Program-made: the position numbers and the translations under genes
Assembly: GCF_023023025.1 (NCBI RefSeq)
Contig: NZ_CP095481.1
Coordinates: 4,588,001-4,652,000, forward strand
Direction: 5' to 3'
From: Amycolatopsis sp. WQ 127309
GTDB taxonomy: Bacteria; Actinomycetota; Actinomycetes; Mycobacteriales; Pseudonocardiaceae
Length of the DNA: 64,000 bases
Shown: positions 1-64,000 of the stretch, piece by piece
Layout of the letters: each line of letters opens with the position of its first letter
Position numbering within the stretch: the stretch's first letter is position 1
Notes under the pieces: model-generated
The model's database searches: none
What the model saw: only the letters and a program-made list of their open reading frames with translations
What the model was told of the DNA's origin: nothing

Positions 1-71
1 ACGCCGAGCACGCGCTTTCCCACGTCCGCACCGCCCTTCCCCGCCGTCGAAGACCATTGTCGCCCGGCGTC

Positions 72-95
72 GTCACCGCGTGAAATCGCGGTGAC
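72..95. other. Short perfect inverted repeat
   Basis: Nine-base arms (GTCACCGCG / CGCGGTGAC) flank a 6-base loop about 55 bases before the first start codon. No T-run follows. It could be the terminator of a gene left of the window or an operator for the gene at 151. Bases 1-71 show no gene I can support. Confidence 0.4.
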
Positions 96-150
96 AGGAT
101 TCGGAAAGCCTCCTCGGTGATCGTGGGTGTTCCAGCGATCAAGGAGGTAT

Positions 151-525
151 ATGCAGCACCGAATCAGCCGGCTGGTCTTGCTCACGGTCGCCGCCGCGGT
201 ACCACTCGTCACCGCGGCCGCACCGGCCGAAGCGGCGACCGGCTACGCGCGCTGTCCCAGCGGCTACTTCTGCGTCTTCGCCGATGCCAACGGCGGCGGC
301 ACCATCGCCTACTTCCACCACGGGTCACCCGACCTGCGGCAGCAGGGCATCGACAACACGGTCTCGTCCGTGTGGGACCGCAGCGCCGGGACCTTCGCGC
401 TCTGCGATCGCTACGGCTACGCCGGCAACCTCGTCGACGTGTTCTCGGGGGCCAAGTCGAACCTCGACGCGGGTGAAAACAACCGGGCGAGCTCCGTGGC
501 ACCGAACGCCCACGGCTGCAACTGA
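151..525 (+). CDS. Secreted peptidase-inhibitor I36-like small protein
   Basis: A 124-residue exported protein. Residues 1 to about 28 are a Sec signal peptide: basic start (MQHRISR), Leu/Val/Ala core, and a cleavage site near AEAA. The mature part of about 95 residues has four cysteines (CPSGYFC, LCD and the C-terminal GC) and the Gly/Tyr-rich pattern seen in actinobacterial peptidase inhibitor family I36 proteins, which are beta-gamma-crystallin-like folds. The ATG at 151 follows a perfect AAGGAGG (141-147), so it is preferred over an in-frame GTG at 127. The next gene, also secreted, starts 18 bases downstream, so the two are probably co-transcribed. Inhibitor function is family inference only; a structural or cell-wall role is equally possible. 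Confidence 0.8.
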   Translation: MQHRISRLVLLTVAAAVPLVTAAAPAEAATGYARCPSGYFCVFADANGGGTIAYFHHGSPDLRQQGIDNTVSSVWDRSAGTFALCDRYGYAGNLVDVFSGAKSNLDAGENNRASSVAPNAHGCN

Positions 526-542
526 CTCATGGGGAGCTTTGT

Positions 543-1025
543 GTGAAAACGAAACTGAAGATGCTGATTCCCGTCGTCCTGGCCGCGATCCTGGCGCTGC
601 TCGGCACGGGACAGGCCGGCGCGGCCAACGGGCAGCGCAACTACTACGCCTCGCAGTACGCGAAGACGAGCGAGGGGTACAACGCGGTCAAGGCCTACAT
701 CTACCCGTCCTGGCACTGTGACGCGCCCTACGCCGGCGAGGTCGACTTCACCTTCGAAGGTCACTGGGTGGCCGGCGGGTCCTACCTGCGCCGGATCACC
801 ATCGCCAACAAGACCGCGCAGCCCTACAACGTGAACTACCTCAGGCAGATCGACGACGGTGGCTACTTCAACCTGCCGGCTCCGTACCTGGCCGCCGGGA
901 AGTCGTGGACGTACCTCATCAACCGCAGCATCAAGGGCTCGCACTCCGAGTTCTCGTTCGGCAGCACGATCGGGGACGCGGGATGCGGTGACCTCGGGCG
1001 CAACACCTGGGTCATCCGGCCCTGA
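543..1025 (+). CDS. Secreted protein of unknown function
   Basis: A 160-residue exported protein. Residues 1 to about 27 form a signal peptide (MKTKLKM, a Leu/Ala core, cleavage after GAA). The mature part is rich in Tyr, Trp and Asn and has two cysteines (WHCD and AGCGD) that could form one disulfide. It looks like a compact beta domain with two N-x-S/T sites. I do not recognise a family. The start is a GTG 18 bases after the previous stop, with GGGGAG upstream. The close spacing suggests a bicistronic secreted pair with the I36-like gene. A hairpin at 1045-1067 probably ends the transcript. Confidence 0.75.
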   Translation: MKTKLKMLIPVVLAAILALLGTGQAGAANGQRNYYASQYAKTSEGYNAVKAYIYPSWHCDAPYAGEVDFTFEGHWVAGGSYLRRITIANKTAQPYNVNYLRQIDDGGYFNLPAPYLAAGKSWTYLINRSIKGSHSEFSFGSTIGDAGCGDLGRNTWVIRP

Positions 1026-1044
1026 CGCCGGTACCGACGGCCTG

Positions 1045-1067
1045 GCCGGCACCTGCCCGGTGCCGGT
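1045..1067. terminator. Hairpin between convergent genes
   Basis: An 8-bp GC stem (CCGGCACC / GGTGCCGG) with a 5-base loop lies in the 46-base gap between two converging genes. There is no T-run, which is usual for high-GC actinobacteria. It may act on both strands. Confidence 0.5.
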
Positions 1068-1071
1068 CAGG

Positions 1072-3828
1072 TCAGGAGGCCGCCGCCGAGGTGCAGCACG
1101 TCACCAGTGTCTCGCGCAGGGAAGCCGCCGCCGTGTGGGCCTCCACGTCCAGGTAGACGTCCAGGGCCTTCGCCCACGTCTGGTGCGCGTGGTCGGTGCG
1201 GCCCTGGATGTGCAGTGCCCGGCCCACCCCGATCAGGGCTACCGCTTCCAGGCGCCACTCGCCGAGTTCGACGGCGGTGTGGTGGGCGTGGCGGAAGTCC
1301 GCGAGGGCGTCGGCGTTGCGGTGCAGCCGCAGCAGGATGTGGCCGCGGGTGTCGCGCGAATACGCGCGCATCCCGACGGCGTCCAGCGTCTGCTGCCGGT
1401 CGCCGGTGTCGGCGAGGAGGTCGGCGGCGTGCAGCGCCCGCTCGATCGACTGCAGGGCGTCGGCCGGGTGACCGGCGTCCTGCTGGGCCGTGGCGAGGTT
1501 GTTCCACGCGCGCCAGCCGGTCTCCGGCCGGGCGAGGCGGGCGAGGGCCTGGCGGCACAGCGGGATCGCGTCGGCCGGCCGGTCGGCGCCGATCAGGATC
1601 CGGGCCAGGTGGACGAGGGTTTCCGCTTCGGCCGCGTGGTCCTCCCGGGCGCGGTCGAGGGCGAGCGCGGCGCGGCCGTGTTCCTCGGCGACGGCGAACT
1701 CGCCCAGCAGCAGGTGCGCGATGCCGAGCCGGTTCAGGTGCAGGGCCTCGGCGACGACGTCACCCTGCGCGCGGGCGGCGTCCAGCGCGAGCCGGCAGAT
1801 GGCGCGGACCTCGTGCGGCCGGCCCCGCAGGTCGAGGTAGGTCCAGTAGAGCCCGGCGAGCGAGCCGACGGCGTCGTGCAGCCCGGCGCGCGCGGCGGTG
1901 CCGGCGAGCGCGAGCACCGCGCGGCCTTCGGTTTCGCACCAGCGCAAGGCGTCCGCGCGGGTGCCGAAGCGCAACGGCGTCACGTCGCCGGCCGGCGGCA
2001 GGGGATTCGGCCGGGCCCGGACGTCGAGCGCCGTGCACGCCGCGGCGACGGTGTGCTGGTACCAGGCGAGCAGCCGGGCGAGCGCGGCCGTGCGTTCCTT
2101 GCCCTGCAACAGTTCCCCGGCATATTCGCGGACGAGGTCGTGCAGCGCGACCCGGCTGCCGGTGACCCGCCGCGCCAGGTGGAGGCCGGTCAGCTCGTCG
2201 ACGGCGTGACGCGCGTGCGCGCACGGGATGCCCGCCGCGGCGGCCGCGGCGGCCAGGTCGAACTCCGCGACGGGATGTGCCCCGACCGCGCGCAGGAACG
2301 CCCGCGTGGCCTCCGGGAGCGCGCCGTAGGACCAGCCGAGGGCGACGCGCATGCTCACCGCGAGGTCGCCGCCGACTTCGAGGGCGTCCAGCCGCCGTTG
2401 CTCGTCGGCCAGTTCGGCGGCCAGCTCCGCGACGGGCACGTCCGGGCTGCGCGCGATCCGCTCGGCGAGGATGACCGTGGCCAGCGGCACCCGGTCGCAC
2501 AGGTCGGCGATCCGGCGGGTGGCGGCCGGGTCGGCGGCCATCCGGTGGTGCCCGGCGACACTGCCCAGGAGCCGGACGGAGTCGGCGGGGCCGAGCGCGT
2601 CGAGCACCAGCCGGCGGGCCGCGTGCCGGCCGCTCAGCTCGGGCAGCCGGGCGCGGCTGGTGACGACGGTGACGCACCCGGAACCGGGCAGCAGTGGCAG
2701 GACCTGCGCGCTGTCGCGGGCGTTGTCGAGCACGAGCAGCAGCCGCCGGCCCGCCAGCGCCGTCCGCAACCGGGCCGAATGCGCTTCGAGCGTCCCGGCG
2801 GCTTCGGCCTCGGTGACGGCCAGCCCCTGCAGCAGCGTGGTGACGGCGTCTTCCGGCGACAGCGGTTCGCCGGGGCCGAACCCGTTGAGGTCGAGGTAGA
2901 GCTGGCCGCCGGGCAGGTCGCCGCGCACGGCGTGCGCCCAGGCCAGGGTCAGCGCGGTCTTGCCGACGCCGGCCGGGCCGGTGACGATCCCGATCGACGG
3001 CTCACCGCTCGTCAGCTCGTCCAGCGCGGCCAGTTCCGCGGCCCGGCCGACCAGCCGCGGGGGTGGCGGCGGCAGCTGGGCGGGCACCGCGCGGCCGCCA
3101 CCGGCGTCGAGCTCGGGGTCGGCCTCCAGGATCCGCTGGTGCATCCGGCGCGCGCCGGGTCCGGGGTCGACGCCCAGCTCGTCGGCGAGCGTCTTGCGCA
3201 GGTGCTCGAAGGCTTGCAGCGCCTCACTTTGGCGGCCGCACCGGTACTGCGCGGTCATCAGCAGCGTGGTGAACCGCTCGCGCAGTGGGTACGCGGCCAC
3301 CAGCGCCGGCAGCTCGGCGGCGACGCGGTGATGTTCGTCGAGCTCGAGCCGCAGCTCGGCGGCCAGTTCCTGGGCCCGCAGCCGCAGTTCGCGCAGGTGC
3401 CCGACGGCGATCGGCAGGTCGATGCCGACGCCGGCCAGCGGCTCGCCCCGCCACAGCGCGAGCGCGTCCTCGACGCGGGCCAGCCGGGCGCGCGGCGGCC
3501 CGTCCGGCGCTTCCACCAGCTCGGTGAACCGGCTGACGTCGATGTCCCCGGCGGGCACGGTCAGCCGGTAGCCACCGCCCTCGGCCACCACCGCGCCGGC
3601 GCCGAGCACCTTGCGCAGCCGGGAGACGCCGACGGCGACGGCGTTGCGCGTGTCGCCGAGCCGGTCGCCCCAGATCTGCTCCACCAGCGCGTCCGTGGTC
3701 ACCGGCCGGCCGCCGGCCAGCGCGAGGACGGCCAGCAGCGCGGCGGGGCGGCCGCCGGGCACGGGCACGGTTTCGCCGTCGACCCGCACGAGCAGCGGAC
3801 CGAGCAGGTGAATGCCGAGGGTGCCCAC
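1072..3828 (-). CDS. AfsR/SARP-family transcriptional regulator with NB-ARC and TPR domains
   Basis: A 918-residue regulator with the full AfsR layout. Residues 1-95 are an OmpR-like winged helix (starts GIHLLGPLLVRVDG; ends GGYRLTV). Residues about 97-240 are the bacterial transcriptional activation domain (LADELGVDPGPGARRMHQ). Residues about 257-560 are an NB-ARC STAND ATPase with Walker A GPAGVGKT at 284-291 and Walker B LLLVLDNA. The C-terminal half is TPR-like. Such proteins activate secondary-metabolite or developmental promoters after ATP-dependent switching; the target here is unknown and no biosynthetic cluster is adjacent. A second AfsR-type gene lies at 24826-27564. It converges on the secreted-protein gene at 543. 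The GH43 gene lies 89 bases upstream on the same strand. Confidence 0.9.
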   Translation of the reverse strand: MGTLGIHLLGPLLVRVDGETVPVPGGRPAALLAVLALAGGRPVTTDALVEQIWGDRLGDTRNAVAVGVSRLRKVLGAGAVVAEGGGYRLTVPAGDIDVSRFTELVEAPDGPPRARLARVEDALALWRGEPLAGVGIDLPIAVGHLRELRLRAQELAAELRLELDEHHRVAAELPALVAAYPLRERFTTLLMTAQYRCGRQSEALQAFEHLRKTLADELGVDPGPGARRMHQRILEADPELDAGGGRAVPAQLPPPPPRLVGRAAELAALDELTSGEPSIGIVTGPAGVGKTALTLAWAHAVRGDLPGGQLYLDLNGFGPGEPLSPEDAVTTLLQGLAVTEAEAAGTLEAHSARLRTALAGRRLLLVLDNARDSAQVLPLLPGSGCVTVVTSRARLPELSGRHAARRLVLDALGPADSVRLLGSVAGHHRMAADPAATRRIADLCDRVPLATVILAERIARSPDVPVAELAAELADEQRRLDALEVGGDLAVSMRVALGWSYGALPEATRAFLRAVGAHPVAEFDLAAAAAAAGIPCAHARHAVDELTGLHLARRVTGSRVALHDLVREYAGELLQGKERTAALARLLAWYQHTVAAACTALDVRARPNPLPPAGDVTPLRFGTRADALRWCETEGRAVLALAGTAARAGLHDAVGSLAGLYWTYLDLRGRPHEVRAICRLALDAARAQGDVVAEALHLNRLGIAHLLLGEFAVAEEHGRAALALDRAREDHAAEAETLVHLARILIGADRPADAIPLCRQALARLARPETGWRAWNNLATAQQDAGHPADALQSIERALHAADLLADTGDRQQTLDAVGMRAYSRDTRGHILLRLHRNADALADFRHAHHTAVELGEWRLEAVALIGVGRALHIQGRTDHAHQTWAKALDVYLDVEAHTAAASLRETLVTCCTSAAAS

Positions 3829-3917
3829 GGGCCCACGGTACCCACGACGACCTGGGCCGTTGGCCGGATTCGCCTACGCCGTTCGCCCGGGTCCCGGCAT
3901 TCGCGGCATACCGGACG

Positions 3918-4958
3918 TCACTCGAAGAACTTGAGGCTCCAGCCGGTGTCGGTGGTCGCGCCCGGGACGTTGGCCCGGCGGTAGGTCGTCGAGCCCCACC
4001 AGCAGAACGTGCCCGAGTACCAGTAGCGGTTCGCCCACGAGTACGGCGTGCCCTTGGCCACGGCGTGGTACATCAGCGGGAACTTCGGCCCGGCGGGCGG
4101 GCTCGTCGCGATGTCGCCGTTGAGCAGGACGAAGCTGTGGCTGCCCGGCCCGTCGACGTGCAGGGTCGGGTCCCAGCCGGCCATCATCGTCTCGCGGTGG
4201 GAGCCGAACAGGCAGCCGTTCGACTTGTACCAGTCCCAGACGTAGGTGGGGTCGCCGCCGGCGCGCAGCCGGACCTCGCCGAGGCAGTATTGGTCGCTCC
4301 AGCTGCCGTTGGTGGAGTAGACGATGTGCAGCTGCCCGTTGGGGTCCTTGATCGCCGTGGGCGCCTCGTTGATGAAGGGGTTGCCCACCACGCGTTCCCA
4401 GCTCTCGCGCGGCTGCGAGATGACGTACCGCGCGCCGGTCGGCGTCGTCGGGCCGCTCATCCGGGCGAGGTAGAGGTTCTGCTCGACGTTCGTGTCGCCG
4501 GCCCAGCCCGACCAGACGAACCAGCGTTGCCCGCCGAAGGTGAACAGCGTGCCGTCGATGGCCCACTTGCCGTCGGGCAGCGCGAGCTGCGTCTCGGCGG
4601 TGTACCCGCTGTCGGCGACGGCGGAGCTGATGACGTACATCCGGTGCGCGGTGCCGGTCCCGGCCGAGAAGTAGATGTAGAACCGCCCGCCGTCGACGAC
4701 GATCTCCGGCGCCCACACCTCGCCGCGGCCCCGGGTGTCGGACCAGACCTGCCGGGCGGGCGCACTCGCCGCGGCGTCGGGGGAGGAACCCTGCCGCACG
4801 GCGATCCCGCCCCCGGTGGACTGCGCGGCGAAGTAGGTGGAACCGACGCGCAGCACGCTCGGATCGGCGGCCCGCAGCCCGGTCTGCCCGGCGTCGGCAC
4901 TCGACGTCGGAACCAGGCAGGCGACGGCCAGGAGCAAGAGGACGGCGATCCGTTTCAT
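3918..4958 (-). CDS. Secreted glycoside hydrolase family 43-like enzyme
   Basis: A 346-residue exported glycosidase. After a signal peptide (MKRIAVLLLLAVACLVPTSS) comes a five-bladed beta-propeller pattern typical of GH43. The catalytic candidates are visible: Asp32 in RAADPSVL (base), Asp135 in WAIDGTLF (pKa modulator) and Glu198 in FINEAP (acid). The WAPEIV motif near residue 82 also fits. GH43 enzymes are mostly alpha-L-arabinofuranosidases or beta-xylosidases that release pentoses from plant hemicellulose; the exact substrate cannot be read from sequence. The ATG at 4958 is preferred to an in-frame GTG six bases upstream because GGGA sits at suitable spacing. Confidence 0.85.
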   Translation of the reverse strand: MKRIAVLLLLAVACLVPTSSADAGQTGLRAADPSVLRVGSTYFAAQSTGGGIAVRQGSSPDAAASAPARQVWSDTRGRGEVWAPEIVVDGGRFYIYFSAGTGTAHRMYVISSAVADSGYTAETQLALPDGKWAIDGTLFTFGGQRWFVWSGWAGDTNVEQNLYLARMSGPTTPTGARYVISQPRESWERVVGNPFINEAPTAIKDPNGQLHIVYSTNGSWSDQYCLGEVRLRAGGDPTYVWDWYKSNGCLFGSHRETMMAGWDPTLHVDGPGSHSFVLLNGDIATSPPAGPKFPLMYHAVAKGTPYSWANRYWYSGTFCWWGSTTYRRANVPGATTDTGWSLKFFE

Positions 4959-5286
4959 GGCCACATCCCGGGGTCAGCACGGAGGTTCCGATGCTCGCGC
5001 GCCGCTAGCACCCGCCGGTAGGGCCGGGAGATCTTGCTCGGTTCAGCCGGGCCGAAATTGGTCTGTTCCAGTGACCGCCAGGCGCCAACCCGTGCGATCC
5101 GGACGCCGAAGCCGCGATCGCCGGGATCGTCAGCTCGGTGACGGTGAAGAATTCGGAGCTGCTTCATCCCGGACATCGGGCATTCGCGAGACATTCGCAC
5201 CGGCCGAATAACGGACTCGTTCCAAATCCGGCCGGGAACCCGGATTCGGATCGGGCCATACGCTCATCACACTGCCCGCGGAATAA

Positions 5287-5761
5287 TTGGCAGCGCGACT
5301 ACACTCCCTGTTCGCGGTGGTGCGAGCGGCGAACCTCCCGGCCGACGTCCCGCGGGCCGAATCCGACCCGGATCCAGGCGTCCAGCCCGGGCGGCTGCTG
5401 TTCGCGGCGCAGGGTGAGTTCTTCGCGAGGCCGGCCGCCCGAGGCTTCGCCGACCTGCACCCCCGCCACGGCGCGGTACTGGCCCACCTGGAGAGCGCGC
5501 CGGAGCTGTCCCGCCTGTCGGGCCGGCACAAGCAGGTGATCGGCAAGCTGATCGACGGCTGGAGACCTTGGGCTACGTCGAGCGCCGCCCGGACGCGGCG
5601 GACCGCAGAGCCAAGCTGGTCAGCCCCAGGCCAAGTGGCCAGGCCGAGATCTGACGGCGATCCAGGAGCGCCACGCAAGGCGCCTGGGTCGCGAGACGTG
5701 GGCGGTGTCCGGAGCGGCCCTCATCGACGTGACCCGGCACCAGCGGAACCGTGCGCGTTGA
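5287..5761 (+). pseudogene. MarR-family regulator, broken by two frameshifts
   Basis: Three successive reading frames together spell one MarR protein. Frame A, from a TTG at 5287, gives a degraded N-terminus and then ADLHPRHGAVLAHL and RLSGRHKQVIGKLIDG (recognition helix). At about 5556-5561 the match jumps frame to LETLGYVERRPDAADRRAKLV (wing), which stops at 5654. From about 5640 a third frame continues TAIQERHARRLGRETW and ends with ALIDVTRHQ before a stop at 5759-5761. A functional gene would need both shifts repaired. The last codons lie inside the first unit of the 44-bp repeat array, so the original 3' end seems to have been overwritten. The region 4960-5286 upstream shows no other gene. 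Confidence 0.75.
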
Positions 5762-6960
5762 CCGGGCCTGGGCTGCTGTTGCACCAGCGGAATCTTGCGC
5801 GCTCACGGGCCTGGGGTCGCTGTTGCGGCGGTGGAGCCGCAGGCTCTGACCGGGAGCGAGTGGCCGCGGTACCGGCGGCGCTGTGCATTGGCCGGGCTTG
5901 AGCTGCTGCCGCAGCCGCGGAATCGCGGGCACTGCCGGCACCGAGCGGCCGCTGGATCGGCGGGTGCTGACTGGGACCGTTTGGGCGGTGTACCGGCGGT
6001 GCCGCGCGCCGGCCGGGCTTGGGCCGCTGCCGCACCGGCGGAACCGCGCGCACGGACCAGCACCGATTGGCCCCTGTACCAGTGAATCGCAAGTACCGAC
6101 GGCGCCGAGCGGCCGCCGGATCGGCGGAACCGCGCGTGCTGAACCGGGACCGATTGGGGGTGCACCGGCGGTGCCGCGCGCTGGCCGGGCTCGAGCAGCT
6201 GCCGCATCGGCGGTGTCGAAGGTACTGACTGGCCCTGATGGCTCCTGTGTCAGCGGAATCGCAGCGTACCGACGGCGCCGAGCGGCCGCCGTTTCGGCGG
6301 AACTGTGCGCGCTGACCGGGACTGTTCGGCCGGTGCACCGGCCGGCCGGGGCTTGAGCTGCTGCCGCACCAGCGGAATCGCGCGCACTGACCGGTGCCGA
6401 TTGGCCGGTGCGCCCACTGACCGGGACCGAGCAGTCGCTGTACCAGGAGGACCGCCGGCACTCACCGGCATCGAGCTGCTGCCGCAGCGGGAAGCCGCAA
6501 GCGCTGACCGACCTCGATCGGTGGCCCCACCAGCGGTATCCCAGGCACTGACCGGGCCTGAGCAGTCGCCGCACGCCTCCGGGACCGCAAGCATCGACCG
6601 GCCTCGATCGGCCGGTGCGCCAGCGGCACCGCGTCCGCTCAACGGGCTCGGGTAGTCGGCGCGGTAGTGAAACCCGCGAGGAGCTGACCGGGCTTGGGCA
6701 GTCGCCGGGGCAGTGGGGCCGCAAAGACCTGCCGGGCTCGGCGGCCGCCGTAGTAGCAGAACCGCGAGGACCGGCTGGGCTTGGCGGCCGCCGCCGTAGC
6801 AGAACCGCAAGGGACTGAGCGGCGCCGAGCTGCTGCCGCAGCGGCGGAGCCGTGGCGTTGACCGGGACCGGGCAGCGCTCTCACCGGTGAAGCCGCACGT
6901 ACATGGCGCTGGTCAGGGCTCGCGGCGCTGCGGGCGCCTGGTTGGTGCTGGTCAATGCCT
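5738..6960. repeat. Degenerate tandem array, about 44-bp period
   Basis: About 25 imperfect units with a period of 42-44 bases. Each carries a core like GCGGAACCGCGCGC, then CTGACCGGG, then CGAGCAGCTGCCGCA. Core anchors fall near 5759, 5803, 5847, 5889, 5933, 5968, 6010, 6053, 6096 and 6140, and the pattern continues with more decay to about 6900. The period is not a multiple of three, so long open frames across it are by-products of GC content. No palindromic unit or spacer pattern of a CRISPR array is present. The array begins within the tail of the MarR pseudogene. Confidence 0.75.
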
Positions 6961-7079
6961 GCGGTCCCCTTGGCGGGGCGGCGGCTCGATTTCGAGGTCA
7001 ACGCCTGCGGGCGGCAGCTCGACTCCGGGGTAGCAGCCCAGCCGAGATGCAGACAGCGGCCCGGTTCCAACCGGCCGTC

Positions 7080-7490
7080 CGCGATGCCCAGCCGTCGGTG
7101 AGGCCCAGGCTCGGTCGTGATGCCCGGCCCGTCGGCGATGCCCGGGCCCGGCCACAATGCCGGGACCGGCCGGAGACCCGACCCTGCCGGACGACAGACC
7201 CGGCCGTATGCCCAGATCCCGCCACGATGCCCAGACCCGGCTGTAGACCCAGAGTCTGCCGGACGACAGACCCGGCCGTATGCCCAGATCCCGCCACGAT
7301 GCCCAGACCCAGCCGGAGACCCAGAGTCTGCTGGACGCCCAAGCCCAGCCGGAGACCGAGACCTCGCCACGATGCCCAGGCCCAGCCGGATGCCCAGACC
7401 CGGCTGTAGACCCAGACCCGGCCGTAGACCCAGACCCGCAACGATGCCCAAGCCCGGCCGGAGGCCCAGGCCCAGCCGGACACCGGGCAG
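7080..7490. repeat. 18-bp tandem array with a 72-bp higher-order repeat
   Basis: About 22 units of 18 bases resembling GATGCCCAGACCCGGCCG. A block of four units is repeated at 72-base spacing (GCCGGACGACAGACCCGG at 7186 and 7258), so it has grown both by single units and by blocks. Read leftward it would encode a six-residue repeat like PGLGLR. No ribosome binding site or start supports translation, and the array sits just beyond the terminator of the HU gene. Bases 6960-7080 between the two arrays hold nothing else I can identify. Confidence 0.75.
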
Positions 7491-7513
7491 GACCCGAACA
7501 ACCCCCGGACATG

Positions 7514-7550
7514 CGGAAGGGCCCCGCACCACTGGTGCGGGGCCCTTCCG
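7514..7550 (-). terminator. Terminator of the first HU gene
   Basis: Perfect 17-bp stem (7514-7530 with 7534-7550) and a 3-base loop, 15 bases past the stop codon. It is GC-rich and has no clear T-run. It resembles in design the terminator after the second HU gene. Confidence 0.8.
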
Positions 7551-7565
7551 GCGTCAGAAGCTACT

Positions 7566-8252
7566 TCACTTCTTCTTGGCGGCCGACGTGCGCTTGGCCG
7601 GGGCCTTGGCTGCGGCGGGCTTCTTCGCCGCCGCGGTCTTGGTGGCGGCCGGCTTGGCCGCTGCCTTCGCCCGGGTGGTGGTGGCCTTCGCGGCGGTGGC
7701 CTTGGCCGGGGCGGCCTTGGCGGCCGCGGTCTTCGGGGCGGCCTTGGTGGTGGTCGCCGCCTTGGTCGCGGTGGCCTTGGCGGCCGGCTTCGCCGTGGTG
7801 GCGCGCGTGCGGGTGGCCGTCGCGCGGGCGGTGGCCGGCTTGGCCGCGGCCGCGCGGGGCGTGGTGGCCCGCGTGCTGGTGGCCTTCGCCGGGGCGGACG
7901 CCTTGGCGACAGCCGCACGCGTGGTCGTGGTGGCGGCGGTCGCACGCTTGACCGGGGTCGCCTTCGGCAGCTTCTTCGTGCCGGAGATGACGTCCTTGAA
8001 GGTGGTGCCGGCGCGGAAGGCGGGGACGTTGGTCTTCTTCACGCGAACGGCTTCACCGGTACGCGGGTTGCGAGCGGTGCGGGCCGCACGGGCGCGCTTC
8101 TCGAACACGCCGAAGCCGGTGATGTTCACCTTCTCGCCCTTGTTGACCGTCCGGATGATGATGTCGACCAGACCGTCAACGGCCTGCGAAGCCACCTTCT
8201 TGTCGCCCAAACGCTCAGACAGCGCCTCGATCAGCTGGGCCTTGTTCGTCAT
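7566..8252 (-). CDS. HU-family nucleoid protein with long Lys/Ala tail (first paralogue)
   Basis: A 228-residue histone-like protein. Residues 1-90 are a complete HU fold: [17 protein letters not shown], the [20 protein letters not shown] arm region and [14 protein letters not shown]. The remaining 130 or so residues are an unstructured tail of Lys, Ala, Thr and Arg repeats with PAKAT/AAKP-like units, as in mycobacterial HupB/HlpB. The tail binds DNA and condenses the chromosome. The ATG at 8252 has GGAGG six bases upstream. A close paralogue lies at 23718-24443 in the opposite orientation; 123 bases (8086-8208 here) are identical between them. The neighbouring operon for DNA-end processing is divergent and almost 700 bases away, so a functional link is only a guess. 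I give no symbol because the leuD-linked copy matches the usual hupB locus. Confidence 0.95.
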
Positions 8253-8308
8253 TCCAGTCCTCCATAGTGGAACTTGTACACGGCCCATCTCGGCCGACAC
8301 TGCACACG

Positions 8309-8335
8309 GTATTACCAATACCGCACAAAATCCAA
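8309..8335 (-). promoter_or_regulatory. Promoter of the first HU gene, with palindrome
   Basis: Reading leftward: TTGGAT (8335-8330), a 15-base spacer, then TAATAC (8314-8309). The same elements and spacing precede the second HU gene at 23634-23660. Here the downstream element is also part of a perfect palindrome, GGTATTACCAATACC (8308-8322). In the second copy that palindrome is broken. Confidence 0.6.
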
Positions 8336-8946
8336 CTGGGGGTCGAAATATTTCCTTGTACGGGGGCGGGTTCCGCCCTCTGAGAGGGGCTTGCCCGATC
8401 CCGCCCGCAACGGTCCCGGGAAGCCGACCATGGCCCTGAGCAGGCAAAACCTGGTTCCGGTGCCGTCCACAGTGGTCGTCCATATAGGACCGGTGGGGTC
8501 CCGGAAGACTTTTTCGCCGACACGCCGGGCCGGGCGCGTCCGGCGTGTGGCTGAGGCCACTCCGGCCCCGATCCCGCGCTGCGATCGGGGATCGCGGGCC
8601 CGCCGGTGGCCCCCGCGCGGCCCGCCGGACCCCGCGGCGAGGCCGCTTCACCCTGGAGCCAGCGGAAGTCCGGACGGCGGCCCGGGGGAAGCGCGGTGCC
8701 GGGCGGTAACGCCGGGCCCCGCCGGGACGACCTTTCCGGCGTGCGGGACCCCGGCCGGGTGCCGCCCGAAATGCCTGTGGTGACTAAAAGATCTTCCCCG
8801 AAGGGTGAACTCACTCGTTCGGCCCAGCCATGGCGGGCGGTGACGTCTCCGGTACCGAGCGGCCGCAACGCCGTGTTGGCCGGAGCCGCGGACTTCCGGC
8901 GGGCTAGTCTGCGGCCGGAGGAAGCGCCGGGCGGACAGGGAGAACC
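8336..8946. other. Intergenic region between divergent HU and herA-like genes
   Basis: About 600 bases with no supported gene. The part nearest the HU promoter (to about 8430) resembles the region upstream of the second HU gene, including a shared GGCGGAACCCG block. Further right I see no clear operator. The start region of the herA-like gene carries GGAGGAAGCG and GGGAGAACC. Long frames across the region are shadows. Confidence 0.5.
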
Positions 8947-10692
8947 GTGGACCAGGAGACTCTCACCACCGTGGTCGGACGGGTGGCGGGCACCGAGGAT
9001 TCGACGCCGCTGCAGTTCTGCGTGGCCATCGATCCGGAAGCCTATCTGCAGCTCGACGACGTGGTCGTGACACGGCGGGAGCTGCCGGGGCGCGGCGAAG
9101 TCGTGTCCTACGGCGTCGTGACGCAGGTGAGCGCGCGGCACGAAGGCGCCAGCTTCGGCAGCGACGTCTTCCTGATCTCGGACGGAGTCCTGCCCGCGCA
9201 GGTGCAGGAGATCGCCGAGATCGCGACCACCCGCGTCGAGCCCGAGTGCTACGTGCCGCCGCGGCCGGGCGCCGTGGTCTCCCGTGCGGTGGGGGAGGAT
9301 CGCGCGCAGGCGCTGTACTTCGACAACATGAGCCGCCAGGTGGCGGTCGGCCTGGGCCGCGACGGCGAACCGGTGTTCCTCAACCTGGACTTCCTCGACG
9401 GCACGCGCGGTGCGCACGTCAGCATCAGCGGGGTGTCCGGCGTCGCCACGAAGACGTCGTTCGCGTTGTTCCTGCTGCACTCGATCTTCCGCGGCGGCGC
9501 CCTGTCCAACGCCCACAACGCCAAGGCCCTGGTGTTCTCGGTCAAGGGCGAGGACCTGCTGTTCCTCGACACCCCGAACATCCACCTCGACGCCAAGCTG
9601 CAGGAGGAGTACGCCAAGCTGGGCCTGCCCGCGGAGCCCTTCGCCTCGGTCGGGTTCTACGCGCCGCCGACGCCGTCGGACACCACGGGGAAGCCTTACG
9701 TCACCGGGCGGACCACCGGCGTCGGCGCCTTCTGGTGGACCATCGCGGAGTTCTGCGCGACCGACCTGCTGCCCTACGTGTTCGCCGACGCCGAGGACGA
9801 GCGCAACCAGTACACGATGGTCATCCACCAGGTCGCGAACCGGTTGCGGCTGGACACGACGCCGGCCGGGAAGGACGGCGCCGCCAACGTCGACGGCGTG
9901 CTGTGCCGCACCTACGCCGAGCTGATCGACGTCATCTGCGACCGCGTCACCGACGAGGAAACCCGCGCGAGCTGGGCGGGTGCGGTCACCGGCGCGGGCA
10001 CGGTCAACGCGTTCATCCGCCGCCTGCGCTCGAGCCAGCGCGCGCTCAACGGCCTCATCCGCGGCGACCTCACCGACCACGCCGCGCGCAAGCTCTCCAC
10101 GGAGAACCAGCAGGTGACCGTGGTGGACATCCACAACCTCGTCGAGCGCGCGCAGCGGTTCGTCGTCGGCGTCACGCTCGCCGCGGAGACCGCGCGCAAG
10201 GAAGCGGCCGGCGCGGGCGGGCTGCTGTTCACGATGCTGGACGAGCTCAACAAGTACGCGCCGCGCGAAGGCAGCAGCCCGATCAAGGAAGTCCTGCTGG
10301 ACATCGCCGAGCGCGGCCGCTCCCTCGGTGTGATCCTGATCGGCGCGCAGCAGACCGCGTCCGAGGTCGAACGCCGGATCGTCAGCAACAGCTCGATCCG
10401 GATCGTCGGCCGCCTCGACGCCGCGGAGGCCTCGCGCCCCGAGTACGGCTTCCTCCCGGCCAGCCAGCGGGTCCGCGCGACGCTCGCGACGCCCGGCACG
10501 ATGTTCGTGAGCCAGCCGGAGATCCCGGTGCCGATCGCGGTCGGCTTCCCGTTCCCGGCCTGGGCCACGCGGCTCTCCGAGGCGGGACAGGTCCCGACCA
10601 CGACGGCCGTGTCCAAGAACGCCGATCCGTTCGCGGGCCTGCCCACGCGCGGCAGCAGCGACCCGTTCGGCGACGACCCACCACCTTTCTGA
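8947..10692 (+). CDS. HerA-like hexameric ATPase / DNA translocase
   Basis: A 581-residue P-loop ATPase of the HerA/FtsK superfamily. Residues 1-80 look like the N-terminal HAS barrel. The nucleotide-binding loop is at about 162-171 (GVSGVATKTS); it is unusual, with one extra residue and no Gly before the Lys. Walker B is LLFTMLDELNKYAP (Asp432-Glu433), followed by a sensor strand GVILIGAQQTASEV near 461-474. HerA pumps double-stranded DNA and works with NurA nuclease and Mre11-Rad50 to resect broken ends. This gene opens an operon with sbcD (39 bases on), sbcC and a nurA-like gene, which is the reason for choosing HerA over other HerA-fold ATPases. GTG start. The C-terminus is Pro/Asp-rich. 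Confidence 0.85.
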   Translation: MDQETLTTVVGRVAGTEDSTPLQFCVAIDPEAYLQLDDVVVTRRELPGRGEVVSYGVVTQVSARHEGASFGSDVFLISDGVLPAQVQEIAEIATTRVEPECYVPPRPGAVVSRAVGEDRAQALYFDNMSRQVAVGLGRDGEPVFLNLDFLDGTRGAHVSISGVSGVATKTSFALFLLHSIFRGGALSNAHNAKALVFSVKGEDLLFLDTPNIHLDAKLQEEYAKLGLPAEPFASVGFYAPPTPSDTTGKPYVTGRTTGVGAFWWTIAEFCATDLLPYVFADAEDERNQYTMVIHQVANRLRLDTTPAGKDGAANVDGVLCRTYAELIDVICDRVTDEETRASWAGAVTGAGTVNAFIRRLRSSQRALNGLIRGDLTDHAARKLSTENQQVTVVDIHNLVERAQRFVVGVTLAAETARKEAAGAGGLLFTMLDELNKYAPREGSSPIKEVLLDIAERGRSLGVILIGAQQTASEVERRIVSNSSIRIVGRLDAAEASRPEYGFLPASQRVRATLATPGTMFVSQPEIPVPIAVGFPFPAWATRLSEAGQVPTTTAVSKNADPFAGLPTRGSSDPFGDDPPPF

Positions 10693-10731
10693 GCCCCCCC
10701 CGGCCACAGGCGAAGAACGGAAGGACGCCGC

Positions 10732-11892
10732 GTGAAGTTCCTGCACACCTCCGACTGGCACGTCGGCAAGACGCTCAAGGGCCGCAACCGCCTGGACGAG
10801 CAGCGCGCCGTGCTCGGCGAGATCGTCCGGATCGCGCGGAAGGAGGCCTTCGACGCGATCCTGATCGCGGGTGACCTCTACGAGACGTCGGCGCCGTCGG
10901 CCGCCGCGCAGGAACTCGTGGTGCAGGCCCTGATGGCGCTGCGCGAAACCGGTGCCGAGGTCCTGGCGATCGCCGGGAACCACGACCACGCCGCGACGTT
11001 CGAGGCGTACCGGCCGCTGCTGCGGGCCGCGGGCATCCAGCTGTCCGGCGACCCGCGCCCGGTCGCCGACGGCGGTGTCGTGTCGTTCGACGCGCGTTCG
11101 ACGGGCGAGCGCGTCAACGTCGCCGTGCTGCCCTTCCTTTCCCAGCGCTACGCGGTGCGCGCCGCGGAGCTGCTCGCCGGGACGCCGGCGGACAACGTCG
11201 GCCAGTACGACCAGCGCGTGCGCGACATCCTGGAGCACCTCAAGTCCGGCTTCACCGACGGCGCCGTCAACCTCGTCATGGCGCACCTGACCGTGACGGG
11301 CGGGGCGATGGGCGGCGGCGAACGCGCGGCCCAGTCCATCTTCGAGTACCACGTGCCGGCGACGGCGTTCGGCGCCGACCCGCACTACGTCGCGCTCGGG
11401 CACCTGCACCGGCGCCAGTCGCTGCCGGCGGCCTGCCCGGTGCACTACAGCGGCGCGCCGATGCCCGTCGATTTCGGCGAGCAGGACAACACGAGCGTCG
11501 TGCTGTCGGTGGAGGTGACGCCGAGCACGCCCGCGAAGATCACCGAAATCCCGCTGACGTCGGGGCGGAAGCTGCGCACCGTCCACGGCACGGTGGCGGA
11601 ACTCGTCGGCCGGGCCGCGGAGTTCGGCGAGGACTACCTGCGTGTCTACGTCCGGGAAGCGACCCGGGCCGGGCTGCGGGAGGAGATCCAGGAAGCCCTG
11701 CCCAACGCCCTGGAGATCCGCATCGACCCGGAGTTCGCGGCGCCGATCACGGCGTCGGGCGGCGAACGCGCGGTGGCGGACCGGTCACCGGGTGAGCTGT
11801 TCGCGGCGTACTGCGACGAGCGGACGGTGGCGGACAAGAGGGTGCAGGCGCTCTTCGCGCGGCTGCACGACGACGAGACGAGCGGGGTGTGA
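10732..11892 (+). CDS. sbcD: SbcD/Mre11-family DNA exonuclease subunit
   Basis: A 386-residue calcineurin-like phosphoesterase. All Mre11 metal motifs are visible: LHTSDWHVG (Asp8, His10), IAGDLYE (Asp48), IAGNHDH (Asn83, His84), VMAHLT and ALGHLHRRQ. With SbcC it forms a Mn-dependent 3'-5' double-strand exonuclease and hairpin endonuclease that opens and trims blocked DNA ends. The GTG start has GGAAGGAC upstream. Its stop is one base before the sbcC start, so translation is coupled. Length is normal for the family. In this locus it lies between a HerA-like pump and SbcC, the arrangement seen in archaeal resection operons rather than a bare sbcDC pair. Confidence 0.95.
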   Translation: MKFLHTSDWHVGKTLKGRNRLDEQRAVLGEIVRIARKEAFDAILIAGDLYETSAPSAAAQELVVQALMALRETGAEVLAIAGNHDHAATFEAYRPLLRAAGIQLSGDPRPVADGGVVSFDARSTGERVNVAVLPFLSQRYAVRAAELLAGTPADNVGQYDQRVRDILEHLKSGFTDGAVNLVMAHLTVTGGAMGGGERAAQSIFEYHVPATAFGADPHYVALGHLHRRQSLPAACPVHYSGAPMPVDFGEQDNTSVVLSVEVTPSTPAKITEIPLTSGRKLRTVHGTVAELVGRAAEFGEDYLRVYVREATRAGLREEIQEALPNALEIRIDPEFAAPITASGGERAVADRSPGELFAAYCDERTVADKRVQALFARLHDDETSGV

Positions 11893-11893
11893 C

Positions 11894-14800
11894 ATGCGAC
11901 CGGTACTGCTGGAGATGACCGGCTTCGCGTCGTTCCGCGAGAAGACCGAAGTCAGCTTCGAGGACACGGACTACTTCGCGCTCGTGGGGCCGACCGGCGC
12001 CGGCAAGAGCACGGTCATCGACGCGCTCACCTTCGCCCTCTACGGTTCGGTCGCCCGCTGGGACCACGAAGGTCTCGTGGCGCCAGCACTGGCTCCGACG
12101 GCGAACCGCGCGACCGTGCGGCTGGTCTTCGACGCGGGCGGCACGCGCTACCACGTGGTGCGCGAAGTCCGCCGCAGCGGCGGTAAGAAACCCACGGTCA
12201 GCGTGAAGAACGTCCGCCTGGAGCGGCTCGCCGACAACGCCGCGCTCGGCGGCCCGGACGACGAGGCCGACGCCGTCGCCGCGGACTCCGAGGTGACGCC
12301 GGCGATCGAACGTCTGCTCGGGTTGACGTTCAAGCACTTCTGCACCTGCGTCGCGCTGCCGCAGGGCGACTTCGCGGAGTTCCTGCACGCCAAGGCCGCC
12401 GACCGGCAGAAGATCCTCATCAAGCTGCTGGGCCTGGAGGTCTACGAGCGGATCGGCCGCCGCGCCAACGTGACCGCCGAGCAGCAGGCGCAGCGCGCGA
12501 AAGTCCTGGAAGAGCAGCTCGGCAGTTACGCCGACGCGACCGAGGAAGCCGTCGAGGCCCTGGCCGCGCGCATGACCGCGCTGGCCGAACTGGACGCGCG
12601 GGTCGAAACGGCGTTGCCGGGGTTGACCGACGCGACCCGCGCGCACGACGAAGCCCGGCAGCTCGTCACCACGCTCACCCGGGACCTCGCGGTCCTCGAC
12701 GCGCTGGAACGCCCTGACGGCGTCGAAGATCTCGAAGCCCGGCGCCGGACCGCGGCGGAGGCGGCCACAGCCGCGCGGAGCACCCTCGACTCGGCCGAGA
12801 CGGCGGACGAAGCGGCCCGCGCCGCGCTAGCCGCCGCGCCCGACCGGGGCGAGCTGGAGCGGATCCGCGCCGCCCGCACGGAACTCGGCGCGGCCGAGGA
12901 GGCCCTCCCCGGCCTGGCCGAAGGCGCGAAGACGGCGTCGCAGGCGAAGGACACCGCAGCGACGGCGGTGGCCGGCGCGGTGGCGATCGTCGACGCGGCC
13001 CGCAAGACCCACGACACCACCGCGCGGGCCGCCGAGAACGCCGCCGCCGACGCCGCGCGCGTCCGCGGCGAGCGGGACCGGCTGGCCGGGCTGCGGCCGC
13101 CGGCGGATCTCGGTGACCTGTCCGCGGAGTCCGCGCGCGTCGCGAAGCGCGTGACGGCGGCGGCATCCCGGCTGACCGCGGCCGAGACCGCCGACGCCGA
13201 AGCGCGCGCCGCGCTGGCCGCCCAGCCGGACGGTGCCGCGCTCACCGCGGCCCGGACCGACGCCCGCACCCTCTACACGGTGGCCGAGACCCAGCGCAAA
13301 GCCCTGCCGGAGCACGCGGCCCGCCGCACGGAACTCGACGCGGCGCGGACGGCTTTCACCGCGTCCGACGCCGAACTCACCGCGGCTCGGACCGCGGTGA
13401 CCGACGCCGAACGCGCCGGGCAGGCGCTGGTCCTGCGGGCCGGGCTCGCCGTCGGGCACCCGTGCCCGGTGTGCGAGCAGGAAGTCTCGGCCGTGCCGGC
13501 GCACGACGGCCACGCCCACCTCGCCGAGGCCCGCGAGCGCCAGGACCAGGCCGAGCAGCGGCGCGCGGCGGCCGAAACCGCCGTCCGCAAGCTGGAACGG
13601 GCCGTGGACCGCGACGCCGACCAGTCCGCTTCGGCGGCCGCGCAGGCGGAAGAGCTGCGCGTGGCCCTCGCGGACGTCGAAGGCCCGCCGGAGTCGGCTG
13701 TGCTGCTGCGCCCGGTCGAAGCCGGTTCTTCCGAGCAGGACTTCGCCGATCTCATCGCCGCCGTGCGCGAGCGAGGGGAATGGCTGTCCGCGACGCTCGA
13801 CGCCCGCGCCCGCGTCATCGAGGCCGCCCGCGCCGCCGACGCCGAACTGGCGGCGGCCCGCGCCGAGCGCACGGCGGCCCAGCGCGACGCCGAAGTCGTC
13901 GAGAAGTCGGCCGTGGCGGCCCGGGAAGCCCTGCGGGCGGCCCGGGATCCGCTGGTGGAGCTGGGTGCGCCGGGGATCGACGCCGACGACGTCGCGGCGG
14001 GCTGGCAGCGGCTCACGGCGTGGGCGGCGTCGGCGCTCGAGGCACGGCGCACCGCGTCGGGGGCGCTCGAAGCGGCCGCCGAAGCCGCGGGCAAGGAAGC
14101 CGTCGTCGCGGCGGACGACCTCGCGTCGGCCGAGCGGACCGCCGAAACCCGCCGCACGCAGGCGAACGACGCGGGCCTGGCCGAGCAGTCGGCGCGCACC
14201 CGGCTGGACACCACCACGCGCCGCCGTGACGAACTGATCGTGACGCTCGCCGAAGCGCCGTCCGCCGACGTCGTCACCGCGCGGCTGGCGCAGGTCGCGT
14301 CGCTCGAAGAAGCCGCGCGTGCCGCCGACGCGGAGCTGCGCACCGCGCGTGCCGCGGCGAAGCAGGCCATCGACGGCCAGGCGCGCGTGAGCAAGGAAGT
14401 CGAGGCCGAGCGGCAGAAGCTGTCCCGGGCGCGCGATCCCCTCGTCGGCTTCGGCGCACCGCCGATCGACGGCGAAAGCCTCCTGGACGCCTGGACGTCG
14501 CTGACGGACTGGGCGGCCGGGCAGGCGACCGAACGCCGTGCGCGGCTGGCCGCCGCCGAGACCGCCGAGGGTTCCGCCGCGGAAGCGTTGCGCGGGGCCG
14601 AACAGCAGGTCGCCGACGACGTCACCGCGCTCGGGATCACCCTGCCGGCGGGGCCGGTGCGCGACCGGGTGCCGGTGGCGCTGGCCACCGCGCGCGCCCG
14701 CGCCGAGGCCGACCACACCGAGCTGCGGCGGCGGGTGGCCCACGTCGAAGGCCTGCGCGGCGACATCGCGGGCGCGGAGTCGGAGTCGCAGGTCGCGAAG

Positions 14801-15295
14801 CTGCTCGCGGATCTCCTGCGCTCGGACAAGTTCCCGCGCTGGCTGATCGCCGGGGCGCTCGACACGCTGGTCGCCGAGGCGTCCGCGTCGCTGCTGGAGC
14901 TGTCCGGCGGGCAGTTCGAGCTGACCCACGACAAGGGCGACTTCCTGGTGGTGGACCACAACGAGGCCGACGCCCGCCGCCCGGTGAAGACGCTGTCGGG
15001 CGGGGAGACCTTCCAGGCGTCGCTGGCGCTCGCCCTCGCGCTGTCGTCCCAGCTGGGCGCCATGGCCGTGGCCGGCGCGACCAAGCTGGAGTCGATCTTC
15101 CTCGACGAGGGCTTCGGGACGCTCGACGAGGCGACCCTCGACGTCGTAGCGTCCACTTTGGAGAACCTGTCGGCCTCCGGCACGCGGATGGTCGGCGTGA
15201 TCACGCACGTGCCGGCGCTGGCCGAGCGCGTGCCGGTCCGGTTCCTGGTCACCCGCGACGGCAGCGGCTCGCACATCACCAGGGAGGGCGCATGA
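11894..15295 (+). CDS. sbcC: SbcC/Rad50-family SMC ATPase
   Basis: A 1133-residue ABC-type ATPase split by a long coiled coil. The N-terminal Walker A is GPTGAGKST (32-40), followed by a Q-loop region with CVALPQGDF. The middle is Ala/Glu/Arg-rich heptad sequence interrupted by a zinc hook, HPCPVCE (Cys524 and Cys527). The C-terminus has the signature LSGGETFQ near 1034 and Walker B/D-loop SIFLDEGFGTLDE near 1067-1079. It clamps DNA ends and drives the SbcD nuclease. It starts one base after sbcD and its stop overlaps the start of the nurA-like gene (ATGA), so all four operon genes are translationally linked or nearly so. The gene is very GC-rich and has long antisense frames that are artefacts. 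Confidence 0.95.
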   Translation: MRPVLLEMTGFASFREKTEVSFEDTDYFALVGPTGAGKSTVIDALTFALYGSVARWDHEGLVAPALAPTANRATVRLVFDAGGTRYHVVREVRRSGGKKPTVSVKNVRLERLADNAALGGPDDEADAVAADSEVTPAIERLLGLTFKHFCTCVALPQGDFAEFLHAKAADRQKILIKLLGLEVYERIGRRANVTAEQQAQRAKVLEEQLGSYADATEEAVEALAARMTALAELDARVETALPGLTDATRAHDEARQLVTTLTRDLAVLDALERPDGVEDLEARRRTAAEAATAARSTLDSAETADEAARAALAAAPDRGELERIRAARTELGAAEEALPGLAEGAKTASQAKDTAATAVAGAVAIVDAARKTHDTTARAAENAAADAARVRGERDRLAGLRPPADLGDLSAESARVAKRVTAAASRLTAAETADAEARAALAAQPDGAALTAARTDARTLYTVAETQRKALPEHAARRTELDAARTAFTASDAELTAARTAVTDAERAGQALVLRAGLAVGHPCPVCEQEVSAVPAHDGHAHLAEARERQDQAEQRRAAAETAVRKLERAVDRDADQSASAAAQAEELRVALADVEGPPESAVLLRPVEAGSSEQDFADLIAAVRERGEWLSATLDARARVIEAARAADAELAAARAERTAAQRDAEVVEKSAVAAREALRAARDPLVELGAPGIDADDVAAGWQRLTAWAASALEARRTASGALEAAAEAAGKEAVVAADDLASAERTAETRRTQANDAGLAEQSARTRLDTTTRRRDELIVTLAEAPSADVVTARLAQVASLEEAARAADAELRTARAAAKQAIDGQARVSKEVEAERQKLSRARDPLVGFGAPPIDGESLLDAWTSLTDWAAGQATERRARLAAAETAEGSAAEALRGAEQQVADDVTALGITLPAGPVRDRVPVALATARARAEADHTELRRRVAHVEGLRGDIAGAESESQVAKLLADLLRSDKFPRWLIAGALDTLVAEASASLLELSGGQFELTHDKGDFLVVDHNEADARRPVKTLSGGETFQASLALALALSSQLGAMAVAGATKLESIFLDEGFGTLDEATLDVVASTLENLSASGTRMVGVITHVPALAERVPVRFLVTRDGSGSHITREGA

Positions 15296-16272
15296 CCGCG
15301 GTGGCGGGGATGAGCTTCAACATCGACGCCTGGGACCCGGGTTACGGCAGCTCGATGGAGGCCGAGGAGCTCGCCCGGTCGCAGGCCGAGGTCGAGCTCG
15401 ACGTCGAGGTCCCGGCCGCCGAGTGGGCGCCGATCGACCCGTCGCCGGTGCCGTCGCCGCCGGACGCGGTGCTGTTCGTGGACGGCGTCCGCCGCATCGA
15501 CGCCCGCGTCTGGATCGACGACCCGGACGGCGCGAACTCCGCGTCCATCGGGATCTGCGCGTCCTACGCGGCCGGGGTGGTGTGCTGCTGCGCGGGCCGG
15601 GCGCACGTCGTCGCCGCCAACGTCCGGCGCGGGCTGTTCACCGTCGCGCCGGAAGCCGCCGGTATCGAGACGACGGCCGGGCGGTACGAGGCGTTCCGCG
15701 CGACGGCCAAGGACGACAAGCCCCTCGCCGTGGTGCTGTCGTCGGCGTTGCAGAGCGAGCTGGCCGACGTCGAGCTGGCGACGGCCGAGGAAGCGCGCCG
15801 GGCGATCGCCGGGCACGTCGCCCACGACCTGCTCGTCGTCGACGGCCCGCTGAGCGGGCGCACGCACCTGCCCCGGGCCGTCGGGTTCATCAAGAGCCAC
15901 CAGACGACCTACCTGCCGGGCGAGCTCAACGCGATGGTCGGCGAGCTCACCCCGCACCAGCGCACGCCGGTGTTCCTGATGGGCACGACGTGGGTCCGGC
16001 ACTCCTGGTACCTGCGCCTGCCCTCGGACGGCGGCCCGCCGTGGTCGGGGGTGGTGCGCGTCGAGGCGGCCCCGCACCTCGCGCGCGAAGAGGTGACGGA
16101 CCTGGCGAACGTCACGCAGTCGGTGCTGGGGCGCTTCGCGTCGGTGCCGTACAAGGACTCGCGGGCGCCGCAGAACCTGTACCCGATCGCCGGGCTGGAG
16201 CGCGACCTGCGGCACCGGCTCGGCGACCAGCAGTTCGTCTACCGGGCGCTGCGGCTGGCCGCGTCACGCTGA
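15292..16272 (+). CDS. NurA-like DNA-end-processing nuclease
   Basis: A 326-residue protein with NurA hallmarks. LFVDGVRRIDARVW puts Asp64 in a first beta-strand metal motif. HDLLVVDGPLSGRTH supplies Asp184 of the second acidic motif, followed by VGFIKSHQTTYL with Lys201. The core is an RNase-H-like fold with two Mn ions that degrades 5' strands while HerA feeds DNA into it. The start overlaps the sbcC stop by four bases, with AGGGAGG upstream. Position as last gene of a herA-mre11-rad50 operon is the strongest support, since NurA sequences diverge greatly. If a profile search gave no NurA match it should be called an RNase-H-like protein of unknown role. Confidence 0.75.
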   Translation: MTAVAGMSFNIDAWDPGYGSSMEAEELARSQAEVELDVEVPAAEWAPIDPSPVPSPPDAVLFVDGVRRIDARVWIDDPDGANSASIGICASYAAGVVCCCAGRAHVVAANVRRGLFTVAPEAAGIETTAGRYEAFRATAKDDKPLAVVLSSALQSELADVELATAEEARRAIAGHVAHDLLVVDGPLSGRTHLPRAVGFIKSHQTTYLPGELNAMVGELTPHQRTPVFLMGTTWVRHSWYLRLPSDGGPPWSGVVRVEAAPHLAREEVTDLANVTQSVLGRFASVPYKDSRAPQNLYPIAGLERDLRHRLGDQQFVYRALRLAASR

Positions 16273-16331
16273 GCCGGGCCCCGGGGCGGCCGACTGGGGA
16301 TGCGACCGGCCCGGGGGTCCTTTGTGGAGGG

Positions 16332-16829
16332 TCAGCTCAGCGACCCGTCCCCGGTCTGCGGTGCGCCGGCCGGCTTGACCGCGACCTGCGGTTTCACCGG
16401 CTTGGCGGGCTTCGTCGACGTCGCCGGCGGCTTCGGCTTCGTGGTCGGCGGCTTCGGCTTGGACGTCGTGGTGGTGGGCGGCGGGGTGCCCAGGATGGTG
16501 AAGGACGCCGTCGCCTTCCGGCCGTCCGAGCACGGGAACGACGCGGTGTACTTGCCGGGCCGCTGGATCGCCTTGGTGTGCCCGCCGTACTTGCCGAAGT
16601 TGCCGCCTTCGGTCCAGTCGAGCGGCGCGGCGAAGCCCGCCGACGTGACCGGTCCCTTCGGGGTGCAGCCGTGGCCCATGCCCGCGTAGACCGTCGCGTC
16701 GATCCGGCCGCCCGGTTCCACCTGCGCGGTCAGGCCCCACCAGACCTCGTCGGCGGCGCTCGCCGGGGCCGCCAGGGTCAGCGTCGCCGCGCCCGCCACC
16801 ATTACGCCGATCAGTGTTTTCTTGAACAT
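16332..16829 (-). CDS. Secreted protein with Pro/Thr/Lys-rich tail
   Basis: A 165-residue exported protein. Signal peptide MFKKTLIGVMVAGAATLTLA, cleaved near ASA. The mature N-terminal domain (about 75 residues) has two cysteines and a beta pattern ending ASFTIL. A disordered tail of PPTTTTSKPKPP-type repeats ends in APQTGDGSLS. That ending resembles a sortase-type PQTG region without membrane anchor and positive tail, so sorting is doubtful. The ATG at 16829 follows GGGAGGACGAGGG; an upstream in-frame start would precede the signal peptide by 20 residues and is less likely. Function unknown. It converges on the NurA-like gene and is divergent from the GH3 gene. Confidence 0.75.
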   Translation of the reverse strand: MFKKTLIGVMVAGAATLTLAAPASAADEVWWGLTAQVEPGGRIDATVYAGMGHGCTPKGPVTSAGFAAPLDWTEGGNFGKYGGHTKAIQRPGKYTASFPCSDGRKATASFTILGTPPPTTTTSKPKPPTTKPKPPATSTKPAKPVKPQVAVKPAGAPQTGDGSLS

Positions 16830-16993
16830 CCCTCGTCCTCCCTCGTTCCTCGCCTCCTCCACGCGTGAGCCGCGAAAACGGTTGAGCACCGGGAATGTTC
16901 ATGTACGTGAACGACCATCGAGTCTATGTTTTGTTGCCACGTATGCGTTACCTTCTCCCCGGCTTGGTCCCGTTCAGTGGCGAGGGAGACTCG

Positions 16994-19045
16994 ATGCGTT
17001 ATGGCCGAATGGTTCTTGCCTCGTTGCTGGGGCTTTCGCTGACGGTCCCGCTCACCGGGATGGCCGCCGCTCAGCCGTGGCGCGACGCCCGGCAGTCGCC
17101 CGATCGCCGCGCCGCGGAACTGGTCGCGGCGATGACCCTGGACGAGAAGATCTCCCAGCTGCACCTGCAGCCCGACGCCGAGCACCAGCGGTTCGTGCCG
17201 CCGATCCCGCGGCTCGGCGTGCCCGGGTTCCGGATCGCCAACGGCCCGGCCGGCATGGGCCCGGCCGACGACAAACCGCAGAAACCGGCGACCGCGCTGC
17301 CCGCCACGATGGCGCTGGCCTCGACGTTCGACACCGACGCCGCGCGCCGCTACGGCCGGCTGATCGGCAGTGAGACCCGCGCGCTCGCGCACAACGTGTC
17401 CGAGGCGCCCGACATCAACATCGCGCGCGTCCCGCGCAACGGCCGGACGTTCGAGGGCATGGGGGAGGACCCGGTGCTCGCCGGGGCGCTGGCCGCCGCC
17501 GACATCCGCGGCATCCAGGAGAACGGCACCATCGCCGAGGTCAAGCACTACGCGGCGAACAACCAGGAGACGCAGCGGCAGAGCATCGACGAGCACATCG
17601 ACGAGCGCACGCTCAACGAGATCTACCTGCCGCACTTCGAACAGGCCGTCACCGAAGGCCGGGCCGGGTCGGTGATGTGCGCCTACCCGAAGATCAACGG
17701 CGTCTTCACGTGCGAGAACCCCGCGCTGCTGCAGGGAAAGCTGCGCGACGACTGGGGCTTCAAGGGGTTCGTGCAGTCCGACTGGGGCGCCGCGCACAGC
17801 ACGGTCGGCTCGGCGAACGCGGGCATGAACCTCGAGATGATCGACGGCACCTGGTACGGCGACAAGCTGAAGCAGGCGGTGCTCGCCGGGCAGGTCACCG
17901 AGCAGCGCGTCGACCAGCTGCTGCTGCCGCGGTTGCGGACGATGTTCGCCTTCGGCCAGTTCGACCACCCGCCGGTGCTCACGCCGTTGCCGGCCGCCGA
18001 GCACGACGCGGCCGCGAAGCAGTTCGCCGAGCGCGGCATGGTGCTGCTGCGCAACGAACACGCGCAGTTGCCGCTCGACTCCGCCGCGGTGCGGTCGATC
18101 GCGCTGATCGGCCCGTTCGCGACCCAGGCGAAGACCGGCGGTGGCGGCAGCTCCGCCGTCATCCCGACGTCCACAGTGGACCCCTTGGCGGGCCTCCGGC
18201 AGCGGGTTCCGGGCGCCGCGGTGACGCTCGACGACGGCAGTGACCCCGCGCGGGCGGCGGCCCTGGCCGGGGCGTCCGACGTCGCGGTCGTGATGGTCGG
18301 CGACAACGAACTGGAGGGCAAGGACCGCCCGAGCCTGGCGCTGGACGGCAACCAGGACGCGCTCGTCGCGGCGGTCGCCGCGGCCAACCCGCACACGGTG
18401 GTCGTGGTGAAGAGCGGCGGCCCGGTGCTCATGCCGTGGGCGTCGTCGGTGCCCGCGATCCTGCAGGCCTGGTACCCGGGCCAGCAGGACGGCGCGGCGG
18501 TGGCGGGTGTGCTCTTCGGTGACAGCAACCCGTCGGCGAAGCTCCCGATCACGTTCCCGGCGGCGGACGCCGACACCCCGGCGAACACACCCGAGCAGTT
18601 CCCCGGCGTCGACGGCGTGGCTTCGTACTCGGAAGGTCTGCAGGTCGGCTACCGCTGGTTCGACGCGCAGGGCAAGGCGCCGCTGTTCCCGTTCGGCTAC
18701 GGCCTGTCGTACACGACGTTCGCCTTCTCGGGCCTGTCGGTCCGCAACACGGGCGACGGCGCGACGGCGACGTTCACGGTCCGCAACACCGGCCACCGCG
18801 CGGGCGCCGAGGTCGCGCAGCTGTACCTGGGCTTCCCGGCCGCCGCGGGCGAACCGCCCCGCCAGCTCAAGGGCTTCGAGCGGGTGCAGCTGGCGCCGGG
18901 GCAGGCCCAGCGCGTGACGATCAAGCTGGACACCCGCGACTTCTCGATCTGGGACAAGGCGTGGCGCCCGGTCCACGGCGGCTTCACGATCCAGGTGGGC
19001 GACTCGTCCCGCTCCCTGCCGCTGAAGGCGTCCCTGCACCGCTGA
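16994..19045 (+). CDS. Secreted GH3 beta-glucosidase
   Basis: A 683-residue exported glycosidase. Signal peptide MRYGRMVLASLLGLSLTVPL with cleavage near AAAQ. The N-terminal TIM-barrel carries KHYAANNQE (substrate-binding Lys-His) and the nucleophile Asp263 in GFVQSDWGAAHS. Then follow the alpha/beta sandwich domain (GGGGSSAVIPTSTVDPLAGL, KDRPSLAL) and a C-terminal fibronectin-III-like domain (AQLYLGF, KGFERVQL). GH3 enzymes cleave terminal beta-linked glucose, xylose or similar residues from oligosaccharides. The ATG at 16994 follows GAGGGAGA; in-frame starts upstream lack a signal-peptide context. With the GH43 and GH27 enzymes here it suggests a plant-polysaccharide lifestyle. Confidence 0.9.
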   Translation: MRYGRMVLASLLGLSLTVPLTGMAAAQPWRDARQSPDRRAAELVAAMTLDEKISQLHLQPDAEHQRFVPPIPRLGVPGFRIANGPAGMGPADDKPQKPATALPATMALASTFDTDAARRYGRLIGSETRALAHNVSEAPDINIARVPRNGRTFEGMGEDPVLAGALAAADIRGIQENGTIAEVKHYAANNQETQRQSIDEHIDERTLNEIYLPHFEQAVTEGRAGSVMCAYPKINGVFTCENPALLQGKLRDDWGFKGFVQSDWGAAHSTVGSANAGMNLEMIDGTWYGDKLKQAVLAGQVTEQRVDQLLLPRLRTMFAFGQFDHPPVLTPLPAAEHDAAAKQFAERGMVLLRNEHAQLPLDSAAVRSIALIGPFATQAKTGGGGSSAVIPTSTVDPLAGLRQRVPGAAVTLDDGSDPARAAALAGASDVAVVMVGDNELEGKDRPSLALDGNQDALVAAVAAANPHTVVVVKSGGPVLMPWASSVPAILQAWYPGQQDGAAVAGVLFGDSNPSAKLPITFPAADADTPANTPEQFPGVDGVASYSEGLQVGYRWFDAQGKAPLFPFGYGLSYTTFAFSGLSVRNTGDGATATFTVRNTGHRAGAEVAQLYLGFPAAAGEPPRQLKGFERVQLAPGQAQRVTIKLDTRDFSIWDKAWRPVHGGFTIQVGDSSRSLPLKASLHR

Positions 19046-19052
19046 CCCGCGC

Positions 19053-19111
19053 AAGTCCGTGAATGCCACATCGAGGGACCAAGTGTCCGTGAATGTGGCA
19101 TTCACGGACTT
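19053..19111. repeat. Intergenic palindrome, GTCCGTGAATG type
   Basis: Perfect 18-base inverted arms (AAGTCCGTGAATGCCACA at 19053 and its complement ending at 19111) lie between the converging GH3 and lipoprotein genes, with a third partial copy at 19084. It probably forms a bidirectional terminator and belongs to a dispersed palindrome class. Confidence 0.7.
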
Positions 19112-19129
19112 CGGGCCGACCCCAGCGGC

Positions 19130-19705
19130 TCAGGCCTTGCAGCCGGGTGCGGCCGCGGCGGCGGCTATCAGCTTCGGTGACTCCGCCAGCGGGGCCACCG
19201 GGTCGTAGACGCCGTCGATGTCCTTCTGGGCCAGGTCGAGGGCGTCGCCCGCCGGGTCCTGGGACGCCTGGTCGCCCGGCTTCGCCCGGTCCAGCTCGGT
19301 CTTCGCCGAGGCCGCGCGGTCCCGGGACGTCGTGAACTTCGTGACGAACGCCGTCCGGACCTGCTCCGCCAGCGGCTCCGGGGCCGGCGGCAGCGCCGCC
19401 AGCTTGTCCACCACCTCACCGGTCCGGTTCGCGATCCCGCCCAACTGGACGGAGAGCGCCTTCTGCGCCTCGGCGACCGTCGTCGGAGGGGCTCCGGGCG
19501 GCCCGGTCTCGGCGTTGGTGCGCACGCGGTAGCCGTTGATCGCGGAACAGAAGCCGTCCACCCAGCTCAGGACGGCCGGATCCGCGGTCGGCGCCACCGG
19601 GAACGGCGAGGTCACCGTCACGGTCGGGGCGGCCGGTTCCGCCCCGGGTCCGGTACAGGCGGTCAGGGCCAGGCCCACGCCCAGCAGGCCTGCGGCGATC
19701 CTCAT
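19130..19705 (-). CDS. Putative lipoprotein of unknown function
   Basis: A 191-residue protein with a lipobox: MRIAAGLLGVGLALTAC, so Cys17 is the predicted lipidated residue. After a Pro/Thr/Val-rich linker the body is mainly helical and rich in Ala, Asp and Lys, with a pair of cysteines (GFCSAI and the C-terminal PGCKA) that may form a disulfide. I do not recognise a named domain. The protein is probably attached to the outer face of the membrane. The start codon at 19705 is the one that gives an intact signal sequence. No operon partner: the next leftward gene is 61 bases upstream. Confidence 0.75.
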   Translation of the reverse strand: MRIAAGLLGVGLALTACTGPGAEPAAPTVTVTSPFPVAPTADPAVLSWVDGFCSAINGYRVRTNAETGPPGAPPTTVAEAQKALSVQLGGIANRTGEVVDKLAALPPAPEPLAEQVRTAFVTKFTTSRDRAASAKTELDRAKPGDQASQDPAGDALDLAQKDIDGVYDPVAPLAESPKLIAAAAAAPGCKA

Positions 19706-19766
19706 GTTTCCCCCTCGCGGTGCTTCGTTGCCGCGTACACGCGCGAGGGGGGCGAACGGTTGCCCC

Positions 19767-20024
19767 TCAGGCGGCAAGTGCCGCGCCGAGCGCGAGGAGG
19801 CCGTCGTCGGTCAGCTCCGCGCGCGCCCACTGCCCGACGGCGACGGCCGGGCCGAGCGCCGGCCGGATCAGCCCGGCGCGGGCCAGGTCGTGCGCGGTCG
19901 CCTGGTCGCAGCACGGCAGGCCGTCGACGCGCAGGTCGGGTTCGCAGCTGCAGGTCAGCTCGGCCCGCCCGGCCCCGACGGCCCGCAGCATCGCGAGCGC
20001 CCGGCGGTTCAGCGTGGTGGACAT
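19767..20024 (-). CDS. Small Cys-containing protein of unknown function
   Basis: An 85-residue protein. A central cluster TCSCEPDLRVDGLPCCDQ has four cysteines that could bind a metal, between two helical segments (NRRALAMLRAVGAG and ATAHDLARAGLI). The C-terminal part, ARAELTDDGLLAL, resembles the wing of a winged helix, so it may be a minimal DNA-binding protein. The ATG at 20024 has GGAGGGGG upstream at good spacing, which is the best evidence that it is real. An in-frame extension further upstream lacks such a site. Confidence 0.65.
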   Translation of the reverse strand: MSTTLNRRALAMLRAVGAGRAELTCSCEPDLRVDGLPCCDQATAHDLARAGLIRPALGPAVAVGQWARAELTDDGLLALGAALAA

Positions 20025-20144
20025 GGTGTGCCCCCTCCATGGTTCCGTCGGGAAGGAGACGTGACCGCGGTCACCGAATACGCCACCGCGGCCAGGTTCC
20101 CCCGAAAAGGTGCACGCCGGGCCGGCGCCTGGTGGGATGAACCC

Positions 20145-20459
20145 ATGACGGACCAGATCGGCGACCCGGCGGTGCGTGCCTTCGTGGACGCGCTGAACGC
20201 GGGCGACCGCACGGCGTTCCAGGCCGCGCTGACCCCGGACGCGACGATGTCCGACGACGGCACCGAGCGCGACCTCGGCGAGTGGACCGAGCGGGAGATC
20301 TTCTCGAGCGACGGCCACCTGACGGTCGAGAAGGCGCAGGACGACGGCCGTTCGTTCGTCGCGAGCTACTCGAACGCGACGTGGGGCGCGATGCGCACCC
20401 GCTGGAGCTTCACGGTCCGCGACGGCAAGGTCGCCCGCTTCGAAACCGGCCAGGCCTGA
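20145..20459 (+). CDS. SnoaL/NTF2-like protein
   Basis: A 104-residue protein with an NTF2-like cone fold: an N-terminal helix (DPAVRAFVDALNAGDRTAFQAALTP), then DATMSDDGTERDLGEWTEREIF and a curved sheet ending TRWSFTVRDGKVARFETG. Members are small enzymes or ligand-binding proteins, such as polyketide cyclases and ketosteroid-isomerase-like proteins. No catalytic residues can be assigned here, so the substrate is unknown. Single gene, preceded by about 100 bases of non-coding sequence and ended by a strong hairpin at 20465-20523. Confidence 0.75.
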   Translation: MTDQIGDPAVRAFVDALNAGDRTAFQAALTPDATMSDDGTERDLGEWTEREIFSSDGHLTVEKAQDDGRSFVASYSNATWGAMRTRWSFTVRDGKVARFETGQA

Positions 20460-20464
20460 CCCCG

Positions 20465-20523
20465 AACGCCGTGAGGGGCACCTTCAGGGACGCTGAATCC
20501 CTGAAGGTGTCCCTCACGGCGTT
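20465..20523. repeat. Bidirectional terminator-like palindrome
   Basis: Long inverted arms beginning AACGCCGTGAGGG (20465) and ending at 20523, with one mismatch (G/T) in the arm, lie between two converging genes. Similar in design to the GTCCGTGAATG and GCCGTGAAGG palindromes elsewhere in the window. Confidence 0.7.
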
Positions 20524-20550
20524 GGTGTGACTCCTGAGGCGGGAGTGACG

Positions 20551-21252
20551 TCAGAGACGCTCCTGGAGCGCGTCGGCCGCCGCGAGGAGGTCCGCGGCCC
20601 AGCGGGCGCCCGGCTTGCGGCCGATGCGCTCGATCGGGCCGGACACCGAGACCGCCGCGACCACCGTGCCGGCCGAGTCGCGGACCGGCGCCGAGATGCT
20701 CGCCACTCCCGGCTCGCGCTCGGCGACGCTCTGCGCCCAGCCGCGGCGGCGGACTTCCAGCAGCGTGCGCTCGCCGAAGACCGCGTCCGCCAGGATCGTG
20801 CGCTGCGTGTGCGGATCCGCCCACGCCGCCAGCACCTTCGCGCCCGAGCCCGCCGTCATCGGCAGCCGGGAGCCGATCGGGACCGTGTCGCGCAGGCCCG
20901 ACGGCGGTTCGGCCGTCGCGACGCACACGCGCTGGACGCCGTCACGCCGGTACAGCTGCACGCTTTCGCCGGTGACGTCCCGCAGTTTGGGCAGGACCAC
21001 GCCGGCGGCGTCGAGCAGCGGGTCGGTCGAACCACCCGCGAGTTCGGCCAGTGCCGTGCCCGGGCGCCAGCGTCCGTCCGGTCCGCGACGCAGCAGGCGG
21101 TGCACCTCGAGACCGACCGCGAGCCGGTGCGCGGTCGCCCGCGGTAACCCGGTCCGCGTGCACAGTTCCGCCAGGCCGCAGGGGTCGTCGGCGACCGCCT
21201 GCAGAACGGCCACTGCTTTGTCCAGTACTCCGATACCGCTATGCTGTCCCAC
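20551..21252 (-). CDS. ndgR: IclR-family regulator, NdgR-like
   Basis: A 233-residue regulator with an N-terminal winged helix ([23 protein letters not shown], then [17 protein letters not shown]) and a C-terminal IclR effector domain (about 75-230). Its position, divergent from leuCD, matches Streptomyces NdgR and M. tuberculosis Rv2989. These control leucine and other amino-acid genes, probably sensing an amino acid or leucine-pathway intermediate. GTG start at 21252. The 146-base gap to leuC holds a TACTAG box and two TGGGAA-containing repeats, the likely operator. The gene converges on the SnoaL-like gene. Confidence 0.85.
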
Positions 21253-21259
21253 GACCCGA

Positions 21260-21299
21260 TACTAGCGTCCCGCACTTTGGGAAGTCCAGCATCTGGGAA
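21260..21299. promoter_or_regulatory. Candidate ndgR-leuC control region
   Basis: TACTAG at 21260-21265 could be a -10 element. TTTGGGAA (21276-21283) and TCTGGGAA (21292-21299) form a direct repeat 16 bases apart, with CCAGCATCTGG between and over the second. An IclR dimer could bind here. Inferred from position only. Confidence 0.4.
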
Positions 21300-21398
21300 A
21301 CCCGAACTCGAGCTGCGCCCTCCCTTCGCGGCTCGCACCAGTTCCGCAGGTGTGCGCCCGAGTTCCACCACCACAATGAACCGTGGAAGGAGCCGGAG

Positions 21399-22832
<1,434 letters not shown>

Positions 22833-22864
22833 CCACTGCCGATCTCCCGAGAGGAGCTCCCACC

Positions 22865-23467
22865 ATGGAACCGTTCACCCAGCACACCGGCGTCGGCGTC
22901 CCGCTGCGCCGGTCCAACGTGGACACCGACCAGATCATCCCGGCGGTCTACCTCAAGCGGGTCACCCGGACCGGCTTCGAGGACGGCCTGTTCGCCGCCT
23001 GGCGCGGCGACGAGCAGTTCATCCTCAACCAGGAGCCGTTCAACGCCGGCAGCGTGCTCGTCGCCGGACCGGACTTCGGCACCGGTTCCTCCCGCGAACA
23101 CGCCGTCTGGGCGCTGATGGACTACGGCTTCCGGGCCGTCATCTCCGCCCGGTTCGCCGACATCTTCCGCGGCAACTCCGGCAAGGGCGGCCTGGTGGCC
23201 GCCCAGTGCGAGCAGCACGACGTCGAACTGCTCTGGAAACTGCTCGAGAACGAGCCCGGCACCGAGGTCACGGTGGACCTCGAGACCAAGACCGTGCGGG
23301 CCAAGGACTTCACCGCGCCGTTCCAGATCGACGAATACGTCCGCTGGCGGCTGCTCGAAGGACTCGACGACATCGCTCTCACGTTGCGCCATGCCGGTGA
23401 GATCGACGGCTTCGAGACGACCCGTCCGTCCTGGAAGCCGACGACCACGCCGATCGCCGCCGGCTAG
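22865..23467 (+). CDS. leuD: 3-isopropylmalate dehydratase small subunit
   Basis: A 200-residue swivelling-domain subunit of isopropylmalate isomerase. [18 protein letters not shown] and the substrate-binding loop [17 protein letters not shown] are diagnostic. It forms a heterodimer with LeuC and completes the active site. It starts after GAGAGGAG, 32 bases downstream of leuC. The hupB gene follows 250 bases later with its own promoter, as in mycobacteria. Confidence 0.98.
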
Positions 23468-23633
23468 CCCGGCCCCGGCCGGCCGCGGGGGCGGGATCCC
23501 TTGCCCTGCAACGGGAATCCCGCCCTCCGTGGCTCGCCGTCACACTGCTTCCAACGGCCCTCCGGCGCCCCGTCAAGGGGCTCGTCCGCGAGGCGGAACC
23601 CGTCCCGGGGCAAGGGAAGGTTTCCGCGAGCCG

Positions 23634-23660
23634 TTGGAATTTGTGCTGCGTTGGTAATAC
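23634..23660 (+). promoter_or_regulatory. Promoter of the second HU gene
   Basis: TTGGAA (23634-23639), a 15-base spacer and TAATAC (23655-23660). The block matches the promoter of the first HU gene nearly base for base, including the TTTGTGC after the first element. The region 23560-23633 also resembles the other copy (shared GGCGGAACCCG), so promoter and gene were duplicated together. Confidence 0.6.
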
Positions 23661-23717
23661 CGTGTCGCTAGTCGGCCGAGGTGGCCGTGGACGGGTACTT
23701 CCTTCTTGGAGGACTGG

Positions 23718-24443
23718 ATGGCCAACAAAGCCCAGCTGATCGAGGCGCTGTCGGAGCGTCTGGGCGACAAGAAGGTGGCTTCGCAGGCCGTTGACGGTCT
23801 GGTCGACATCATCATCCGGACGGTCAACAAGGGCGAGAAGGTGAACATCACCGGCTTCGGCGTGTTCGAGAAGCGCGCCCGTGCCGCTCGCACCGCGCGC
23901 AACCCGCGCACCGGTCAGGCCGTGAAGGTCAAGAAGACCAACGTGCCCGCCTTCCGGGCGGGGACGACCTTCAAGGACGTCATCTCCGGCGCGAAGAAGC
24001 TGGCCAAGGCCGCTCCGGTCCGGCGCGCCACGGCGGCGTCCACGACGACTCGTGCGTCCGTGGCGAAGGCGTCCGCGCCGGCGAAGGCCACCAGCACGCG
24101 GGCCACCACACCCCGCGCGGCCGCGGCGAAGCCCGCCACGGCCCGGGCGACGGCCACGCGGACCCGCGCCACCGCGGCGAAGCCGGCCACGACCCGCACG
24201 GCGGCGAAGCCCGCCGCGGCCAAGGCGACGGCCGCCAAGGCCGCACCGGCGAAGACGACCACCACGAGGGCGAAGGCGGCCCCGAAGGCGACGGCGGCGA
24301 AGACCACCACCGCCCGCAAGCCGGCCGCCACCCGCACCACAGCAGCCAAGACGACCACGGCGGCGAAGACCACCACGGCAGCGAAGACGACCGCGGCGAA
24401 GACGCCGGCCAGGCGGACGTCGACCGCGGCCAAGAAGAGCTGA
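23718..24443 (+). CDS. hupB: HU-family nucleoid protein HupB with long Lys/Ala tail
   Basis: A 241-residue histone-like protein. The first 90 residues are HU ([17 protein letters not shown] to [15 protein letters not shown]), and the rest is a Lys/Ala/Thr/Arg tail with repeated AAKTTT-like units. It differs from the paralogue at 7566-8252 at only a few of the first 100 residues; the tails differ in length and order. Location after leuD matches mycobacterial hupB (Rv2986c), so this is taken as the ancestral copy. GGAGG at 23708-23712 precedes the ATG. A perfect 18-bp terminator follows. It wraps and bridges DNA, and the tail resembles linker histone H1. Confidence 0.97.
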   Translation: MANKAQLIEALSERLGDKKVASQAVDGLVDIIIRTVNKGEKVNITGFGVFEKRARAARTARNPRTGQAVKVKKTNVPAFRAGTTFKDVISGAKKLAKAAPVRRATAASTTTRASVAKASAPAKATSTRATTPRAAAAKPATARATATRTRATAAKPATTRTAAKPAAAKATAAKAAPAKTTTTRAKAAPKATAAKTTTARKPAATRTTAAKTTTAAKTTTAAKTTAAKTPARRTSTAAKKS

Positions 24444-24462
24444 CCCGCGGCACCCGAGTTTC

Positions 24463-24504
24463 CCAGGCAGGGCCCCGCGCGACCGAGCGCGGGGCCCTGC
24501 CTGG
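24463..24504 (+). terminator. Terminator of hupB
   Basis: Perfect 18-bp GC stem (24463-24480 with 24487-24504) and a 6-base loop, 19 bases past the stop codon. No T-run. Confidence 0.85.
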
Positions 24505-24825
24505 TTCGCACCCCGGTGCGCCAGAAGCAATCCCGCCCGTTCCGGTACACGAGCCCACTCTGCGAAAACATGAGCGGTATTCGCGTGTGCCGTAAGAGTT
24601 ACTCACGGCGAGGACGCCTTTCCCGAAAGGAACACGCACACCGCCACTCGGGCTACTCTCGCGTCGCCGGGACCGGTTCCGATCAATTCCGCCAAGTCGC
24701 TTGAGCGCCCGGCCGAGTGATGCCACGCTGCGTTTCTCGGAACCCGCGTCCGGCGGGGCCGGCAGCCGAGCAAGGCGAACCTGGGGGCGACCACCATCGA
24801 CATCCGGCTTCTCGGTTCCTTCCAG
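24505..24825. other. Intergenic region before the second SARP regulator
   Basis: About 320 bases without a supported gene. A near-palindrome CCGTAAGAGTTACTCACGG (about 24590-24608) could be an operator. The last 30-45 bases (24781-24825) appear to encode the true N-terminus of the next gene; see that entry. Confidence 0.4.
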
Positions 24826-27564
24826 GTGCTCGTCGACGGTTCAGCGGTCCTGCTCACCAGTTCCCGCCAGCGCGCGCTGCTCGCGACGCTCGCGCTGGCC
24901 GCGGGCCGCCTGGTCTCGATCGACACCCTCGCGCGCGGCGTCTGGGGCGAAGCGCCGCCCGCGCACATCCGGGGGAGCCTGCAGACGTACGTGATGCGCC
25001 TGCGCCGCCTGTGCGGCGAGGACACCGTCGTCACCGAGCCGGAGGGGTACCGGCTGGTCGTGGACCCGTCCCGGGTGGACGCCCTGCGCTTCCTGCGCAC
25101 CCTGGACCAGGCCGCGGCCACCACCGAGCCCGCGCACCGCCGCACCCTGCTCACCACCGCCCTCGGCACCTGGGGCGGCACTCCGCTCGAAGGCGTCGGA
25201 TCACCCGCGCTGGCGGCCGAATGGGGGCCGCTGCTGACCGAGCGGTACCTGTTCGCCGTCGAGCAGCGGATCGACCTCGACGGCGGGCTCGTCCCGGACG
25301 CGCGGCTGATCGCCGAGCTCACCGACCTCGTCTCGCAGCACCCGCTGCGGGAATCCTTGTGGGAACGGCTGGTGCGCGTGCTCGCCCGGTCCGGGCGCCG
25401 CGCCGAGGCGCTGTCGCGCTACGCCGGGCTCCGCGCGCTGCTGGCCGACGAGCTCGGCGTCGAACCGGGCGAAGACCTGCGCCGCCTGCACGCCGAGCTG
25501 CTCGCCGCCGACGCCGAACCCGCCGCCCGCACCGAAGTCCCGCGTCAGCTGCCCTTCGACGTCGCCGGCTTCACCGGCCGCGGCCCCGAACTCGCCGAGC
25601 TGGACCGCCTCCCGCCCGGCGGCGCGTCCGGCATCGTCGTCATCGAAGGCACCGCCGGCGTCGGCAAGACGTCGCTGGCCGTGCACTGGTCCCACCGCGT
25701 CCGGGACCGCTTCCCCGGTGGCCAGCTGTTCCTCGACCTGCGCGGGCACTCCGCGGGCACCCCCGTCACGCCGGAGACGGCGCTGGCCGGCTTCCTGCGC
25801 GCGCTCGGCGTCCCGCCCGAGACGTGGCCTTCCACAGTGGAGGAACGCTCCGGCCTGCTGCGCAGCCGGCTGGCGGGCAGCCGCACGCTGATGCTGCTCG
25901 ACAACGCCCGCGACGCCGACCAGGTCCGCCCGCTGCTGCCCGGCACCGGCAACCTCGTCGTCGTGACCAGCCGCAACCAGCTGCGCGGCCTGGTCGCCCG
26001 CGACGGCGCCCGCCGCATCGCCCTGCGCTCCTTCGACGACCGCGACGCCGAAGCGCTGCTCGCCGGGAGCGTCGGGCCGCAGCGCATCGCCGCCGAACCC
26101 GGCGCCGTCGCGGAGCTCGTGCAGCTCTGCGGCCGGCTGCCGCTGGCGCTGGCTCTCGCGGGCGAACGCGCGTCACGCTTCTCCGGCGTTTCGCTGGCCG
26201 GGATCGTCGAAGAGCTGCGCGACCAGAAGCTGCGGCTCGACACCCTGCGCGACCCGCAGGACGCCGGCACCGACCTGCGCGCGGCGTTCTCCTGGTCCTA
26301 CAAGGCGTTGCGCCCGGCCGCCGCCCGGTTCTTCCGGCTGCTGGGCCTGCACCCGGGCCTGGCCTTCAGCCTCTCCTCGGCCGCCGCGCTCGCCGGCGCC
26401 GGCCTGCGCGAAGCGCGTGAGCTCGCCGACCAGCTCGCCGCCGCGCACCTGCTCAACCAGCCCAGCACCGACCGCTACCAGTTCCACGACCTGCTGCGCG
26501 TCTACGCCGGCGAGCTCGTCGAGACGGAAACGACCGCGGCGGAACGGGAGGCGGCGCTGCGGCGCCTGGTCGACTGGTACCTCGCCGGCGTCGCGGAGGC
26601 CAACAAGCTCGTCCGGCCCGACCTGCTCACCGACGACATCACGCTCGAACCCGTGCCGCTGCCGGCGGTCCGGTTCGCGCAGCACGAGGACACGATCGCC
26701 TGGTACACCGCCGAACGCCCGGCGCTGACCGCGCTCGTCGGCGTCGCCGCGCAGCACGGCTGGGTCGCCCACGCGTGGAAGCTCGCCTGGCTGCTGCGCG
26801 GGTTCTTCGCCGAACGCCACGACCGCGACGACTGGATCGCGACGGCCGGCATCGCCGTCGCGGCCACCCGCGACGCCGGCGACAACACCGGACTCCAGTA
26901 CAGCGCCAACAACCTCGGTTCGGCCTACCTGCGCACCCTCCAGCCCGACAAGGCCCTCGAAGCGCTGGAAGAAGCGCGGACGGCGTCCGAGACCGGCAAC
27001 GGGACGGCGCTGACCGTCGCGATCCTGTCCAACCTGTCCGGGGCCTACTACGTCCGCGCGGAGTACGCGGAAGCCGAGCGCTACGCCCTCAAGGCCGTCG
27101 ACCTCGCGCGCGACCGCGGCCAGCGCACCTTCGTCCCGCACGCGCTGCTCAACGTCAGCGCGAGCCGCATCGGCCTGCACGACTACGACCACGCGGCCGA
27201 AGCCGCCCAGGCCGCGCACGAAGCCTTCGCCGACCTCGGCGACCGCTACCACGCGGCGCTGGCCCTCGGGAACGTCGCCGAAGCCCTCGAAGGTGCCGGC
27301 AGGCACGACGAAGCGGAGAAGGCGGGGCTCGACGCGCTCGCCGAGCTGAAGGAGCTCAACGCCGACTACGGCACCATCGACGTCCAGATCACCTTGGGCC
27401 GGCTCAAGCTCTACACGGGCCGGCCGCGCGAGGCCGGCGGCCACTGGGCCGAGGCGCTGGCCGCCAGCCAGCGCCTCGGAGATCCCCGCGTCCCGGAGAT
27501 CCAGGCACTGCTGGCCACGGTGCCACCAGAAGAGCCCCCGGCGAAGGACGCGCCGTACCCCTAG
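24826..27564 (+). CDS. AfsR/SARP-family regulator with NB-ARC and TPR domains
   Basis: At least 912 residues with the AfsR architecture: winged helix (residues 1-80, SRQRALLATLALAAGRLVS), activation domain (to about 230, LADELGVEPGEDLRRLHAE), NB-ARC ATPase with Walker A EGTAGVGKTS near 275 and LMLLDNA, and a TPR C-terminus ending near PPEEPPAKDAPYP. The GTG at 24826 is the first ordinary start codon, but in-frame codons just upstream read IDIRLLGSFQ, the conserved first strand of this domain. The true start is therefore probably a rare codon upstream (CTG 24781 or ATC 24796, the latter behind GGGGGCGA), or there is a sequence error. Targets unknown; no biosynthetic cluster is adjacent. Confidence 0.88.
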   Translation: MLVDGSAVLLTSSRQRALLATLALAAGRLVSIDTLARGVWGEAPPAHIRGSLQTYVMRLRRLCGEDTVVTEPEGYRLVVDPSRVDALRFLRTLDQAAATTEPAHRRTLLTTALGTWGGTPLEGVGSPALAAEWGPLLTERYLFAVEQRIDLDGGLVPDARLIAELTDLVSQHPLRESLWERLVRVLARSGRRAEALSRYAGLRALLADELGVEPGEDLRRLHAELLAADAEPAARTEVPRQLPFDVAGFTGRGPELAELDRLPPGGASGIVVIEGTAGVGKTSLAVHWSHRVRDRFPGGQLFLDLRGHSAGTPVTPETALAGFLRALGVPPETWPSTVEERSGLLRSRLAGSRTLMLLDNARDADQVRPLLPGTGNLVVVTSRNQLRGLVARDGARRIALRSFDDRDAEALLAGSVGPQRIAAEPGAVAELVQLCGRLPLALALAGERASRFSGVSLAGIVEELRDQKLRLDTLRDPQDAGTDLRAAFSWSYKALRPAAARFFRLLGLHPGLAFSLSSAAALAGAGLREARELADQLAAAHLLNQPSTDRYQFHDLLRVYAGELVETETTAAEREAALRRLVDWYLAGVAEANKLVRPDLLTDDITLEPVPLPAVRFAQHEDTIAWYTAERPALTALVGVAAQHGWVAHAWKLAWLLRGFFAERHDRDDWIATAGIAVAATRDAGDNTGLQYSANNLGSAYLRTLQPDKALEALEEARTASETGNGTALTVAILSNLSGAYYVRAEYAEAERYALKAVDLARDRGQRTFVPHALLNVSASRIGLHDYDHAAEAAQAAHEAFADLGDRYHAALALGNVAEALEGAGRHDEAEKAGLDALAELKELNADYGTIDVQITLGRLKLYTGRPREAGGHWAEALAASQRLGDPRVPEIQALLATVPPEEPPAKDAPYP

Positions 27565-27651
27565 CCCGGCGCGGCCCAGCGGGGGACCGGAACCAGTACA
27601 CCAACATCCACTGTCACGGCGCTGTCTTCGACGGCTTCGCCTGCCCCCATA

Positions 27652-27734
27652 CGCCCCAATGTGGCGTTGGGTGCGTCAGACGCACCCAATGTGGCGTTGG
27701 GTGCGTCCAGCGCACCCAACGCCACATTGGGGCG
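27652..27734. repeat. Intergenic palindrome, CCCCAATGTGGCG type
   Basis: Perfect 24-base inverted arms (27652-27675 and 27711-27734) with a nested copy between. They lie between the converging SARP and mutT1 genes. A relative occurs at 35411-35493. Probably a bidirectional terminator. Confidence 0.75.
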
Positions 27735-27775
27735 CTCGGGGGCCGGCGAAACTCGGGAGGCCGGTGGCGCTCGGG

Positions 27776-28729
27776 TCAGTGCCGGCTGGGAGCCGGGGCG
27801 GGCAGCGCGCTCGGGTGGTAGTCCGCCGCCACCAGCACCGGGCCGGTTTCGGCCGTCGGCGGGCGGAACGACAGGACCCAGAACGAGCCCTTCTTGCTCG
27901 GCACCACACCGCCGCGCGCGGCGCTCAGCTCGACGCCGTCGCGGTCGGCCAGCGCGCTCACCAGGTCCGGGATCACGCCGCCCTGGCTGGCCACCACGGG
28001 CGTGCCGCCGTCACCGGCGATCGCCAGCAGCCGCGCGAGACCCAGCACCGGGTCCGGCCAGTAGCCCTCTTCGGACAGCAGCGGTTCGTGGCGCACCTCG
28101 GCGCCGATGTCCTCGGCGATCCCGTGCACCGTCTGGACGCAGCGCAGCCGCGGCGCCGACAGCACCCGGTCCGGGGCGGACAACGCCAGCACCCGGCGCA
28201 GTCCCGCCGCCTGCCGCAGTCCCGCTTCGGACAACGGGCGGAGGTCGTCGTCGCCGTTCCAGCCGTCGCGCTTGCCGGCTTTCGCGTGCCGCACCAGCAG
28301 CAGCGTCGTCAGCCCGACCGGCAGCTCGCAGAACGCGCGCAGCACGCGCACGTCCTCGTGCCGCGTCAGCAGTTTCTCCGCGGCGGTCGGTGCCAGCCAG
28401 CGCAGCTCGTCGACCTCGTCGTTGTCCTCGAACGCGCCGGAGACGGCTTCCGCGCTGAAGTAGTCGACGGTCTTCGGCACCGTGCCGGACCCGTGCTTCG
28501 CGGGCACCGGGTAGGACGTCCGGGCCAGGTACCGGCCCAGGACCGCGCGGAACCCGGTTTCCTCCCGGACCTCCCGCACAGCGGCCTCGGCCGTCGTCTC
28601 GCCCGGGTCGAGCTTTCCCTTCGGCAGCGACCAGTCGCCGTACCGCGGGCGGTGGACCAGGGCGACCTCGGTCACCCTCCCGGCGAGGCGCCACAGCACC
28701 GCGCCGGCCGCCCGTACCTCTTCGGTCAT
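27776..28729 (-). CDS. mutT1: MutT1-like Nudix hydrolase fused to a histidine phosphatase
   Basis: A 317-residue two-domain protein. Residues 1-135 are a Nudix hydrolase with the full box [20 protein letters not shown], continuing TGF. From about 140 a histidine-phosphatase (SixA/RHG) domain begins [17 protein letters not shown]. tuberculosis MutT1 (Rv2985) has the same fusion, hydrolyses oxidised guanine nucleotides and diadenosine polyphosphates, and lies beside ppk, as here. The start codon overlaps the ppk stop (ATGA), so the two are translationally coupled. Role: nucleotide-pool sanitation, perhaps linked to polyphosphate and energy state. Confidence 0.93.
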
Positions 28730-31098
28730 CCGGCGGCCCCGTGCAGCTTGGCGAGCTCGAGCTGGTGGTCGCGCACCCGCGAACCGTCGGCCGGGAACGG
28801 CGACCACTCGCCGCTCGCGGTGAGCACCCAGCAGCGCGTCGCCGGGTCCAGCGCCGAGTCGAAGATGTCGTCGAGCTGGCGCGTCAGCTTCGGGTCCTTG
28901 ACCCGCACCAGCGCCTCGATCCGCCGGTCCAGGTTGCGGTGCATCATGTCCGCGCTGCCGATCCAGTGCGTGCCGCCGGCGCGGAAGTTGAAGATCCGCG
29001 AGTGCTCCAGGAACCGGCCGAGGATCGACCGGACGTGGATGTTCTCGGACAGCCCTTCGACGCCGGGCTTCAGCGTGCAGATCCCGCGCACCACGATCTC
29101 GACCGGCACCCCGGCCTGCGACGCGTGGTAGAGCGCGTCGATGACCTGCTCGTCGACCAGCGAGTTGCACTTGATCCGGATGCCGGCCTGCTGCCCGGCC
29201 CTGGCCAGCTCGATCTCCTCGCCGATCGCGCGCACGATGCCGCGGCGGATGCCGTGCGGCGACGTCAGGATCGTCCGGTAGGTGTCCTGCCGGGAGTAGC
29301 CGGTGAGCACGTTGAACAGGTCGGTGACGTCGGCGCCGATGCTGGGGTCGGCGGTGAACAGGCCGATGTCCTCGTAGAGCCGCGCGGTCTTCGGGTTGTA
29401 GTTGCCGGTGCCGATGTGGCAGTAGCGGCGGATGGTCGAGCCCTCCTGGCGCACGATCATCGACACCTTGCAGTGCGTCTTCAGCCCGACCAGGCCGTAC
29501 ACGACGTGCACGCCCGCGCGCTCCAGCGTCCGCGCCCAGGTGATGTTGGCCTGCTCGTCGAACCGGGCCTTGATCTCGACCAGCGCGACGACCTGCTTGC
29601 CCGCCTCCGCGGCGTCGATCAGGGCGTCGACGATCGGGGAGTCGCCCGAGGTCCGGTACAGCGTCTGCTTGATCGCGAGGACCTTCGAGTCGGCCGCGGC
29701 CTGCTCGATGAACCGCTGCACGCTCGTGGAGAACGAGTCGTACGGGTGGTGGACCAGGACGTCACCCTCGCGCAGCGTCGCGAAGACGCTTTTCGGCGTC
29801 TCGCGCTCGCCGAACGCCGGGTGCGTCGCCGGCACGAACGGCCGGTCCTTGAGCTCCTTGCGGTCCACCCCGGACAGCTGGTGCAGGCAGGTCAGGTCGA
29901 GCAGGCCGGGGACCTCGACGACGTCCGCCGGGTCGACGTCCAGCTCGCGCAGCAGCAGCTCGAGCATGTGCTCGCTCATGTCCAGCGCGACCTCGAGGCG
30001 CACCGGCGGGCCGAACCGGCGTTGCGCCAGCTCGCGTTCGAGGGCCTGGAGCAGGTCTTCGTCGCGGTCCTCGTCGACCTCGAAGTCGGCGTTGCGGGTG
30101 ACGCGGAAGACGTGGTGCTCGGTGACGTCCATGCCGGTGAACAGCTCGCCGAGGTGCGCCGCGATCAGCTCTTCGAGGGGCAGGAAGGTGGCGGTGCGGC
30201 TGGTGCGCTCGTTTTCGACGCGCATCAGGCGCGGCACGTTGCTCGGCACCTTCACGCGGGCGAACCGCTCGGTGCCGCCCTCCGGGTCGCGGACCGTGAC
30301 GGCGAGGTTGAGCGACAGGCCGGAGATGTAGGGGAACGGGTGCGCCGGGTCGACGGCCAGCGGCGTCAGCACCGGGAAGATCTGCTCGGAGAAGTAGCTG
30401 GACAGGCGCAGCTGGTCGGCGCCGGTGAGGTCGGTCCAGCCGACGATCCGGATGTCGTGCTCGGCCAGCCGCGGGCGCAGGTGCTTCTCGAACGCGCCGG
30501 TCTGTCGTTCGACCAGGTCCTGGTTGCGCTTGGAGATGTAGTCCAGCTGCTCGCGCGGGGTGAGCCCGTCCGCGCTGCGCACCAGCAGGCCGGTCTCGTC
30601 GCGGCGCTTCAGGCCGGCGACGCGGACCATGTAGAACTCGTCCAGATTGGACGCGAAGATGGCGAGGAACTTCGTCCGTTCGAGCAGCGGCTGCGACTCG
30701 TCCTCGGCCAGCGCGAGCACCCGGGCGTTGAAGTCCTGCCACGACAGCTCGCGGTTGAAGTACCGGTCGTCCGGCAGCGTCTCGGCCGCGGTCGGCGAGG
30801 TGGTGGTGACGGCGGGCGGCGCCGACGGGACGGCCCGGAACTCCTCGGCCCCGCGCGCGTTGCCGTGCGCGGCGCTGCGGCGGCGCGGGGTCGACGCCGC
30901 GGGCGTGCTCTTGCGCACCCTGGCCTTGCCGGCGGTGGCACGGGCCGCGGTGTCGCGGGCGGTGGACTTCGACGGGACCTTCTTGGCCGCGGTGGTCTTC
31001 TTCGGCGCTTCCTTCGGCGTTTCCGAGGACCCGGTCGTCGTGTTCCGTCGCCTCCGCGGTGCGGGCGTGCTGCCGTCGTCTGTGCTCACGGGACCCAT
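28726..31098 (-). CDS. ppk: Polyphosphate kinase 1 with basic N-terminal extension
   Basis: A 790-residue kinase that reversibly polymerises the ATP gamma-phosphate into polyphosphate. The core starts near residue 112 ([17 protein letters not shown]) and holds the helical domain ([15 protein letters not shown]) and two PLD-like domains with [10 protein letters not shown] and [19 protein letters not shown]. The first 110 residues are not part of the family core: a low-complexity Lys/Arg/Ala/Thr/Ser stretch resembling the HU tails. The extension may bind nucleic acid or polyphosphate. The ATG at 31098 is used; a GTG three codons later is also possible. It leads the ppk-mutT1 operon. Confidence 0.96.
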
Positions 31099-31153
31099 TC
31101 TTCACTAAGCCACGCGGATTTGCTCCGAGCGTGGTGAAGGTCAGATGAACAGC

Positions 31154-31786
31154 TCAGCCGGGTGCGGCGCATGGTTCCCCTAGCCGGGCGGTGGTGTGTT
31201 TCCCGACACCGAGGGTCCGTACGTGGGCGAGGTCTTCGGGCGTGTCGACGTCACTGCGCAGCGACGGCAGCCCGCCCCGGAGCGGGACGGCTCCGGAAGC
31301 CTCGTGCGCCCGCGCGGAGCCGGGCCCGAACCGCGGGTCGAGCGGCGCTCCGGGGGCGGCCAGCAGCAGTGTGGTGCCGGTGCCCTGCCGATCGGCGACG
31401 AAGGCCCGCCGCCCCGCGGCCTCGACGAGCGCGGCCGACAGATCGCCCGCCCGCAGCGCGGGGAGGTCGGCTTGCAGGGCGCCGACCACGCTGCCAGGGT
31501 CGTCCAGCCGGAGCAGGTCGGCCCCGTGCCGGAAGGCTTGGTTGAGGCCTCTTTCGCCTCCTTCGCCGATGATCTCGATCCCGAGGTCCCGCAGTTCGGC
31601 GACGGCATCGGGATCGGCGGCGACGAGCAGCACCCGCCGCACGTTCGCGGTGGCGACCACGGCGGCGAGCGTGTCGGCGGCGAGCGCCAGCACCAGCCCG
31701 GGATGGCGCTCGGTGTCCACGGCACCACGCAGCCGCGACTTGCCGTCGCGGGGGTGTTTCATCGGCACGACCAGGTCCACGTCCAC
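31154..31786 (-). CDS. fbiD: Phospho(enol)pyruvate/lactate guanylyltransferase of F420 synthesis
   Basis: A 210-residue CofC/FbiD nucleotidyltransferase. It joins GMP to 2-phospholactate or phosphoenolpyruvate, giving the precursor that FbiA attaches to the deazaflavin Fo on the way to coenzyme F420. The start VDVDLVVPMKHPRDGKSRL, then LVALAADTL-like and LQADLPALRAGDL, match the family, as does the locus beside ppk (Rv2983 in M. tuberculosis). Start: GTG 31786, with another GTG two codons later; the choice is uncertain. About 50 bases upstream lies a pair of inverted DnaA-box-like sites (31836-31865). The gene reads toward ppk, 55 bases away. Confidence 0.85.
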   Translation of the reverse strand: MDVDLVVPMKHPRDGKSRLRGAVDTERHPGLVLALAADTLAAVVATANVRRVLLVAADPDAVAELRDLGIEIIGEGGERGLNQAFRHGADLLRLDDPGSVVGALQADLPALRAGDLSAALVEAAGRRAFVADRQGTGTTLLLAAPGAPLDPRFGPGSARAHEASGAVPLRGGLPSLRSDVDTPEDLAHVRTLGVGKHTTARLGEPCAAPG

Positions 31787-31834
31787 CCGTCCATCTTTAC
31801 CCGAAACCCCGGCAGCCGGGGCGCGGGCGGGGTG

Positions 31835-31960
31835 GTTGTCCACAGGTCCACCGTGATGTGGACAACTCCGGGCCGGAGGTGCGTTCGGCGCGGCTTTCGT
31901 CCGGGCCGGTCGATACGCTTGAGACGGGGTGGCCCCCAGGGAGGGTGGGCTCTGTCTGGG
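31835..31960. promoter_or_regulatory. Inverted DnaA-box pair plus promoter-like module, copy 1
   Basis: TTGTCCACA (31836-31844) and its inverse TGTGGACAA (31857-31865), 12 bases apart, match the actinobacterial DnaA-box consensus. Then follow a conserved TTTCGTC, GATACGCT (31912-31919) and a CCCCAGGGAGGG block. About 110 bases align with a second copy at 45677-45800, with identical box spacing. The rest of 31961-32340 shows no gene I can support. Confidence 0.6.
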
Positions 31961-32341
31961 GCCGGGGATGGCGGCGGATTTGGGCCTGTTGCTGGGGATC
32001 TGCGGGCCGTTCGGCCGCGGCGGGGGCGCGCTGAAGGTCTGCTGTCGACGGTGGGAAGGCGGCAGTTCTCCGGCATTCGCGCGAGGGCGGGTGAGTTCGC
32101 GCGGGTGGAACATCGGAAGCGAGTTGTTCACAGTGCGGCGACGAGAAGGAGTCTTCGGCAACATCCCGACGGCTCGCGGTGAGGCCTCGAGCCGCCGCGC
32201 CCCGGACCGCCCTGGCGCTCCACTCGGCTGGGTGACCCTCTGCGCCGGTGAGCCGTCCGGCCCAGCATCTGACCTGCAGACTGCAGGCGCCGCCGACCTG
32301 CCTGCCCCGACCCGGCCTGCTGTTCCGGGTCTGCCGCGGCT

Positions 32342-32386
32342 GGTCGTGTGTGTTAGGAGGGTTAGAACCTCCTAACACACACGACC
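32342..32386. other. Perfect 19-bp hairpin, AT-richer than surroundings
   Basis: Arms GGTCGTGTGTGTTAGGAGG (32342-32360) and its complement (32368-32386) flank a 7-base loop. No gene is near enough to make it an ordinary terminator. It could be a terminator of a decayed gene, a recombination site or a structured RNA. Confidence 0.6.
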
Positions 32387-32495
32387 CCGAGCCCGCGCAG
32401 CCGCGCCAGGAGTGGATCAGCTTCGAGACCGCCGCCTGCTCCGGGAGCTGGGGCCGCTCCGGGAAGCACCCCACCGCCCACCCCGGCCGACCCTG

Positions 32496-32690
32496 CCGAG
32501 CCCATCCGGCCGGGCCGAGCCCATCCGGCCGGGCCGAGCCCATCCGGCCGGGCCGAGCCCATCCGGCCGGGCCGAGCCCATCCGGCCGGGCCGAGCCCAT
32601 CCGGCCGGGCCGAGCCCATCCGGCCGGCCGAGCCCATCCGGCCGGGCCGAGCCCATCCGGCCGGGCCGAGCCCATCCGGCCGGCCGAGCC
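32496..32690. repeat. 19-bp minisatellite
   Basis: Ten near-identical units of CCCATCCGGCCGGGCCGAG (some lacking one G). The unit is not a multiple of three, so the frames through it are not genes. Units are far more uniform than those at 5738-6960, which suggests recent expansion. Confidence 0.8.
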
Positions 32691-32756
32691 CGGCCAGGCC
32701 CACCCGCCCACCCCGGTCGGCCGAGCCCGGCCAGGCCCACCCGCCCACCCCGGCCG
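32683..32756. repeat. Two 37-bp direct repeats
   Basis: Two consecutive 37-base units (32683-32719 and 32720-32756) begin GCCGAGCCCGGCCAGGCC and differ at about one base. They continue from the 19-bp array. Bases 32757-32893 before plsC hold only a Shine-Dalgarno site (GAGGAGGAAG). Confidence 0.7.
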
Positions 32757-32893
32757 GCCGGCTGGGCCCGGCCGGCTCGGGCTGGTAGGCGCGTTTCACC
32801 TGGGCTCGGGGGCCGTCGGCCACCCTCCCTCGAGCGCTCTGAGACCGGCGCGGCAGGATCAAGGGTGGACTTGAGCTGTGGAGGAGGAAGACT

Positions 32894-33598
32894 GTGGCCC
32901 GGCGTGAAAAGGGCGGCTTCTGGGTGGGGCTCGCCGCCGTACTGTTCTACCCGGTGACCGGGATCGGGCGGCGGGTGTACGCCGGGACCGAGAAGATTCC
33001 CCGGCAGGGGCCCGCGCTGCTGGTGATGAACCACATCTCGCACCTCGACCCCGTCGTCGACGCCGTGTTCGTGCACCGCCAGAAGCGCGTTCCCCGCTTC
33101 CTCGGCAAGGAGTCGCTGACCCGGACGCCGATCTTCGGGAAGATCTTCGTCGGCGCGGGGCAGATCCCCGTCTCGCGGGGCTCGGCCGCCGCCGGCGACA
33201 GTCTCAAGGCCGCCCACGACGCGCTCGCGGCGGGGAAGCTCGTCGTCATCTACCCCGAGGGCACCATCACCAAGGACCCGGCCGGCTGGCCGAAGGAGTC
33301 CTTCACCGGCGCCGCCCGGCTCGCGCTGCAGAACGACGTCCCCGTGATCCCGATCGCGCGCTGGGGCACCAGCCAGATCTTCAACGGCTACACCAAGAAG
33401 TTCACGCCGTTCCCGCGCAAGACCATCACCCACTCGGTCGGCGACCCGCTCGACCTGTCCGCCTACCGCGGCGGCAACACGCGCAGCGCGGCGAAACTGC
33501 GCGAGGTCACGAAGGTGATGATGGACGACGTGACCCGGCTGCTCGGCGAGATCCGGCACGAGGAACCGCCGCCGGCGAAGCCGGGGGATACCGCCTGA
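32894..33598 (+). CDS. plsC: 1-acyl-sn-glycerol-3-phosphate acyltransferase
   Basis: A 234-residue membrane-associated acyltransferase. The catalytic HX4D motif is NHISHLD (His47, Asp52); the phosphate-binding EGT motif is YPEGTIT. An N-terminal hydrophobic segment ([15 protein letters not shown]) anchors it in the membrane. It makes phosphatidic acid from lysophosphatidic acid. The GTG at 32894 follows GAGGAGGAAG. Its stop overlaps the gpsA start by one base, so glycerol-3-phosphate formation and acylation genes are coupled. The C-terminus is acidic and Pro-rich. Confidence 0.93.
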
Positions 33599-34614
33599 TG
33601 CGCGCCGACGTCCAGCGGGTCACCGTGCTCGGGGCCGGTTCGTGGGGCACCGCGTTCGCGAAGGTCCTCGGCGACGCCGGGCGCGACGTCACCATGTGGG
33701 CGCGCCGTGAGCAGGTCGCCACGGACATCCGCGAGCGGCACGCCAACTCCGCGTACCTGCCGGACGTCGCGCTGCCGGCGAACATCACCGCGACCGCCGA
33801 CCCGGCCGAGGCCCTCGACGGCGCCGAGGCCGTGGTGCTGGCCGTGCCCAGCCAGAGCCTGCGGGCCAACCTCTCGGAGTGGCGGCCGCTGCTGCCGGCC
33901 GGCACGATCCTCGTCAGCCTGGCCAAGGGCGTCGAACTCGGCACGCTCAAGCGGATGAGCGAGGTGATCGCCGAGATCGTCGCGGTGAACGCCGGCGAGG
34001 TCGTCGTCGTCACCGGGCCGAACCTGGCCAAGGAGATCGCTGCGGGGCAGCCGTCCGCGTCGGTGCTCGCCTGCGCCGACCACGAGCGCGCGGTCGCGAT
34101 CCAGCGCGCCAGCGCCAACTCCTACTTCCGGCCCTACACCAACACCGACGTCGTCGGCTGCGAGCTGGGCGGAGCGTGCAAGAACGTCATCGCGCTCAGC
34201 ACCGGGATGGCCGCGGGCCTCGGCCTCGGCACCAACACGATGGCGACGCTCATCACCCGCGGCCTGGCCGAGATGGCCCGGCTCGGCGCGAAACTCGGCG
34301 CCGACCCGCTGACGTTCGCCGGGCTCGCCGGGGTCGGCGACCTGGTCGCGACGTGCTCGTCACCGCTGTCGCGCAACCGGACGTTCGGGGAGCGCCTCGG
34401 CCGCGGCGACACGCTGGAGCAGGCCCAGGCCGCCGCCGGTGGGCAGGTCGCCGAAGGCGTCATGTCGTGCTCGTCGATCCGGGCGCTGGCGCGGAGCCTC
34501 GGTGTCGACATGCCGATCACGGACGCGATGCACCGCGTCTGCCACGAGGGTGTCGACCCGCGCCAGGCCGGCGCGGAACTGCTGGGCCGCTCCCAGAAGC
34601 ACGAGTGGTCGTAA
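33598..34614 (+). CDS. gpsA: NAD(P)-dependent glycerol-3-phosphate dehydrogenase
   Basis: A 338-residue enzyme that reduces dihydroxyacetone phosphate to sn-glycerol 3-phosphate, the phospholipid backbone. The Rossmann motif [15 protein letters not shown] opens the protein. The catalytic region [20 protein letters not shown] and [11 protein letters not shown] are typical. The ATG overlaps the plsC stop (TGATG). A GCCGTGAAGG palindrome (34623-34681) follows nine bases after the stop and probably ends the transcript. Confidence 0.97.
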
Positions 34615-34622
34615 CCCAGCTC

Positions 34623-34681
34623 AAAGCCGTGAAGGCCTCCTTACCGGCGCTAACGGCCGGGAAGGAGGCCTTCACGGCTTT
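34623..34681. repeat. Intergenic palindrome, GCCGTGAAGGCC type (copy 1)
   Basis: Arms AAAGCCGTGAAGGCCTCCTT (34623-34642) and complement (34662-34681), extended by ACCGGC/GCCGGG. Near-identical copies follow ddl (47375-47433) and the hydrolase gene (53152-53210). A T-run at the right edge makes it a plausible terminator. Confidence 0.8.
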
Positions 34682-34780
34682 CCGGCACCGGGCGAGCGGG
34701 TCACGTACCGCCCGGATGCTGGGAGCCGCTTGACCGGCCTCCGGGCGGCTGGAACCGTAGGCGCCATGTTCGCGCCAACC

Positions 34781-34846
34781 ATGATCGAGTCGCGGGGTCG
34801 TCACGACCTCCGCGCCGTCATGTGTGCGTGTCGCTGTTGTCGGTGA
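34781..34846 (+). CDS. Cys-rich leader peptide, candidate cysteine attenuator
   Basis: A 21-codon open frame from ATG 34781 to TGA 34846. It contains RGRHDLRAV and ends MCACRCCR, four cysteine codons in the last eight. An RHxDLxxV segment followed by clustered cysteines resembles, as I recall it, the short leader peptides before sulfur-metabolism genes in actinobacteria. In mycobacteria such poly-Cys leaders act as cysteine-responsive attenuators. The next gene, 49 bases on, is cysteine dioxygenase, a cysteine-degrading enzyme. Stalling when Cys-tRNA is scarce would alter its expression. No obvious Shine-Dalgarno site precedes it, so it may be leaderless. Too short for ordinary gene calling; translation is inferred. 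Confidence 0.6.
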   Translation: MIESRGRHDLRAVMCACRCCR

Positions 34847-34895
34847 ACCCCGCCCCGGCCCAGCTCGACACCCCTTTTCTCCCGTGAGGACCCTC

Positions 34896-35375
34896 ATGTT
34901 CGCCGTCCCGGACAACACCCTGCTGCGTCCCGAGAACCCCGCGCTGCGTCACCCCGTGCGCGTCGCGCTGGAGGTCGCCGCCGATCGCGACCGCTGGAAG
35001 CACCTGCTGCGCTACGACCCCGACGAGCGCTACGCGACGCTCGTCTCCCAGGACGAGCAGCAGGAGGTGTGGCTGATGAGCTGGCTGCCCGGCCAGCGCA
35101 CCGACCTGCACGACCACGCGATCGCCAGCGGCGCGTTCACCGTGGTCAGCGGCCACCTGACGGAGGCGGTCGCCCGCCGCGCCCCGGACGGCCGCGCGAT
35201 CACCGAGCTGCACGCGCTCGCCGCGGGGCAGTCGCGGGTGTTCGGCCCGGGGTACGTGCACGAGGTCCGCAACGAAGGCCCGGACCCGGCGGTCTCGGTC
35301 CACGTCTACCGCGACGCGGGCCGCGCGATGCGCCCGTACCACCTGGACCCGCTGAGCGGCCCGATCCGCGACTGA
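34896..35375 (+). CDS. Cysteine dioxygenase
   Basis: A 159-residue cupin of the cysteine dioxygenase type I family. It oxidises cysteine to cysteine sulfinate with a mononuclear iron. The three-His site is visible: DLHDHAIASGAF (His72, His74) and GYVHEVRN (His122). The ATG at 34896 follows GTGAGGACC and gives normal family length; a longer in-frame GTG start at 34824 would overlap the leader peptide and is rejected. The Cys-rich leader immediately upstream fits control by cysteine supply. A CCCCAATGTGGCG palindrome follows. Confidence 0.88.
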   Translation: MFAVPDNTLLRPENPALRHPVRVALEVAADRDRWKHLLRYDPDERYATLVSQDEQQEVWLMSWLPGQRTDLHDHAIASGAFTVVSGHLTEAVARRAPDGRAITELHALAAGQSRVFGPGYVHEVRNEGPDPAVSVHVYRDAGRAMRPYHLDPLSGPIRD

Positions 35376-35410
35376 CCACCCGCCGGCTCCCGCTGTTGTC
35401 CGGTCGCCAG

Positions 35411-35493
35411 CGCCCCAATGTGGCGTTCGGTGCGTCAGACGCACCGAACGCCACATTGGGTGCGTTGAACGCAACCAACGCCACATTGGGGCG
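35411..35493. repeat. Intergenic palindrome, CCCCAATGTGGCG type (copy 2)
   Basis: Outer arms CGCCCCAATGTGGCGTT (35411-35427) and complement (35477-35493), with a nested palindrome between. It separates the converging cysteine dioxygenase and asparaginase genes. Related to 27652-27734. Confidence 0.75.
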
Positions 35494-35506
35494 CTCGGGG
35501 CCAGGG

Positions 35507-36484
35507 TCAGGCGAGGTCGCCGCGCAAGCGGAACTCCTGCTCGACGCGGGGGTGGTCGGCGCCCGCCGCCAGCAGCGTGGCCAGCAGGATCCGGGACTTG
35601 CGGGCGTCCAGCCAGCCCGCCATCGTCGCGCCCATCGCGATCAGGCTCGACTCCGAACCGCGGAAGCCGTACGTCGAGCGCAGCGTCGGCCCGGCGCCCG
35701 TCCGGGACGCGACCACCACCGGCAGCCGCGGAACCAGCCGCTCGACGACGTCGGCCGTGCTCGTCGAGACGTGTCCGGCGCCCGCCGCGGCCAGCACCAC
35801 CCCGCGCACCCGCGGATCCGACGCGACCAGCTCCAGCACCGCGCCCGGGTCGTCCAGACCGGACTCGACCACCGGCACCAGCCCGGTGAAGTCGTCGCCG
35901 GAGAGGACAGGCAGCCGCGGCGCAGACGGGTGGAACCAGTGCACCGCCTGCTCGACGACCATGCCGAGCGGGCCCGCCGGCGCCGACGAAAACGCTTCCA
36001 GGTGGCTCGAATGCGCTTTCCGCACCCACCGCGCCGCGTGAACGTCGTCGTTCAGCGTCACCATCGCGCCCCGCCCGCGGCCGCGGGGATCGGCCGCGAC
36101 GGTCAGCGCGTTCCGCAGGTTCGCCGGGCCGTCCGGGCTGAGCAGGCCCGCGTTGCGCATCGCGCCGGTGATGACCACCGGGGTCTCCGACGGCCAGCAC
36201 AGGTCCAGGAAGTACGCCGTCTCCTCGAGGGTGTCGGTGCCCTGGACGACCACGAACCCGTCGGCTTCCTGGGCCAGCCCCCAGTCGCGGCAGCGCCGCA
36301 GCGTCGCGAAGTCCAGCGACGCGCTGCCGATGCCCGCCAGGGTCTCCGCGCGCACCTCGAACGGCAGGTCGCCGAGACCGGCGAGCAGCTCCGCGGCGCC
36401 GAACCGCAGCACCGCGCCCCCGGAACCGCCGGAAGGGGCCATCGAGATGGTGCCGCCCAGGGTGGCGACCGCGATCACGGTCAC
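35507..36484 (-). CDS. Asparaginase
   Basis: A 325-residue L-asparaginase-family amidohydrolase. The N-terminal nucleophile motif is ATLGGTISMAP; the second catalytic motif is VVVQGTDTLEETAY. KAHSSHLEAFSS and AAGAGHVS follow as in type I/II enzymes. No signal peptide, so probably cytoplasmic. It hydrolyses asparagine (possibly glutamine) to the acid and ammonia. The GTG start overlaps the stop of the upstream methyltransferase gene by four bases (GTGA), making it the third gene of a leftward operon with VOC and methyltransferase genes. Confidence 0.9.
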   Translation of the reverse strand: MTVIAVATLGGTISMAPSGGSGGAVLRFGAAELLAGLGDLPFEVRAETLAGIGSASLDFATLRRCRDWGLAQEADGFVVVQGTDTLEETAYFLDLCWPSETPVVITGAMRNAGLLSPDGPANLRNALTVAADPRGRGRGAMVTLNDDVHAARWVRKAHSSHLEAFSSAPAGPLGMVVEQAVHWFHPSAPRLPVLSGDDFTGLVPVVESGLDDPGAVLELVASDPRVRGVVLAAAGAGHVSTSTADVVERLVPRLPVVVASRTGAGPTLRSTYGFRGSESSLIAMGATMAGWLDARKSRILLATLLAAGADHPRVEQEFRLRGDLA

Positions 36485-37299
36485 TTGACGGCCTGGAGCG
36501 TGTAGCTCGCCGCGAGCCGTTGCGGCGTGTCCTTCAGCCGCCACTCGTCGACGGCTTCGTCGTGCACCATCTGGCCCGGGATGGCGTTCCACGGCACGCT
36601 GTCGTGCTCGGTGAGCCCGGTCAGCGTCAGCCCGGCGGCCAGCAGCGCGGTGACGATCTCGCCCAGCGAGTGGTTCCACTCGTGGGTCACCGTGTGGGTC
36701 AGTGCGCCGTCGACCTCGACGTAGGTGCCCGGCTCGTCGAACACCAGCGGCTCGGCCTGCTCGAAGTACGGGTACCGCGGCACCGCCGGCTCGACGGTCT
36801 CGTCGAGCGTCTGCAGCATCGGGTGGCCCTCGCGGATGAACAGCCGCCCGCCCGGCCGCAGCAGGCCCGCGACGACTTCGGCCCAGCGCGCCACCGACGG
36901 CAGCCAGCACAGGGCGCCGATTCCGGTGTAGACCAGGTCGAAGCTCTCCGCGCCGAACACCGAGACGGCGTCGTAGACGTTGGCCTCGTGGTAGTCGATC
37001 TCCGCGCCCGCCGCCTCGGCCAGCCGCCGCGCCTCGGTCAGCGCCGCGCCCGAGAAGTCGAGCCCGGACACCCGCGCGCCGAGGCGGGACAGCGACACCG
37101 TGTCCGTGCCGAGGTGGCACTGCAGGTGCACCGCGCGCAGCCCGGCGATGTCGCCCAGCCGGGGCCGGTCGAACCGCACGACGGCGCTCAGGTACGCCGG
37201 ATCCGCGGCGAAGTCCGCGAAGTTGTAGTCCGGTGAGGACGCGTGCAGCGGCGCGCGGTCGTCCCAGTTGGCCTTGTTGAGAGCGAAGGAGTCCGTCAC
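36481..37299 (-). CDS. Class I SAM-dependent methyltransferase
   Basis: A 272-residue methyltransferase. The SAM-binding motif I is variant (AVHLQCHLGTDTVSLSRLGARVSGLDFS), followed by DLVYTGIGALCWL and a post-motif LLRPGGRLFIREGHP. The N-terminus NKANWDDRAPLH is shared by a family of uncharacterised actinobacterial methyltransferases. Substrate unknown. It overlaps both neighbours by four bases (GTGA), so VOC protein, methyltransferase and asparaginase are made together. The combination gives no obvious pathway. Confidence 0.85.
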   Translation of the reverse strand: MTDSFALNKANWDDRAPLHASSPDYNFADFAADPAYLSAVVRFDRPRLGDIAGLRAVHLQCHLGTDTVSLSRLGARVSGLDFSGAALTEARRLAEAAGAEIDYHEANVYDAVSVFGAESFDLVYTGIGALCWLPSVARWAEVVAGLLRPGGRLFIREGHPMLQTLDETVEPAVPRYPYFEQAEPLVFDEPGTYVEVDGALTHTVTHEWNHSLGEIVTALLAAGLTLTGLTEHDSVPWNAIPGQMVHDEAVDEWRLKDTPQRLAASYTLQAVK

Positions 37300-37676
37300 G
37301 CCGTCGCCGCGCGCTCGGCCTTGCTGCGCAGCACGCAGAACTCGTTGCCCTCGGGGTCGGCGAGCACGGCCCAGCCGGTGCCGTCCTCGTTGCGCCGGTC
37401 GTGGACGAGCGTGGCGCCCAGCCCGATCAGGCGCGCGACCTCTTCGTCACGCGGGACGTCCGGTTGCAGGCACAGGTGCAGGCGGTTCTTGACCGTCTTC
37501 GGTTCCGGCACCTTCAGGAACAGCAAGGCGGTGCCGTCGGACAGCTCGATGCCGACCTCGTCGTCACCCGGGTGGTCGCCGTCGGGGATCGGTTTCCCGG
37601 TGACCTGGCTCCAGAACTGGCAGAGGGTGTACGGATCGGCGCAGTCGACGGACACGTTCAGCACGGCGGAAGGCAT
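37296..37676 (-). CDS. VOC-superfamily protein
   Basis: A 126-residue glyoxalase/bleomycin-resistance-fold protein made of two beta-alpha-beta-beta-beta modules: LNVSVDCADPYTLCQFWSQV and NRLHLCLQPDV, ending DPEGNEFCVLR. Members bind metal and act as glyoxalases, dioxygenases or drug-binding proteins. The C-terminal Glu of GNEF is a usual metal ligand. First gene of a three-gene leftward operon. The likely partner is the methyltransferase, whose start overlaps its stop. Confidence 0.83.
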   Translation of the reverse strand: MPSAVLNVSVDCADPYTLCQFWSQVTGKPIPDGDHPGDDEVGIELSDGTALLFLKVPEPKTVKNRLHLCLQPDVPRDEEVARLIGLGATLVHDRRNEDGTGWAVLADPEGNEFCVLRSKAERAATA

Positions 37677-37718
37677 GCCCCCGAGTCTGGCCGAGCGGCC
37701 ACGCCGGAGCGACTCGAT

Positions 37719-38459
37719 TTACGAAGCCACCGCGAGCCCCGCGGTCCGGTGCATCCGGCGGCTGTCGTCGACGATGAGGATCTCGCAGCCCGGCCGGTCC
37801 GCCGCCCACGTGATGCCCTCGGCGCCCATCGCGAACGCCGCCGTGGCCAGCGCGTCCGCCGTGACCAGGTCGCCGGCCACCACCGTGACACTCATCAGGC
37901 CGGTCGCCGGGGTGCCGTCGCGGCCGTCGAGGATGTGCGAGCCGCGTTCGTAGGCCGCCGACGTCGCGATGGCGCCGTTGCGCGACTCCAGCACCGCGCA
38001 CACGGCCAGGGGCTGCTCGGGGTGGCGGACGCCGACCCGCCACGGCCGTCCGGGTTCGGGCTCGCCGGCGGTGACGACGTCGCCGCCCGCGTTGAGGCAG
38101 AACGTCGTCGCGCCTTCGGCCTTGAGCATGTCGGCGGCGCGCTGCACCGCCCAGCCCTTCACCACCGCGCACGGGTCGAGGCCGCGCCCGGGCAGCCGCG
38201 CGCGGAACGCGCCGCCGGAGAGCTGCTCGTAGTACGCGCAGAGCTCCAGCACCTCGATCAGGTCGTCGCTCAGGTCCTCGGCCGGCAGCTCGCCGCGGTC
38301 GTAGCGGCTGACCTCGCTGTCCGGCTTGAACGGGCTGAACCGGGCGTCGACGTCGCGGAACCACGCGAAGACGTCGTCGACGACGTCGGCGAAATCACCT
38401 TCGTCCCGCAGGTCGAGGGAGATCGGCAGGCCCATCACCTGGTCCACGCGGTTCGTCAT
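37719..38459 (-). CDS. apbE: ApbE-family FAD:protein FMN transferase
   Basis: A 246-residue flavin transferase. It cleaves FAD and attaches FMN to a Thr or Ser in target proteins outside the membrane. DARFSPFKPDSEVSRY, DPCAVVKGWAV, CLNAGGDVVTAG and the late [14 protein letters not shown] motif fit ApbE. The start overlaps the stop of the FMN-binding protein gene, and that protein has a flavinylation motif, so it is the probable substrate. No signal peptide is visible here, which is also seen in related actinobacterial proteins. Confidence 0.88.
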   Translation of the reverse strand: MTNRVDQVMGLPISLDLRDEGDFADVVDDVFAWFRDVDARFSPFKPDSEVSRYDRGELPAEDLSDDLIEVLELCAYYEQLSGGAFRARLPGRGLDPCAVVKGWAVQRAADMLKAEGATTFCLNAGGDVVTAGEPEPGRPWRVGVRHPEQPLAVCAVLESRNGAIATSAAYERGSHILDGRDGTPATGLMSVTVVAGDLVTADALATAAFAMGAEGITWAADRPGCEILIVDDSRRMHRTAGLAVAS

Positions 38460-38971
38460 CAGTTGCCCCGAGCGTCGATGGCGGCCTGCAGCGACGTCTT
38501 GTACGACTCGCTCGTCTCGGTCGCGCCGGTCACCGTGTCGATCTTCGCGCTCTGCGCCTTGATCGCCTCTTCCTGCAGCTTCGGCAACGCGGTGAGCGCC
38601 CGCCCGCCGTCCGGCGCCTGCAGCAGGGTGATCGCGGCCATCCGGGAACCGGTGAAGGTCACCTGGACCTGCACGGTCCCGTAGGTGCTCCACTCCGGCG
38701 TGCCCTGGGTGGTCACCGTCGCGTTCGCACTGTCCGGAGTGGACGACGGCGGCGCCGAGGTGGTGGGGGAGTTCGAGGTGCCGCCGGTCGGGCCACCGGC
38801 CGAAGTGGACGGTGCCGCCGCGGTCGGCTTGGGGACCGATGTGGACGGTACGGCGAGGGAGGGCGGCGCTTGGGCGACGGCGGTGTTCTGTACCGGCGGC
38901 CCGGGTTCGAACCGCCAGACCGCGATGAAGCCCGCGATCGACAGCGCGACGACGAAGATGGTTCTCTTCAT
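38459..38971 (-). CDS. Membrane-anchored FMN-binding domain protein
   Basis: A 170-residue protein: an N-terminal transmembrane or signal segment (TIFVVALSIAGFIAVW), a Ser/Thr/Pro-rich linker of about 75 residues, and an FMN_bind domain. The domain ends DTVTGATETSESYKTSL, which contains the flavinylation motif (TGAT, then S/T), so FMN would be bound covalently by the adjacent ApbE. It is placed between ApbE and a ferric-reductase-like membrane protein, which would supply electrons across the membrane. The final acceptor is unknown. Confidence 0.87.
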   Translation of the reverse strand: MKRTIFVVALSIAGFIAVWRFEPGPPVQNTAVAQAPPSLAVPSTSVPKPTAAAPSTSAGGPTGGTSNSPTTSAPPSSTPDSANATVTTQGTPEWSTYGTVQVQVTFTGSRMAAITLLQAPDGGRALTALPKLQEEAIKAQSAKIDTVTGATETSESYKTSLQAAIDARGN

Positions 38972-38984
38972 GACGAGTCCCCCC

Positions 38985-40340
38985 CTAGGCCGCGAGGCTG
39001 AAGCGTTCGGCGTGGACCTGGGCCTTGGGCACGCGCAGCTCCCGCAGGCTGCGCAGCACGGCCGACGTCATCCCGGGCGGGCCGCAGACGAACACGTCCC
39101 GCTCGTGCACGTCCGGCACCATCATGTGCAGGTTCGCCGGGCCGAGCATCGTGCCGCGCGGCCCGACGGCCTGGTCGGGTCCGGTGAGGACGCTCACCAT
39201 CGCGCCGCGGGTCTTGGCCAGCTGGTTCAGCTCGGGCAGCAGGACCGCGTCGGCCTGCGTGCGCACCCGGTAGAGCACGACGACGTGGCCTTGGATGTCC
39301 TCCAGCAGCGCGCGGATCGGCGTGATGCCGACGCCGCCCGCCACGAGCAGCGCGTCGGGCCGCTGCTGGTGGATCGTCGTGAACGCGCCGTACGGGCCTT
39401 CGGCGAACACCCGCGTCCCGATGCGGAGGTTGCGCAGCGACGCGCTGGCGTCGCCGAGGGCCTTCGCGGTCAGGCGCAGCGTGCGGCCGTCGGGCGCCGC
39501 GGACAGCGAGAAGGGGTTGGCCTGGTACCAGCGGTCCTTGGTGAGGAACCGCCACAGGAAGAACTGGCCGGCGCGGACCGGCATCCGGTCGAGGTGCTTG
39601 CCGCTCATGTAGACCGAAACCACGTCCGGGGCCTCGGAAACGACGGCGGTGACGCGCAGCCGGTGCCGCAGGTTCCGCCACAGCGGGAGCAGCACGCGCC
39701 CGGCGAGCACGGCGGCGCCGGCGCCGATCCAGAGCGTCCACCAGTAGCTCTTCGCCATCGGCGAGCCGGCGAACGACGTCCCGAGCGCGATCTGGTGCGT
39801 GAACGCGAGGAACACCGCCGCGTAGGTGTAGAGGTGGATGAAGTGCCACGTCTCGTAGGCCAGCCGCCGGCGCGCGAACTTCGCCGACGCCGCCCCGACG
39901 ATGAGGATCACCGCGAACGCGACCAGCGCGCGCAGGATGCCTTCCAGCTGGTTCGCCATGTCCACCAGCTCGTCGACGACGCCGTGGTGCTCGACCTCGG
40001 CGTACCCGAACACGATGAACACCAGGTGCGCGAGCAGCGTCCACAGGATCGTGAAGCCGGTCCAGCGGTGCCACGTCGTGAGCCGGTCCATGCCGATGCG
40101 CCGGTCCAGCCAGGGCAGCCGGGCCACCAGCAGCAGCTGGAACGCCATCGCGAGCGCGCCGTACAGCCCGGCGAGCCTGCCGATGCTGATCAGCACGTCG
40201 TCGGAGAGCCCGGCCTGGGCGAACAGGGTGGTCACGGCGGCCACGTTGGCGCCCAGGAGGAGGAAGAGGCCGGATTTCGCGGCGATCCGGGGGCGGATCG
40301 CCGGGCGCGTGGCCTCGGCGGTCTGCGTCATGCTGGTCAC
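38985..40340 (-). CDS. Ferric-reductase-like transmembrane flavoprotein
   Basis: A 451-residue membrane oxidoreductase. The N-terminal half has about six helices with paired heme-ligand histidines (TWHRWTGF, LLAHLVF, TWHFIHLYTYAAV, FTHQIA). The C-terminal half is a ferredoxin-reductase module with FAD site (WYQANPFSLSAAP), VAGGVGITPIRALL and FVCGPPGMTSAVL for NAD(P)H. It would pass electrons from cytoplasmic NAD(P)H through heme to an outside flavoprotein, probably the adjacent FMN-binding protein. The GTG at 40340 follows GAGGGA at good spacing and is preferred to ATG 40331. A two-component system is divergent 136 bases away. Confidence 0.88.
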   Translation of the reverse strand: MTSMTQTAEATRPAIRPRIAAKSGLFLLLGANVAAVTTLFAQAGLSDDVLISIGRLAGLYGALAMAFQLLLVARLPWLDRRIGMDRLTTWHRWTGFTILWTLLAHLVFIVFGYAEVEHHGVVDELVDMANQLEGILRALVAFAVILIVGAASAKFARRRLAYETWHFIHLYTYAAVFLAFTHQIALGTSFAGSPMAKSYWWTLWIGAGAAVLAGRVLLPLWRNLRHRLRVTAVVSEAPDVVSVYMSGKHLDRMPVRAGQFFLWRFLTKDRWYQANPFSLSAAPDGRTLRLTAKALGDASASLRNLRIGTRVFAEGPYGAFTTIHQQRPDALLVAGGVGITPIRALLEDIQGHVVVLYRVRTQADAVLLPELNQLAKTRGAMVSVLTGPDQAVGPRGTMLGPANLHMMVPDVHERDVFVCGPPGMTSAVLRSLRELRVPKAQVHAERFSLAA

Positions 40341-40476
40341 ACGGATCCCTCGTCGGTTCGGTTCACGAAGGCCAGCCTCGCCACCGAGCCTGTGGCGAGT
40401 CTGGGTGCCGGCTGTCGGGTTCCTGTCGGCCCGCGTCACCGCCTCGCCGCCCGCTCGGGCGCCGGGAGAAGATGGG

Positions 40477-41196
40477 GTGGTGCAGCCCTCCGAACCCGTG
40501 CGCCTGCTCGTCGTCGACGACGAGCCGCACATCGCCGACCTCGTCGCCACCGTCGCCCGGTACGAGGGCTGGCAGGCGGTCACGGCCGGCTCCGGCAAGG
40601 CCGCGCTGAGCGAGGCGGCGGCGTTCGCGCCGGACATCGTGGTGCTGGACCTGATGCTGCCCGACTTCGACGGCTTCACCGTGCTCGACCGGCTGCGCGC
40701 GAACGGCAGCGCGGTGCCCGTGGTGTTCCTCACGGCCAAGGACGCGACGGCGGACCGGATCGCCGGGCTCACCCGCGGGGGTGACGACTACCTGGTGAAA
40801 CCGTTTTCCGTGGAGGAGCTGATGGCGCGGCTGCGGGCGGTCCTGCGCCGCAGCACCGGCGCCGCGCTCCCGGCCGCCGCGCGTGGGGCCGTGCTGCGCG
40901 TCGGGGACCTGACGCTGGACGAGGACACCCGCGAGGTCCGCCGCGGCGACGGGGCGCCGGCCGAGCTGACGCCGACCGAGTACGAGCTGCTGCGCTACCT
41001 GATGCGCCGCTCGCCGTCGGTGCTGACGAAGGCGCAGATCCTCGACCACGTGTGGGAGTACGACTTCGGCGGCCGGTCCAATGTGGTCGAACTCGTCATC
41101 TCGCACCTGCGCCGCAAGATCGACGCGGGCGCGGGCGAACCGCTGATCCACACCGTGCGCGGCGTCGGGTACGTCGTGCGCCAGGTCAACCGGTGA
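40477..41196 (+). CDS. OmpR-family response regulator
   Basis: A 239-residue regulator. Receiver domain: DDE near 14-16, phosphoacceptor Asp58 (DIVVLDLMLPDFDG) and YLVKPFS. The C-terminal winged helix has LTPTEYELLRYLMRRS and VVELVISHLRRKIDAG, ending RGVGYVVRQ. The start is one of two adjacent GTG codons (40477, 40480) behind GGGAGAA. The stop overlaps the histidine-kinase start by four bases. Its divergent position suggests control of the membrane flavin electron-transfer operon at 37719-40340, a context inference. Confidence 0.93.
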   Translation: MVQPSEPVRLLVVDDEPHIADLVATVARYEGWQAVTAGSGKAALSEAAAFAPDIVVLDLMLPDFDGFTVLDRLRANGSAVPVVFLTAKDATADRIAGLTRGGDDYLVKPFSVEELMARLRAVLRRSTGAALPAAARGAVLRVGDLTLDEDTREVRRGDGAPAELTPTEYELLRYLMRRSPSVLTKAQILDHVWEYDFGGRSNVVELVISHLRRKIDAGAGEPLIHTVRGVGYVVRQVNR

Positions 41197-42626
41197 GGGG
41201 CTTCTTCCGCCGGTGGTACGGGGCCTGGCGGCGCACCCGGCTCGGCACCCGCATCACGCTCGGCCTCGGCGCGCTCGCCCTGGTGGTGTTCGCCGCCGTC
41301 GGCGTCACGACCGTCGGGATCATGCACGGCTACCTCGACCGGCGCCTCGACGAGCAGCTGTCCAAGAGCCAGAACACCCAGGTGCCGACGCTGCGCGAGA
41401 CGCACGGCTCGCCGCAGTCGGTCTACTCCTGGTACTCGGCGCTGTACTCGGTGCGTGACGGCGTCGCGACGCCCGAGCCGGGCGGGATGCTGCCCGGCGA
41501 CGGCAAGCAGCTGGCGAAGATCGCCGCCGACGCCGTCGGCGGCGACGTCACCCGCGACATCTACCTCTACGACGACGGCCCGTACCGGGTGCGGGCCTGC
41601 CCGGTCGACACCGATTCGGTGCTGCTGAGCGCCGCGCCGCAGGGGGACCTGAACGGGACCGTCCGCCAGCTGGTCTGGGTCGAGGTCGGCGCGTTCGCGC
41701 TCGCGCTGGCGGTGCTGGTGGTCGTCGGCCGGCTGGTGCTGCGCCGCGGCCTGCGCCCGCTGGCCGACATGGCCGGCACCGCGCACGACATCGCGGCCCA
41801 CGACCTCACCGCGAACCCCGACCTGCCGGTGCGCGCGTCGGGCAGCGGCGGCGGCGTCGAGGTGGAGGAGCTGCGGACGGCGTTCAACGTGATGCTGGCG
41901 CACATCGACACGTCACTGGCGGCCAAGACCGAGGCGAACGAGCGGCTGCGCCGGTTCGTCGCCGACGCGTCCCACGAGCTGCGCACCCCGCTGACGTCGA
42001 TCCGGGGTTACGCCGACCTGTTCCGCTACGCGGCCGCGAACGAGCCGGCGGAACGCGAGGCGCACCTGAGCAAGATCCGCGAGGAGACGGCGCGGATGAC
42101 CGTGCTCGTCGACGACCTCCTGCTGCTGGCCCGCCTCGACGCGCGGGCGGCCGAAACGCCGTTGCGTCCCGAGCGGACGGACCTGGCCGAGCTGGCCGGC
42201 GACGCGGCGGACGCGTTCGCCGCCGGCCGGCCCGACCACCCGGTGACGACCTCCCTGGATCCGGCGTTGGTGGACGCCGACCCGGTCCGGCTGCGGCAGG
42301 TGCTCGACAACCTGCTGGCCAACGCGGCCGTGCACACGCCGCCGGGGACCGCGGTGCACGTCGCGGTGGCGGTCGAGGGCGCCGGGGCGCTCGCGCGGGT
42401 CACCGACGCCGGGCCCGCCGCCATTGCGCCGGCCGACCAGGAGCGGATCTTCGACCGGTTCTTCCGCGTCGACGACTCCCGCACCCGCTCGGGCGGCGGC
42501 ACCGGCCTCGGGCTCTCGGTGGTGCAGTCCCTGGTCACGGCGCACGGCGGCACGGTCTCGGTCGAGTCCGCCCCGGGCCGCACGACGTTCACGGTCAGGC
42601 TGCCGCTCGCTCGTAGTACGCGATGA
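41193..42626 (+). CDS. Membrane sensor histidine kinase
   Basis: A 477-residue sensor kinase. Two transmembrane helices (ITLGLGALALVVFAAVGVTT and LVWVEVGAFALALAVLVVVG) bracket an extracytoplasmic loop of about 130 residues. Then come a HAMP domain, the H-box FVADASHELRTPLTSIRGY, N-box LDNLLANAAVH and G-box SGGGTGLGLSVVQSL. The acidic start of the usual ATP lid is DAGPAAIA, where DNGPGI is usual, so the Asn/Gly are replaced. GTG start overlaps the regulator stop. The 3' end overlaps the converging DHFR-like gene by 32 bases. Confidence 0.93.
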   Translation: MRGFFRRWYGAWRRTRLGTRITLGLGALALVVFAAVGVTTVGIMHGYLDRRLDEQLSKSQNTQVPTLRETHGSPQSVYSWYSALYSVRDGVATPEPGGMLPGDGKQLAKIAADAVGGDVTRDIYLYDDGPYRVRACPVDTDSVLLSAAPQGDLNGTVRQLVWVEVGAFALALAVLVVVGRLVLRRGLRPLADMAGTAHDIAAHDLTANPDLPVRASGSGGGVEVEELRTAFNVMLAHIDTSLAAKTEANERLRRFVADASHELRTPLTSIRGYADLFRYAAANEPAEREAHLSKIREETARMTVLVDDLLLLARLDARAAETPLRPERTDLAELAGDAADAFAAGRPDHPVTTSLDPALVDADPVRLRQVLDNLLANAAVHTPPGTAVHVAVAVEGAGALARVTDAGPAAIAPADQERIFDRFFRVDDSRTRSGGGTGLGLSVVQSLVTAHGGTVSVESAPGRTTFTVRLPLARSTR

Positions 42627-43185
42627 TCACGCCCTTGGTGGTCGCGACACTGCGGGTGAGCGTGAACTCGGTGAAGGGCGCGGCGTCGTCGAACAGGCGC
42701 GCGCCGCGGCCGAGCGTCAGCGGGTGGATCAGCAGCGTGTAGCGGTCGACGAGCCCGGCCGCGTGCAGGGCGCGCACGAGCGCGGCGCTGCCGACGACCG
42801 ACAGGTCGTTGCCGGGTGTGGCCTTCAGCTCGGCCACGGTGCTCGCCGCGTCGCCCCGCAGCAGCACCGAGTTCTGCCACGCGCCGGCGTCGTCCAAAGT
42901 GGTCGAAGCGACGTACTTGGTGGCGGCGTTCAGGTGCGTGGTGAACGGGTTGCCGTCCGTCTGCCCGGCCCACGCTCCGATGAAGTCTTCCCAGGTGCGG
43001 CGGCCGAACAGCATGTCGCCGGGCTTGCCCATGCCCTGGCTCATCTCCTGGCCCAGGACCTCGTCCTGGTAGCGGCCGCCCCAGCCGCCGTGGGTGAAGC
43101 CACCGCGAGTGTCCTCGTCGGGCCGGCCGAGGCCCTGGACGACGCCGTCGAGGGTGATGTTCATGGTGACGCTGAGTTCGCGCAT
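42595..43185 (-). CDS. Dihydrofolate-reductase-fold (RibD C-terminal-like) protein
   Basis: A 196-residue protein of the RibD_C family: MNITLDGVVQG near the start, LFGRRTWEDFIGAW, and the NADPH-binding VVGSAALVRALHAAGLVD. These proteins resemble pyrimidine reductases and dihydrofolate reductases but usually have unknown substrates. In the DHFR fold the motif around GRRTWED holds the cofactor. The gene converges on and overlaps the histidine kinase by 32 bases. The GGAA upstream of the ATG supports the start. Confidence 0.87.
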   Translation of the reverse strand: MRELSVTMNITLDGVVQGLGRPDEDTRGGFTHGGWGGRYQDEVLGQEMSQGMGKPGDMLFGRRTWEDFIGAWAGQTDGNPFTTHLNAATKYVASTTLDDAGAWQNSVLLRGDAASTVAELKATPGNDLSVVGSAALVRALHAAGLVDRYTLLIHPLTLGRGARLFDDAAPFTEFTLTRSVATTKGVIIAYYERAAA

Positions 43186-43251
43186 GGGGTTTCCTTCCGC
43201 TTCGGTCTGTCGCCGCCTACACGAACGGCCACCGCGCGGATCGACAGCGGG

Positions 43252-43896
43252 CTACTCCCGATCGGTGACGTGCGGGGGAATCACCCAGCCGGGGGAGAGG
43301 TCGGTGGACGGCTCGGGCTCGCCGAAGACCGTCCGGACCGGCAGGACCCCGGCCCACGCGGTGTCCGCGCCGACGTCGTCCGGCTCGTCGTCCGGGCCTT
43401 CCGCGCGCATCTTCACCGACGCCTCGGCCAGGTCGAGGGAGAGCACCGACACCGCGGCGAACTCCTTCGCGTTGACCTCGCGCGCGTGCTCCCACGAACC
43501 GGGCGCGAGGTGGTCGGTGAGCACCTTGAGGCCGTGCATCTTCGCCTCGGCGTCGGTGACGAGCCGCGCCTTCCCGAGGATCACGGCGCTGCGGTAGTTC
43601 ATCGAGTGGTTGTTCACCGACCGCGCGTAGACGATGCCGTCGAGCAGCGTCACCGTGACGCAGACGTCGAGGTCCTGGGTGGCTTTCCGGAGGCTCGACG
43701 CGCCGGTGGAACCGTGCAGGTAGAGCGTGTCGCCGTCGCGGCCGTAGCCGGTGGGCAGGACCAGCGGGACGCCGTCGCGGACGACGCCGAGGTGGCAGAT
43801 CAGGCCGTCGTCCAGCACGGCGTGCAGCACGGCGCGGTCGGTGACGGCCCGGTTCTTCTTGCGGCCGAGCGTGGTGCGGGGCGTGGTGGAAAGCAT
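43252..43896 (-). CDS. Pyridoxamine-5'-phosphate-oxidase-like flavin-binding protein
   Basis: A 214-residue split-barrel flavoprotein. HAVLDDGLICHLGVV, VLPTGYGRDGDTLYLHGST and CVTVTLLDGIVYARSVNNHSMNYRS fit the PNPOx-like family (Pfam Putative_PNPOx type). It probably binds FMN or F420 and reduces or oxidises a small substrate. It is divergent from a MocR-type regulator with PLP-binding domain, which often controls vitamin B6 or amino-acid genes. Two direct repeats GTCCACTT lie between the genes. ATG start at 43896. Confidence 0.87.
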   Translation of the reverse strand: MLSTTPRTTLGRKKNRAVTDRAVLHAVLDDGLICHLGVVRDGVPLVLPTGYGRDGDTLYLHGSTGASSLRKATQDLDVCVTVTLLDGIVYARSVNNHSMNYRSAVILGKARLVTDAEAKMHGLKVLTDHLAPGSWEHAREVNAKEFAAVSVLSLDLAEASVKMRAEGPDDEPDDVGADTAWAGVLPVRTVFGEPEPSTDLSPGWVIPPHVTDRE

Positions 43897-43933
43897 GCGA
43901 CCAGCGTCTCTCCCGGCAGTGGCATCGGAAAAC

Positions 43934-43965
43934 GTCCACTTCTCGTACACTTGGGAAGTCCACTT
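43934..43965. promoter_or_regulatory. Candidate MocR operator, two direct repeats
   Basis: GTCCACTT occurs at 43934-43941 and 43958-43965, 24 bases apart, in the 81-base gap between the divergent PNPOx-like and MocR genes. Paired direct repeats are typical targets of MocR/PdxR dimers. Bases 43944-43955 (CGTACACTTGGG) could include a -10 element. Confidence 0.55.
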
Positions 43966-43977
43966 GAGGAGGTCCCC

Positions 43978-45348
43978 GTGACCCACGCCGACACCGCGCT
44001 CCCGGTCAGCCTCGACCGCGCGTCCGTCACGCCGCTCGCCGTCCAGCTCGCGGACGCGCTGCGCGAGGCGGCGGCGTCCGGGCACCTGCGCGGCGGCGAC
44101 CGGCTGCCGTCGACCCGCGCGCTGGCCGGCCGGCTCGGCGTCAGCCGGACGGTGACGTCGGCCGCGTACGAGCAGCTCCACGCCGAGGGCTGGATCGCCG
44201 GGCGGCACGGCTCGGGCACGTACGTGACGACGCCGCCGTCGTTTTCGGCTTCGGAGGTCCCGGCGCCCGCTGTCCCGGCTCCCGACGCCGAGCCGCCGTC
44301 CCTGCTGGACCTCGGGCCGGGCACGCCGTGGGCGGCCGGGCTGGACCGCGCGGCGTGGCGCCGGGCGTGGCGCGCCGCGGCCGACCCGGACCCGCTGATC
44401 CGCGCCCACCGCGCGGGCCTGCCGGAGTACCGCGCGGCGGTGTCGGAGCACCTGCTGCGCCACCGCGGCCTGGCGGCGGGTTCGGTGCTGGCCACCGGCG
44501 GGACGACCGCCGCGGTCGTCGAGCTGGCCTCGGCGGTGCTGGAGCGCGGCGACGTCGTCGCCGTCGAAGAGCCCGGCTACCAGCGCGCGGTGCAGGCGTT
44601 CCTCCGGGCGGGGATGCGGGTCGTCGGGGTCCCGGTGGATCTCGAAGGGCTGCGGCCGGACGCGATCCCGGCGGACGCGCGGGCGGTGTACTGCTCGCCG
44701 GCGCACCAGTACCCGATGGGCAGCCGGCTCAGCGCGGCGCGGCGGGTTTCGCTGGTCGAGCGGGCGCGAGCGTCCTCGATGTTGGTGATCGAGGACGACT
44801 ACGACGGCGAGCTGCGCTTCGACGTGGCGCCGCTGCCGATGCTGGCTTCCTTGGCGCCCGACGTGGTGGCGCACCTGGGGACGACGTCGAAGATCCTGAC
44901 GCCGACGCTGGGCGCGGGCTGGATGGTGGCGCCGGAGGCGATCACGTCGGCGGTGCTGGCGTACCGCGACCTGACGGGCACGCGGCCGTCGCCGGCGGGG
45001 CAGCGGGTGCTGTACGAGTTCGCGCGCAACGGAGACCTGGGAAGGCACCTGCGCAAGATCCGCCGCGAGATGGCGGAACGCCGGACGCTCTTGGCGGGCG
45101 CCTTGGCAACGGCGGGCATCCCCCTCCGCGGCGACGACGCCGGGGCGCACCTGGTGGTCCCGTTCCCGTCGGCTTCGGTGGAGGCGTCGGTGATCGCGAC
45201 GGCGGAGCGGCGGGGGATCCGGCTGGACGGGCTGGCACGGCACTTCGCCGGAGTCCCGACGGCGCACGGAGTGGCGATCGGGTACGCGGGGTGCACGCGG
45301 GAGGCGCTGGTGTCGGCGCTGCCGACGCTGGTCTCGCTGCTGCGCTGA
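43978..45348 (+). CDS. MocR/PdxR-family regulator (GntR helix plus aminotransferase domain)
   Basis: A 456-residue chimera. Residues 1-85 form a GntR winged helix (AVQLADALREAAASGHLRGGDRLPSTRALAGRLGVSR). The remainder is a fold-I aminotransferase domain with GTTAAVVELA, CSPAHQYPMG, EDDYDGELRF and a PLP-binding Lys in LGTTSKILTPTLGAGW. It senses PLP or an amino compound and controls the adjacent PNPOx-like gene and itself. GTG at 43978 follows GAGGAGG. The last 14 codons are copied, with changes, at 46101-46147. A 21-bp repeat array begins 52 bases after the stop. Confidence 0.93.
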   Translation: MTHADTALPVSLDRASVTPLAVQLADALREAAASGHLRGGDRLPSTRALAGRLGVSRTVTSAAYEQLHAEGWIAGRHGSGTYVTTPPSFSASEVPAPAVPAPDAEPPSLLDLGPGTPWAAGLDRAAWRRAWRAAADPDPLIRAHRAGLPEYRAAVSEHLLRHRGLAAGSVLATGGTTAAVVELASAVLERGDVVAVEEPGYQRAVQAFLRAGMRVVGVPVDLEGLRPDAIPADARAVYCSPAHQYPMGSRLSAARRVSLVERARASSMLVIEDDYDGELRFDVAPLPMLASLAPDVVAHLGTTSKILTPTLGAGWMVAPEAITSAVLAYRDLTGTRPSPAGQRVLYEFARNGDLGRHLRKIRREMAERRTLLAGALATAGIPLRGDDAGAHLVVPFPSASVEASVIATAERRGIRLDGLARHFAGVPTAHGVAIGYAGCTREALVSALPTLVSLLR

Positions 45349-45400
45349 GACGGTGTGCCGGCGGCCGGCTCGCCAGCAGTCCGCCGCCGGCCCACCTTTC

Positions 45401-45629
45401 GCGAGTTCCGGCTTCGATCACGCGAGTTCCGTTTCCCGTCACGCGAGTCTCGCCTTCCGTCACGCGGCTCCGCTCTCAAGCACCCGAGTTCCGGCTCCGA
45501 TCACGCGAGTTCCGTTCCCGATCACGCGAGTTCCGTTCCCGATCACGCGAGTCTCGCCTCCCGTCACGCGGCTCCGCTCTCAAGCACCTGAGTACCGGCT
45601 TTGATCACGCGGGTCGTCCTTCCGAGCAC
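45401..45629. repeat. 21-bp tandem array
   Basis: Eleven units of 20-21 bases like GCGAGTTCCGTTCCCGATCAC. A five-unit block (104 bases) is duplicated: GCGAGTCTCGCC at 45443 recurs at 45547. No gene is supported across it. It lies within the 0.8-kb insertion after the MocR gene. Confidence 0.8.
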
Positions 45630-45676
45630 CCGTGATGGCGGCCGGGCGCCGGGCTGTCGTCGAGCGCGGCCCCATA

Positions 45677-45800
45677 GTTGTCCACAGCCTGGCCGTGATG
45701 TGGACAACCGGGTCTGGCGAGGGGCTTTCCCGAAATTTCGTCGTTCGGCCTGGATACGCTGGAGCGGGGATGGACCCCCTGGGAGGGCGGTCGCTGTGTT
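45677..45800. promoter_or_regulatory. Inverted DnaA-box pair plus promoter-like module, copy 2
   Basis: TTGTCCACA (45678-45686) and TGTGGACAA (45699-45707) with a 12-base gap, then TTTCGTC, GATACGCT (45753-45760) and a CCCCCTGGGAGGG block. Homologous to 31835-31960, in the same orientation. Confidence 0.6.
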
Positions 45801-45809
45801 CGGGCGGGC

Positions 45810-45975
45810 GGGCCAGTCGAGCGGACGTACGGGCCTGCCAGGGGAGTGGCGAGCCAGCCGAGCGGACGTGTGGACCGGCCAAGGGACGTGTGCGAAGCCG
45901 AGCGGCCGCACGGCCGGCCAGGGATCGGGCGGATGGGCCAGCCGAGCGGATGCACAGGACGGCCACGGTTGGGCG
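45810..45975. repeat. Degenerate array, about 42-bp period
   Basis: Four recurrences of CCGAGCGG-type cores near 45816, 45857, 45898 and 45942, with GGACGT and GGCCAGGGA shared by some units. The period is like that of the 5738-6960 array but the consensus differs. Bases 45976-46100 hold nothing I can identify. Confidence 0.5.
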
Positions 45976-46100
45976 GGCAGTCGGGCTGTTCACGGATGGC
46001 CGGCACTCGCGTAAGGCTGACACTCATGGACGGCCGACACCCGCGTACGGCCCGCAAAGGGCGAGTCCGCTGCGCTGGAGTGCTCGGCGCGGCGCTGCCG

Positions 46101-46147
46101 CGTTGGTGCCGGTGTTGCTGCCGACACCGGTCTCGCTGCTGCGCTGA
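46101..46147 (+). pseudogene. Duplicated 3' end of the MocR-type gene
   Basis: The bases here match the last 45 bases of the MocR gene (45304-45348): 29 of the last 31 are identical, including the stop codon, and one 3-base insertion lies further left. They read ALVPVLLPTPVSLLR against ALVSALPTLVSLLR. The rest of the gene is absent, so this is a remnant of duplication or insertion. Bases 46148-46276 contain only the probable ddl promoter. Confidence 0.6.
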
Positions 46148-46276
46148 CAGTGGCCCCTCGTAGGTAACGACGTCCCTGGGCCGCGAGGGTTGCGTTCGGC
46201 GTTCGGCGCTCGGAGCCTCTCGCCCGTCGCACGGGGCTGGGGTGTTCGTCGAGGTCACCGGGTACGGTGGCTCACC

Positions 46277-47371
46277 ATGAGCGAGAAGATCCGGGTGGCG
46301 GTCGTGTTCGGCGGGCGCAGTAGCGAGCACACCATCTCCTGCCTGTCCGCGGGCAGTGTCCTGGGGAACCTCGACCCGGAGCGGTTCGAAGCCGTCCCGG
46401 TCGGCATCACTCGTGAAGGGCGCTGGGTGCTCGGGACCGGCGACTCCGCTCAGCTCGCCATCCGCGGCCGTGAGCTGCCGTCCGTCGAAGACGGCAGGAA
46501 CCTCGTGCTCGCCGGGGATCCCTCCAGCCAGGGGCTCGTCGCCGTCGAGCCGGGGCGGGAAAGCGAGCTGCTGTCCCAGGTGGACGTCGTCTTCCCGGTG
46601 CTGCACGGCGCCTTCGGCGAGGACGGCACCATCCAGGGCCTGCTCGAGCTCGCCGGCATTCCGTACGTCGGCCCTGGCGTGCTCGCCAGCGCGGCCGCCA
46701 TGGACAAGGAGACCGCGAAGAAGCTCCTGGCCGCCGAAGGACTTCCAGTCGGCACCTTCGCCGCGCTCCGCCGGGGGCAGTCCACTTTGGACGACGACGA
46801 CCGTGCGAAGCTCGGACTGCCGGTGTTCGTGAAGCCGTCGCGCGCCGGGTCTTCCGTCGGCATCAGCCGCGTGACGTCCTGGGACGACCTGGACGCCGCC
46901 ATCGAGCTGGCCCGTGCCACCGACCCGAAGGTCCTCGTCGAGGCGGCCGTCGTCGGCCGTGAGGTCGAGTGCGGTGTCCTGGAGTTCCCGGACGGCCGCG
47001 TCGAAGCGTCGCTCCCGGCCGAGATCCGCGTCCTGTCCGAGGACGAAAACGCTTGGTACGACTTCGAAACCAAGTACCTGGGTGACGACGCCGAGCTGGA
47101 CATCCCGGCCAAGCTCGACGACGCCGTCACCGAGAGGCTCCGCGCGATGGCCGTCGAGGCCTTCCGCGCGCTGGACTGCCAGGGCCTCGCCCGCGTCGAC
47201 TTCTTCGTGGGCGCCGACGGCGAACCGAGCATCAACGAGGTCAACACGATGCCCGGCTTCACGACGAAGTCCGCCTACCCGAAGATGTGGGAGGTCACCG
47301 GCGTCGACTACCCGACCCTGCTGACCACCCTCATCGAGACGGCGATCGCCCGCGGCACCGGCCTCCGCTAG
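46277..47371 (+). CDS. ddl: D-alanine--D-alanine ligase
   Basis: A 364-residue ATP-grasp ligase that joins two D-alanines for peptidoglycan. [55 protein letters not shown] and [19 protein letters not shown] are the classic motifs. Full length. Locus order gpsA-ddl-DUF3515-thiL matches mycobacteria, apart from the 11-kb accessory block before it. A GCCGTGAAGG palindrome follows within four bases of the stop. Confidence 0.97.
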
Positions 47372-47374
47372 CCC

Positions 47375-47433
47375 AAAGCCGTGAAGGCCTCCTTCCCGGC
47401 CATAAGAGCCGGGAAGGAGGCCTTCACGGCTTT
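47375..47433. repeat. Intergenic palindrome, GCCGTGAAGGCC type (copy 2)
   Basis: 20-base arms beginning AAAGCCGTGAAGG (47375) and ending at 47433, with a CCCGGC/GCCGGG extension. It sits between converging ddl and DUF3515 genes; its right end touches the DUF3515 stop codon. Confidence 0.8.
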
Positions 47434-47969
47434 CAGCCGAACCGCAGCGGGCGCGCGGGCAGCTTCGCGGCCACCGTGTCCGAGATCTGCTGCAGCGGGC
47501 CCGTTCCGGCGCTGTCCGGCACCGTGAGGGCCGAGTAGACCTCGCGGTCCACCACGTACCACGTCGACGCGCCCTCGCCCGGGACCTGCAGCCACTGGAC
47601 GCCGTTCACCAGCCTCAGCTGTGACGTCGGGGTCAGCTCCGGCGGGCGGTCCAGGCCGCACCGGAGCACCAGCGGGTCGGTCGTGCCCCACGCCACCGTC
47701 GCCGGCGGGGCCGGGTCGGCCAGGGTGCGCAGCGGCAGCGATGACCCGTTCGACGTCAGTTCGGTCGGCACCGCGCCCAGCAGCGTTTTGCAGGCCGGGG
47801 ACGCCGCCGCCGGGGCGGGCACGGAGACCAGCGGCAGCGGGCCGGCCGCGGGATCCGGAGAACGGTGAGTCAGGGCGAAGACGGCCACGGCGACCGCCAA
47901 GGCCACGGCGAGCGCGGCCGCGGTGACGAGCACCACCCTGGGTGGCGCGCCGGTGTCGGAGTCGGGCAC
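47433..47969 (-). CDS. DUF3515-type membrane-anchored protein
   Basis: A 178-residue protein with one N-terminal membrane helix (VVLVTAAALAVALAVAVAVFAL) and an outside domain holding two cysteines (PACKTLL and LRCGLDRP). It ends DTVAAKLPARPLRFG. Placement beside ddl, opposite in strand, matches Rv2980 of M. tuberculosis. Function is unknown; a cell-envelope role is suggested only by its neighbours. GTG start at 47969. Confidence 0.82.
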   Translation of the reverse strand: MPDSDTGAPPRVVLVTAAALAVALAVAVAVFALTHRSPDPAAGPLPLVSVPAPAAASPACKTLLGAVPTELTSNGSSLPLRTLADPAPPATVAWGTTDPLVLRCGLDRPPELTPTSQLRLVNGVQWLQVPGEGASTWYVVDREVYSALTVPDSAGTGPLQQISDTVAAKLPARPLRFG

Positions 47970-47988
47970 CCGACCACTACACCACTCC

Positions 47989-48222
47989 TCAGAGATGCAC
48001 GACCGGGCAGGTCAGCGTCCGGGTGATGCCTTCCACGTTCTGCACCTTCGCGACCACGAGCTGGCCCAGCTGGTCCACGCTGTCGGCGGCCGCGCGCACG
48101 ATGACGTCGTACGGGCCGGTGACATCCTCCGAGCTGGTCACACCAGGGATGCTCGAGATCTCGGCCGCCACCGCGGCCGCCTTGCCGACCTCGGTCTGGA
48201 TGAGGATGTATGCGTGGACCAC
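47989..48222 (-). CDS. Stand-alone Lrp/AsnC ligand-binding (RAM) domain protein
   Basis: A 77-residue protein consisting only of the AsnC/Lrp effector-binding domain: AYILIQTEVGKAAAVAAEISSI, VTGPYDVIVRAAADSVDQLG and VEGITRTLTCPVVHL. It lacks the DNA-binding helix, so it may be a small amino-acid sensor or partner of full Lrp proteins. GTG start at 48222. Probably transcribed alone or with the DUF3515 gene 19 bases downstream. Confidence 0.9.
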   Translation of the reverse strand: MVHAYILIQTEVGKAAAVAAEISSIPGVTSSEDVTGPYDVIVRAAADSVDQLGQLVVAKVQNVEGITRTLTCPVVHL

Positions 48223-48377
48223 GGCGCGCCCTTTCGTCGGGATCGATCGGCTCAGGGTAGGAACTTGGGAGCAGGAACGTTCTCAGCCAGCAACGTATCG
48301 CCAGCTCACGCAAAAACATAGGGCATCCGACTATCGGTGATCGATCTTTGTCCCGGTAGAGAAAGCAGAGGTGACCG

Positions 48378-49334
48378 GTGTCACCGAACGACGCAACGGT
48401 CGCCGAGACCGGGGAGTTCGCGCTCATCCGAGCCGTCACGGAAGGACGCCGCCAGCCCCCGGGCACACTGCTCGGCCCCGGCGACGACGCCGCCGTGATC
48501 GCCGCCCCCGACGGGCGCGTGGTCGCCAGCACGGACGTCCTGGTGCAGGGGGTGCACTTCCGGCTCGACTGGTCCGCCCCGGAGCAGGTCGGGCGCAAGG
48601 CCGTCGCGGTCAACCTGGCCGACATCGCCGCCATGGGCGCCGCGCCGACGTCCGTTCTCGTCGGCATCGCCTGCCCGCCCGACACCCCGCGCGAGGTGAT
48701 CACCGCGCTGGCCGACGGCATGTGGGCCGAGGCCGAACGCGCCGGCGTCGGCGTCTCCGGCGGTGACATGGTCCGCGCCGACCAGCTCGTGATCAGCGTC
48801 ACCGCGCTCGGCGACCTCGGCGACCGCGAACCGGTGACGCGCTCGGGGGCCCGCCCCGGCGACGTCGTCGCGGTCTGCGGGAAGCTCGGCTGGGCGGCCG
48901 CGGGGCTGGCCGTGCTCGGCCGCGGCTTCCGGTCCCCGGTCGGCGTCGTCAACGCCCAGCGTGCCCCGGAGCCGCCGTACGAGGCCGGGCCACGCGCCGC
49001 GCTCGCCGGGGCCACGGCCATGATCGACGTCTCCGACGGGCTCCTGGCCGACCTCGGGCACATCGCCGAGGCGTCCGGCGTCGGCATCGACGTCCGCACC
49101 GCCGACCTCGACGTCCCGGCCCGGCTCACCGAAGTCGGCGCCGCGCTGGGCGCGGACCCGCTCGACTGGGTCCTCACCGGCGGCGAGGACCACGCCCTGG
49201 TGGCCACGTTCCCGTCGTTCACCGAGCTGCCGGAGGGCTGGCGCACCATCGGCGTCGCGACCATGCCGGACTCGGGGATCACCGTGGACGGCAAGCCTTC
49301 CACACGCGAAGGCGGCTGGACGCACTGGCGCTGA
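48378..49334 (+). CDS. thiL: Thiamine-monophosphate kinase
   Basis: A 318-residue kinase making thiamine diphosphate from the monophosphate. GPGDDAAVI, STDVLVQGVHFRLDW, AVNLADIAAMGA, VSGGDMVRA and MIDVSDGLLADLGHIAE are all typical. GTG at 48378, preceded by GAGGTGACCG. Divergent from the Lrp-like gene. A GNAT gene follows 16 bases after the stop and ung lies further downstream, as in mycobacteria. Confidence 0.96.
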   Translation: MSPNDATVAETGEFALIRAVTEGRRQPPGTLLGPGDDAAVIAAPDGRVVASTDVLVQGVHFRLDWSAPEQVGRKAVAVNLADIAAMGAAPTSVLVGIACPPDTPREVITALADGMWAEAERAGVGVSGGDMVRADQLVISVTALGDLGDREPVTRSGARPGDVVAVCGKLGWAAAGLAVLGRGFRSPVGVVNAQRAPEPPYEAGPRAALAGATAMIDVSDGLLADLGHIAEASGVGIDVRTADLDVPARLTEVGAALGADPLDWVLTGGEDHALVATFPSFTELPEGWRTIGVATMPDSGITVDGKPSTREGGWTHWR

Positions 49335-49350
49335 TCTAGGCTCTGCGAAC

Positions 49351-49830
49351 GTGAGAATCGTTCCGGTCCCCTACGACCACCCCGACGCGGCCAAGCTCAT
49401 GGCCGCGGTGCAACAGGTTTACGTCGAGCGCTACGGCGACGAAGACGCCACCCCGATGGACCCCGCGCAGTTCGACCCGCCGCAGGGCCTGTTCCTCATC
49501 GGCTACCAGGGTGACGAAGCCGTCGCTTGTGGAGCGTGGCGCGCGCACGACGGCCCCGCCCCCGGCTTCCGGGACGGCGACGCCGAGTTCAAGCGGATGT
49601 ACGTCGCCGACTCCGCGCGGGGCCGCGGGTTCGCGCGGATGATCCTGTTCGAGCTGGAGCGCACGGCGGCGTTGTCCGGCCGCAAGCGCGCGGTGCTGGA
49701 AACCGGCACCAAGCAGCCGGAGGCGATCGCGCTCTACGCGTCGTCGGGCTACGTCGAGATCCCCGGCTTCGGGATCTACAAGAACGAGCCGGACAGCCGG
49801 TGTTACGCCAAGGACCTCAGCGGGGCGTGA
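49351..49830 (+). CDS. GNAT-family N-acetyltransferase
   Basis: A 159-residue acetyltransferase. The acetyl-CoA loop is FKRMYVADSARGRGFARMIL (Q/RxxGxG/A variant), followed by ALYASSGYVEIPGFG. Substrate unknown. GTG start 16 bases after thiL suggests co-transcription. The 3' end overlaps the converging alpha-galactosidase gene by 14 bases. Confidence 0.9.
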   Translation: MRIVPVPYDHPDAAKLMAAVQQVYVERYGDEDATPMDPAQFDPPQGLFLIGYQGDEAVACGAWRAHDGPAPGFRDGDAEFKRMYVADSARGRGFARMILFELERTAALSGRKRAVLETGTKQPEAIALYASSGYVEIPGFGIYKNEPDSRCYAKDLSGA

Positions 49831-51052
49831 GCTTCAGCAGGGCCGCGGCGTGCGGGCGCAGGGACGCGGAGATCGCGGTTCCCACGTCCTGGTGGGCCCA
49901 GAGATCCCGGACGTTCCAGGCGCCCGGGACCGTCGCGGACACGGTCGCGGTGGTGGTGCCGGTGTTGAGCAGCACCACCGCGAACCCGCCGCCGGACAGG
50001 GGTTTGCCCCACACCTGGTAGCCGGGCCCGGCCGCGAGCTGACGGCCCTGGCCGCCCGCGAAGTCCTGGTCGACGGCGATCGCCTCGGGGTTGCCCAGCG
50101 TCGCGAGGTCGTCGTCGCCCAGCTTCGCCGGATCGGTCCCGGCGAACAGCGGCGCGTTCAGCACGGCCCAGACGCTGAAGTGCGCACGGGCCTCGTCGGC
50201 GGTCAGCGTGCCGTTGCCGACCTGCAGCATGTCCGGGTCGTTCCAGCCGCCGGGCGAGCCGCTGTGGACGGCGACGGCGGCCTGCTGGTCGATCGTCGCG
50301 AGCACGGAGTCCCAGGTCGGGGTCAGGTCGTAGGTGGTCCGCCACAGGTTCGCCACCGGCCGCGCCCAGGTCCACGGGCTGGAGACGCCGTATTCGGAGA
50401 TCGCGTAGACGATCGGGCGGGGGAGCGCGGCCAACGCGTCGCGCATCTTCTCGAACGCCGCCCGCCGGTCGAGGCCGTCGACGGTGTCGGCGTTGCACCA
50501 GTCGTACTTGAGGTAGTCGACGCCCCAGCGGCCGAACGTCTCGGCGTCCTGCCGCTCGTGGCCGAGCGAGCCGATGCCGGCCGCGGGGTAGGCGTCGTTG
50601 GCCATCGCGCAGGTCCGGCTGCCCGGCACGGCGTAGATCCCGAACAGCAGGCCGCGCGAGTGGACGTAGTCGGCGAGGTCGGCGATGCCGTGCGGGAACC
50701 GCGCCGGATCGGCCCGCAGGGAGCCGTCGGCGGCGCGCGCGGGGGCCTGCCAGCAGTCGTCGACGACGACGTAGCGGTACCCGGCGTCGCGCAGGCCGTC
50801 GTCCGCGAGCGCGTCGACGGCCTTCCTGACGACGTCCTCGGTGAGGTCGTAACAGCGGACCTGGTTCCAGCTGTTCCAGCCCATCGGCGGCGTCGTGGCC
50901 AGGCCGTTCGCCGGCGCCGGCGACGCGACGGGCGCGCTCAACAGCCAGGTCAGCACGACGAGCAGGAGCACGAGGAGCGTGCTTCTCGGACGGGTGTGCT
51001 GCCTCGGGTCGATGACGTGATCCAATCGCAGAGCACGTGAAACCGCGGTCAC
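49817..51052 (-). CDS. Secreted GH27 alpha-galactosidase
   Basis: A 411-residue exported glycosidase. A signal segment (STLLVLLLVVLTWLLSAPVA) is followed by the GH27 barrel: PPMGWNSWN, YVVVDDCWQ, nucleophile Asp184 in YLKYDWCN and acid/base Asp272 in GGWNDPDML. A beta-sandwich C-terminus ends AALLKLTPR. It would release terminal alpha-galactose from plant galactomannans or raffinose sugars. The GTG start at 51052 is uncertain; a TTG 27 bases inside is possible. The gap to the divergent carbonic-anhydrase-like gene is only 11 bases, so promoters must lie inside one of the genes. Confidence 0.88.
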   Translation of the reverse strand: MTAVSRALRLDHVIDPRQHTRPRSTLLVLLLVVLTWLLSAPVASPAPANGLATTPPMGWNSWNQVRCYDLTEDVVRKAVDALADDGLRDAGYRYVVVDDCWQAPARAADGSLRADPARFPHGIADLADYVHSRGLLFGIYAVPGSRTCAMANDAYPAAGIGSLGHERQDAETFGRWGVDYLKYDWCNADTVDGLDRRAAFEKMRDALAALPRPIVYAISEYGVSSPWTWARPVANLWRTTYDLTPTWDSVLATIDQQAAVAVHSGSPGGWNDPDMLQVGNGTLTADEARAHFSVWAVLNAPLFAGTDPAKLGDDDLATLGNPEAIAVDQDFAGGQGRQLAAGPGYQVWGKPLSGGGFAVVLLNTGTTTATVSATVPGAWNVRDLWAHQDVGTAISASLRPHAAALLKLTPR

Positions 51053-51063
51053 CCGGAGGCGGC

Positions 51064-51594
51064 ATGCCCATTTACGCGCTCGGTTCGCTCGAACCGACGA
51101 TCCACCCCGATGCCTACGTCCACCCGGACGCGACGGTCATCGGCGACGTCCGGATCGCCGCCCACGCGTCGGTGTGGCCGCAGACCGTGCTGCGCGGCGA
51201 CCACGGGTACATCGAGATCGGCGAGCGGTCCAACGTCCAGGACGGCTGCGTCCTGCACTGCACCGAGCAGCACCCGACGATCCTCGGTCCGTCGTCCGCG
51301 GTGGGGCACGCGGTGCACATCGAGGGCGCGAAGATCGGCACCGGCTGCCTGATCGCGTCCGGCTCGGTGGTGCTGAACGGCACGGTGGTCGAGGACGGCG
51401 GCATGGTCGGCGCGGGCGCGGTGCTGTCGTACGGCTCGTACGTCAAGACTGGCGAGATCGCGCTCGGCGTGCCCGCGAAGACGCGGGAGAACAAGTCCTT
51501 CGGGCCCGAGAGCATCGCCCTCGTGGTGGATTCGTACGTCGAGCGGGCGCAGCGGTTCCGCGTCGAGCTGCGGCGGCTCGACCCGCGCGAGTGA
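51064..51594 (+). CDS. Gamma-carbonic-anhydrase-like hexapeptide protein
   Basis: A 176-residue left-handed beta-helix protein. Hexapeptide repeats run from HPDATVIGDVRIAAHASVWPQ to AVLSYGSYVKTGEIALGVPAK. Candidate metal histidines are in VLHC, GHAVHIEG. Family members are trimeric gamma-carbonic anhydrases or acyl-CoA-linked proteins (YrdA, PaaY, CaiE types), so activity is not certain. ATG at 51064 behind GGAGG; a longer start at 51037 overlaps the divergent gene and is rejected. It is followed 30 bases later by ung. Confidence 0.9.
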   Translation: MPIYALGSLEPTIHPDAYVHPDATVIGDVRIAAHASVWPQTVLRGDHGYIEIGERSNVQDGCVLHCTEQHPTILGPSSAVGHAVHIEGAKIGTGCLIASGSVVLNGTVVEDGGMVGAGAVLSYGSYVKTGEIALGVPAKTRENKSFGPESIALVVDSYVERAQRFRVELRRLDPRE

Positions 51595-51624
51595 CGGCGG
51601 CCACGGCCGGTAAGCTCGCCGCCC

Positions 51625-52302
51625 GTGACCGCACGAGCGCTGCAGGACATCGTCGAGGCAGGCTGGGCGAAAGCCCTGGAACCGGTGGCGCCGCAGGTCG
51701 CCGCGATGGGGGAGTTCCTCCGCGCGGAGATCGCCGCGGGCCGCACGTACCTGCCGGCGGGTGAGCACGTGCTGCGGGCGTTCCAGCAGCCGTTCCACGA
51801 CGTCCGGGTGCTGATCGTCGGCCAGGACCCGTACCCGACGCCCGGGCACGCCGTCGGCCTGAGCTTCTCGGTGGCGCCGGACGTCCGGCCGATCCCGAAG
51901 AGCCTCATCAACATCTACAAGGAGTACGCCGAGGACCTCGGCCACCCGCTGCCGTCGAACGGCGACCTGACGCCGTGGGCCGACCAGGGCGTCCTGCTGC
52001 TGAACAGGGCGCTGACGGTGCAGCCGGGCAAGTCGAACTCGCACCAGGGCAAGGGCTGGGAAGACGTCACCGAGCAGGCGATCAAGGCCCTCGCGGCCCG
52101 GTCGGAGCCGATGGTGGCGATCCTCTGGGGCCGCAACGCCCGCAACCTGCGCCCGATGCTGGGCGAGGTGCCGTGCATCGAGTCGGCGCACCCGAGCCCG
52201 CTGTCGGCGCACAACGGCTTCTTCGGGTCGCGCCCGTTCAGCCGCGCCAACGAGCTGCTGGAGCAGCAGGGCGCCGCGCCGGTCGAGTGGAAGCTCCCGT
52301 AG
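51625..52302 (+). CDS. ung: Uracil-DNA glycosylase, family 1
   Basis: A 225-residue DNA repair enzyme that removes uracil from DNA. The water-activating loop is [17 protein letters not shown] (Asp68), and the minor-groove loop is [28 protein letters not shown] and ILWGRNA are also conserved. GTG start. Sits in the conserved thiL-ung-rpmB-recG segment. Confidence 0.97.
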
Positions 52303-52359
52303 GTTCGGTGTCCGGATCGGAGTGACGGCTCCGACCAGGGGGAAACCTTGGGAGGGCTC

Positions 52360-53130
52360 ATGAACGTCACATCGGCCGACGGCACGACCATCGCCTACGA
52401 CCAGCGCGGCACGGGCGCGCCCGTGATCCTGGTCGGCGGCGCGTTCAACGACCGGACCACGGTCGCCGGCCTGGCCGAGGTCCTGGCCGCGGACTTCACG
52501 ACGATCGTGTACGACCGTCGTGGTCGCGGCGACAGTGGTGACACCGGCCCGTACGCCGTCGAGCGGGAGATCGAGGACATCGCGGCGCTGATCGCCGAGG
52601 CCGGCGGGACGGCGTCGGTGTTCGGCCACTCGTCGGGCGCGGTGCTGGCCCTGGAGGCGGCCGGAGCGGGCCTGGCGATCGAGAAGCTGGTGGCGTACGA
52701 GCCGCCGTACGCGACCGACGCGGAGTCACGCCCCGACGTCACGGAGAAGGTGGCCGCGCAGATCGCCGCGGGCGACCGCGACGGCGCGGCGGCGACGTTC
52801 CTGGAGGTCGCGGGCACCCCGCCGGAGGTCATCGAAGGGATGAAGCGGGCCCCGGTGTGGGGCTGGTTCACGTCGCTGGCGCACACGCTGCCGTACGACC
52901 TGGAGATCTGCGGCCCGGGCGCCCACCCGCGCAAGGACCACCTGGCCCGCATCACGGCCCCGACGTTGGTCATCGGCGGCGGCGCCAGCCCGGAGAAGCT
53001 GCAGTCAGGAGCCCGCGTCGCGGCGTCGGCGGTCCCCGGCGCCCGTCACGAGACCCTCCCTGGCCAGGACCACGGAGTGCTGCAGCACCCGGAGTCCCTG
53101 CGCGACCTGCTGGTCGACTTCCTGAAGTAG
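52360..53130 (+). CDS. Alpha/beta-hydrolase
   Basis: A 256-residue hydrolase. Oxyanion region VILVGGAFNDR, nucleophile elbow VFGHSSGAVLALE (Ser), acid in LVIGGGASPEK region, and the catalytic His in PGQDHGVLQHP. Substrate unknown. ATG at 52360 behind GGAGGG; TTG at 52348 is an alternative start. It ends next to a GCCGTGAAGG palindrome and converges on rpmB. Confidence 0.88.
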   Translation: MNVTSADGTTIAYDQRGTGAPVILVGGAFNDRTTVAGLAEVLAADFTTIVYDRRGRGDSGDTGPYAVEREIEDIAALIAEAGGTASVFGHSSGAVLALEAAGAGLAIEKLVAYEPPYATDAESRPDVTEKVAAQIAAGDRDGAAATFLEVAGTPPEVIEGMKRAPVWGWFTSLAHTLPYDLEICGPGAHPRKDHLARITAPTLVIGGGASPEKLQSGARVAASAVPGARHETLPGQDHGVLQHPESLRDLLVDFLK

Positions 53131-53151
53131 CGGGCCGACCTCCGGAAGCCA

Positions 53152-53210
53152 AAAGCCGTGAAGGCCTCCTTACCGGCCATAAGAGCCGGGAAGGAGGCCT
53201 TCACGGCTTT
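53152..53210. repeat. Intergenic palindrome, GCCGTGAAGGCC type (copy 3)
   Basis: Almost identical to the copies at 34623 and 47375. It follows the hydrolase gene and, with the rpmB terminator at 53229-53265, separates two converging genes. Confidence 0.8.
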
Positions 53211-53228
53211 GACCTGGGCCGGCGGCAC

Positions 53229-53265
53229 AAAAAAATGGCGGGTGCTCCAGAGAGCACCCGCCATT
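53229..53265 (-). terminator. Intrinsic terminator of rpmB
   Basis: Perfect 14-bp stem (53234-53247 with 53252-53265) and 4-base loop, followed on the minus strand by a run of seven T (53235-53229). The only classic rho-independent terminator with a T-run in the window. Confidence 0.9.
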
Positions 53266-53279
53266 CGAAAATTCTCGCG

Positions 53280-53471
53280 TCAGCCCCGGACGACCTTGCC
53301 CGCCTTGATGCACGAGGTGCACACGTTCAGGCGCTTGCGCTGGGAAATACCCACCTTGGCGTGGACGGTCTGGATGTTCGGGTTCCACCGGCGGTTGGTA
53401 CGCCGGTGGGAGTGCGAGACCGACTTGCCGAAGCCGGGTCCCTTGCCACAGACGTCGCACACGGCAGCCAC
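53280..53471 (-). CDS. rpmB: Ribosomal protein L28, zinc-binding form
   Basis: A 63-residue large-subunit ribosomal protein. It has two CxxC pairs ([10 protein letters not shown] and VCTSCIKAG), the zinc-binding C+ type. Actinobacteria often carry a second zinc-free copy under Zur control elsewhere; none is in this window. The GTG at 53471 has AAAGGAG at good spacing and gives the normal length. Divergent from the DAK2 gene, as in mycobacteria. Confidence 0.96.
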
Positions 53472-53605
53472 GTCGAACTCCTTTGGATCTGGGTCATAGA
53501 GATGAGCCCAGACGCACTGGGCAACTCGACCATAGTAACCAGTGGCTCCGCCGGGTTCCGCACGGGGTCGATACGCTCGCCCCGGGAACGGCGAGGAGGT
53601 CACGG

Positions 53606-55180
53606 GTGCGGGTGCTGGACGCGGCGGCGGTGTCGGCCTGGGCTGCGGGTTGTGTGCGCAGCCTGGCGAGCCTGCGGCCGGCCATCGACGGGATCAACGT
53701 CTACCCCGTGGCGGACTCCGACACCGGCTCCAACATGCTCTTCACGATGACCGGCGCGGCCGCCGAACTCAGGACCGCCGCGCCGGAGACCGCCGCCGAC
53801 GCGCTGAGGGTCCTCGCGCGCGGGGCCGTCGCCTCGGCCAAGGGCAACTCCGGCGTGATCCTCTCCCAGGTCGTGCGCGGGCTGGCCGACCGGGCCGAAG
53901 GCGAGCTGGACGGCCCGTGGCTGGCCGCCGCGCTGGGGCACGCCGACGAGGTCGCCACCGGGGCCGTGAGCCGGCCGGTCGCCGGGACCATCCTGACCGT
54001 CCTGCACGCCGTCGCCCTCGCCGTCCGCGGCGATACGCGTCCGCTCGGCGAAGTGGCGCGAACCGCCGCGCAGGAAGCCGCGCACGCGCTCGAGAAGACG
54101 CCGCTCCAGCTGCCCGCGCTGGCCAAGGCCGGGGTCGTCGACGCCGGGGCCCGCGGGCTCGTCGCCGTCCTCGACGCGCTGGTCGGGGTGCTCACCGGCA
54201 CCGCGGTCGAGCAGGACCACGCGCTCGAGGTGCCGGTGGTGGCGGACGAGGTCTACGCCTGGGAGGTCATGTACCTGCTGGACGGCGTCGACGAGGCGAG
54301 CCTGCCGACCCTGCGCAAGGAGCTGGGCGGCCTCGGCGACAGCGTCACCGTGGCCGGCGACGGCTCGGGCAGCCACGCCGTGCACGTCCACTGCGCCGAC
54401 ATCGGCGCCGCCATCGAGGCCGGGCTGACGCTGGGCCGGCCGCGCCGGATCCGCGTCGAACCGCTGCTCACGCCGACGCCGATCGAGCCCGGCGGCGGGA
54501 TCGACCGCACGGTCGTCGCCGTCGTGCACGGCGGCGGGCTGGCCGAAGTGCTGCGCGCCGAGAGCATCCCGGTCCTCGAAGTGCCCGAAGGCACCACGCC
54601 GAGCGTCGAGGACATGATCGGCCTGCTCAACGAGGCCGCCGGCCGGCACGTCACGGTGCTGCCGGGCGGGGTCGCGCTGACCGCGGCGGCCGACACCGCT
54701 GCGGGCCACGCGATGGCCGCCGACCGGGACGTCGTGGTCATCCCCTGCACGTCGCCGGTGCAGGTGCTCGCGGCGCTGGCCGTGCACGACGCCGGGCGCC
54801 GCACCAACGACGACGTCGTCGCGATGGCCGAGGCGGCCGCCGCGACCAGGCGTGGCGAACTGCGGATCGCGCAGGAGGAGTCGCTAACCTGGGTGGGCCG
54901 GGCCCAGTCCGGCGACGTGGTCGGCCTGGTCGACGACGAGGTGGTGCTCATCGAGGCCGCCCCGGCGTCGGAGACCAACCTCGTCGCGGCGGCGATGAAG
55001 GTGCTGAACCGGATGCTGGCGCTGGGCGGGGAACTGGTGACGGTGCTGAGCGGGGCGGCCGCGCCGCCGGGGGTCGCCGAAGAGCTCGCGGAGCAGCTTC
55101 GGCTGGAGCACCCCGAGGTGGAGCTGGCCGGGTACGCGGGTGGGCAGGCGGACGCCGTGCTGCTGATGGGAGTCGAATAG
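53606..55180 (+). CDS. DAK2-domain kinase, FakA-like
   Basis: A 524-residue protein. The N-terminal DAK2 (DhaL-like) domain has the nucleotide motif [15 protein letters not shown] and [12 protein letters not shown] middle and C-terminal FakA-like part follows ([40 protein letters not shown]). Homologues phosphorylate fatty acids bound to FakB/DegV proteins to feed phospholipid synthesis. M. tuberculosis has the region split as Rv2975c/Rv2974c; here it is one gene. GTG at 53606 behind GAGGAGG. recG follows two bases after the stop. Confidence 0.9.
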
Positions 55181-55182
55181 CG

Positions 55183-57336
55183 ATGGCCGGACTGCGCGAC
55201 AAGCTGCCGTTGCTGCTGGGTGCCAAGACGGCGAAGGCGCTCGCCACGGCGCTGGACATCGAGACGGTCAGCGACCTGCTGCGCCACTACCCGCGCCGCT
55301 ACGCCGAGCGCGGTGAGCTGACCGACATCGCCGGCCTCGAGCTGGGCGAGCACGCGACCGTGCTGGCGCGCATCGAAAAGGTGAGCAAGCGCCGGATGAA
55401 GGCCCGCAACGGGACCATCATCGACATGGTGATCACCGACGGGAAGCGCCGGCTCACGTGCGCCTTCTTCAACCAGGCCTGGCGGGAGAAGGACCTGGTG
55501 CCGGGCAAGTCCGGGCTGTTCGCCGGCAAGGTCTCGGCGTTCCGCGACACCCTGCAGCTGACCAACCCCGAGTACGAGCTGTTCGAGGCCGACCGCGAAG
55601 CCGAGGCGATGGACGACTTCCTCGCCGCCATCATCCCCGTTTACCCGGCGGCGCAAGGCATGCCGACGTGGTCGATCGCCAAGTGCGTGCGCCAGGTGCT
55701 CGACGTCCTCGACGTCGACGAGGACCCGATGCCGCCGGAGCTGCTGCGGCTCCAGCACCTGGGGGACCTCGAAAACGCGCTGCGCGGCATCCACCGCCCG
55801 GAGAACTGGGCGCACCTGGAGGCGTCGCGCAAGCGCCTCAAGTGGGACGAAGCGATGGCCGTGCAGCTGATCTTCGCGCAGCGCCGGCATTCCGCGATCT
55901 CCCGTCCGGCCAAGGCGAACCCGCACGTCGACGGCGGGATCATGGACGCCTTCGACAAGCGGCTCCCGTTCGACCTCACCGCGGGCCAGCGCGGCATCGG
56001 CGACGAGATCGCCGGCGACCTGGCGACCGAGCACCCGATGAACCGGCTGCTGCAGGGCGAGGTCGGGTCGGGCAAGACGATCGTGGCGCTGCGGGCGATG
56101 CTGCAGGTGGTCGACAACGGGCGGCAGTCCGCGCTGCTGGCGCCGACCGAGGTGCTCGCCGCGCAGCACGCGCGGTCGCTGCGCGAGATGCTCGGCGACC
56201 TCGCGCAGGCCGGCGAGCTGGGCGCGGCCGAGAAGGCCACCCGCGTCACGCTGCTCACCGGGTCGATGGGCGCGAAGGAACGCAAGAAAGCGTTGCTGGA
56301 GGCCATGAGCGGCGAGGCGGGCATCATCGTCGGCACGCACGCGCTCATCCAGGAGACCGTGCAGTTCGCGGACCTCGGCCTGGCCGTCGTCGACGAGCAG
56401 CACCGCTTCGGCGTCGAGCAGCGCGACGCCCTGCGCACGCGCGGCAGCGAGGGCACCAGCCCGCACGTGCTGGTGATGACCGCGACGCCGATCCCGCGCA
56501 CGGTCGCCATGACCGTCTACGGCGACCTGGAGATCTCCGCGCTGCGCGAGATGCCGGTCGGCCGGTCGCCGATCAGCACGACGGTCGTCCCGGTGGCGGA
56601 GAAGCCGGCGTGGATGGACCGCGTCTGGCAGCGCGTCACCGAAGAGGTGTCCAAGGGGCACCAGGCCTACATCGTGTGCCCGCGGATCGGCGACGAGCCG
56701 CCGTCGGACAAGAGCGACAAGCGGCCGCCGGTCGCCGTCCTCGACATCGCGCCGCAGCTGGTGGAGGGGCCGCTCAAGGGGTTGCGCATCGCCGTGCTGC
56801 ACGGCCGGATGCCCGCGGACGACAAGGACGCCGTGATGCGCGCCTTCGCCGCGGGGGAGCTGGACGTGCTCGTGGCCACCACCGTGATCGAGGTCGGCGT
56901 CAACGTGCCGAACTCGACGGCGATGGTGATCATGGACGCCGACCGGTTCGGGATCAGCCAGCTGCACCAGCTGCGCGGCCGCGTCGGCCGGGGCAGCGTG
57001 CCGGGGCTGTGCCTGCTGGTCACGGAGGCTCTCGACGGCACGACGACCCGCGAACGGCTGGCGGCGGTCGAGTCGACCACGGACGGGTTCGAGCTGTCCC
57101 GCCTCGATCTGGAGCTGCGCCGCGAGGGTGACATCCTCGGCGCCGCGCAGTCCGGGAAGCGGTCCACGCTGAAGCTGCTTTCCCTGCTGCGGGACGAGGA
57201 CGTCATCGCGGAGTCGCGTGCGCGGGCGCAGGAGATCGTCGAGAAGGACCCGGCGATCTCGAAGTTCCCCGGGCTGGCCCAGATGGTCGCCGACGTCGTC
57301 GACGTCGAACGCGCGGAGTACCTGGAGAAGTCGTGA
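55183..57336 (+). CDS. recG: ATP-dependent DNA helicase RecG
   Basis: A 717-residue superfamily-2 helicase that reverses stalled forks and branch-migrates junctions. An N-terminal OB wedge domain (about 60-160) is followed by Walker A LLQGEVGSGKTIVALRAM, the DEQH box VVDEQHRFGVEQR, MTATPIPRT, and motif VI LHQLRGRVGRG. Full length. It starts two bases after the FakA-like gene, so the two are coupled. Confidence 0.98.
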   Translation: MAGLRDKLPLLLGAKTAKALATALDIETVSDLLRHYPRRYAERGELTDIAGLELGEHATVLARIEKVSKRRMKARNGTIIDMVITDGKRRLTCAFFNQAWREKDLVPGKSGLFAGKVSAFRDTLQLTNPEYELFEADREAEAMDDFLAAIIPVYPAAQGMPTWSIAKCVRQVLDVLDVDEDPMPPELLRLQHLGDLENALRGIHRPENWAHLEASRKRLKWDEAMAVQLIFAQRRHSAISRPAKANPHVDGGIMDAFDKRLPFDLTAGQRGIGDEIAGDLATEHPMNRLLQGEVGSGKTIVALRAMLQVVDNGRQSALLAPTEVLAAQHARSLREMLGDLAQAGELGAAEKATRVTLLTGSMGAKERKKALLEAMSGEAGIIVGTHALIQETVQFADLGLAVVDEQHRFGVEQRDALRTRGSEGTSPHVLVMTATPIPRTVAMTVYGDLEISALREMPVGRSPISTTVVPVAEKPAWMDRVWQRVTEEVSKGHQAYIVCPRIGDEPPSDKSDKRPPVAVLDIAPQLVEGPLKGLRIAVLHGRMPADDKDAVMRAFAAGELDVLVATTVIEVGVNVPNSTAMVIMDADRFGISQLHQLRGRVGRGSVPGLCLLVTEALDGTTTRERLAAVESTTDGFELSRLDLELRREGDILGAAQSGKRSTLKLLSLLRDEDVIAESRARAQEIVEKDPAISKFPGLAQMVADVVDVERAEYLEKS

Positions 57337-57366
57337 CCGCCGTGGTCCAGCCCGCCACGCGCGCGA

Positions 57367-57978
57367 TCAGCCGTCCGTTGCCGTGACGAACACCCCGGCT
57401 TTCGCGGCGGCCGCCGCTGCCGCCGCGGCGACGTCGGCGTCCCGCGGCGTGACGCCTTCGCGGGAGACGAACAGGCGGTAGAAGACCGGTCCGCAGGCGA
57501 CGCGCACGACCTCGACGGCGTCCGTCCCGGCCGGAACCTCGCCCCGGGCCACGGCTCGCTCGACGATCGGGGCCGACCGCGCGTGGCGGTCGACGTAGAA
57601 CTCCTCCAGGGCGTCCGCCGCGCGGGTCGAGAGGAACGCCGCCGAGATCGACGCGATCGGCAGCTCGCGCAGGCCCGGCTCGGTGAAGAAGTGCACCAGC
57701 TCCCGGTTGACCTCGCGCAGGTCGCCTTCGAGGGACCCGGTGTCCGGCGCGGCCCACTCCTGCTCGGTGCCCATCAGCAGCGCCGCCGCGACCAGGCCTT
57801 CGGCGGACTCCCAGCGGCGGTACAGCGTCGTCTTGTGGACGCCGGAGCGTTCGGCCACGGCCTCGACCGTCAGCTCCGCGTACCCGCGCTCGCCGAGCAG
57901 CTCCAGGGTCGCGTCGAGGGCGGCGCGGCGGGTCCGCTCGGTGCGGCCGCCCGGGCGCTGCGTGCCGATGGTCTCCAA
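57367..57978 (-). CDS. TetR/AcrR-family regulator
   Basis: A 203-residue repressor. The helix-turn-helix is ALDATLELLGERGYAELTVEAVAERSGVHKTTLYRRW. The C-terminus binds an unknown ligand and ends with an Ala-rich helix. The start is a TTG at 57978, chosen because GGGAG sits six bases upstream and because it gives a normal length; no ATG/GTG is near. An inverted ACTGGACGGCAC / GTGCC-like element upstream (57992-58012) may be its operator. Divergent from the caspase-like gene 136 bases away, which it may control. Confidence 0.88.
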   Translation of the reverse strand: METIGTQRPGGRTERTRRAALDATLELLGERGYAELTVEAVAERSGVHKTTLYRRWESAEGLVAAALLMGTEQEWAAPDTGSLEGDLREVNRELVHFFTEPGLRELPIASISAAFLSTRAADALEEFYVDRHARSAPIVERAVARGEVPAGTDAVEVVRVACGPVFYRLFVSREGVTPRDADVAAAAAAAAAKAGVFVTATDG

Positions 57979-58114
57979 GTGCCACTCCCGTTGCGTTAGT
58001 GCCGTCCAGTATGCCCGCCCGAAAGGGCAGGAACCATTCACCGGACTGCCGCGGGGTACGTGTGCCCGTTCGGCTGCTTGCCGTAGCCCGGTCCGAGAGC
58101 GTTTCCTGCCTGGT

Positions 58115-60472
58115 ATGGCGGGGCGGCGGCGCGCGCTGATCGTGGCCAACGGCGAGTACGACAACGCGGGGTTGCAGCGGCTGGGCTCACCCGCGGCGGA
58201 CGCGGACGCCCTCGCCGGTGTGCTGTCCGACCGCGCGATCAGCGACTTCGAAGTCCGGGTGGTGCGCAACGAAACCGCGCACGTGGTGCAGGCGGAGGTC
58301 GAGGACCTCTGCGCCGAGGGCCGTCCCGACGACGTTCTCCTGCTGCACTTTTCCTGCCACGGCTTGAAGGACGACTCGGGCCAGCTGTTCTTCGCCGCCC
58401 GCAACACCCGCCCGGACCGGCTCCGCTCGACGGCGGTGCCCGCGCACTTCGTCCAGCAGTGCCTGAAGCAGAGCCGTTCGCGCAGTGTCGTGCTGCTGCT
58501 GGACTGCTGTTACGGCGGCGCGTTCGGCCAGGGCGTCGCGGTGCGCGCGTCGGGGGACGCGAACGTGCTGGACAGCTTCCGGGGCGGCCGCGGCCGCGCG
58601 GTGATCACGGCGTCGAACTCCATCGAGTACGCCTTCGAGGGCGCCCGGCTGGCCGAGGGCGGGGTCGCGCAGCCGTCGGTGTTCACCTCGGCGCTGGTGG
58701 AGGGCCTGCGCACGGGCGAGGCCGACCGCGACGAGGACGGCTGGATCGCGCTGGGCGAGCTGTACGAGTACCTGTTCGACCGGGTGCGCGAGCGCAACCC
58801 GAAGCAGACGCCGAGCCGCGACATCGAGATGCAGGGCGAGCTGTACCTGGCCCGCAGCCGGCGCCGCCGCGTCAAGCCGTCCCCGGTCCCGGCCGACCTC
58901 GCCGCCGCGATCGCGGCGGAGAACCCGTTCACCAGGCTGGGCGCGGTGGCGGAACTGCGCCGCCGCTTGACGAGCGCGAACCTCGAGGTCGCGGTGGGGG
59001 CCTTCGAGGCGCTCGAAGCGATGTCGTCGACGGACGTCCAGCACGTCGCGGAGGCGGCGCAGGAGGCACTCGGCCGGGCCGCGGTCCGGGTCGATCCGCC
59101 GGAGGTGCGCCTTGCGGCGGCGCCGGGTTCGGTTGTCATCGAGGCGGTGCGGGCGTCCGGGCCGCCGGTGGCCCGGGAGGTGCGGTTCGAGGCGTCGCAC
59201 GCGTGGATCGGGATCGTGGAGACGGCCGGCGGTGCGGAGCTGTCGGTGACGGCCGGGGAATCGGGGGTGCGACGAGGGAAGGTCGTGGTCACCGGCCTCA
59301 CGGGCGAGACGGTCGTCGCGGTGGAGATCGAGACGGTCCCGGAGCCTGCGGTGGTGCCCGAGCCGGGGTCACGGGTGGCGGCCGAAGTGGTGGCCGAGCC
59401 CGAGCCGGTGGCCGGCGTGGTGGCCGAGCCGGAGCCCGTGGTGGCCGAGCCGGAGCCGTTGGTGGACGACCTGAGGCCCCGGGCAGCGCCCGGGCCGGTG
59501 ACCGAGCCCGCGGTGGGCGCCGAGCCCGGGCCGGAGGTGGTGGCCGAGCCCGCTGTCGCGGTGGAAACCGTCGCCGATCCGGAGCCGGTGGTGGCCGAAG
59601 CGGAGCCGGTCGCCGGGCCCGAAGAACCCGCGGCACGGGACCGGCCCACGCCCGCCGGAAACCCGCCCGGCACCGTGGATCCGGTGGCCGGGGCCGCCGC
59701 GATCCTGGCCATCGGCGGTGCGATCTTCGCGGTCGCCGGCTTCAGCCTGGACTACCGCTACGACTACAGCCTGGCCCAGTACCGGCCGGGCATGGTGGAC
59801 TACGCGGCCATCGTGATGGGGTGCGCGCTGGTCGCCGGGATCCTCACCCTCGCTCCGCGCACCAGGCACCTGATCGGTCCCGCGGCCCTGCTCGGCGTGG
59901 GCTTCGCCGGGCTGTTCGGGTTCCTGCGCTTCTTCGGCGAGTTCGTCACCCTGTCCGCACGCGACTCGACCGAACTGCGGGCCGGTTACGTCTTCGAGCT
60001 GCTCGCACACGGCGCGCTCGTGGTCGCGGCGGTGTTCGCGCTGGTGGCCCTGCGCCGCGACGCCGGGGGCGGGTTCGGCAGGGCCCGGGGCTGGGAGCCG
60101 TGGGTGGCGATCGTGCTCGGGGTGACGGTCGCGGTCGGCTGGATCATCCAGCTCGGCGAGCTGATCAGCTACGACGAGAGCGAAGCCGGCCGGGCGCAGG
60201 CCTACTTCGTACTCGGCGCGGTGCTCGTCGTCGCGCTCCCGGTCTTCGCGGCTTTCCTGCGTCCGCCCGCGGCCGGCTGCGCCGTCCTGGCCGCCGGGAC
60301 CCTCGGGCTGGTCGGCGTGCTGGCGCCGGTGTCCGTCTCCGTCGAGGAGTACAGCTCGTTCAGCTACGCGGGACAGACCGCTGCCGTGGCGGGGCTCGCG
60401 TTGCTGGTGGTCGACAGCGTCGTCCTGGCCGTCCGCCTGCGCCGGAATCAGCCGATCGGGCGACAGCCCTGA
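58115..60472 (+). CDS. Caspase-like protease fused to a multi-pass membrane domain
   Basis: A 785-residue protein. Residues 1-255 are a C14 caspase-fold domain: ALIVANGEYDNAGLQRL, catalytic His82 in HFSCHG and Cys132 in LLLDCCYGG. Residues about 262-330 are helical (NPFTRLGAVAELRRRL). A beta domain follows (VRVDPPEVRLAAAPGS), then a linker of VAEPEP repeats to about 520. From about 525 there are six to seven hydrophobic helices. The protease would be tethered to the inner face of the membrane. Prokaryotic caspase homologues act in stress, cell death or defence; here the role is unknown. ATG at 58115; the only downstream partner is the subtilase 37 bases on. Confidence 0.85.
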   Translation: MAGRRRALIVANGEYDNAGLQRLGSPAADADALAGVLSDRAISDFEVRVVRNETAHVVQAEVEDLCAEGRPDDVLLLHFSCHGLKDDSGQLFFAARNTRPDRLRSTAVPAHFVQQCLKQSRSRSVVLLLDCCYGGAFGQGVAVRASGDANVLDSFRGGRGRAVITASNSIEYAFEGARLAEGGVAQPSVFTSALVEGLRTGEADRDEDGWIALGELYEYLFDRVRERNPKQTPSRDIEMQGELYLARSRRRRVKPSPVPADLAAAIAAENPFTRLGAVAELRRRLTSANLEVAVGAFEALEAMSSTDVQHVAEAAQEALGRAAVRVDPPEVRLAAAPGSVVIEAVRASGPPVAREVRFEASHAWIGIVETAGGAELSVTAGESGVRRGKVVVTGLTGETVVAVEIETVPEPAVVPEPGSRVAAEVVAEPEPVAGVVAEPEPVVAEPEPLVDDLRPRAAPGPVTEPAVGAEPGPEVVAEPAVAVETVADPEPVVAEAEPVAGPEEPAARDRPTPAGNPPGTVDPVAGAAAILAIGGAIFAVAGFSLDYRYDYSLAQYRPGMVDYAAIVMGCALVAGILTLAPRTRHLIGPAALLGVGFAGLFGFLRFFGEFVTLSARDSTELRAGYVFELLAHGALVVAAVFALVALRRDAGGGFGRARGWEPWVAIVLGVTVAVGWIIQLGELISYDESEAGRAQAYFVLGAVLVVALPVFAAFLRPPAAGCAVLAAGTLGLVGVLAPVSVSVEEYSSFSYAGQTAAVAGLALLVVDSVVLAVRLRRNQPIGRQP

Positions 60473-60509
60473 GTTGTCGCTGCTCCGGCTCGCGGGTACC
60501 ACGCTGATC

Positions 60510-61421
60510 ATGAGGAAACGACGGGGTGTTCTCGCGGCCGTGGCCATCGTGCTCGCCGGGCAGGCGCCGGCGGCCGCGGCCGGTGGGGTGCAGCAGGATC
60601 CGCCCAGCTGGGGGCTGGACCGGATCGACCAGCGCACCGGGCTCGACCACGCCTACCGCTACGGCGACGACGCCGCGGGCGTCACGATCTACGTGATCGA
60701 CAGCGGCGTCGACGCGCAGCACCCCGACTTCCAGGGCCGCGTCGCGCCGGGGCGGGACTTCCTCGCCGGCGGCACCGACACGACCGACACGAACGGCCAC
60801 GGCACCCGGCTCGCCGGGATCGCCGCGGGCCAGGCCTACGGCGTCGCGAAGGGCGCGCAGATCGTCCCGGTGCGGGTGCTCGACAAGGACGGCGGCGGCG
60901 CGACCGAGCAGATCATCGCCGGGCTCGACTGGGTCGCGCAGAACGCCCGGCAGCCCGCGGTCGCCGTCCTCGGCATCGGCGGCGTCCCGAACGACCAGCT
61001 CGACGCGGCCGTGAAGCGGCTGTCCACGGTGCTGCCGATCGCCGTCCCGGCCGGCAGCGAGACGGCGGACGCGAGCGGTTTCTCGCCGGGCCGGGTGACC
61101 GAGGCGCTGACCGTCGGGGCGGTCGACGACCAGGACCACCCGGACAAGGCGTCCAACTTCGGCCAGGACGTCGACCTGTACGCGCCGGGTGTCGCCGTCC
61201 CGAGCCCGATCGCGGGCGGCACGACCGCGGGCCCGGAGTCGGGCACGTCGGTGGCCGCGGCGTTCGCGGCCGGCGCGGCGGCGATCTACCTGGCCCAGCA
61301 CCCCGGTTCGACGCCCGCGCAGGTGGACCGGGCGCTGGTGCAGGCCGCGACGCCGGACGCGCTGAAAGACGTCCCGGCGGGCACGGCCAACCGCCTGCTC
61401 TACGTGCCGCAGGCGCCCTGA
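60510..61421 (+). CDS. Secreted subtilase (S8) with altered oxyanion residue
   Basis: A 303-residue exported serine protease of proteinase K type, without a long propeptide. Signal peptide MRKRRGVLAAVAIVLAGQAP. The triad is visible: Asp in YVIDSGVDAQHPD, His in NGHGTRLAGIAAG and Ser in SGTSVAAAFAAGAAA. The loop that normally holds the oxyanion Asn (AGN) reads VPAGSETADAS, so Asn is replaced by Ser. Activity may be weak or altered. It follows the caspase-membrane gene by 37 bases, and the two are probably co-transcribed. TTG 60474 could start earlier but would disrupt the signal peptide. Confidence 0.88.
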   Translation: MRKRRGVLAAVAIVLAGQAPAAAAGGVQQDPPSWGLDRIDQRTGLDHAYRYGDDAAGVTIYVIDSGVDAQHPDFQGRVAPGRDFLAGGTDTTDTNGHGTRLAGIAAGQAYGVAKGAQIVPVRVLDKDGGGATEQIIAGLDWVAQNARQPAVAVLGIGGVPNDQLDAAVKRLSTVLPIAVPAGSETADASGFSPGRVTEALTVGAVDDQDHPDKASNFGQDVDLYAPGVAVPSPIAGGTTAGPESGTSVAAAFAAGAAAIYLAQHPGSTPAQVDRALVQAATPDALKDVPAGTANRLLYVPQAP

Positions 61422-61564
61422 GACTCCGGCAGGGAGGTGCCACCAGCGCCGATCGGCCAATCTTTCCACGCGCATGATGTCCATCACCTGGTATGCAGCT
61501 CCCGCCCAGCGGGAAAAACCGGGTAACGTGCGCTGACTACCGATCCAAACGGGAAGGACCGGGC

Positions 61565-64000
61565 ATGTTCCGCAAGGTGCTGGTGGCCAACCGCGGTGAG
61601 ATCGCGATCCGCGCGTTCCGCGCCGGCTTCGAACTGGGGGCCGGCACGGTTGCCGTGTTCCCCCACGAAGACCGCAACTCGCTGCACCGGCTGAAGGCCG
61701 ACGAGGCGTACGAGATCGGCGAGCCCGGTCACCCCGTGCGCGCCTACCTCTCGGTCGACGAGATCGTCGCCGCGGCCAAGAAGGCCGGGGCCGACGCCGT
61801 CTACCCGGGTTACGGCTTCCTGTCGGAGAACCCCGATCTCGCGCGCGCGTGCGAGGAAGCGGGGATCACCTTCGTCGGCCCGAGTGCCGACATCCTCGAG
61901 CTCACCGGCAACAAGGCCCGCGCGGTCAAGGCCGCGCGCGAGGCCGGCGTCCCGGTGCTCGGCTCGTCCGAGCCCTCCAGCGACATCGACGCGCTGGTCG
62001 CGGCGGCCGACGAGCTGGGCTTCCCGGTGTTCGTCAAGGCCGTCGCTGGTGGTGGCGGGCGCGGCATGCGCCGCGTCCTGGAGCCGGCCCAGCTGCGCGA
62101 GTCCATCGAGGCCGCGGCGCGCGAGGCGGAGTCCGCCTTCGGCGACCCGACGGTGTTCCTCGAGAAGGCCGTCGTGGAGCCGCGGCACATCGAGGTGCAG
62201 ATCCTCGCCGACGCCGTGGGCAACATCATCCACCTCTACGAGCGCGACTGCTCGGTGCAGCGGCGCCACCAGAAGGTCGTCGAGCTGGCCCCGGCGCCGA
62301 ACCTCGACCCCGAGCTGCGCGACCGGATCTGCGCCGACGCGGTCAAGTTCGCGAAGCAGATCGGCTACCGCAACGCCGGCACCGTCGAGTTCCTGCTCGA
62401 CAAGCAGGGCAACCACGTCTTCATCGAGATGAACCCGCGCATCCAGGTCGAGCACACGGTCACCGAAGAGGTCACCGACGTCGACCTCGTGCAGTCGCAG
62501 CTGCGGATCGCCTCCGGCCAGACCCTCGACGACCTGGGCCTGAGCCAGGACAAGATCTACCTGCGCGGCGCCGCGCTGCAGTGCCGCATCACCACCGAAG
62601 ACCCGGCCAACGGCTTCCGCCCGGACACCGGGATGATCTCCGCCTACCGCTCGCCGGGCGGCTCCGGCATCCGGCTCGACGGCGGCACCGCCTTCTCCGG
62701 CACCGAGATCAGCGCCCACTTCGACTCGCTCCTGGTGAAGCTCACCTGCCGCGGGCGCGACTTCGAGACCGCCGTCGGCCGCGCGCGCCGCGCCGTCGCC
62801 GAGTTCCGGATCCGCGGCGTGGCCACGAACATCCCGTTCCTGCAGGCCGTGCTCGACGACCCGGACTTCCGCGCCGGGCGCGTCACGACGTCGTTCATCG
62901 AGGAGCGGCCGCACCTGCTCACCGCGCGGCACTCCGCCGACCGCGGCACGCGGCTGCTGACCTACCTCGCCGACCAGACGGTCAACAAGCCGCACGGCGA
63001 GCGCCCGAAGACGCCCGACGCGACGCTCAAGCTGCCGAAGCTCGCGAAGGACGCGCAGCCGCCCGCCGGCTCGAAGCAGAAGCTCGTCGAGCTGGGTCCG
63101 GGCGGGTTCGCGGAGTGGCTGCGGAAGTCGCCGCACATCGGCGTCACCGACACGACGTTCCGCGACGCGCACCAGTCGCTGCTCGCCACCCGCGTCCGCA
63201 CGAAGGACCTGCTGGCGGTGGCGCCGGTCGTCGCGAACACCGTGCCGCAGCTGCTGTCGCTGGAGTGCTGGGGCGGCGCGACCTACGACGTCGCGCTGCG
63301 GTTCCTCGCCGAGGACCCGTGGGAGCGGCTCGCCGCGCTGCGCGAGGCCGTGCCCAACATCTGCCTGCAGATGCTGCTGCGCGGGCGCAACACCGTCGGG
63401 TACACGCCGTACCCGACCGAGGTGACCAACGCCTTCGTCCAGGAGGCCACGAAGACCGGCATCGACATCTTCCGGATCTTCGACGCGCTCAACGACGTCG
63501 AGCAGATGCGCCCGGCCATCGAAGCCGTGCGCGAGACCGGCTCCGCCGTCGCCGAGGTGGCGCTCTGCTACACCTCGGACCTGTCGGACCCGGGCGAGAA
63601 GCTCTACACGCTCGACTACTACCTCAAGCTGGCCGAGCAGATCGTCGGCGCCGGGGCGCACGTCCTGGCGATCAAGGACATGGCCGGGCTGCTGCGCGCG
63701 CCCGCGGCGACCCGGCTGGTCACCGCGCTGCGCAAGGAGTTCGACCTGCCGGTGCACATCCACACCCACGACACCGCGGGCGGCCAGCTGGCCACCTACC
63801 TCGCGGCGATCAACGCGGGCGCGGACGCCGTCGACGGCGCGGTGTCGTCGATGGCGGGCACGACGTCGCAGCCGTCGCTGTCGTCGATCGTGGCGGCCAC
63901 CGACCACTCCGACCGCACCACCGGGCTGAGCCTGGACGCGATCGGCGAGCTGGAGCCGTACTGGGAGAGCGTGCGCAAGATCTACGCGCCGTTCGAGGCC
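61565..64000 (+). CDS. pyc: Pyruvate carboxylase (5' part, runs off the window)
   Basis: The first 812 codons of a protein of about 1125 residues, cut by the window edge. The biotin carboxylase domain (1-450) has KVLVANRGEIAIRAF, ATP-grasp FVKAVAGGGGRGMRRV and MNPRIQVEHTVTEEVTD. The carboxyltransferase domain begins near 525 with VTDTTFRDAHQSLLATRVR and includes IFRIFDALNDVEQM and AIKDMAGLLRA. The biotin-carrier domain lies beyond the window. The enzyme makes oxaloacetate from pyruvate. ATG at 61565 after AAGGACCGGGC. The upstream gap of 140 bases has no gene. Confidence 0.97.
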   Translation, partial: MFRKVLVANRGEIAIRAFRAGFELGAGTVAVFPHEDRNSLHRLKADEAYEIGEPGHPVRAYLSVDEIVAAAKKAGADAVYPGYGFLSENPDLARACEEAGITFVGPSADILELTGNKARAVKAAREAGVPVLGSSEPSSDIDALVAAADELGFPVFVKAVAGGGGRGMRRVLEPAQLRESIEAAAREAESAFGDPTVFLEKAVVEPRHIEVQILADAVGNIIHLYERDCSVQRRHQKVVELAPAPNLDPELRDRICADAVKFAKQIGYRNAGTVEFLLDKQGNHVFIEMNPRIQVEHTVTEEVTDVDLVQSQLRIASGQTLDDLGLSQDKIYLRGAALQCRITTEDPANGFRPDTGMISAYRSPGGSGIRLDGGTAFSGTEISAHFDSLLVKLTCRGRDFETAVGRARRAVAEFRIRGVATNIPFLQAVLDDPDFRAGRVTTSFIEERPHLLTARHSADRGTRLLTYLADQTVNKPHGERPKTPDATLKLPKLAKDAQPPAGSKQKLVELGPGGFAEWLRKSPHIGVTDTTFRDAHQSLLATRVRTKDLLAVAPVVANTVPQLLSLECWGGATYDVALRFLAEDPWERLAALREAVPNICLQMLLRGRNTVGYTPYPTEVTNAFVQEATKTGIDIFRIFDALNDVEQMRPAIEAVRETGSAVAEVALCYTSDLSDPGEKLYTLDYYLKLAEQIVGAGAHVLAIKDMAGLLRAPAATRLVTALRKEFDLPVHIHTHDTAGGQLATYLAAINAGADAVDGAVSSMAGTTSQPSLSSIVAATDHSDRTTGLSLDAIGELEPYWESVRKIYAPFEA

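Follow-up and report, generated by a model that had tools for sequence, protein, structure and literature searches.

A HerA-SbcD-SbcC-NurA operon of Amycolatopsis as a probable bacterial machine for DNA end resection

Four genes of the soil bacterium Amycolatopsis sp. WQ 127309, herA, sbcD, sbcC, and nurA, lie together in the window, that is, the whole stretch of 64,000 nucleotides that was analysed, and we propose, with a probability of about 75%, that they encode a bacterial machine for end resection at double-strand breaks. The reading of the open reading frames of the window confirmed the original prediction of a real four-gene operon on one strand (Table 1). Gaps of 39 bases and 1 base are followed by an overlap of 4 bases, and co-transcription is predicted from this spacing alone. 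Judged from their sequences, the four genes probably constitute a co-inherited end-resection module that has its own Mre11-Rad50 pair and serves repair.

Table 1. Genes of the operon and annotated sites of their products (window coordinates; drHerA and drNurA, D. radiodurans proteins)
Feature	Position	Strand	Description
herA	8947..10692	+	581 aa, GTG start; FtsK/HerA-type DNA translocase, presumed hexamer
HerA Walker A region G162-T170 (GVSGVATKT)	9430..9456	+	K169/T170 align with drHerA K175/T176
HerA Walker B D432-E433	10240..10245	+	Aligned with drHerA D487/E488
sbcD	10732..11892	+	386 aa, GTG start; Mre11-type phosphoesterase
sbcC	11894..15295	+	1133 aa; GPTGAGKS, LSGGE, FLDEG; Rad50-type ATPase
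SbcC zinc-hook motif CPVC, residues 524-527	13463..13474	+	
nurA	15292..16272	+	326 aa; NurA-family nuclease
NurA D64	15481..15483	+	Aligned with catalytic drNurA D53
NurA E161	15772..15774	+	Acidic residue, 71/71 aligned NurAs
NurA D184	15841..15843	+	Acidic residue, 71/71 aligned NurAs
NurA K201	15892..15894	+	Matches drNurA K201, on which nuclease activity depends
NurA R291	16162..16164	+	Matches drNurA R309, on which nuclease activity depends

The identification of HerA, which had relied on motifs and context, is now carried by nearly full-length homology to the Deinococcus radiodurans protein (PDB 7f6d_B, E=3.4e-141), in two stretches that span residues 9-549 and cover the HAS barrel and the RecA-like domain; the genome holds a single HerA match. 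In a correspondence taken by hand from the alignment, drHerA K175, T176, D487, E488, R495, R513, and R552 are K169, T170, D432, E433, R440, R458, and R497 of the window protein. G162, T168, K169, T170, D432, E433, R458, and R497 are present in 99 of 99 aligned HerAs, and R440 in 98 of them. The position of the trans-acting R154 of drHerA is occupied by D148 in the window and by D or E in all 99 sequences, and one of the three acidic residues by which drHerA binds NurA is kept (D78, here D73). The window HerA is a putative DNA-translocating hexamer.

NurA could be assigned with similar arguments. The window protein has an RNase-H-like fold, and drNurA W8, D53, K201, and R309 correspond to W14, D64, K201, and R291, which are invariant in 46 aligned NurAs, as are E161 and D184. 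Furthermore, R281, K288, R318, and R321 align by hand with the drNurA interface positions K299, K306, R336, and R339. The NurA of S. solfataricus was matched to the window protein by fold only, the sequence comparison giving no match. Neither the window HerA (curated Pfam/NCBIfam profiles) nor the window NurA (PF09376) had a profile match; among the aligned relatives, the HAS-barrel profile was found in 1 of 19 HerAs and PF09376 in 14 of 46 NurAs. For HerA, such a match is a convenience of annotation that the biology does not demand.

The two middle genes encode an SbcCD, with phosphoesterase motifs in SbcD and a bipartite ATPase with a hook in SbcC. SbcD scores 172 bits against TIGR00619 (cut-off 77.65), and its metallophosphatase residues D8, H10, D48, N83, H84, D85, H185, H224, and H226 are each found in at least 91 of the 92 rows of the alignment. 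Among operon SbcCs of more than 700 aa, 72 of 73 have the C[PA]xC hook.

The operon had been presented as an exception among bacteria, a view contradicted by at least 581 related loci in GTDB genomes and by HerA in 29 of 119 sampled Actinomycetota genomes. The survey of gene order that had been called for showed the complete gene order in 58 of the 80 named loci kept from these related loci. In each of the 29 HerA-positive genomes of the sample, sbcD lies close to herA and on its strand. The full set of four genes was found in 27, a few with insertions; in the other two, the contig ends first. nurA comes first in 17 of these 29 operons and last in the window. Linkage of the genes extends through the phylum and beyond, and across 69 operons the pairwise distances of the four proteins correlate with r of 0.945-0.978, which co-inheritance alone would yield. 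The four genes remain together with one common history. Carriage is nevertheless uneven: own genome aside, HerA was found in 0 of 4 same-order and 0 of 5 same-class genomes of the 119-genome sample, and its patchy presence within Amycolatopsis (8 of 36 genomes) indicates that the operon is dispensable in that genus. The operon is common in related bacteria, where its workings seem to have hardly been studied.

A second, solo SbcD is encoded in the same genome at C1:1229568-1230296, and the 16 kb around it (L038) contain no HerA or NurA; like the operon, this locus encodes a CPVC hook. The solo SbcCD of actinobacteria belongs to the same enzyme family as the operon SbcCD, but its SbcD falls in a separate clade, the operon lineage being distinct from nearly all solo SbcDs compared. 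At least two SbcDs are found in 8 of 8 HerA-positive Amycolatopsis and in 1 of 28 HerA-negative ones. In the phylum sample, 28 of 29 HerA-positive genomes versus 26 of 90 HerA-negative ones have at least one SbcD over the family cut-off (Fisher test, with relatedness ignored). Of the 28 HerA-positive genomes besides this Amycolatopsis, 27 have exactly one, the linked one.

These data bear on whether the operon combines two independent machines, HerA-NurA working alone and SbcCD working alone on hairpins, with a linkage that is merely regulatory. According to the available text of PMC9960219, D. radiodurans HerA-NurA resects DNA in vitro as a two-protein complex. Moreover, one genome (G039) has a linked-type SbcD without HerA; the 20 kb region retrieved for this SbcD-SbcC locus (L219) showed neither HerA nor NurA. 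Insertions between herA and sbcD are also possible. We nonetheless find this separation rather unlikely, given that linkage is maintained so widely and that, among the rows compared, the linked SbcD lineage occurs almost only at these operons. The available text of PMC2288612 also reports a direct interaction in Sulfolobus, where HerA, Mre11, and Rad50 co-precipitate; NurA was not recovered with those three. A more specific proposal, which we put forward tentatively and at somewhat less than even odds, is that this special actinobacterial SbcCD lineage works only with HerA-NurA in an obligate four-protein complex, that a single rearrangement, at the root of the branch that includes the window, took nurA from first to last position, and that genera such as Amycolatopsis gained the whole complex on top of AdnAB and ordinary SbcCD. 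If true, a single Amycolatopsis cell would possess three parallel end-processing routes.

Between herA and sbcD, 0.6 to more than 9 kb are inserted in several loci of Pseudonocardia and its relatives and in one further lineage. The inserted genes differ and look, by eye, metabolic or regulatory, and a shared fifth component was therefore dismissed. Clustering of 585 ORFs, predicted with a simple caller in the regions flanking the 80 named loci, revealed one cluster in 43 loci, mostly co-directional and directly upstream; it is RibD-like by eye, and we did not adopt it as part of the module. Promoter scans for RecA-NDp, a DNA-damage promoter, used motif letters that we take to be correct; the role of the motif, letters aside, is confirmed by those parts of the literature that were available. 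Sites of at least 14/16 lie upstream of herA in 5 of 80 regions (0.02 expected), but they include two pairs of related species and hence represent fewer than five independent cases. The window herA promoter reaches 10/16, the background level, while 12 exact sites occur elsewhere in its genome versus 0 for the reversed pattern. A LexA box, whose letters are likewise our assumption, was weakly enriched against simple shuffles and was dropped.

Some other HerA-family systems degrade invading DNA ends, and the operon might similarly act in defence, degrading the ends of phage or plasmid DNA with SbcCD as the end sensor. HerA was found in 6 records of a plasmid collection, 4 of which were examined, one (11.85 Mb) being a plasmid by label only; two plasmid copies sit among defence genes. 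Only 2 of 50,697 phage records gave matches, both distant (28% and 25% identity). We consider a defence function improbable. The D. radiodurans complex is matched far more strongly than the defence-side proteins, and many defence proteins of the SMC type look similar to SbcC-like ATPases anyway. Genes that recur next to the 80 named loci resemble housekeeping genes by eye, damage-type promoters precede herA in some relatives, and the linked SbcD is mostly the sole one over the cut-off, as described above. We regard a role in repairing host DNA as likelier than the clearing of foreign ends.

AdnAB is an end-processing helicase-nuclease for double-strand breaks. It is encoded in this genome at C1:3830402-3837363, with UvrD-like motors and PD-(D/E)XK nucleases, and shares end processing with the operon, although its protein families are unlike HerA and NurA. 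Together with the second, ordinary SbcD, it upholds the original prediction that the complete set stands next to other resection machinery. PF12705 occurs in 115 of 119 genomes, HerA-positive ones included, and lends no support to mutual exclusion with AdnAB/AddAB. In our working model of resection by the operon, SbcCD would capture an end that is broken, blocked, or folded into a hairpin, and then nick or clear it, and a HerA hexamer would load on the duplex. ATP hydrolysis by HerA would drive the duplex into NurA, bound as a dimer to the HAS barrels, and NurA would split it and cut mainly the 5' strand stepwise, so that RecA receives a 3' tail. The system would supplement the AdnAB and ordinary SbcCD of this Amycolatopsis, probably dealing with ends which those process poorly.

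With the operon, the customary list of bacterial resection machines gains a widespread system. Its carriers are culturable and largely mesophilic, and a second SbcD without a tie to HerA provides a built-in control in the same cell. Since the four genes are kept together and this control exists, the handover from Mre11-Rad50 to HerA-NurA becomes testable outside hyperthermophiles.

HerA and NurA homologs are already known to be conserved in Actinobacteria, among others, and bacterial HerA-NurA has been studied only in Deinococcus, as stated in the portion of a review available to us (PMC8708640). The D. radiodurans NurA-HerA complex (PDB 7f6d, 7wrw, 7wrx; PMC9960219, available text) is homologous to the window proteins over nearly their full length; most residues for ATP hydrolysis, translocation, and cleavage are kept, and the interface acids only partly. 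Unlike D. radiodurans nurA-herA, the window operon has sbcD-sbcC inside and nurA last. The excerpts seen describe the joint deletion of nurA-herA "as an operon", pose the link of SbcCD to Deinococcus HerA-NurA as an open question (PMC4663267), and report that cells lacking nurA-herA became more resistant to UV and mitomycin C (PMC9960219), which makes a straightforward function in favour of repair less than certain. Oceanithermus profundus likewise has a published bacterial cluster of the four genes, with nurA first (nurA-hepA-sbcD-sbcC; PMC5448004, in part). What is new here is that the operon SbcD forms its own lineage and that the Amycolatopsis genome holds both SbcD types plus AdnAB. Finally, the herA-mre11-rad50-nurA cluster of thermophilic archaea such as Sulfolobus (PMC2288612, available text) unites the same four families, and a recent acquisition of that archaeal operon would account for the shared genes; we deem this highly implausible. 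The label "archaeal-style" holds for gene content and fails for the proteins, which are of a bacterial, Deinococcus-like type: in contrast to the archaeal cluster, the partners in the window are bacterial-type SbcD and SbcC, in a host that also has AdnAB.

The window spans C1:4588001-4652000 of a single-contig genome of 11.13 Mb; the closest named proteins come from Amycolatopsis, the genus to which we accordingly assign the organism. The four genes lie where the original prediction, read from sequence, had placed them, and its junctions also hold (a 39-base gap, a 1-base gap and a 4-base overlap, ATGA). The assignments of SbcD and SbcC are secure. Among 92 aligned SbcD rows, each metallophosphatase residue is kept in 91 or 92. 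ATPase motifs are present in the window SbcC, whose hook reads CPVC; of the 73 longer operon SbcCs, 72 carry a C[PA]xC hook. Coordinates of these and other features are collected in the table.

Coordinates of the operon and of related features
Feature	Sequence	Position	Strand	Remark
herA-sbcD-sbcC-nurA	window	8947..16272	+	
Upstream blocks	window	8810-8822 and 8898-8911		CTCACTCGTTCGG and GGCGGGCTAGTCTG, upstream of herA, common to five Amycolatopsis
Divergent upstream ORF	window	7566-8651	-	HU-like DNA-binding protein with long Ala/Lys/Thr-rich tail (identity by eye)
Second SbcD	C1 (own genome)	1229568-1230296		
Plasmid operon	L220, Streptomyces sp. BB1-1-1 (NZ_CP134205.1)	1-16447		full set, NurA last, on 452 kb linear plasmid
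Viral gene	KP836355.1 (Marinitoga camini virus 1)	38522-39901		annotated 'bipolar DNA helicase HerA', 25% identity to window HerA
RecA-NDp-like (PafBC-type) promoters	L080, L082, L063, L075, L081	60 to 128 bases before HerA match

A scan of GTDB genomes, one per species, gave at least 581 related loci, the best 80 of which were retained; these come from Micromonospora, Actinoplanes, Pseudonocardia, Frankia-type, Kineosporia, Nakamurella, Planotetraspora and other genera, and include two Mycobacterium records. The window's order, HerA-SbcD-SbcC-NurA (NurA-last), is found at 58 of these best 80 of at least 581 loci, two of the 58 having SbcC over two frames. At 18 of the remaining 22, the last recognised gene abuts the end of the fetched stretch; the exceptions are L100, whose SbcC frame also runs to the stretch end, L071, where sbcD and sbcC follow an insertion, and L067 and L124, where HerA alone was seen. 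The herA-sbcD interval reaches at least 0.6 kb, often with unrelated genes, or sbcD lies beyond the stretch, at L064, L065, L067, L071-L075, L081 and L083 (Pseudonocardia and relatives) and at L040-L042; order and strand are kept wherever sbcD was seen. The survey of gene order across actinobacteria proposed with the original prediction found HerA in 29 of 119 sampled Actinomycetota genomes (our own and 28 from other classes) but not in the sample's 4 other genomes of the same order or its 5 of the same class. When the surroundings of HerA were fetched and profiled in all 29 carriers, SbcD lay near HerA on the same strand in every one, at most ~14 kb away, and the four-gene set was complete in 27, the contig ending first in L045 and L047. 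NurA-last order accounts for 12 carriers, including these two, and NurA-HerA-SbcD-SbcC (NurA-first) for 17. Genome G011 holds a diverged member (SbcD 3e-15, NurA 3e-13), and the herA of G114 is split across several frames.

Since full NurA-first sets are carried by a cyanobacterial conjugative plasmid (L221, Sphaerospermopsis) and a Chloroflexota plasmid (L222, Candidatus Chlorohelix), and PMC5448004 describes nurA-hepA-sbcD-sbcC in Oceanithermus profundus, NurA-first is probably the older order in bacteria.

We built a tree from 70 SbcD rows hand-picked from the fetched loci, 46 HerA-linked and 24 solo (without linked HerA), with one gene entered twice; its branches are of uneven length, and the tool cautions that long ones meet. 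Of the 24 solo SbcDs, 22 share a single starred clade whose branch has a length of 1.74. The linked and solo labels require 3 changes against a shuffled mean of 20.2, none of 500 shuffles being as low, and in none of 200 bootstrap trees does one change suffice. The two SbcDs of our genome fall on opposite sides of this branch, and the 16 kb surrounding the second one showed neither HerA nor NurA. Outside the solo clade stand L165, on a very long branch, and L150 of genome G039, whose SbcD adjoins the 36-row linked clade holding the window SbcD. In the 20 kb fetched for G039 (L219), this SbcD-SbcC pair is present and HerA and NurA were not found, possibly after a loss. NurA is last at the loci of 28 rows of the 36-row clade, with its position not seen for 8, and all 10 linked SbcDs outside this clade come from NurA-first operons, so that the change of gene order fits one event.

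Copy number was examined in 36 Amycolatopsis genomes (our own and 35 of the genus), with SbcD counted at E up to 1e-15. All 8 HerA-positive genomes have at least two SbcDs, whereas 27 of the 28 HerA-negative ones have one and G151 has three; we therefore infer that in Amycolatopsis a further SbcD arrived with the operon and the old one stayed. G151 and G141 each carry three SbcD-like genes, the lowest-scoring of which (114-129 bits) may represent another lineage. HerA was found in 4 of 24 same-order genomes of other genera (G160, G164, G166, G172), the linked SbcD being the sole SbcD found in each. Across the phylum sample, SbcD exceeds the family cut-off in 28 of 29 HerA-positive against 26 of 90 HerA-negative genomes, a comparison whose Fisher test ignores relatedness; G011 has no SbcD above it, and in every other HerA-positive genome besides our own the linked SbcD is the only one that exceeds it. 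Our genome also encodes AdnAB as two adjacent UvrD-helicase/PD-(D/E)XK proteins of 1241 and 1266 aa (mechanical ORFs), matching chains A and B of PDB entries 6ppj, 6ppu and 7sjr (mycobacterial AdnAB).

In 69 of 99 operons HerA, SbcD, SbcC and NurA are all long enough to compare; across these, their pairwise distances correlate at r 0.945 to 0.978, and none of 999 permutations reaches the observed value. Such correlations fit co-inheritance of the block; they do not prove contact, because shared ancestry by itself yields them.

Upstream regions of HerA at the best 80 of the at least 581 loci were scanned for a RecA-NDp-like promoter motif of 16 positions. With 14 or more positions matching, it occurs at 5 of the 80 (two from Kineosporia, two from Pseudonocardia and one from a MAG), where random stretches drawn from those loci would give 0.02; with 12 or more, it occurs at 9 of 80 against 1.82 expected. 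The motif was not found at the window's own promoter upstream of herA. RecA-NDp is described (PMC8223512, PMC6789036) as an actinobacterial DNA-damage promoter through whose motif PafBC activates DNA-repair genes. We count these promoters for repair, together with the recurring flanking genes of the same best 80 loci, which appear housekeeping-like by eye. A role in defence would instead agree with the Streptomyces plasmid copy (L220), which adjoins Wadjet JetA2/JetB2 genes and an ImmA/IrrE protease (metallopeptidase), and with the Chlorohelix plasmid copy, where an ImmA/IrrE gene immediately precedes nurA and a TIR-domain gene lies nearby; in fold, TdpAB is as close a match as archaeal NurA, and among PADLOC models SbcC matches mad3 at 3.1e-26 and HerA matches mad8 at 2.2e-9. 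We favour repair over defence, holding this loosely. According to PMC9960219, D. radiodurans without nurA-herA shows raised, not lowered, resistance to UV and mitomycin C.

Judging from its family, SbcCD would bind and trim the DNA end. The residues kept in HerA and NurA suggest that HerA would drive the duplex into a dimer of NurA, where it would be melted and cut mainly on the 5' strand during translocation, the 3' tail presumably passing to RecA; pumping by HerA and melting and 5'-strand cutting by NurA are reported for D. radiodurans (PMC9960219). Contact between SbcCD and HerA is suggested by gene linkage and by Sulfolobus, where Rad50, Mre11 and HerA co-precipitated and NurA was not recovered (PMC2288612).

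The D. radiodurans HerA-NurA pair is already in print (PMC8708640), and in the literature, partly covered, we noticed no paper on an actinobacterial four-gene operon or a separate SbcCD lineage, a weak absence. For specialists, the points worth testing are the SbcD lineage that stands apart and the coexistence of parallel machines in one cell.

Residues were mapped by hand on alignments against D. radiodurans residues mutated or seen in structures (PMC9960219). D53, K201, R309 and W8 of drNurA correspond to D64, K201, R291 and W14 of the window NurA, which are invariant among 46 sequences, as are E161 and D184. In HerA, the Walker A K175/T176 and Walker B D487/E488 of drHerA correspond to K169/T170 and D432/E433, its pore arginines R495 and R552 to R440 and R497, and its trans arginine R513 to R458; R440 is kept in 98 of the 99 aligned HerAs and each of the others in all 99. 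At the position of drHerA R154, in contrast, all 99 have D or E, and only one of the three NurA-binding acids of drHerA, D78, is kept in the window HerA (as D73). In the window NurA, four of the mapped interface positions are basic (R281, K288, R318, R321).
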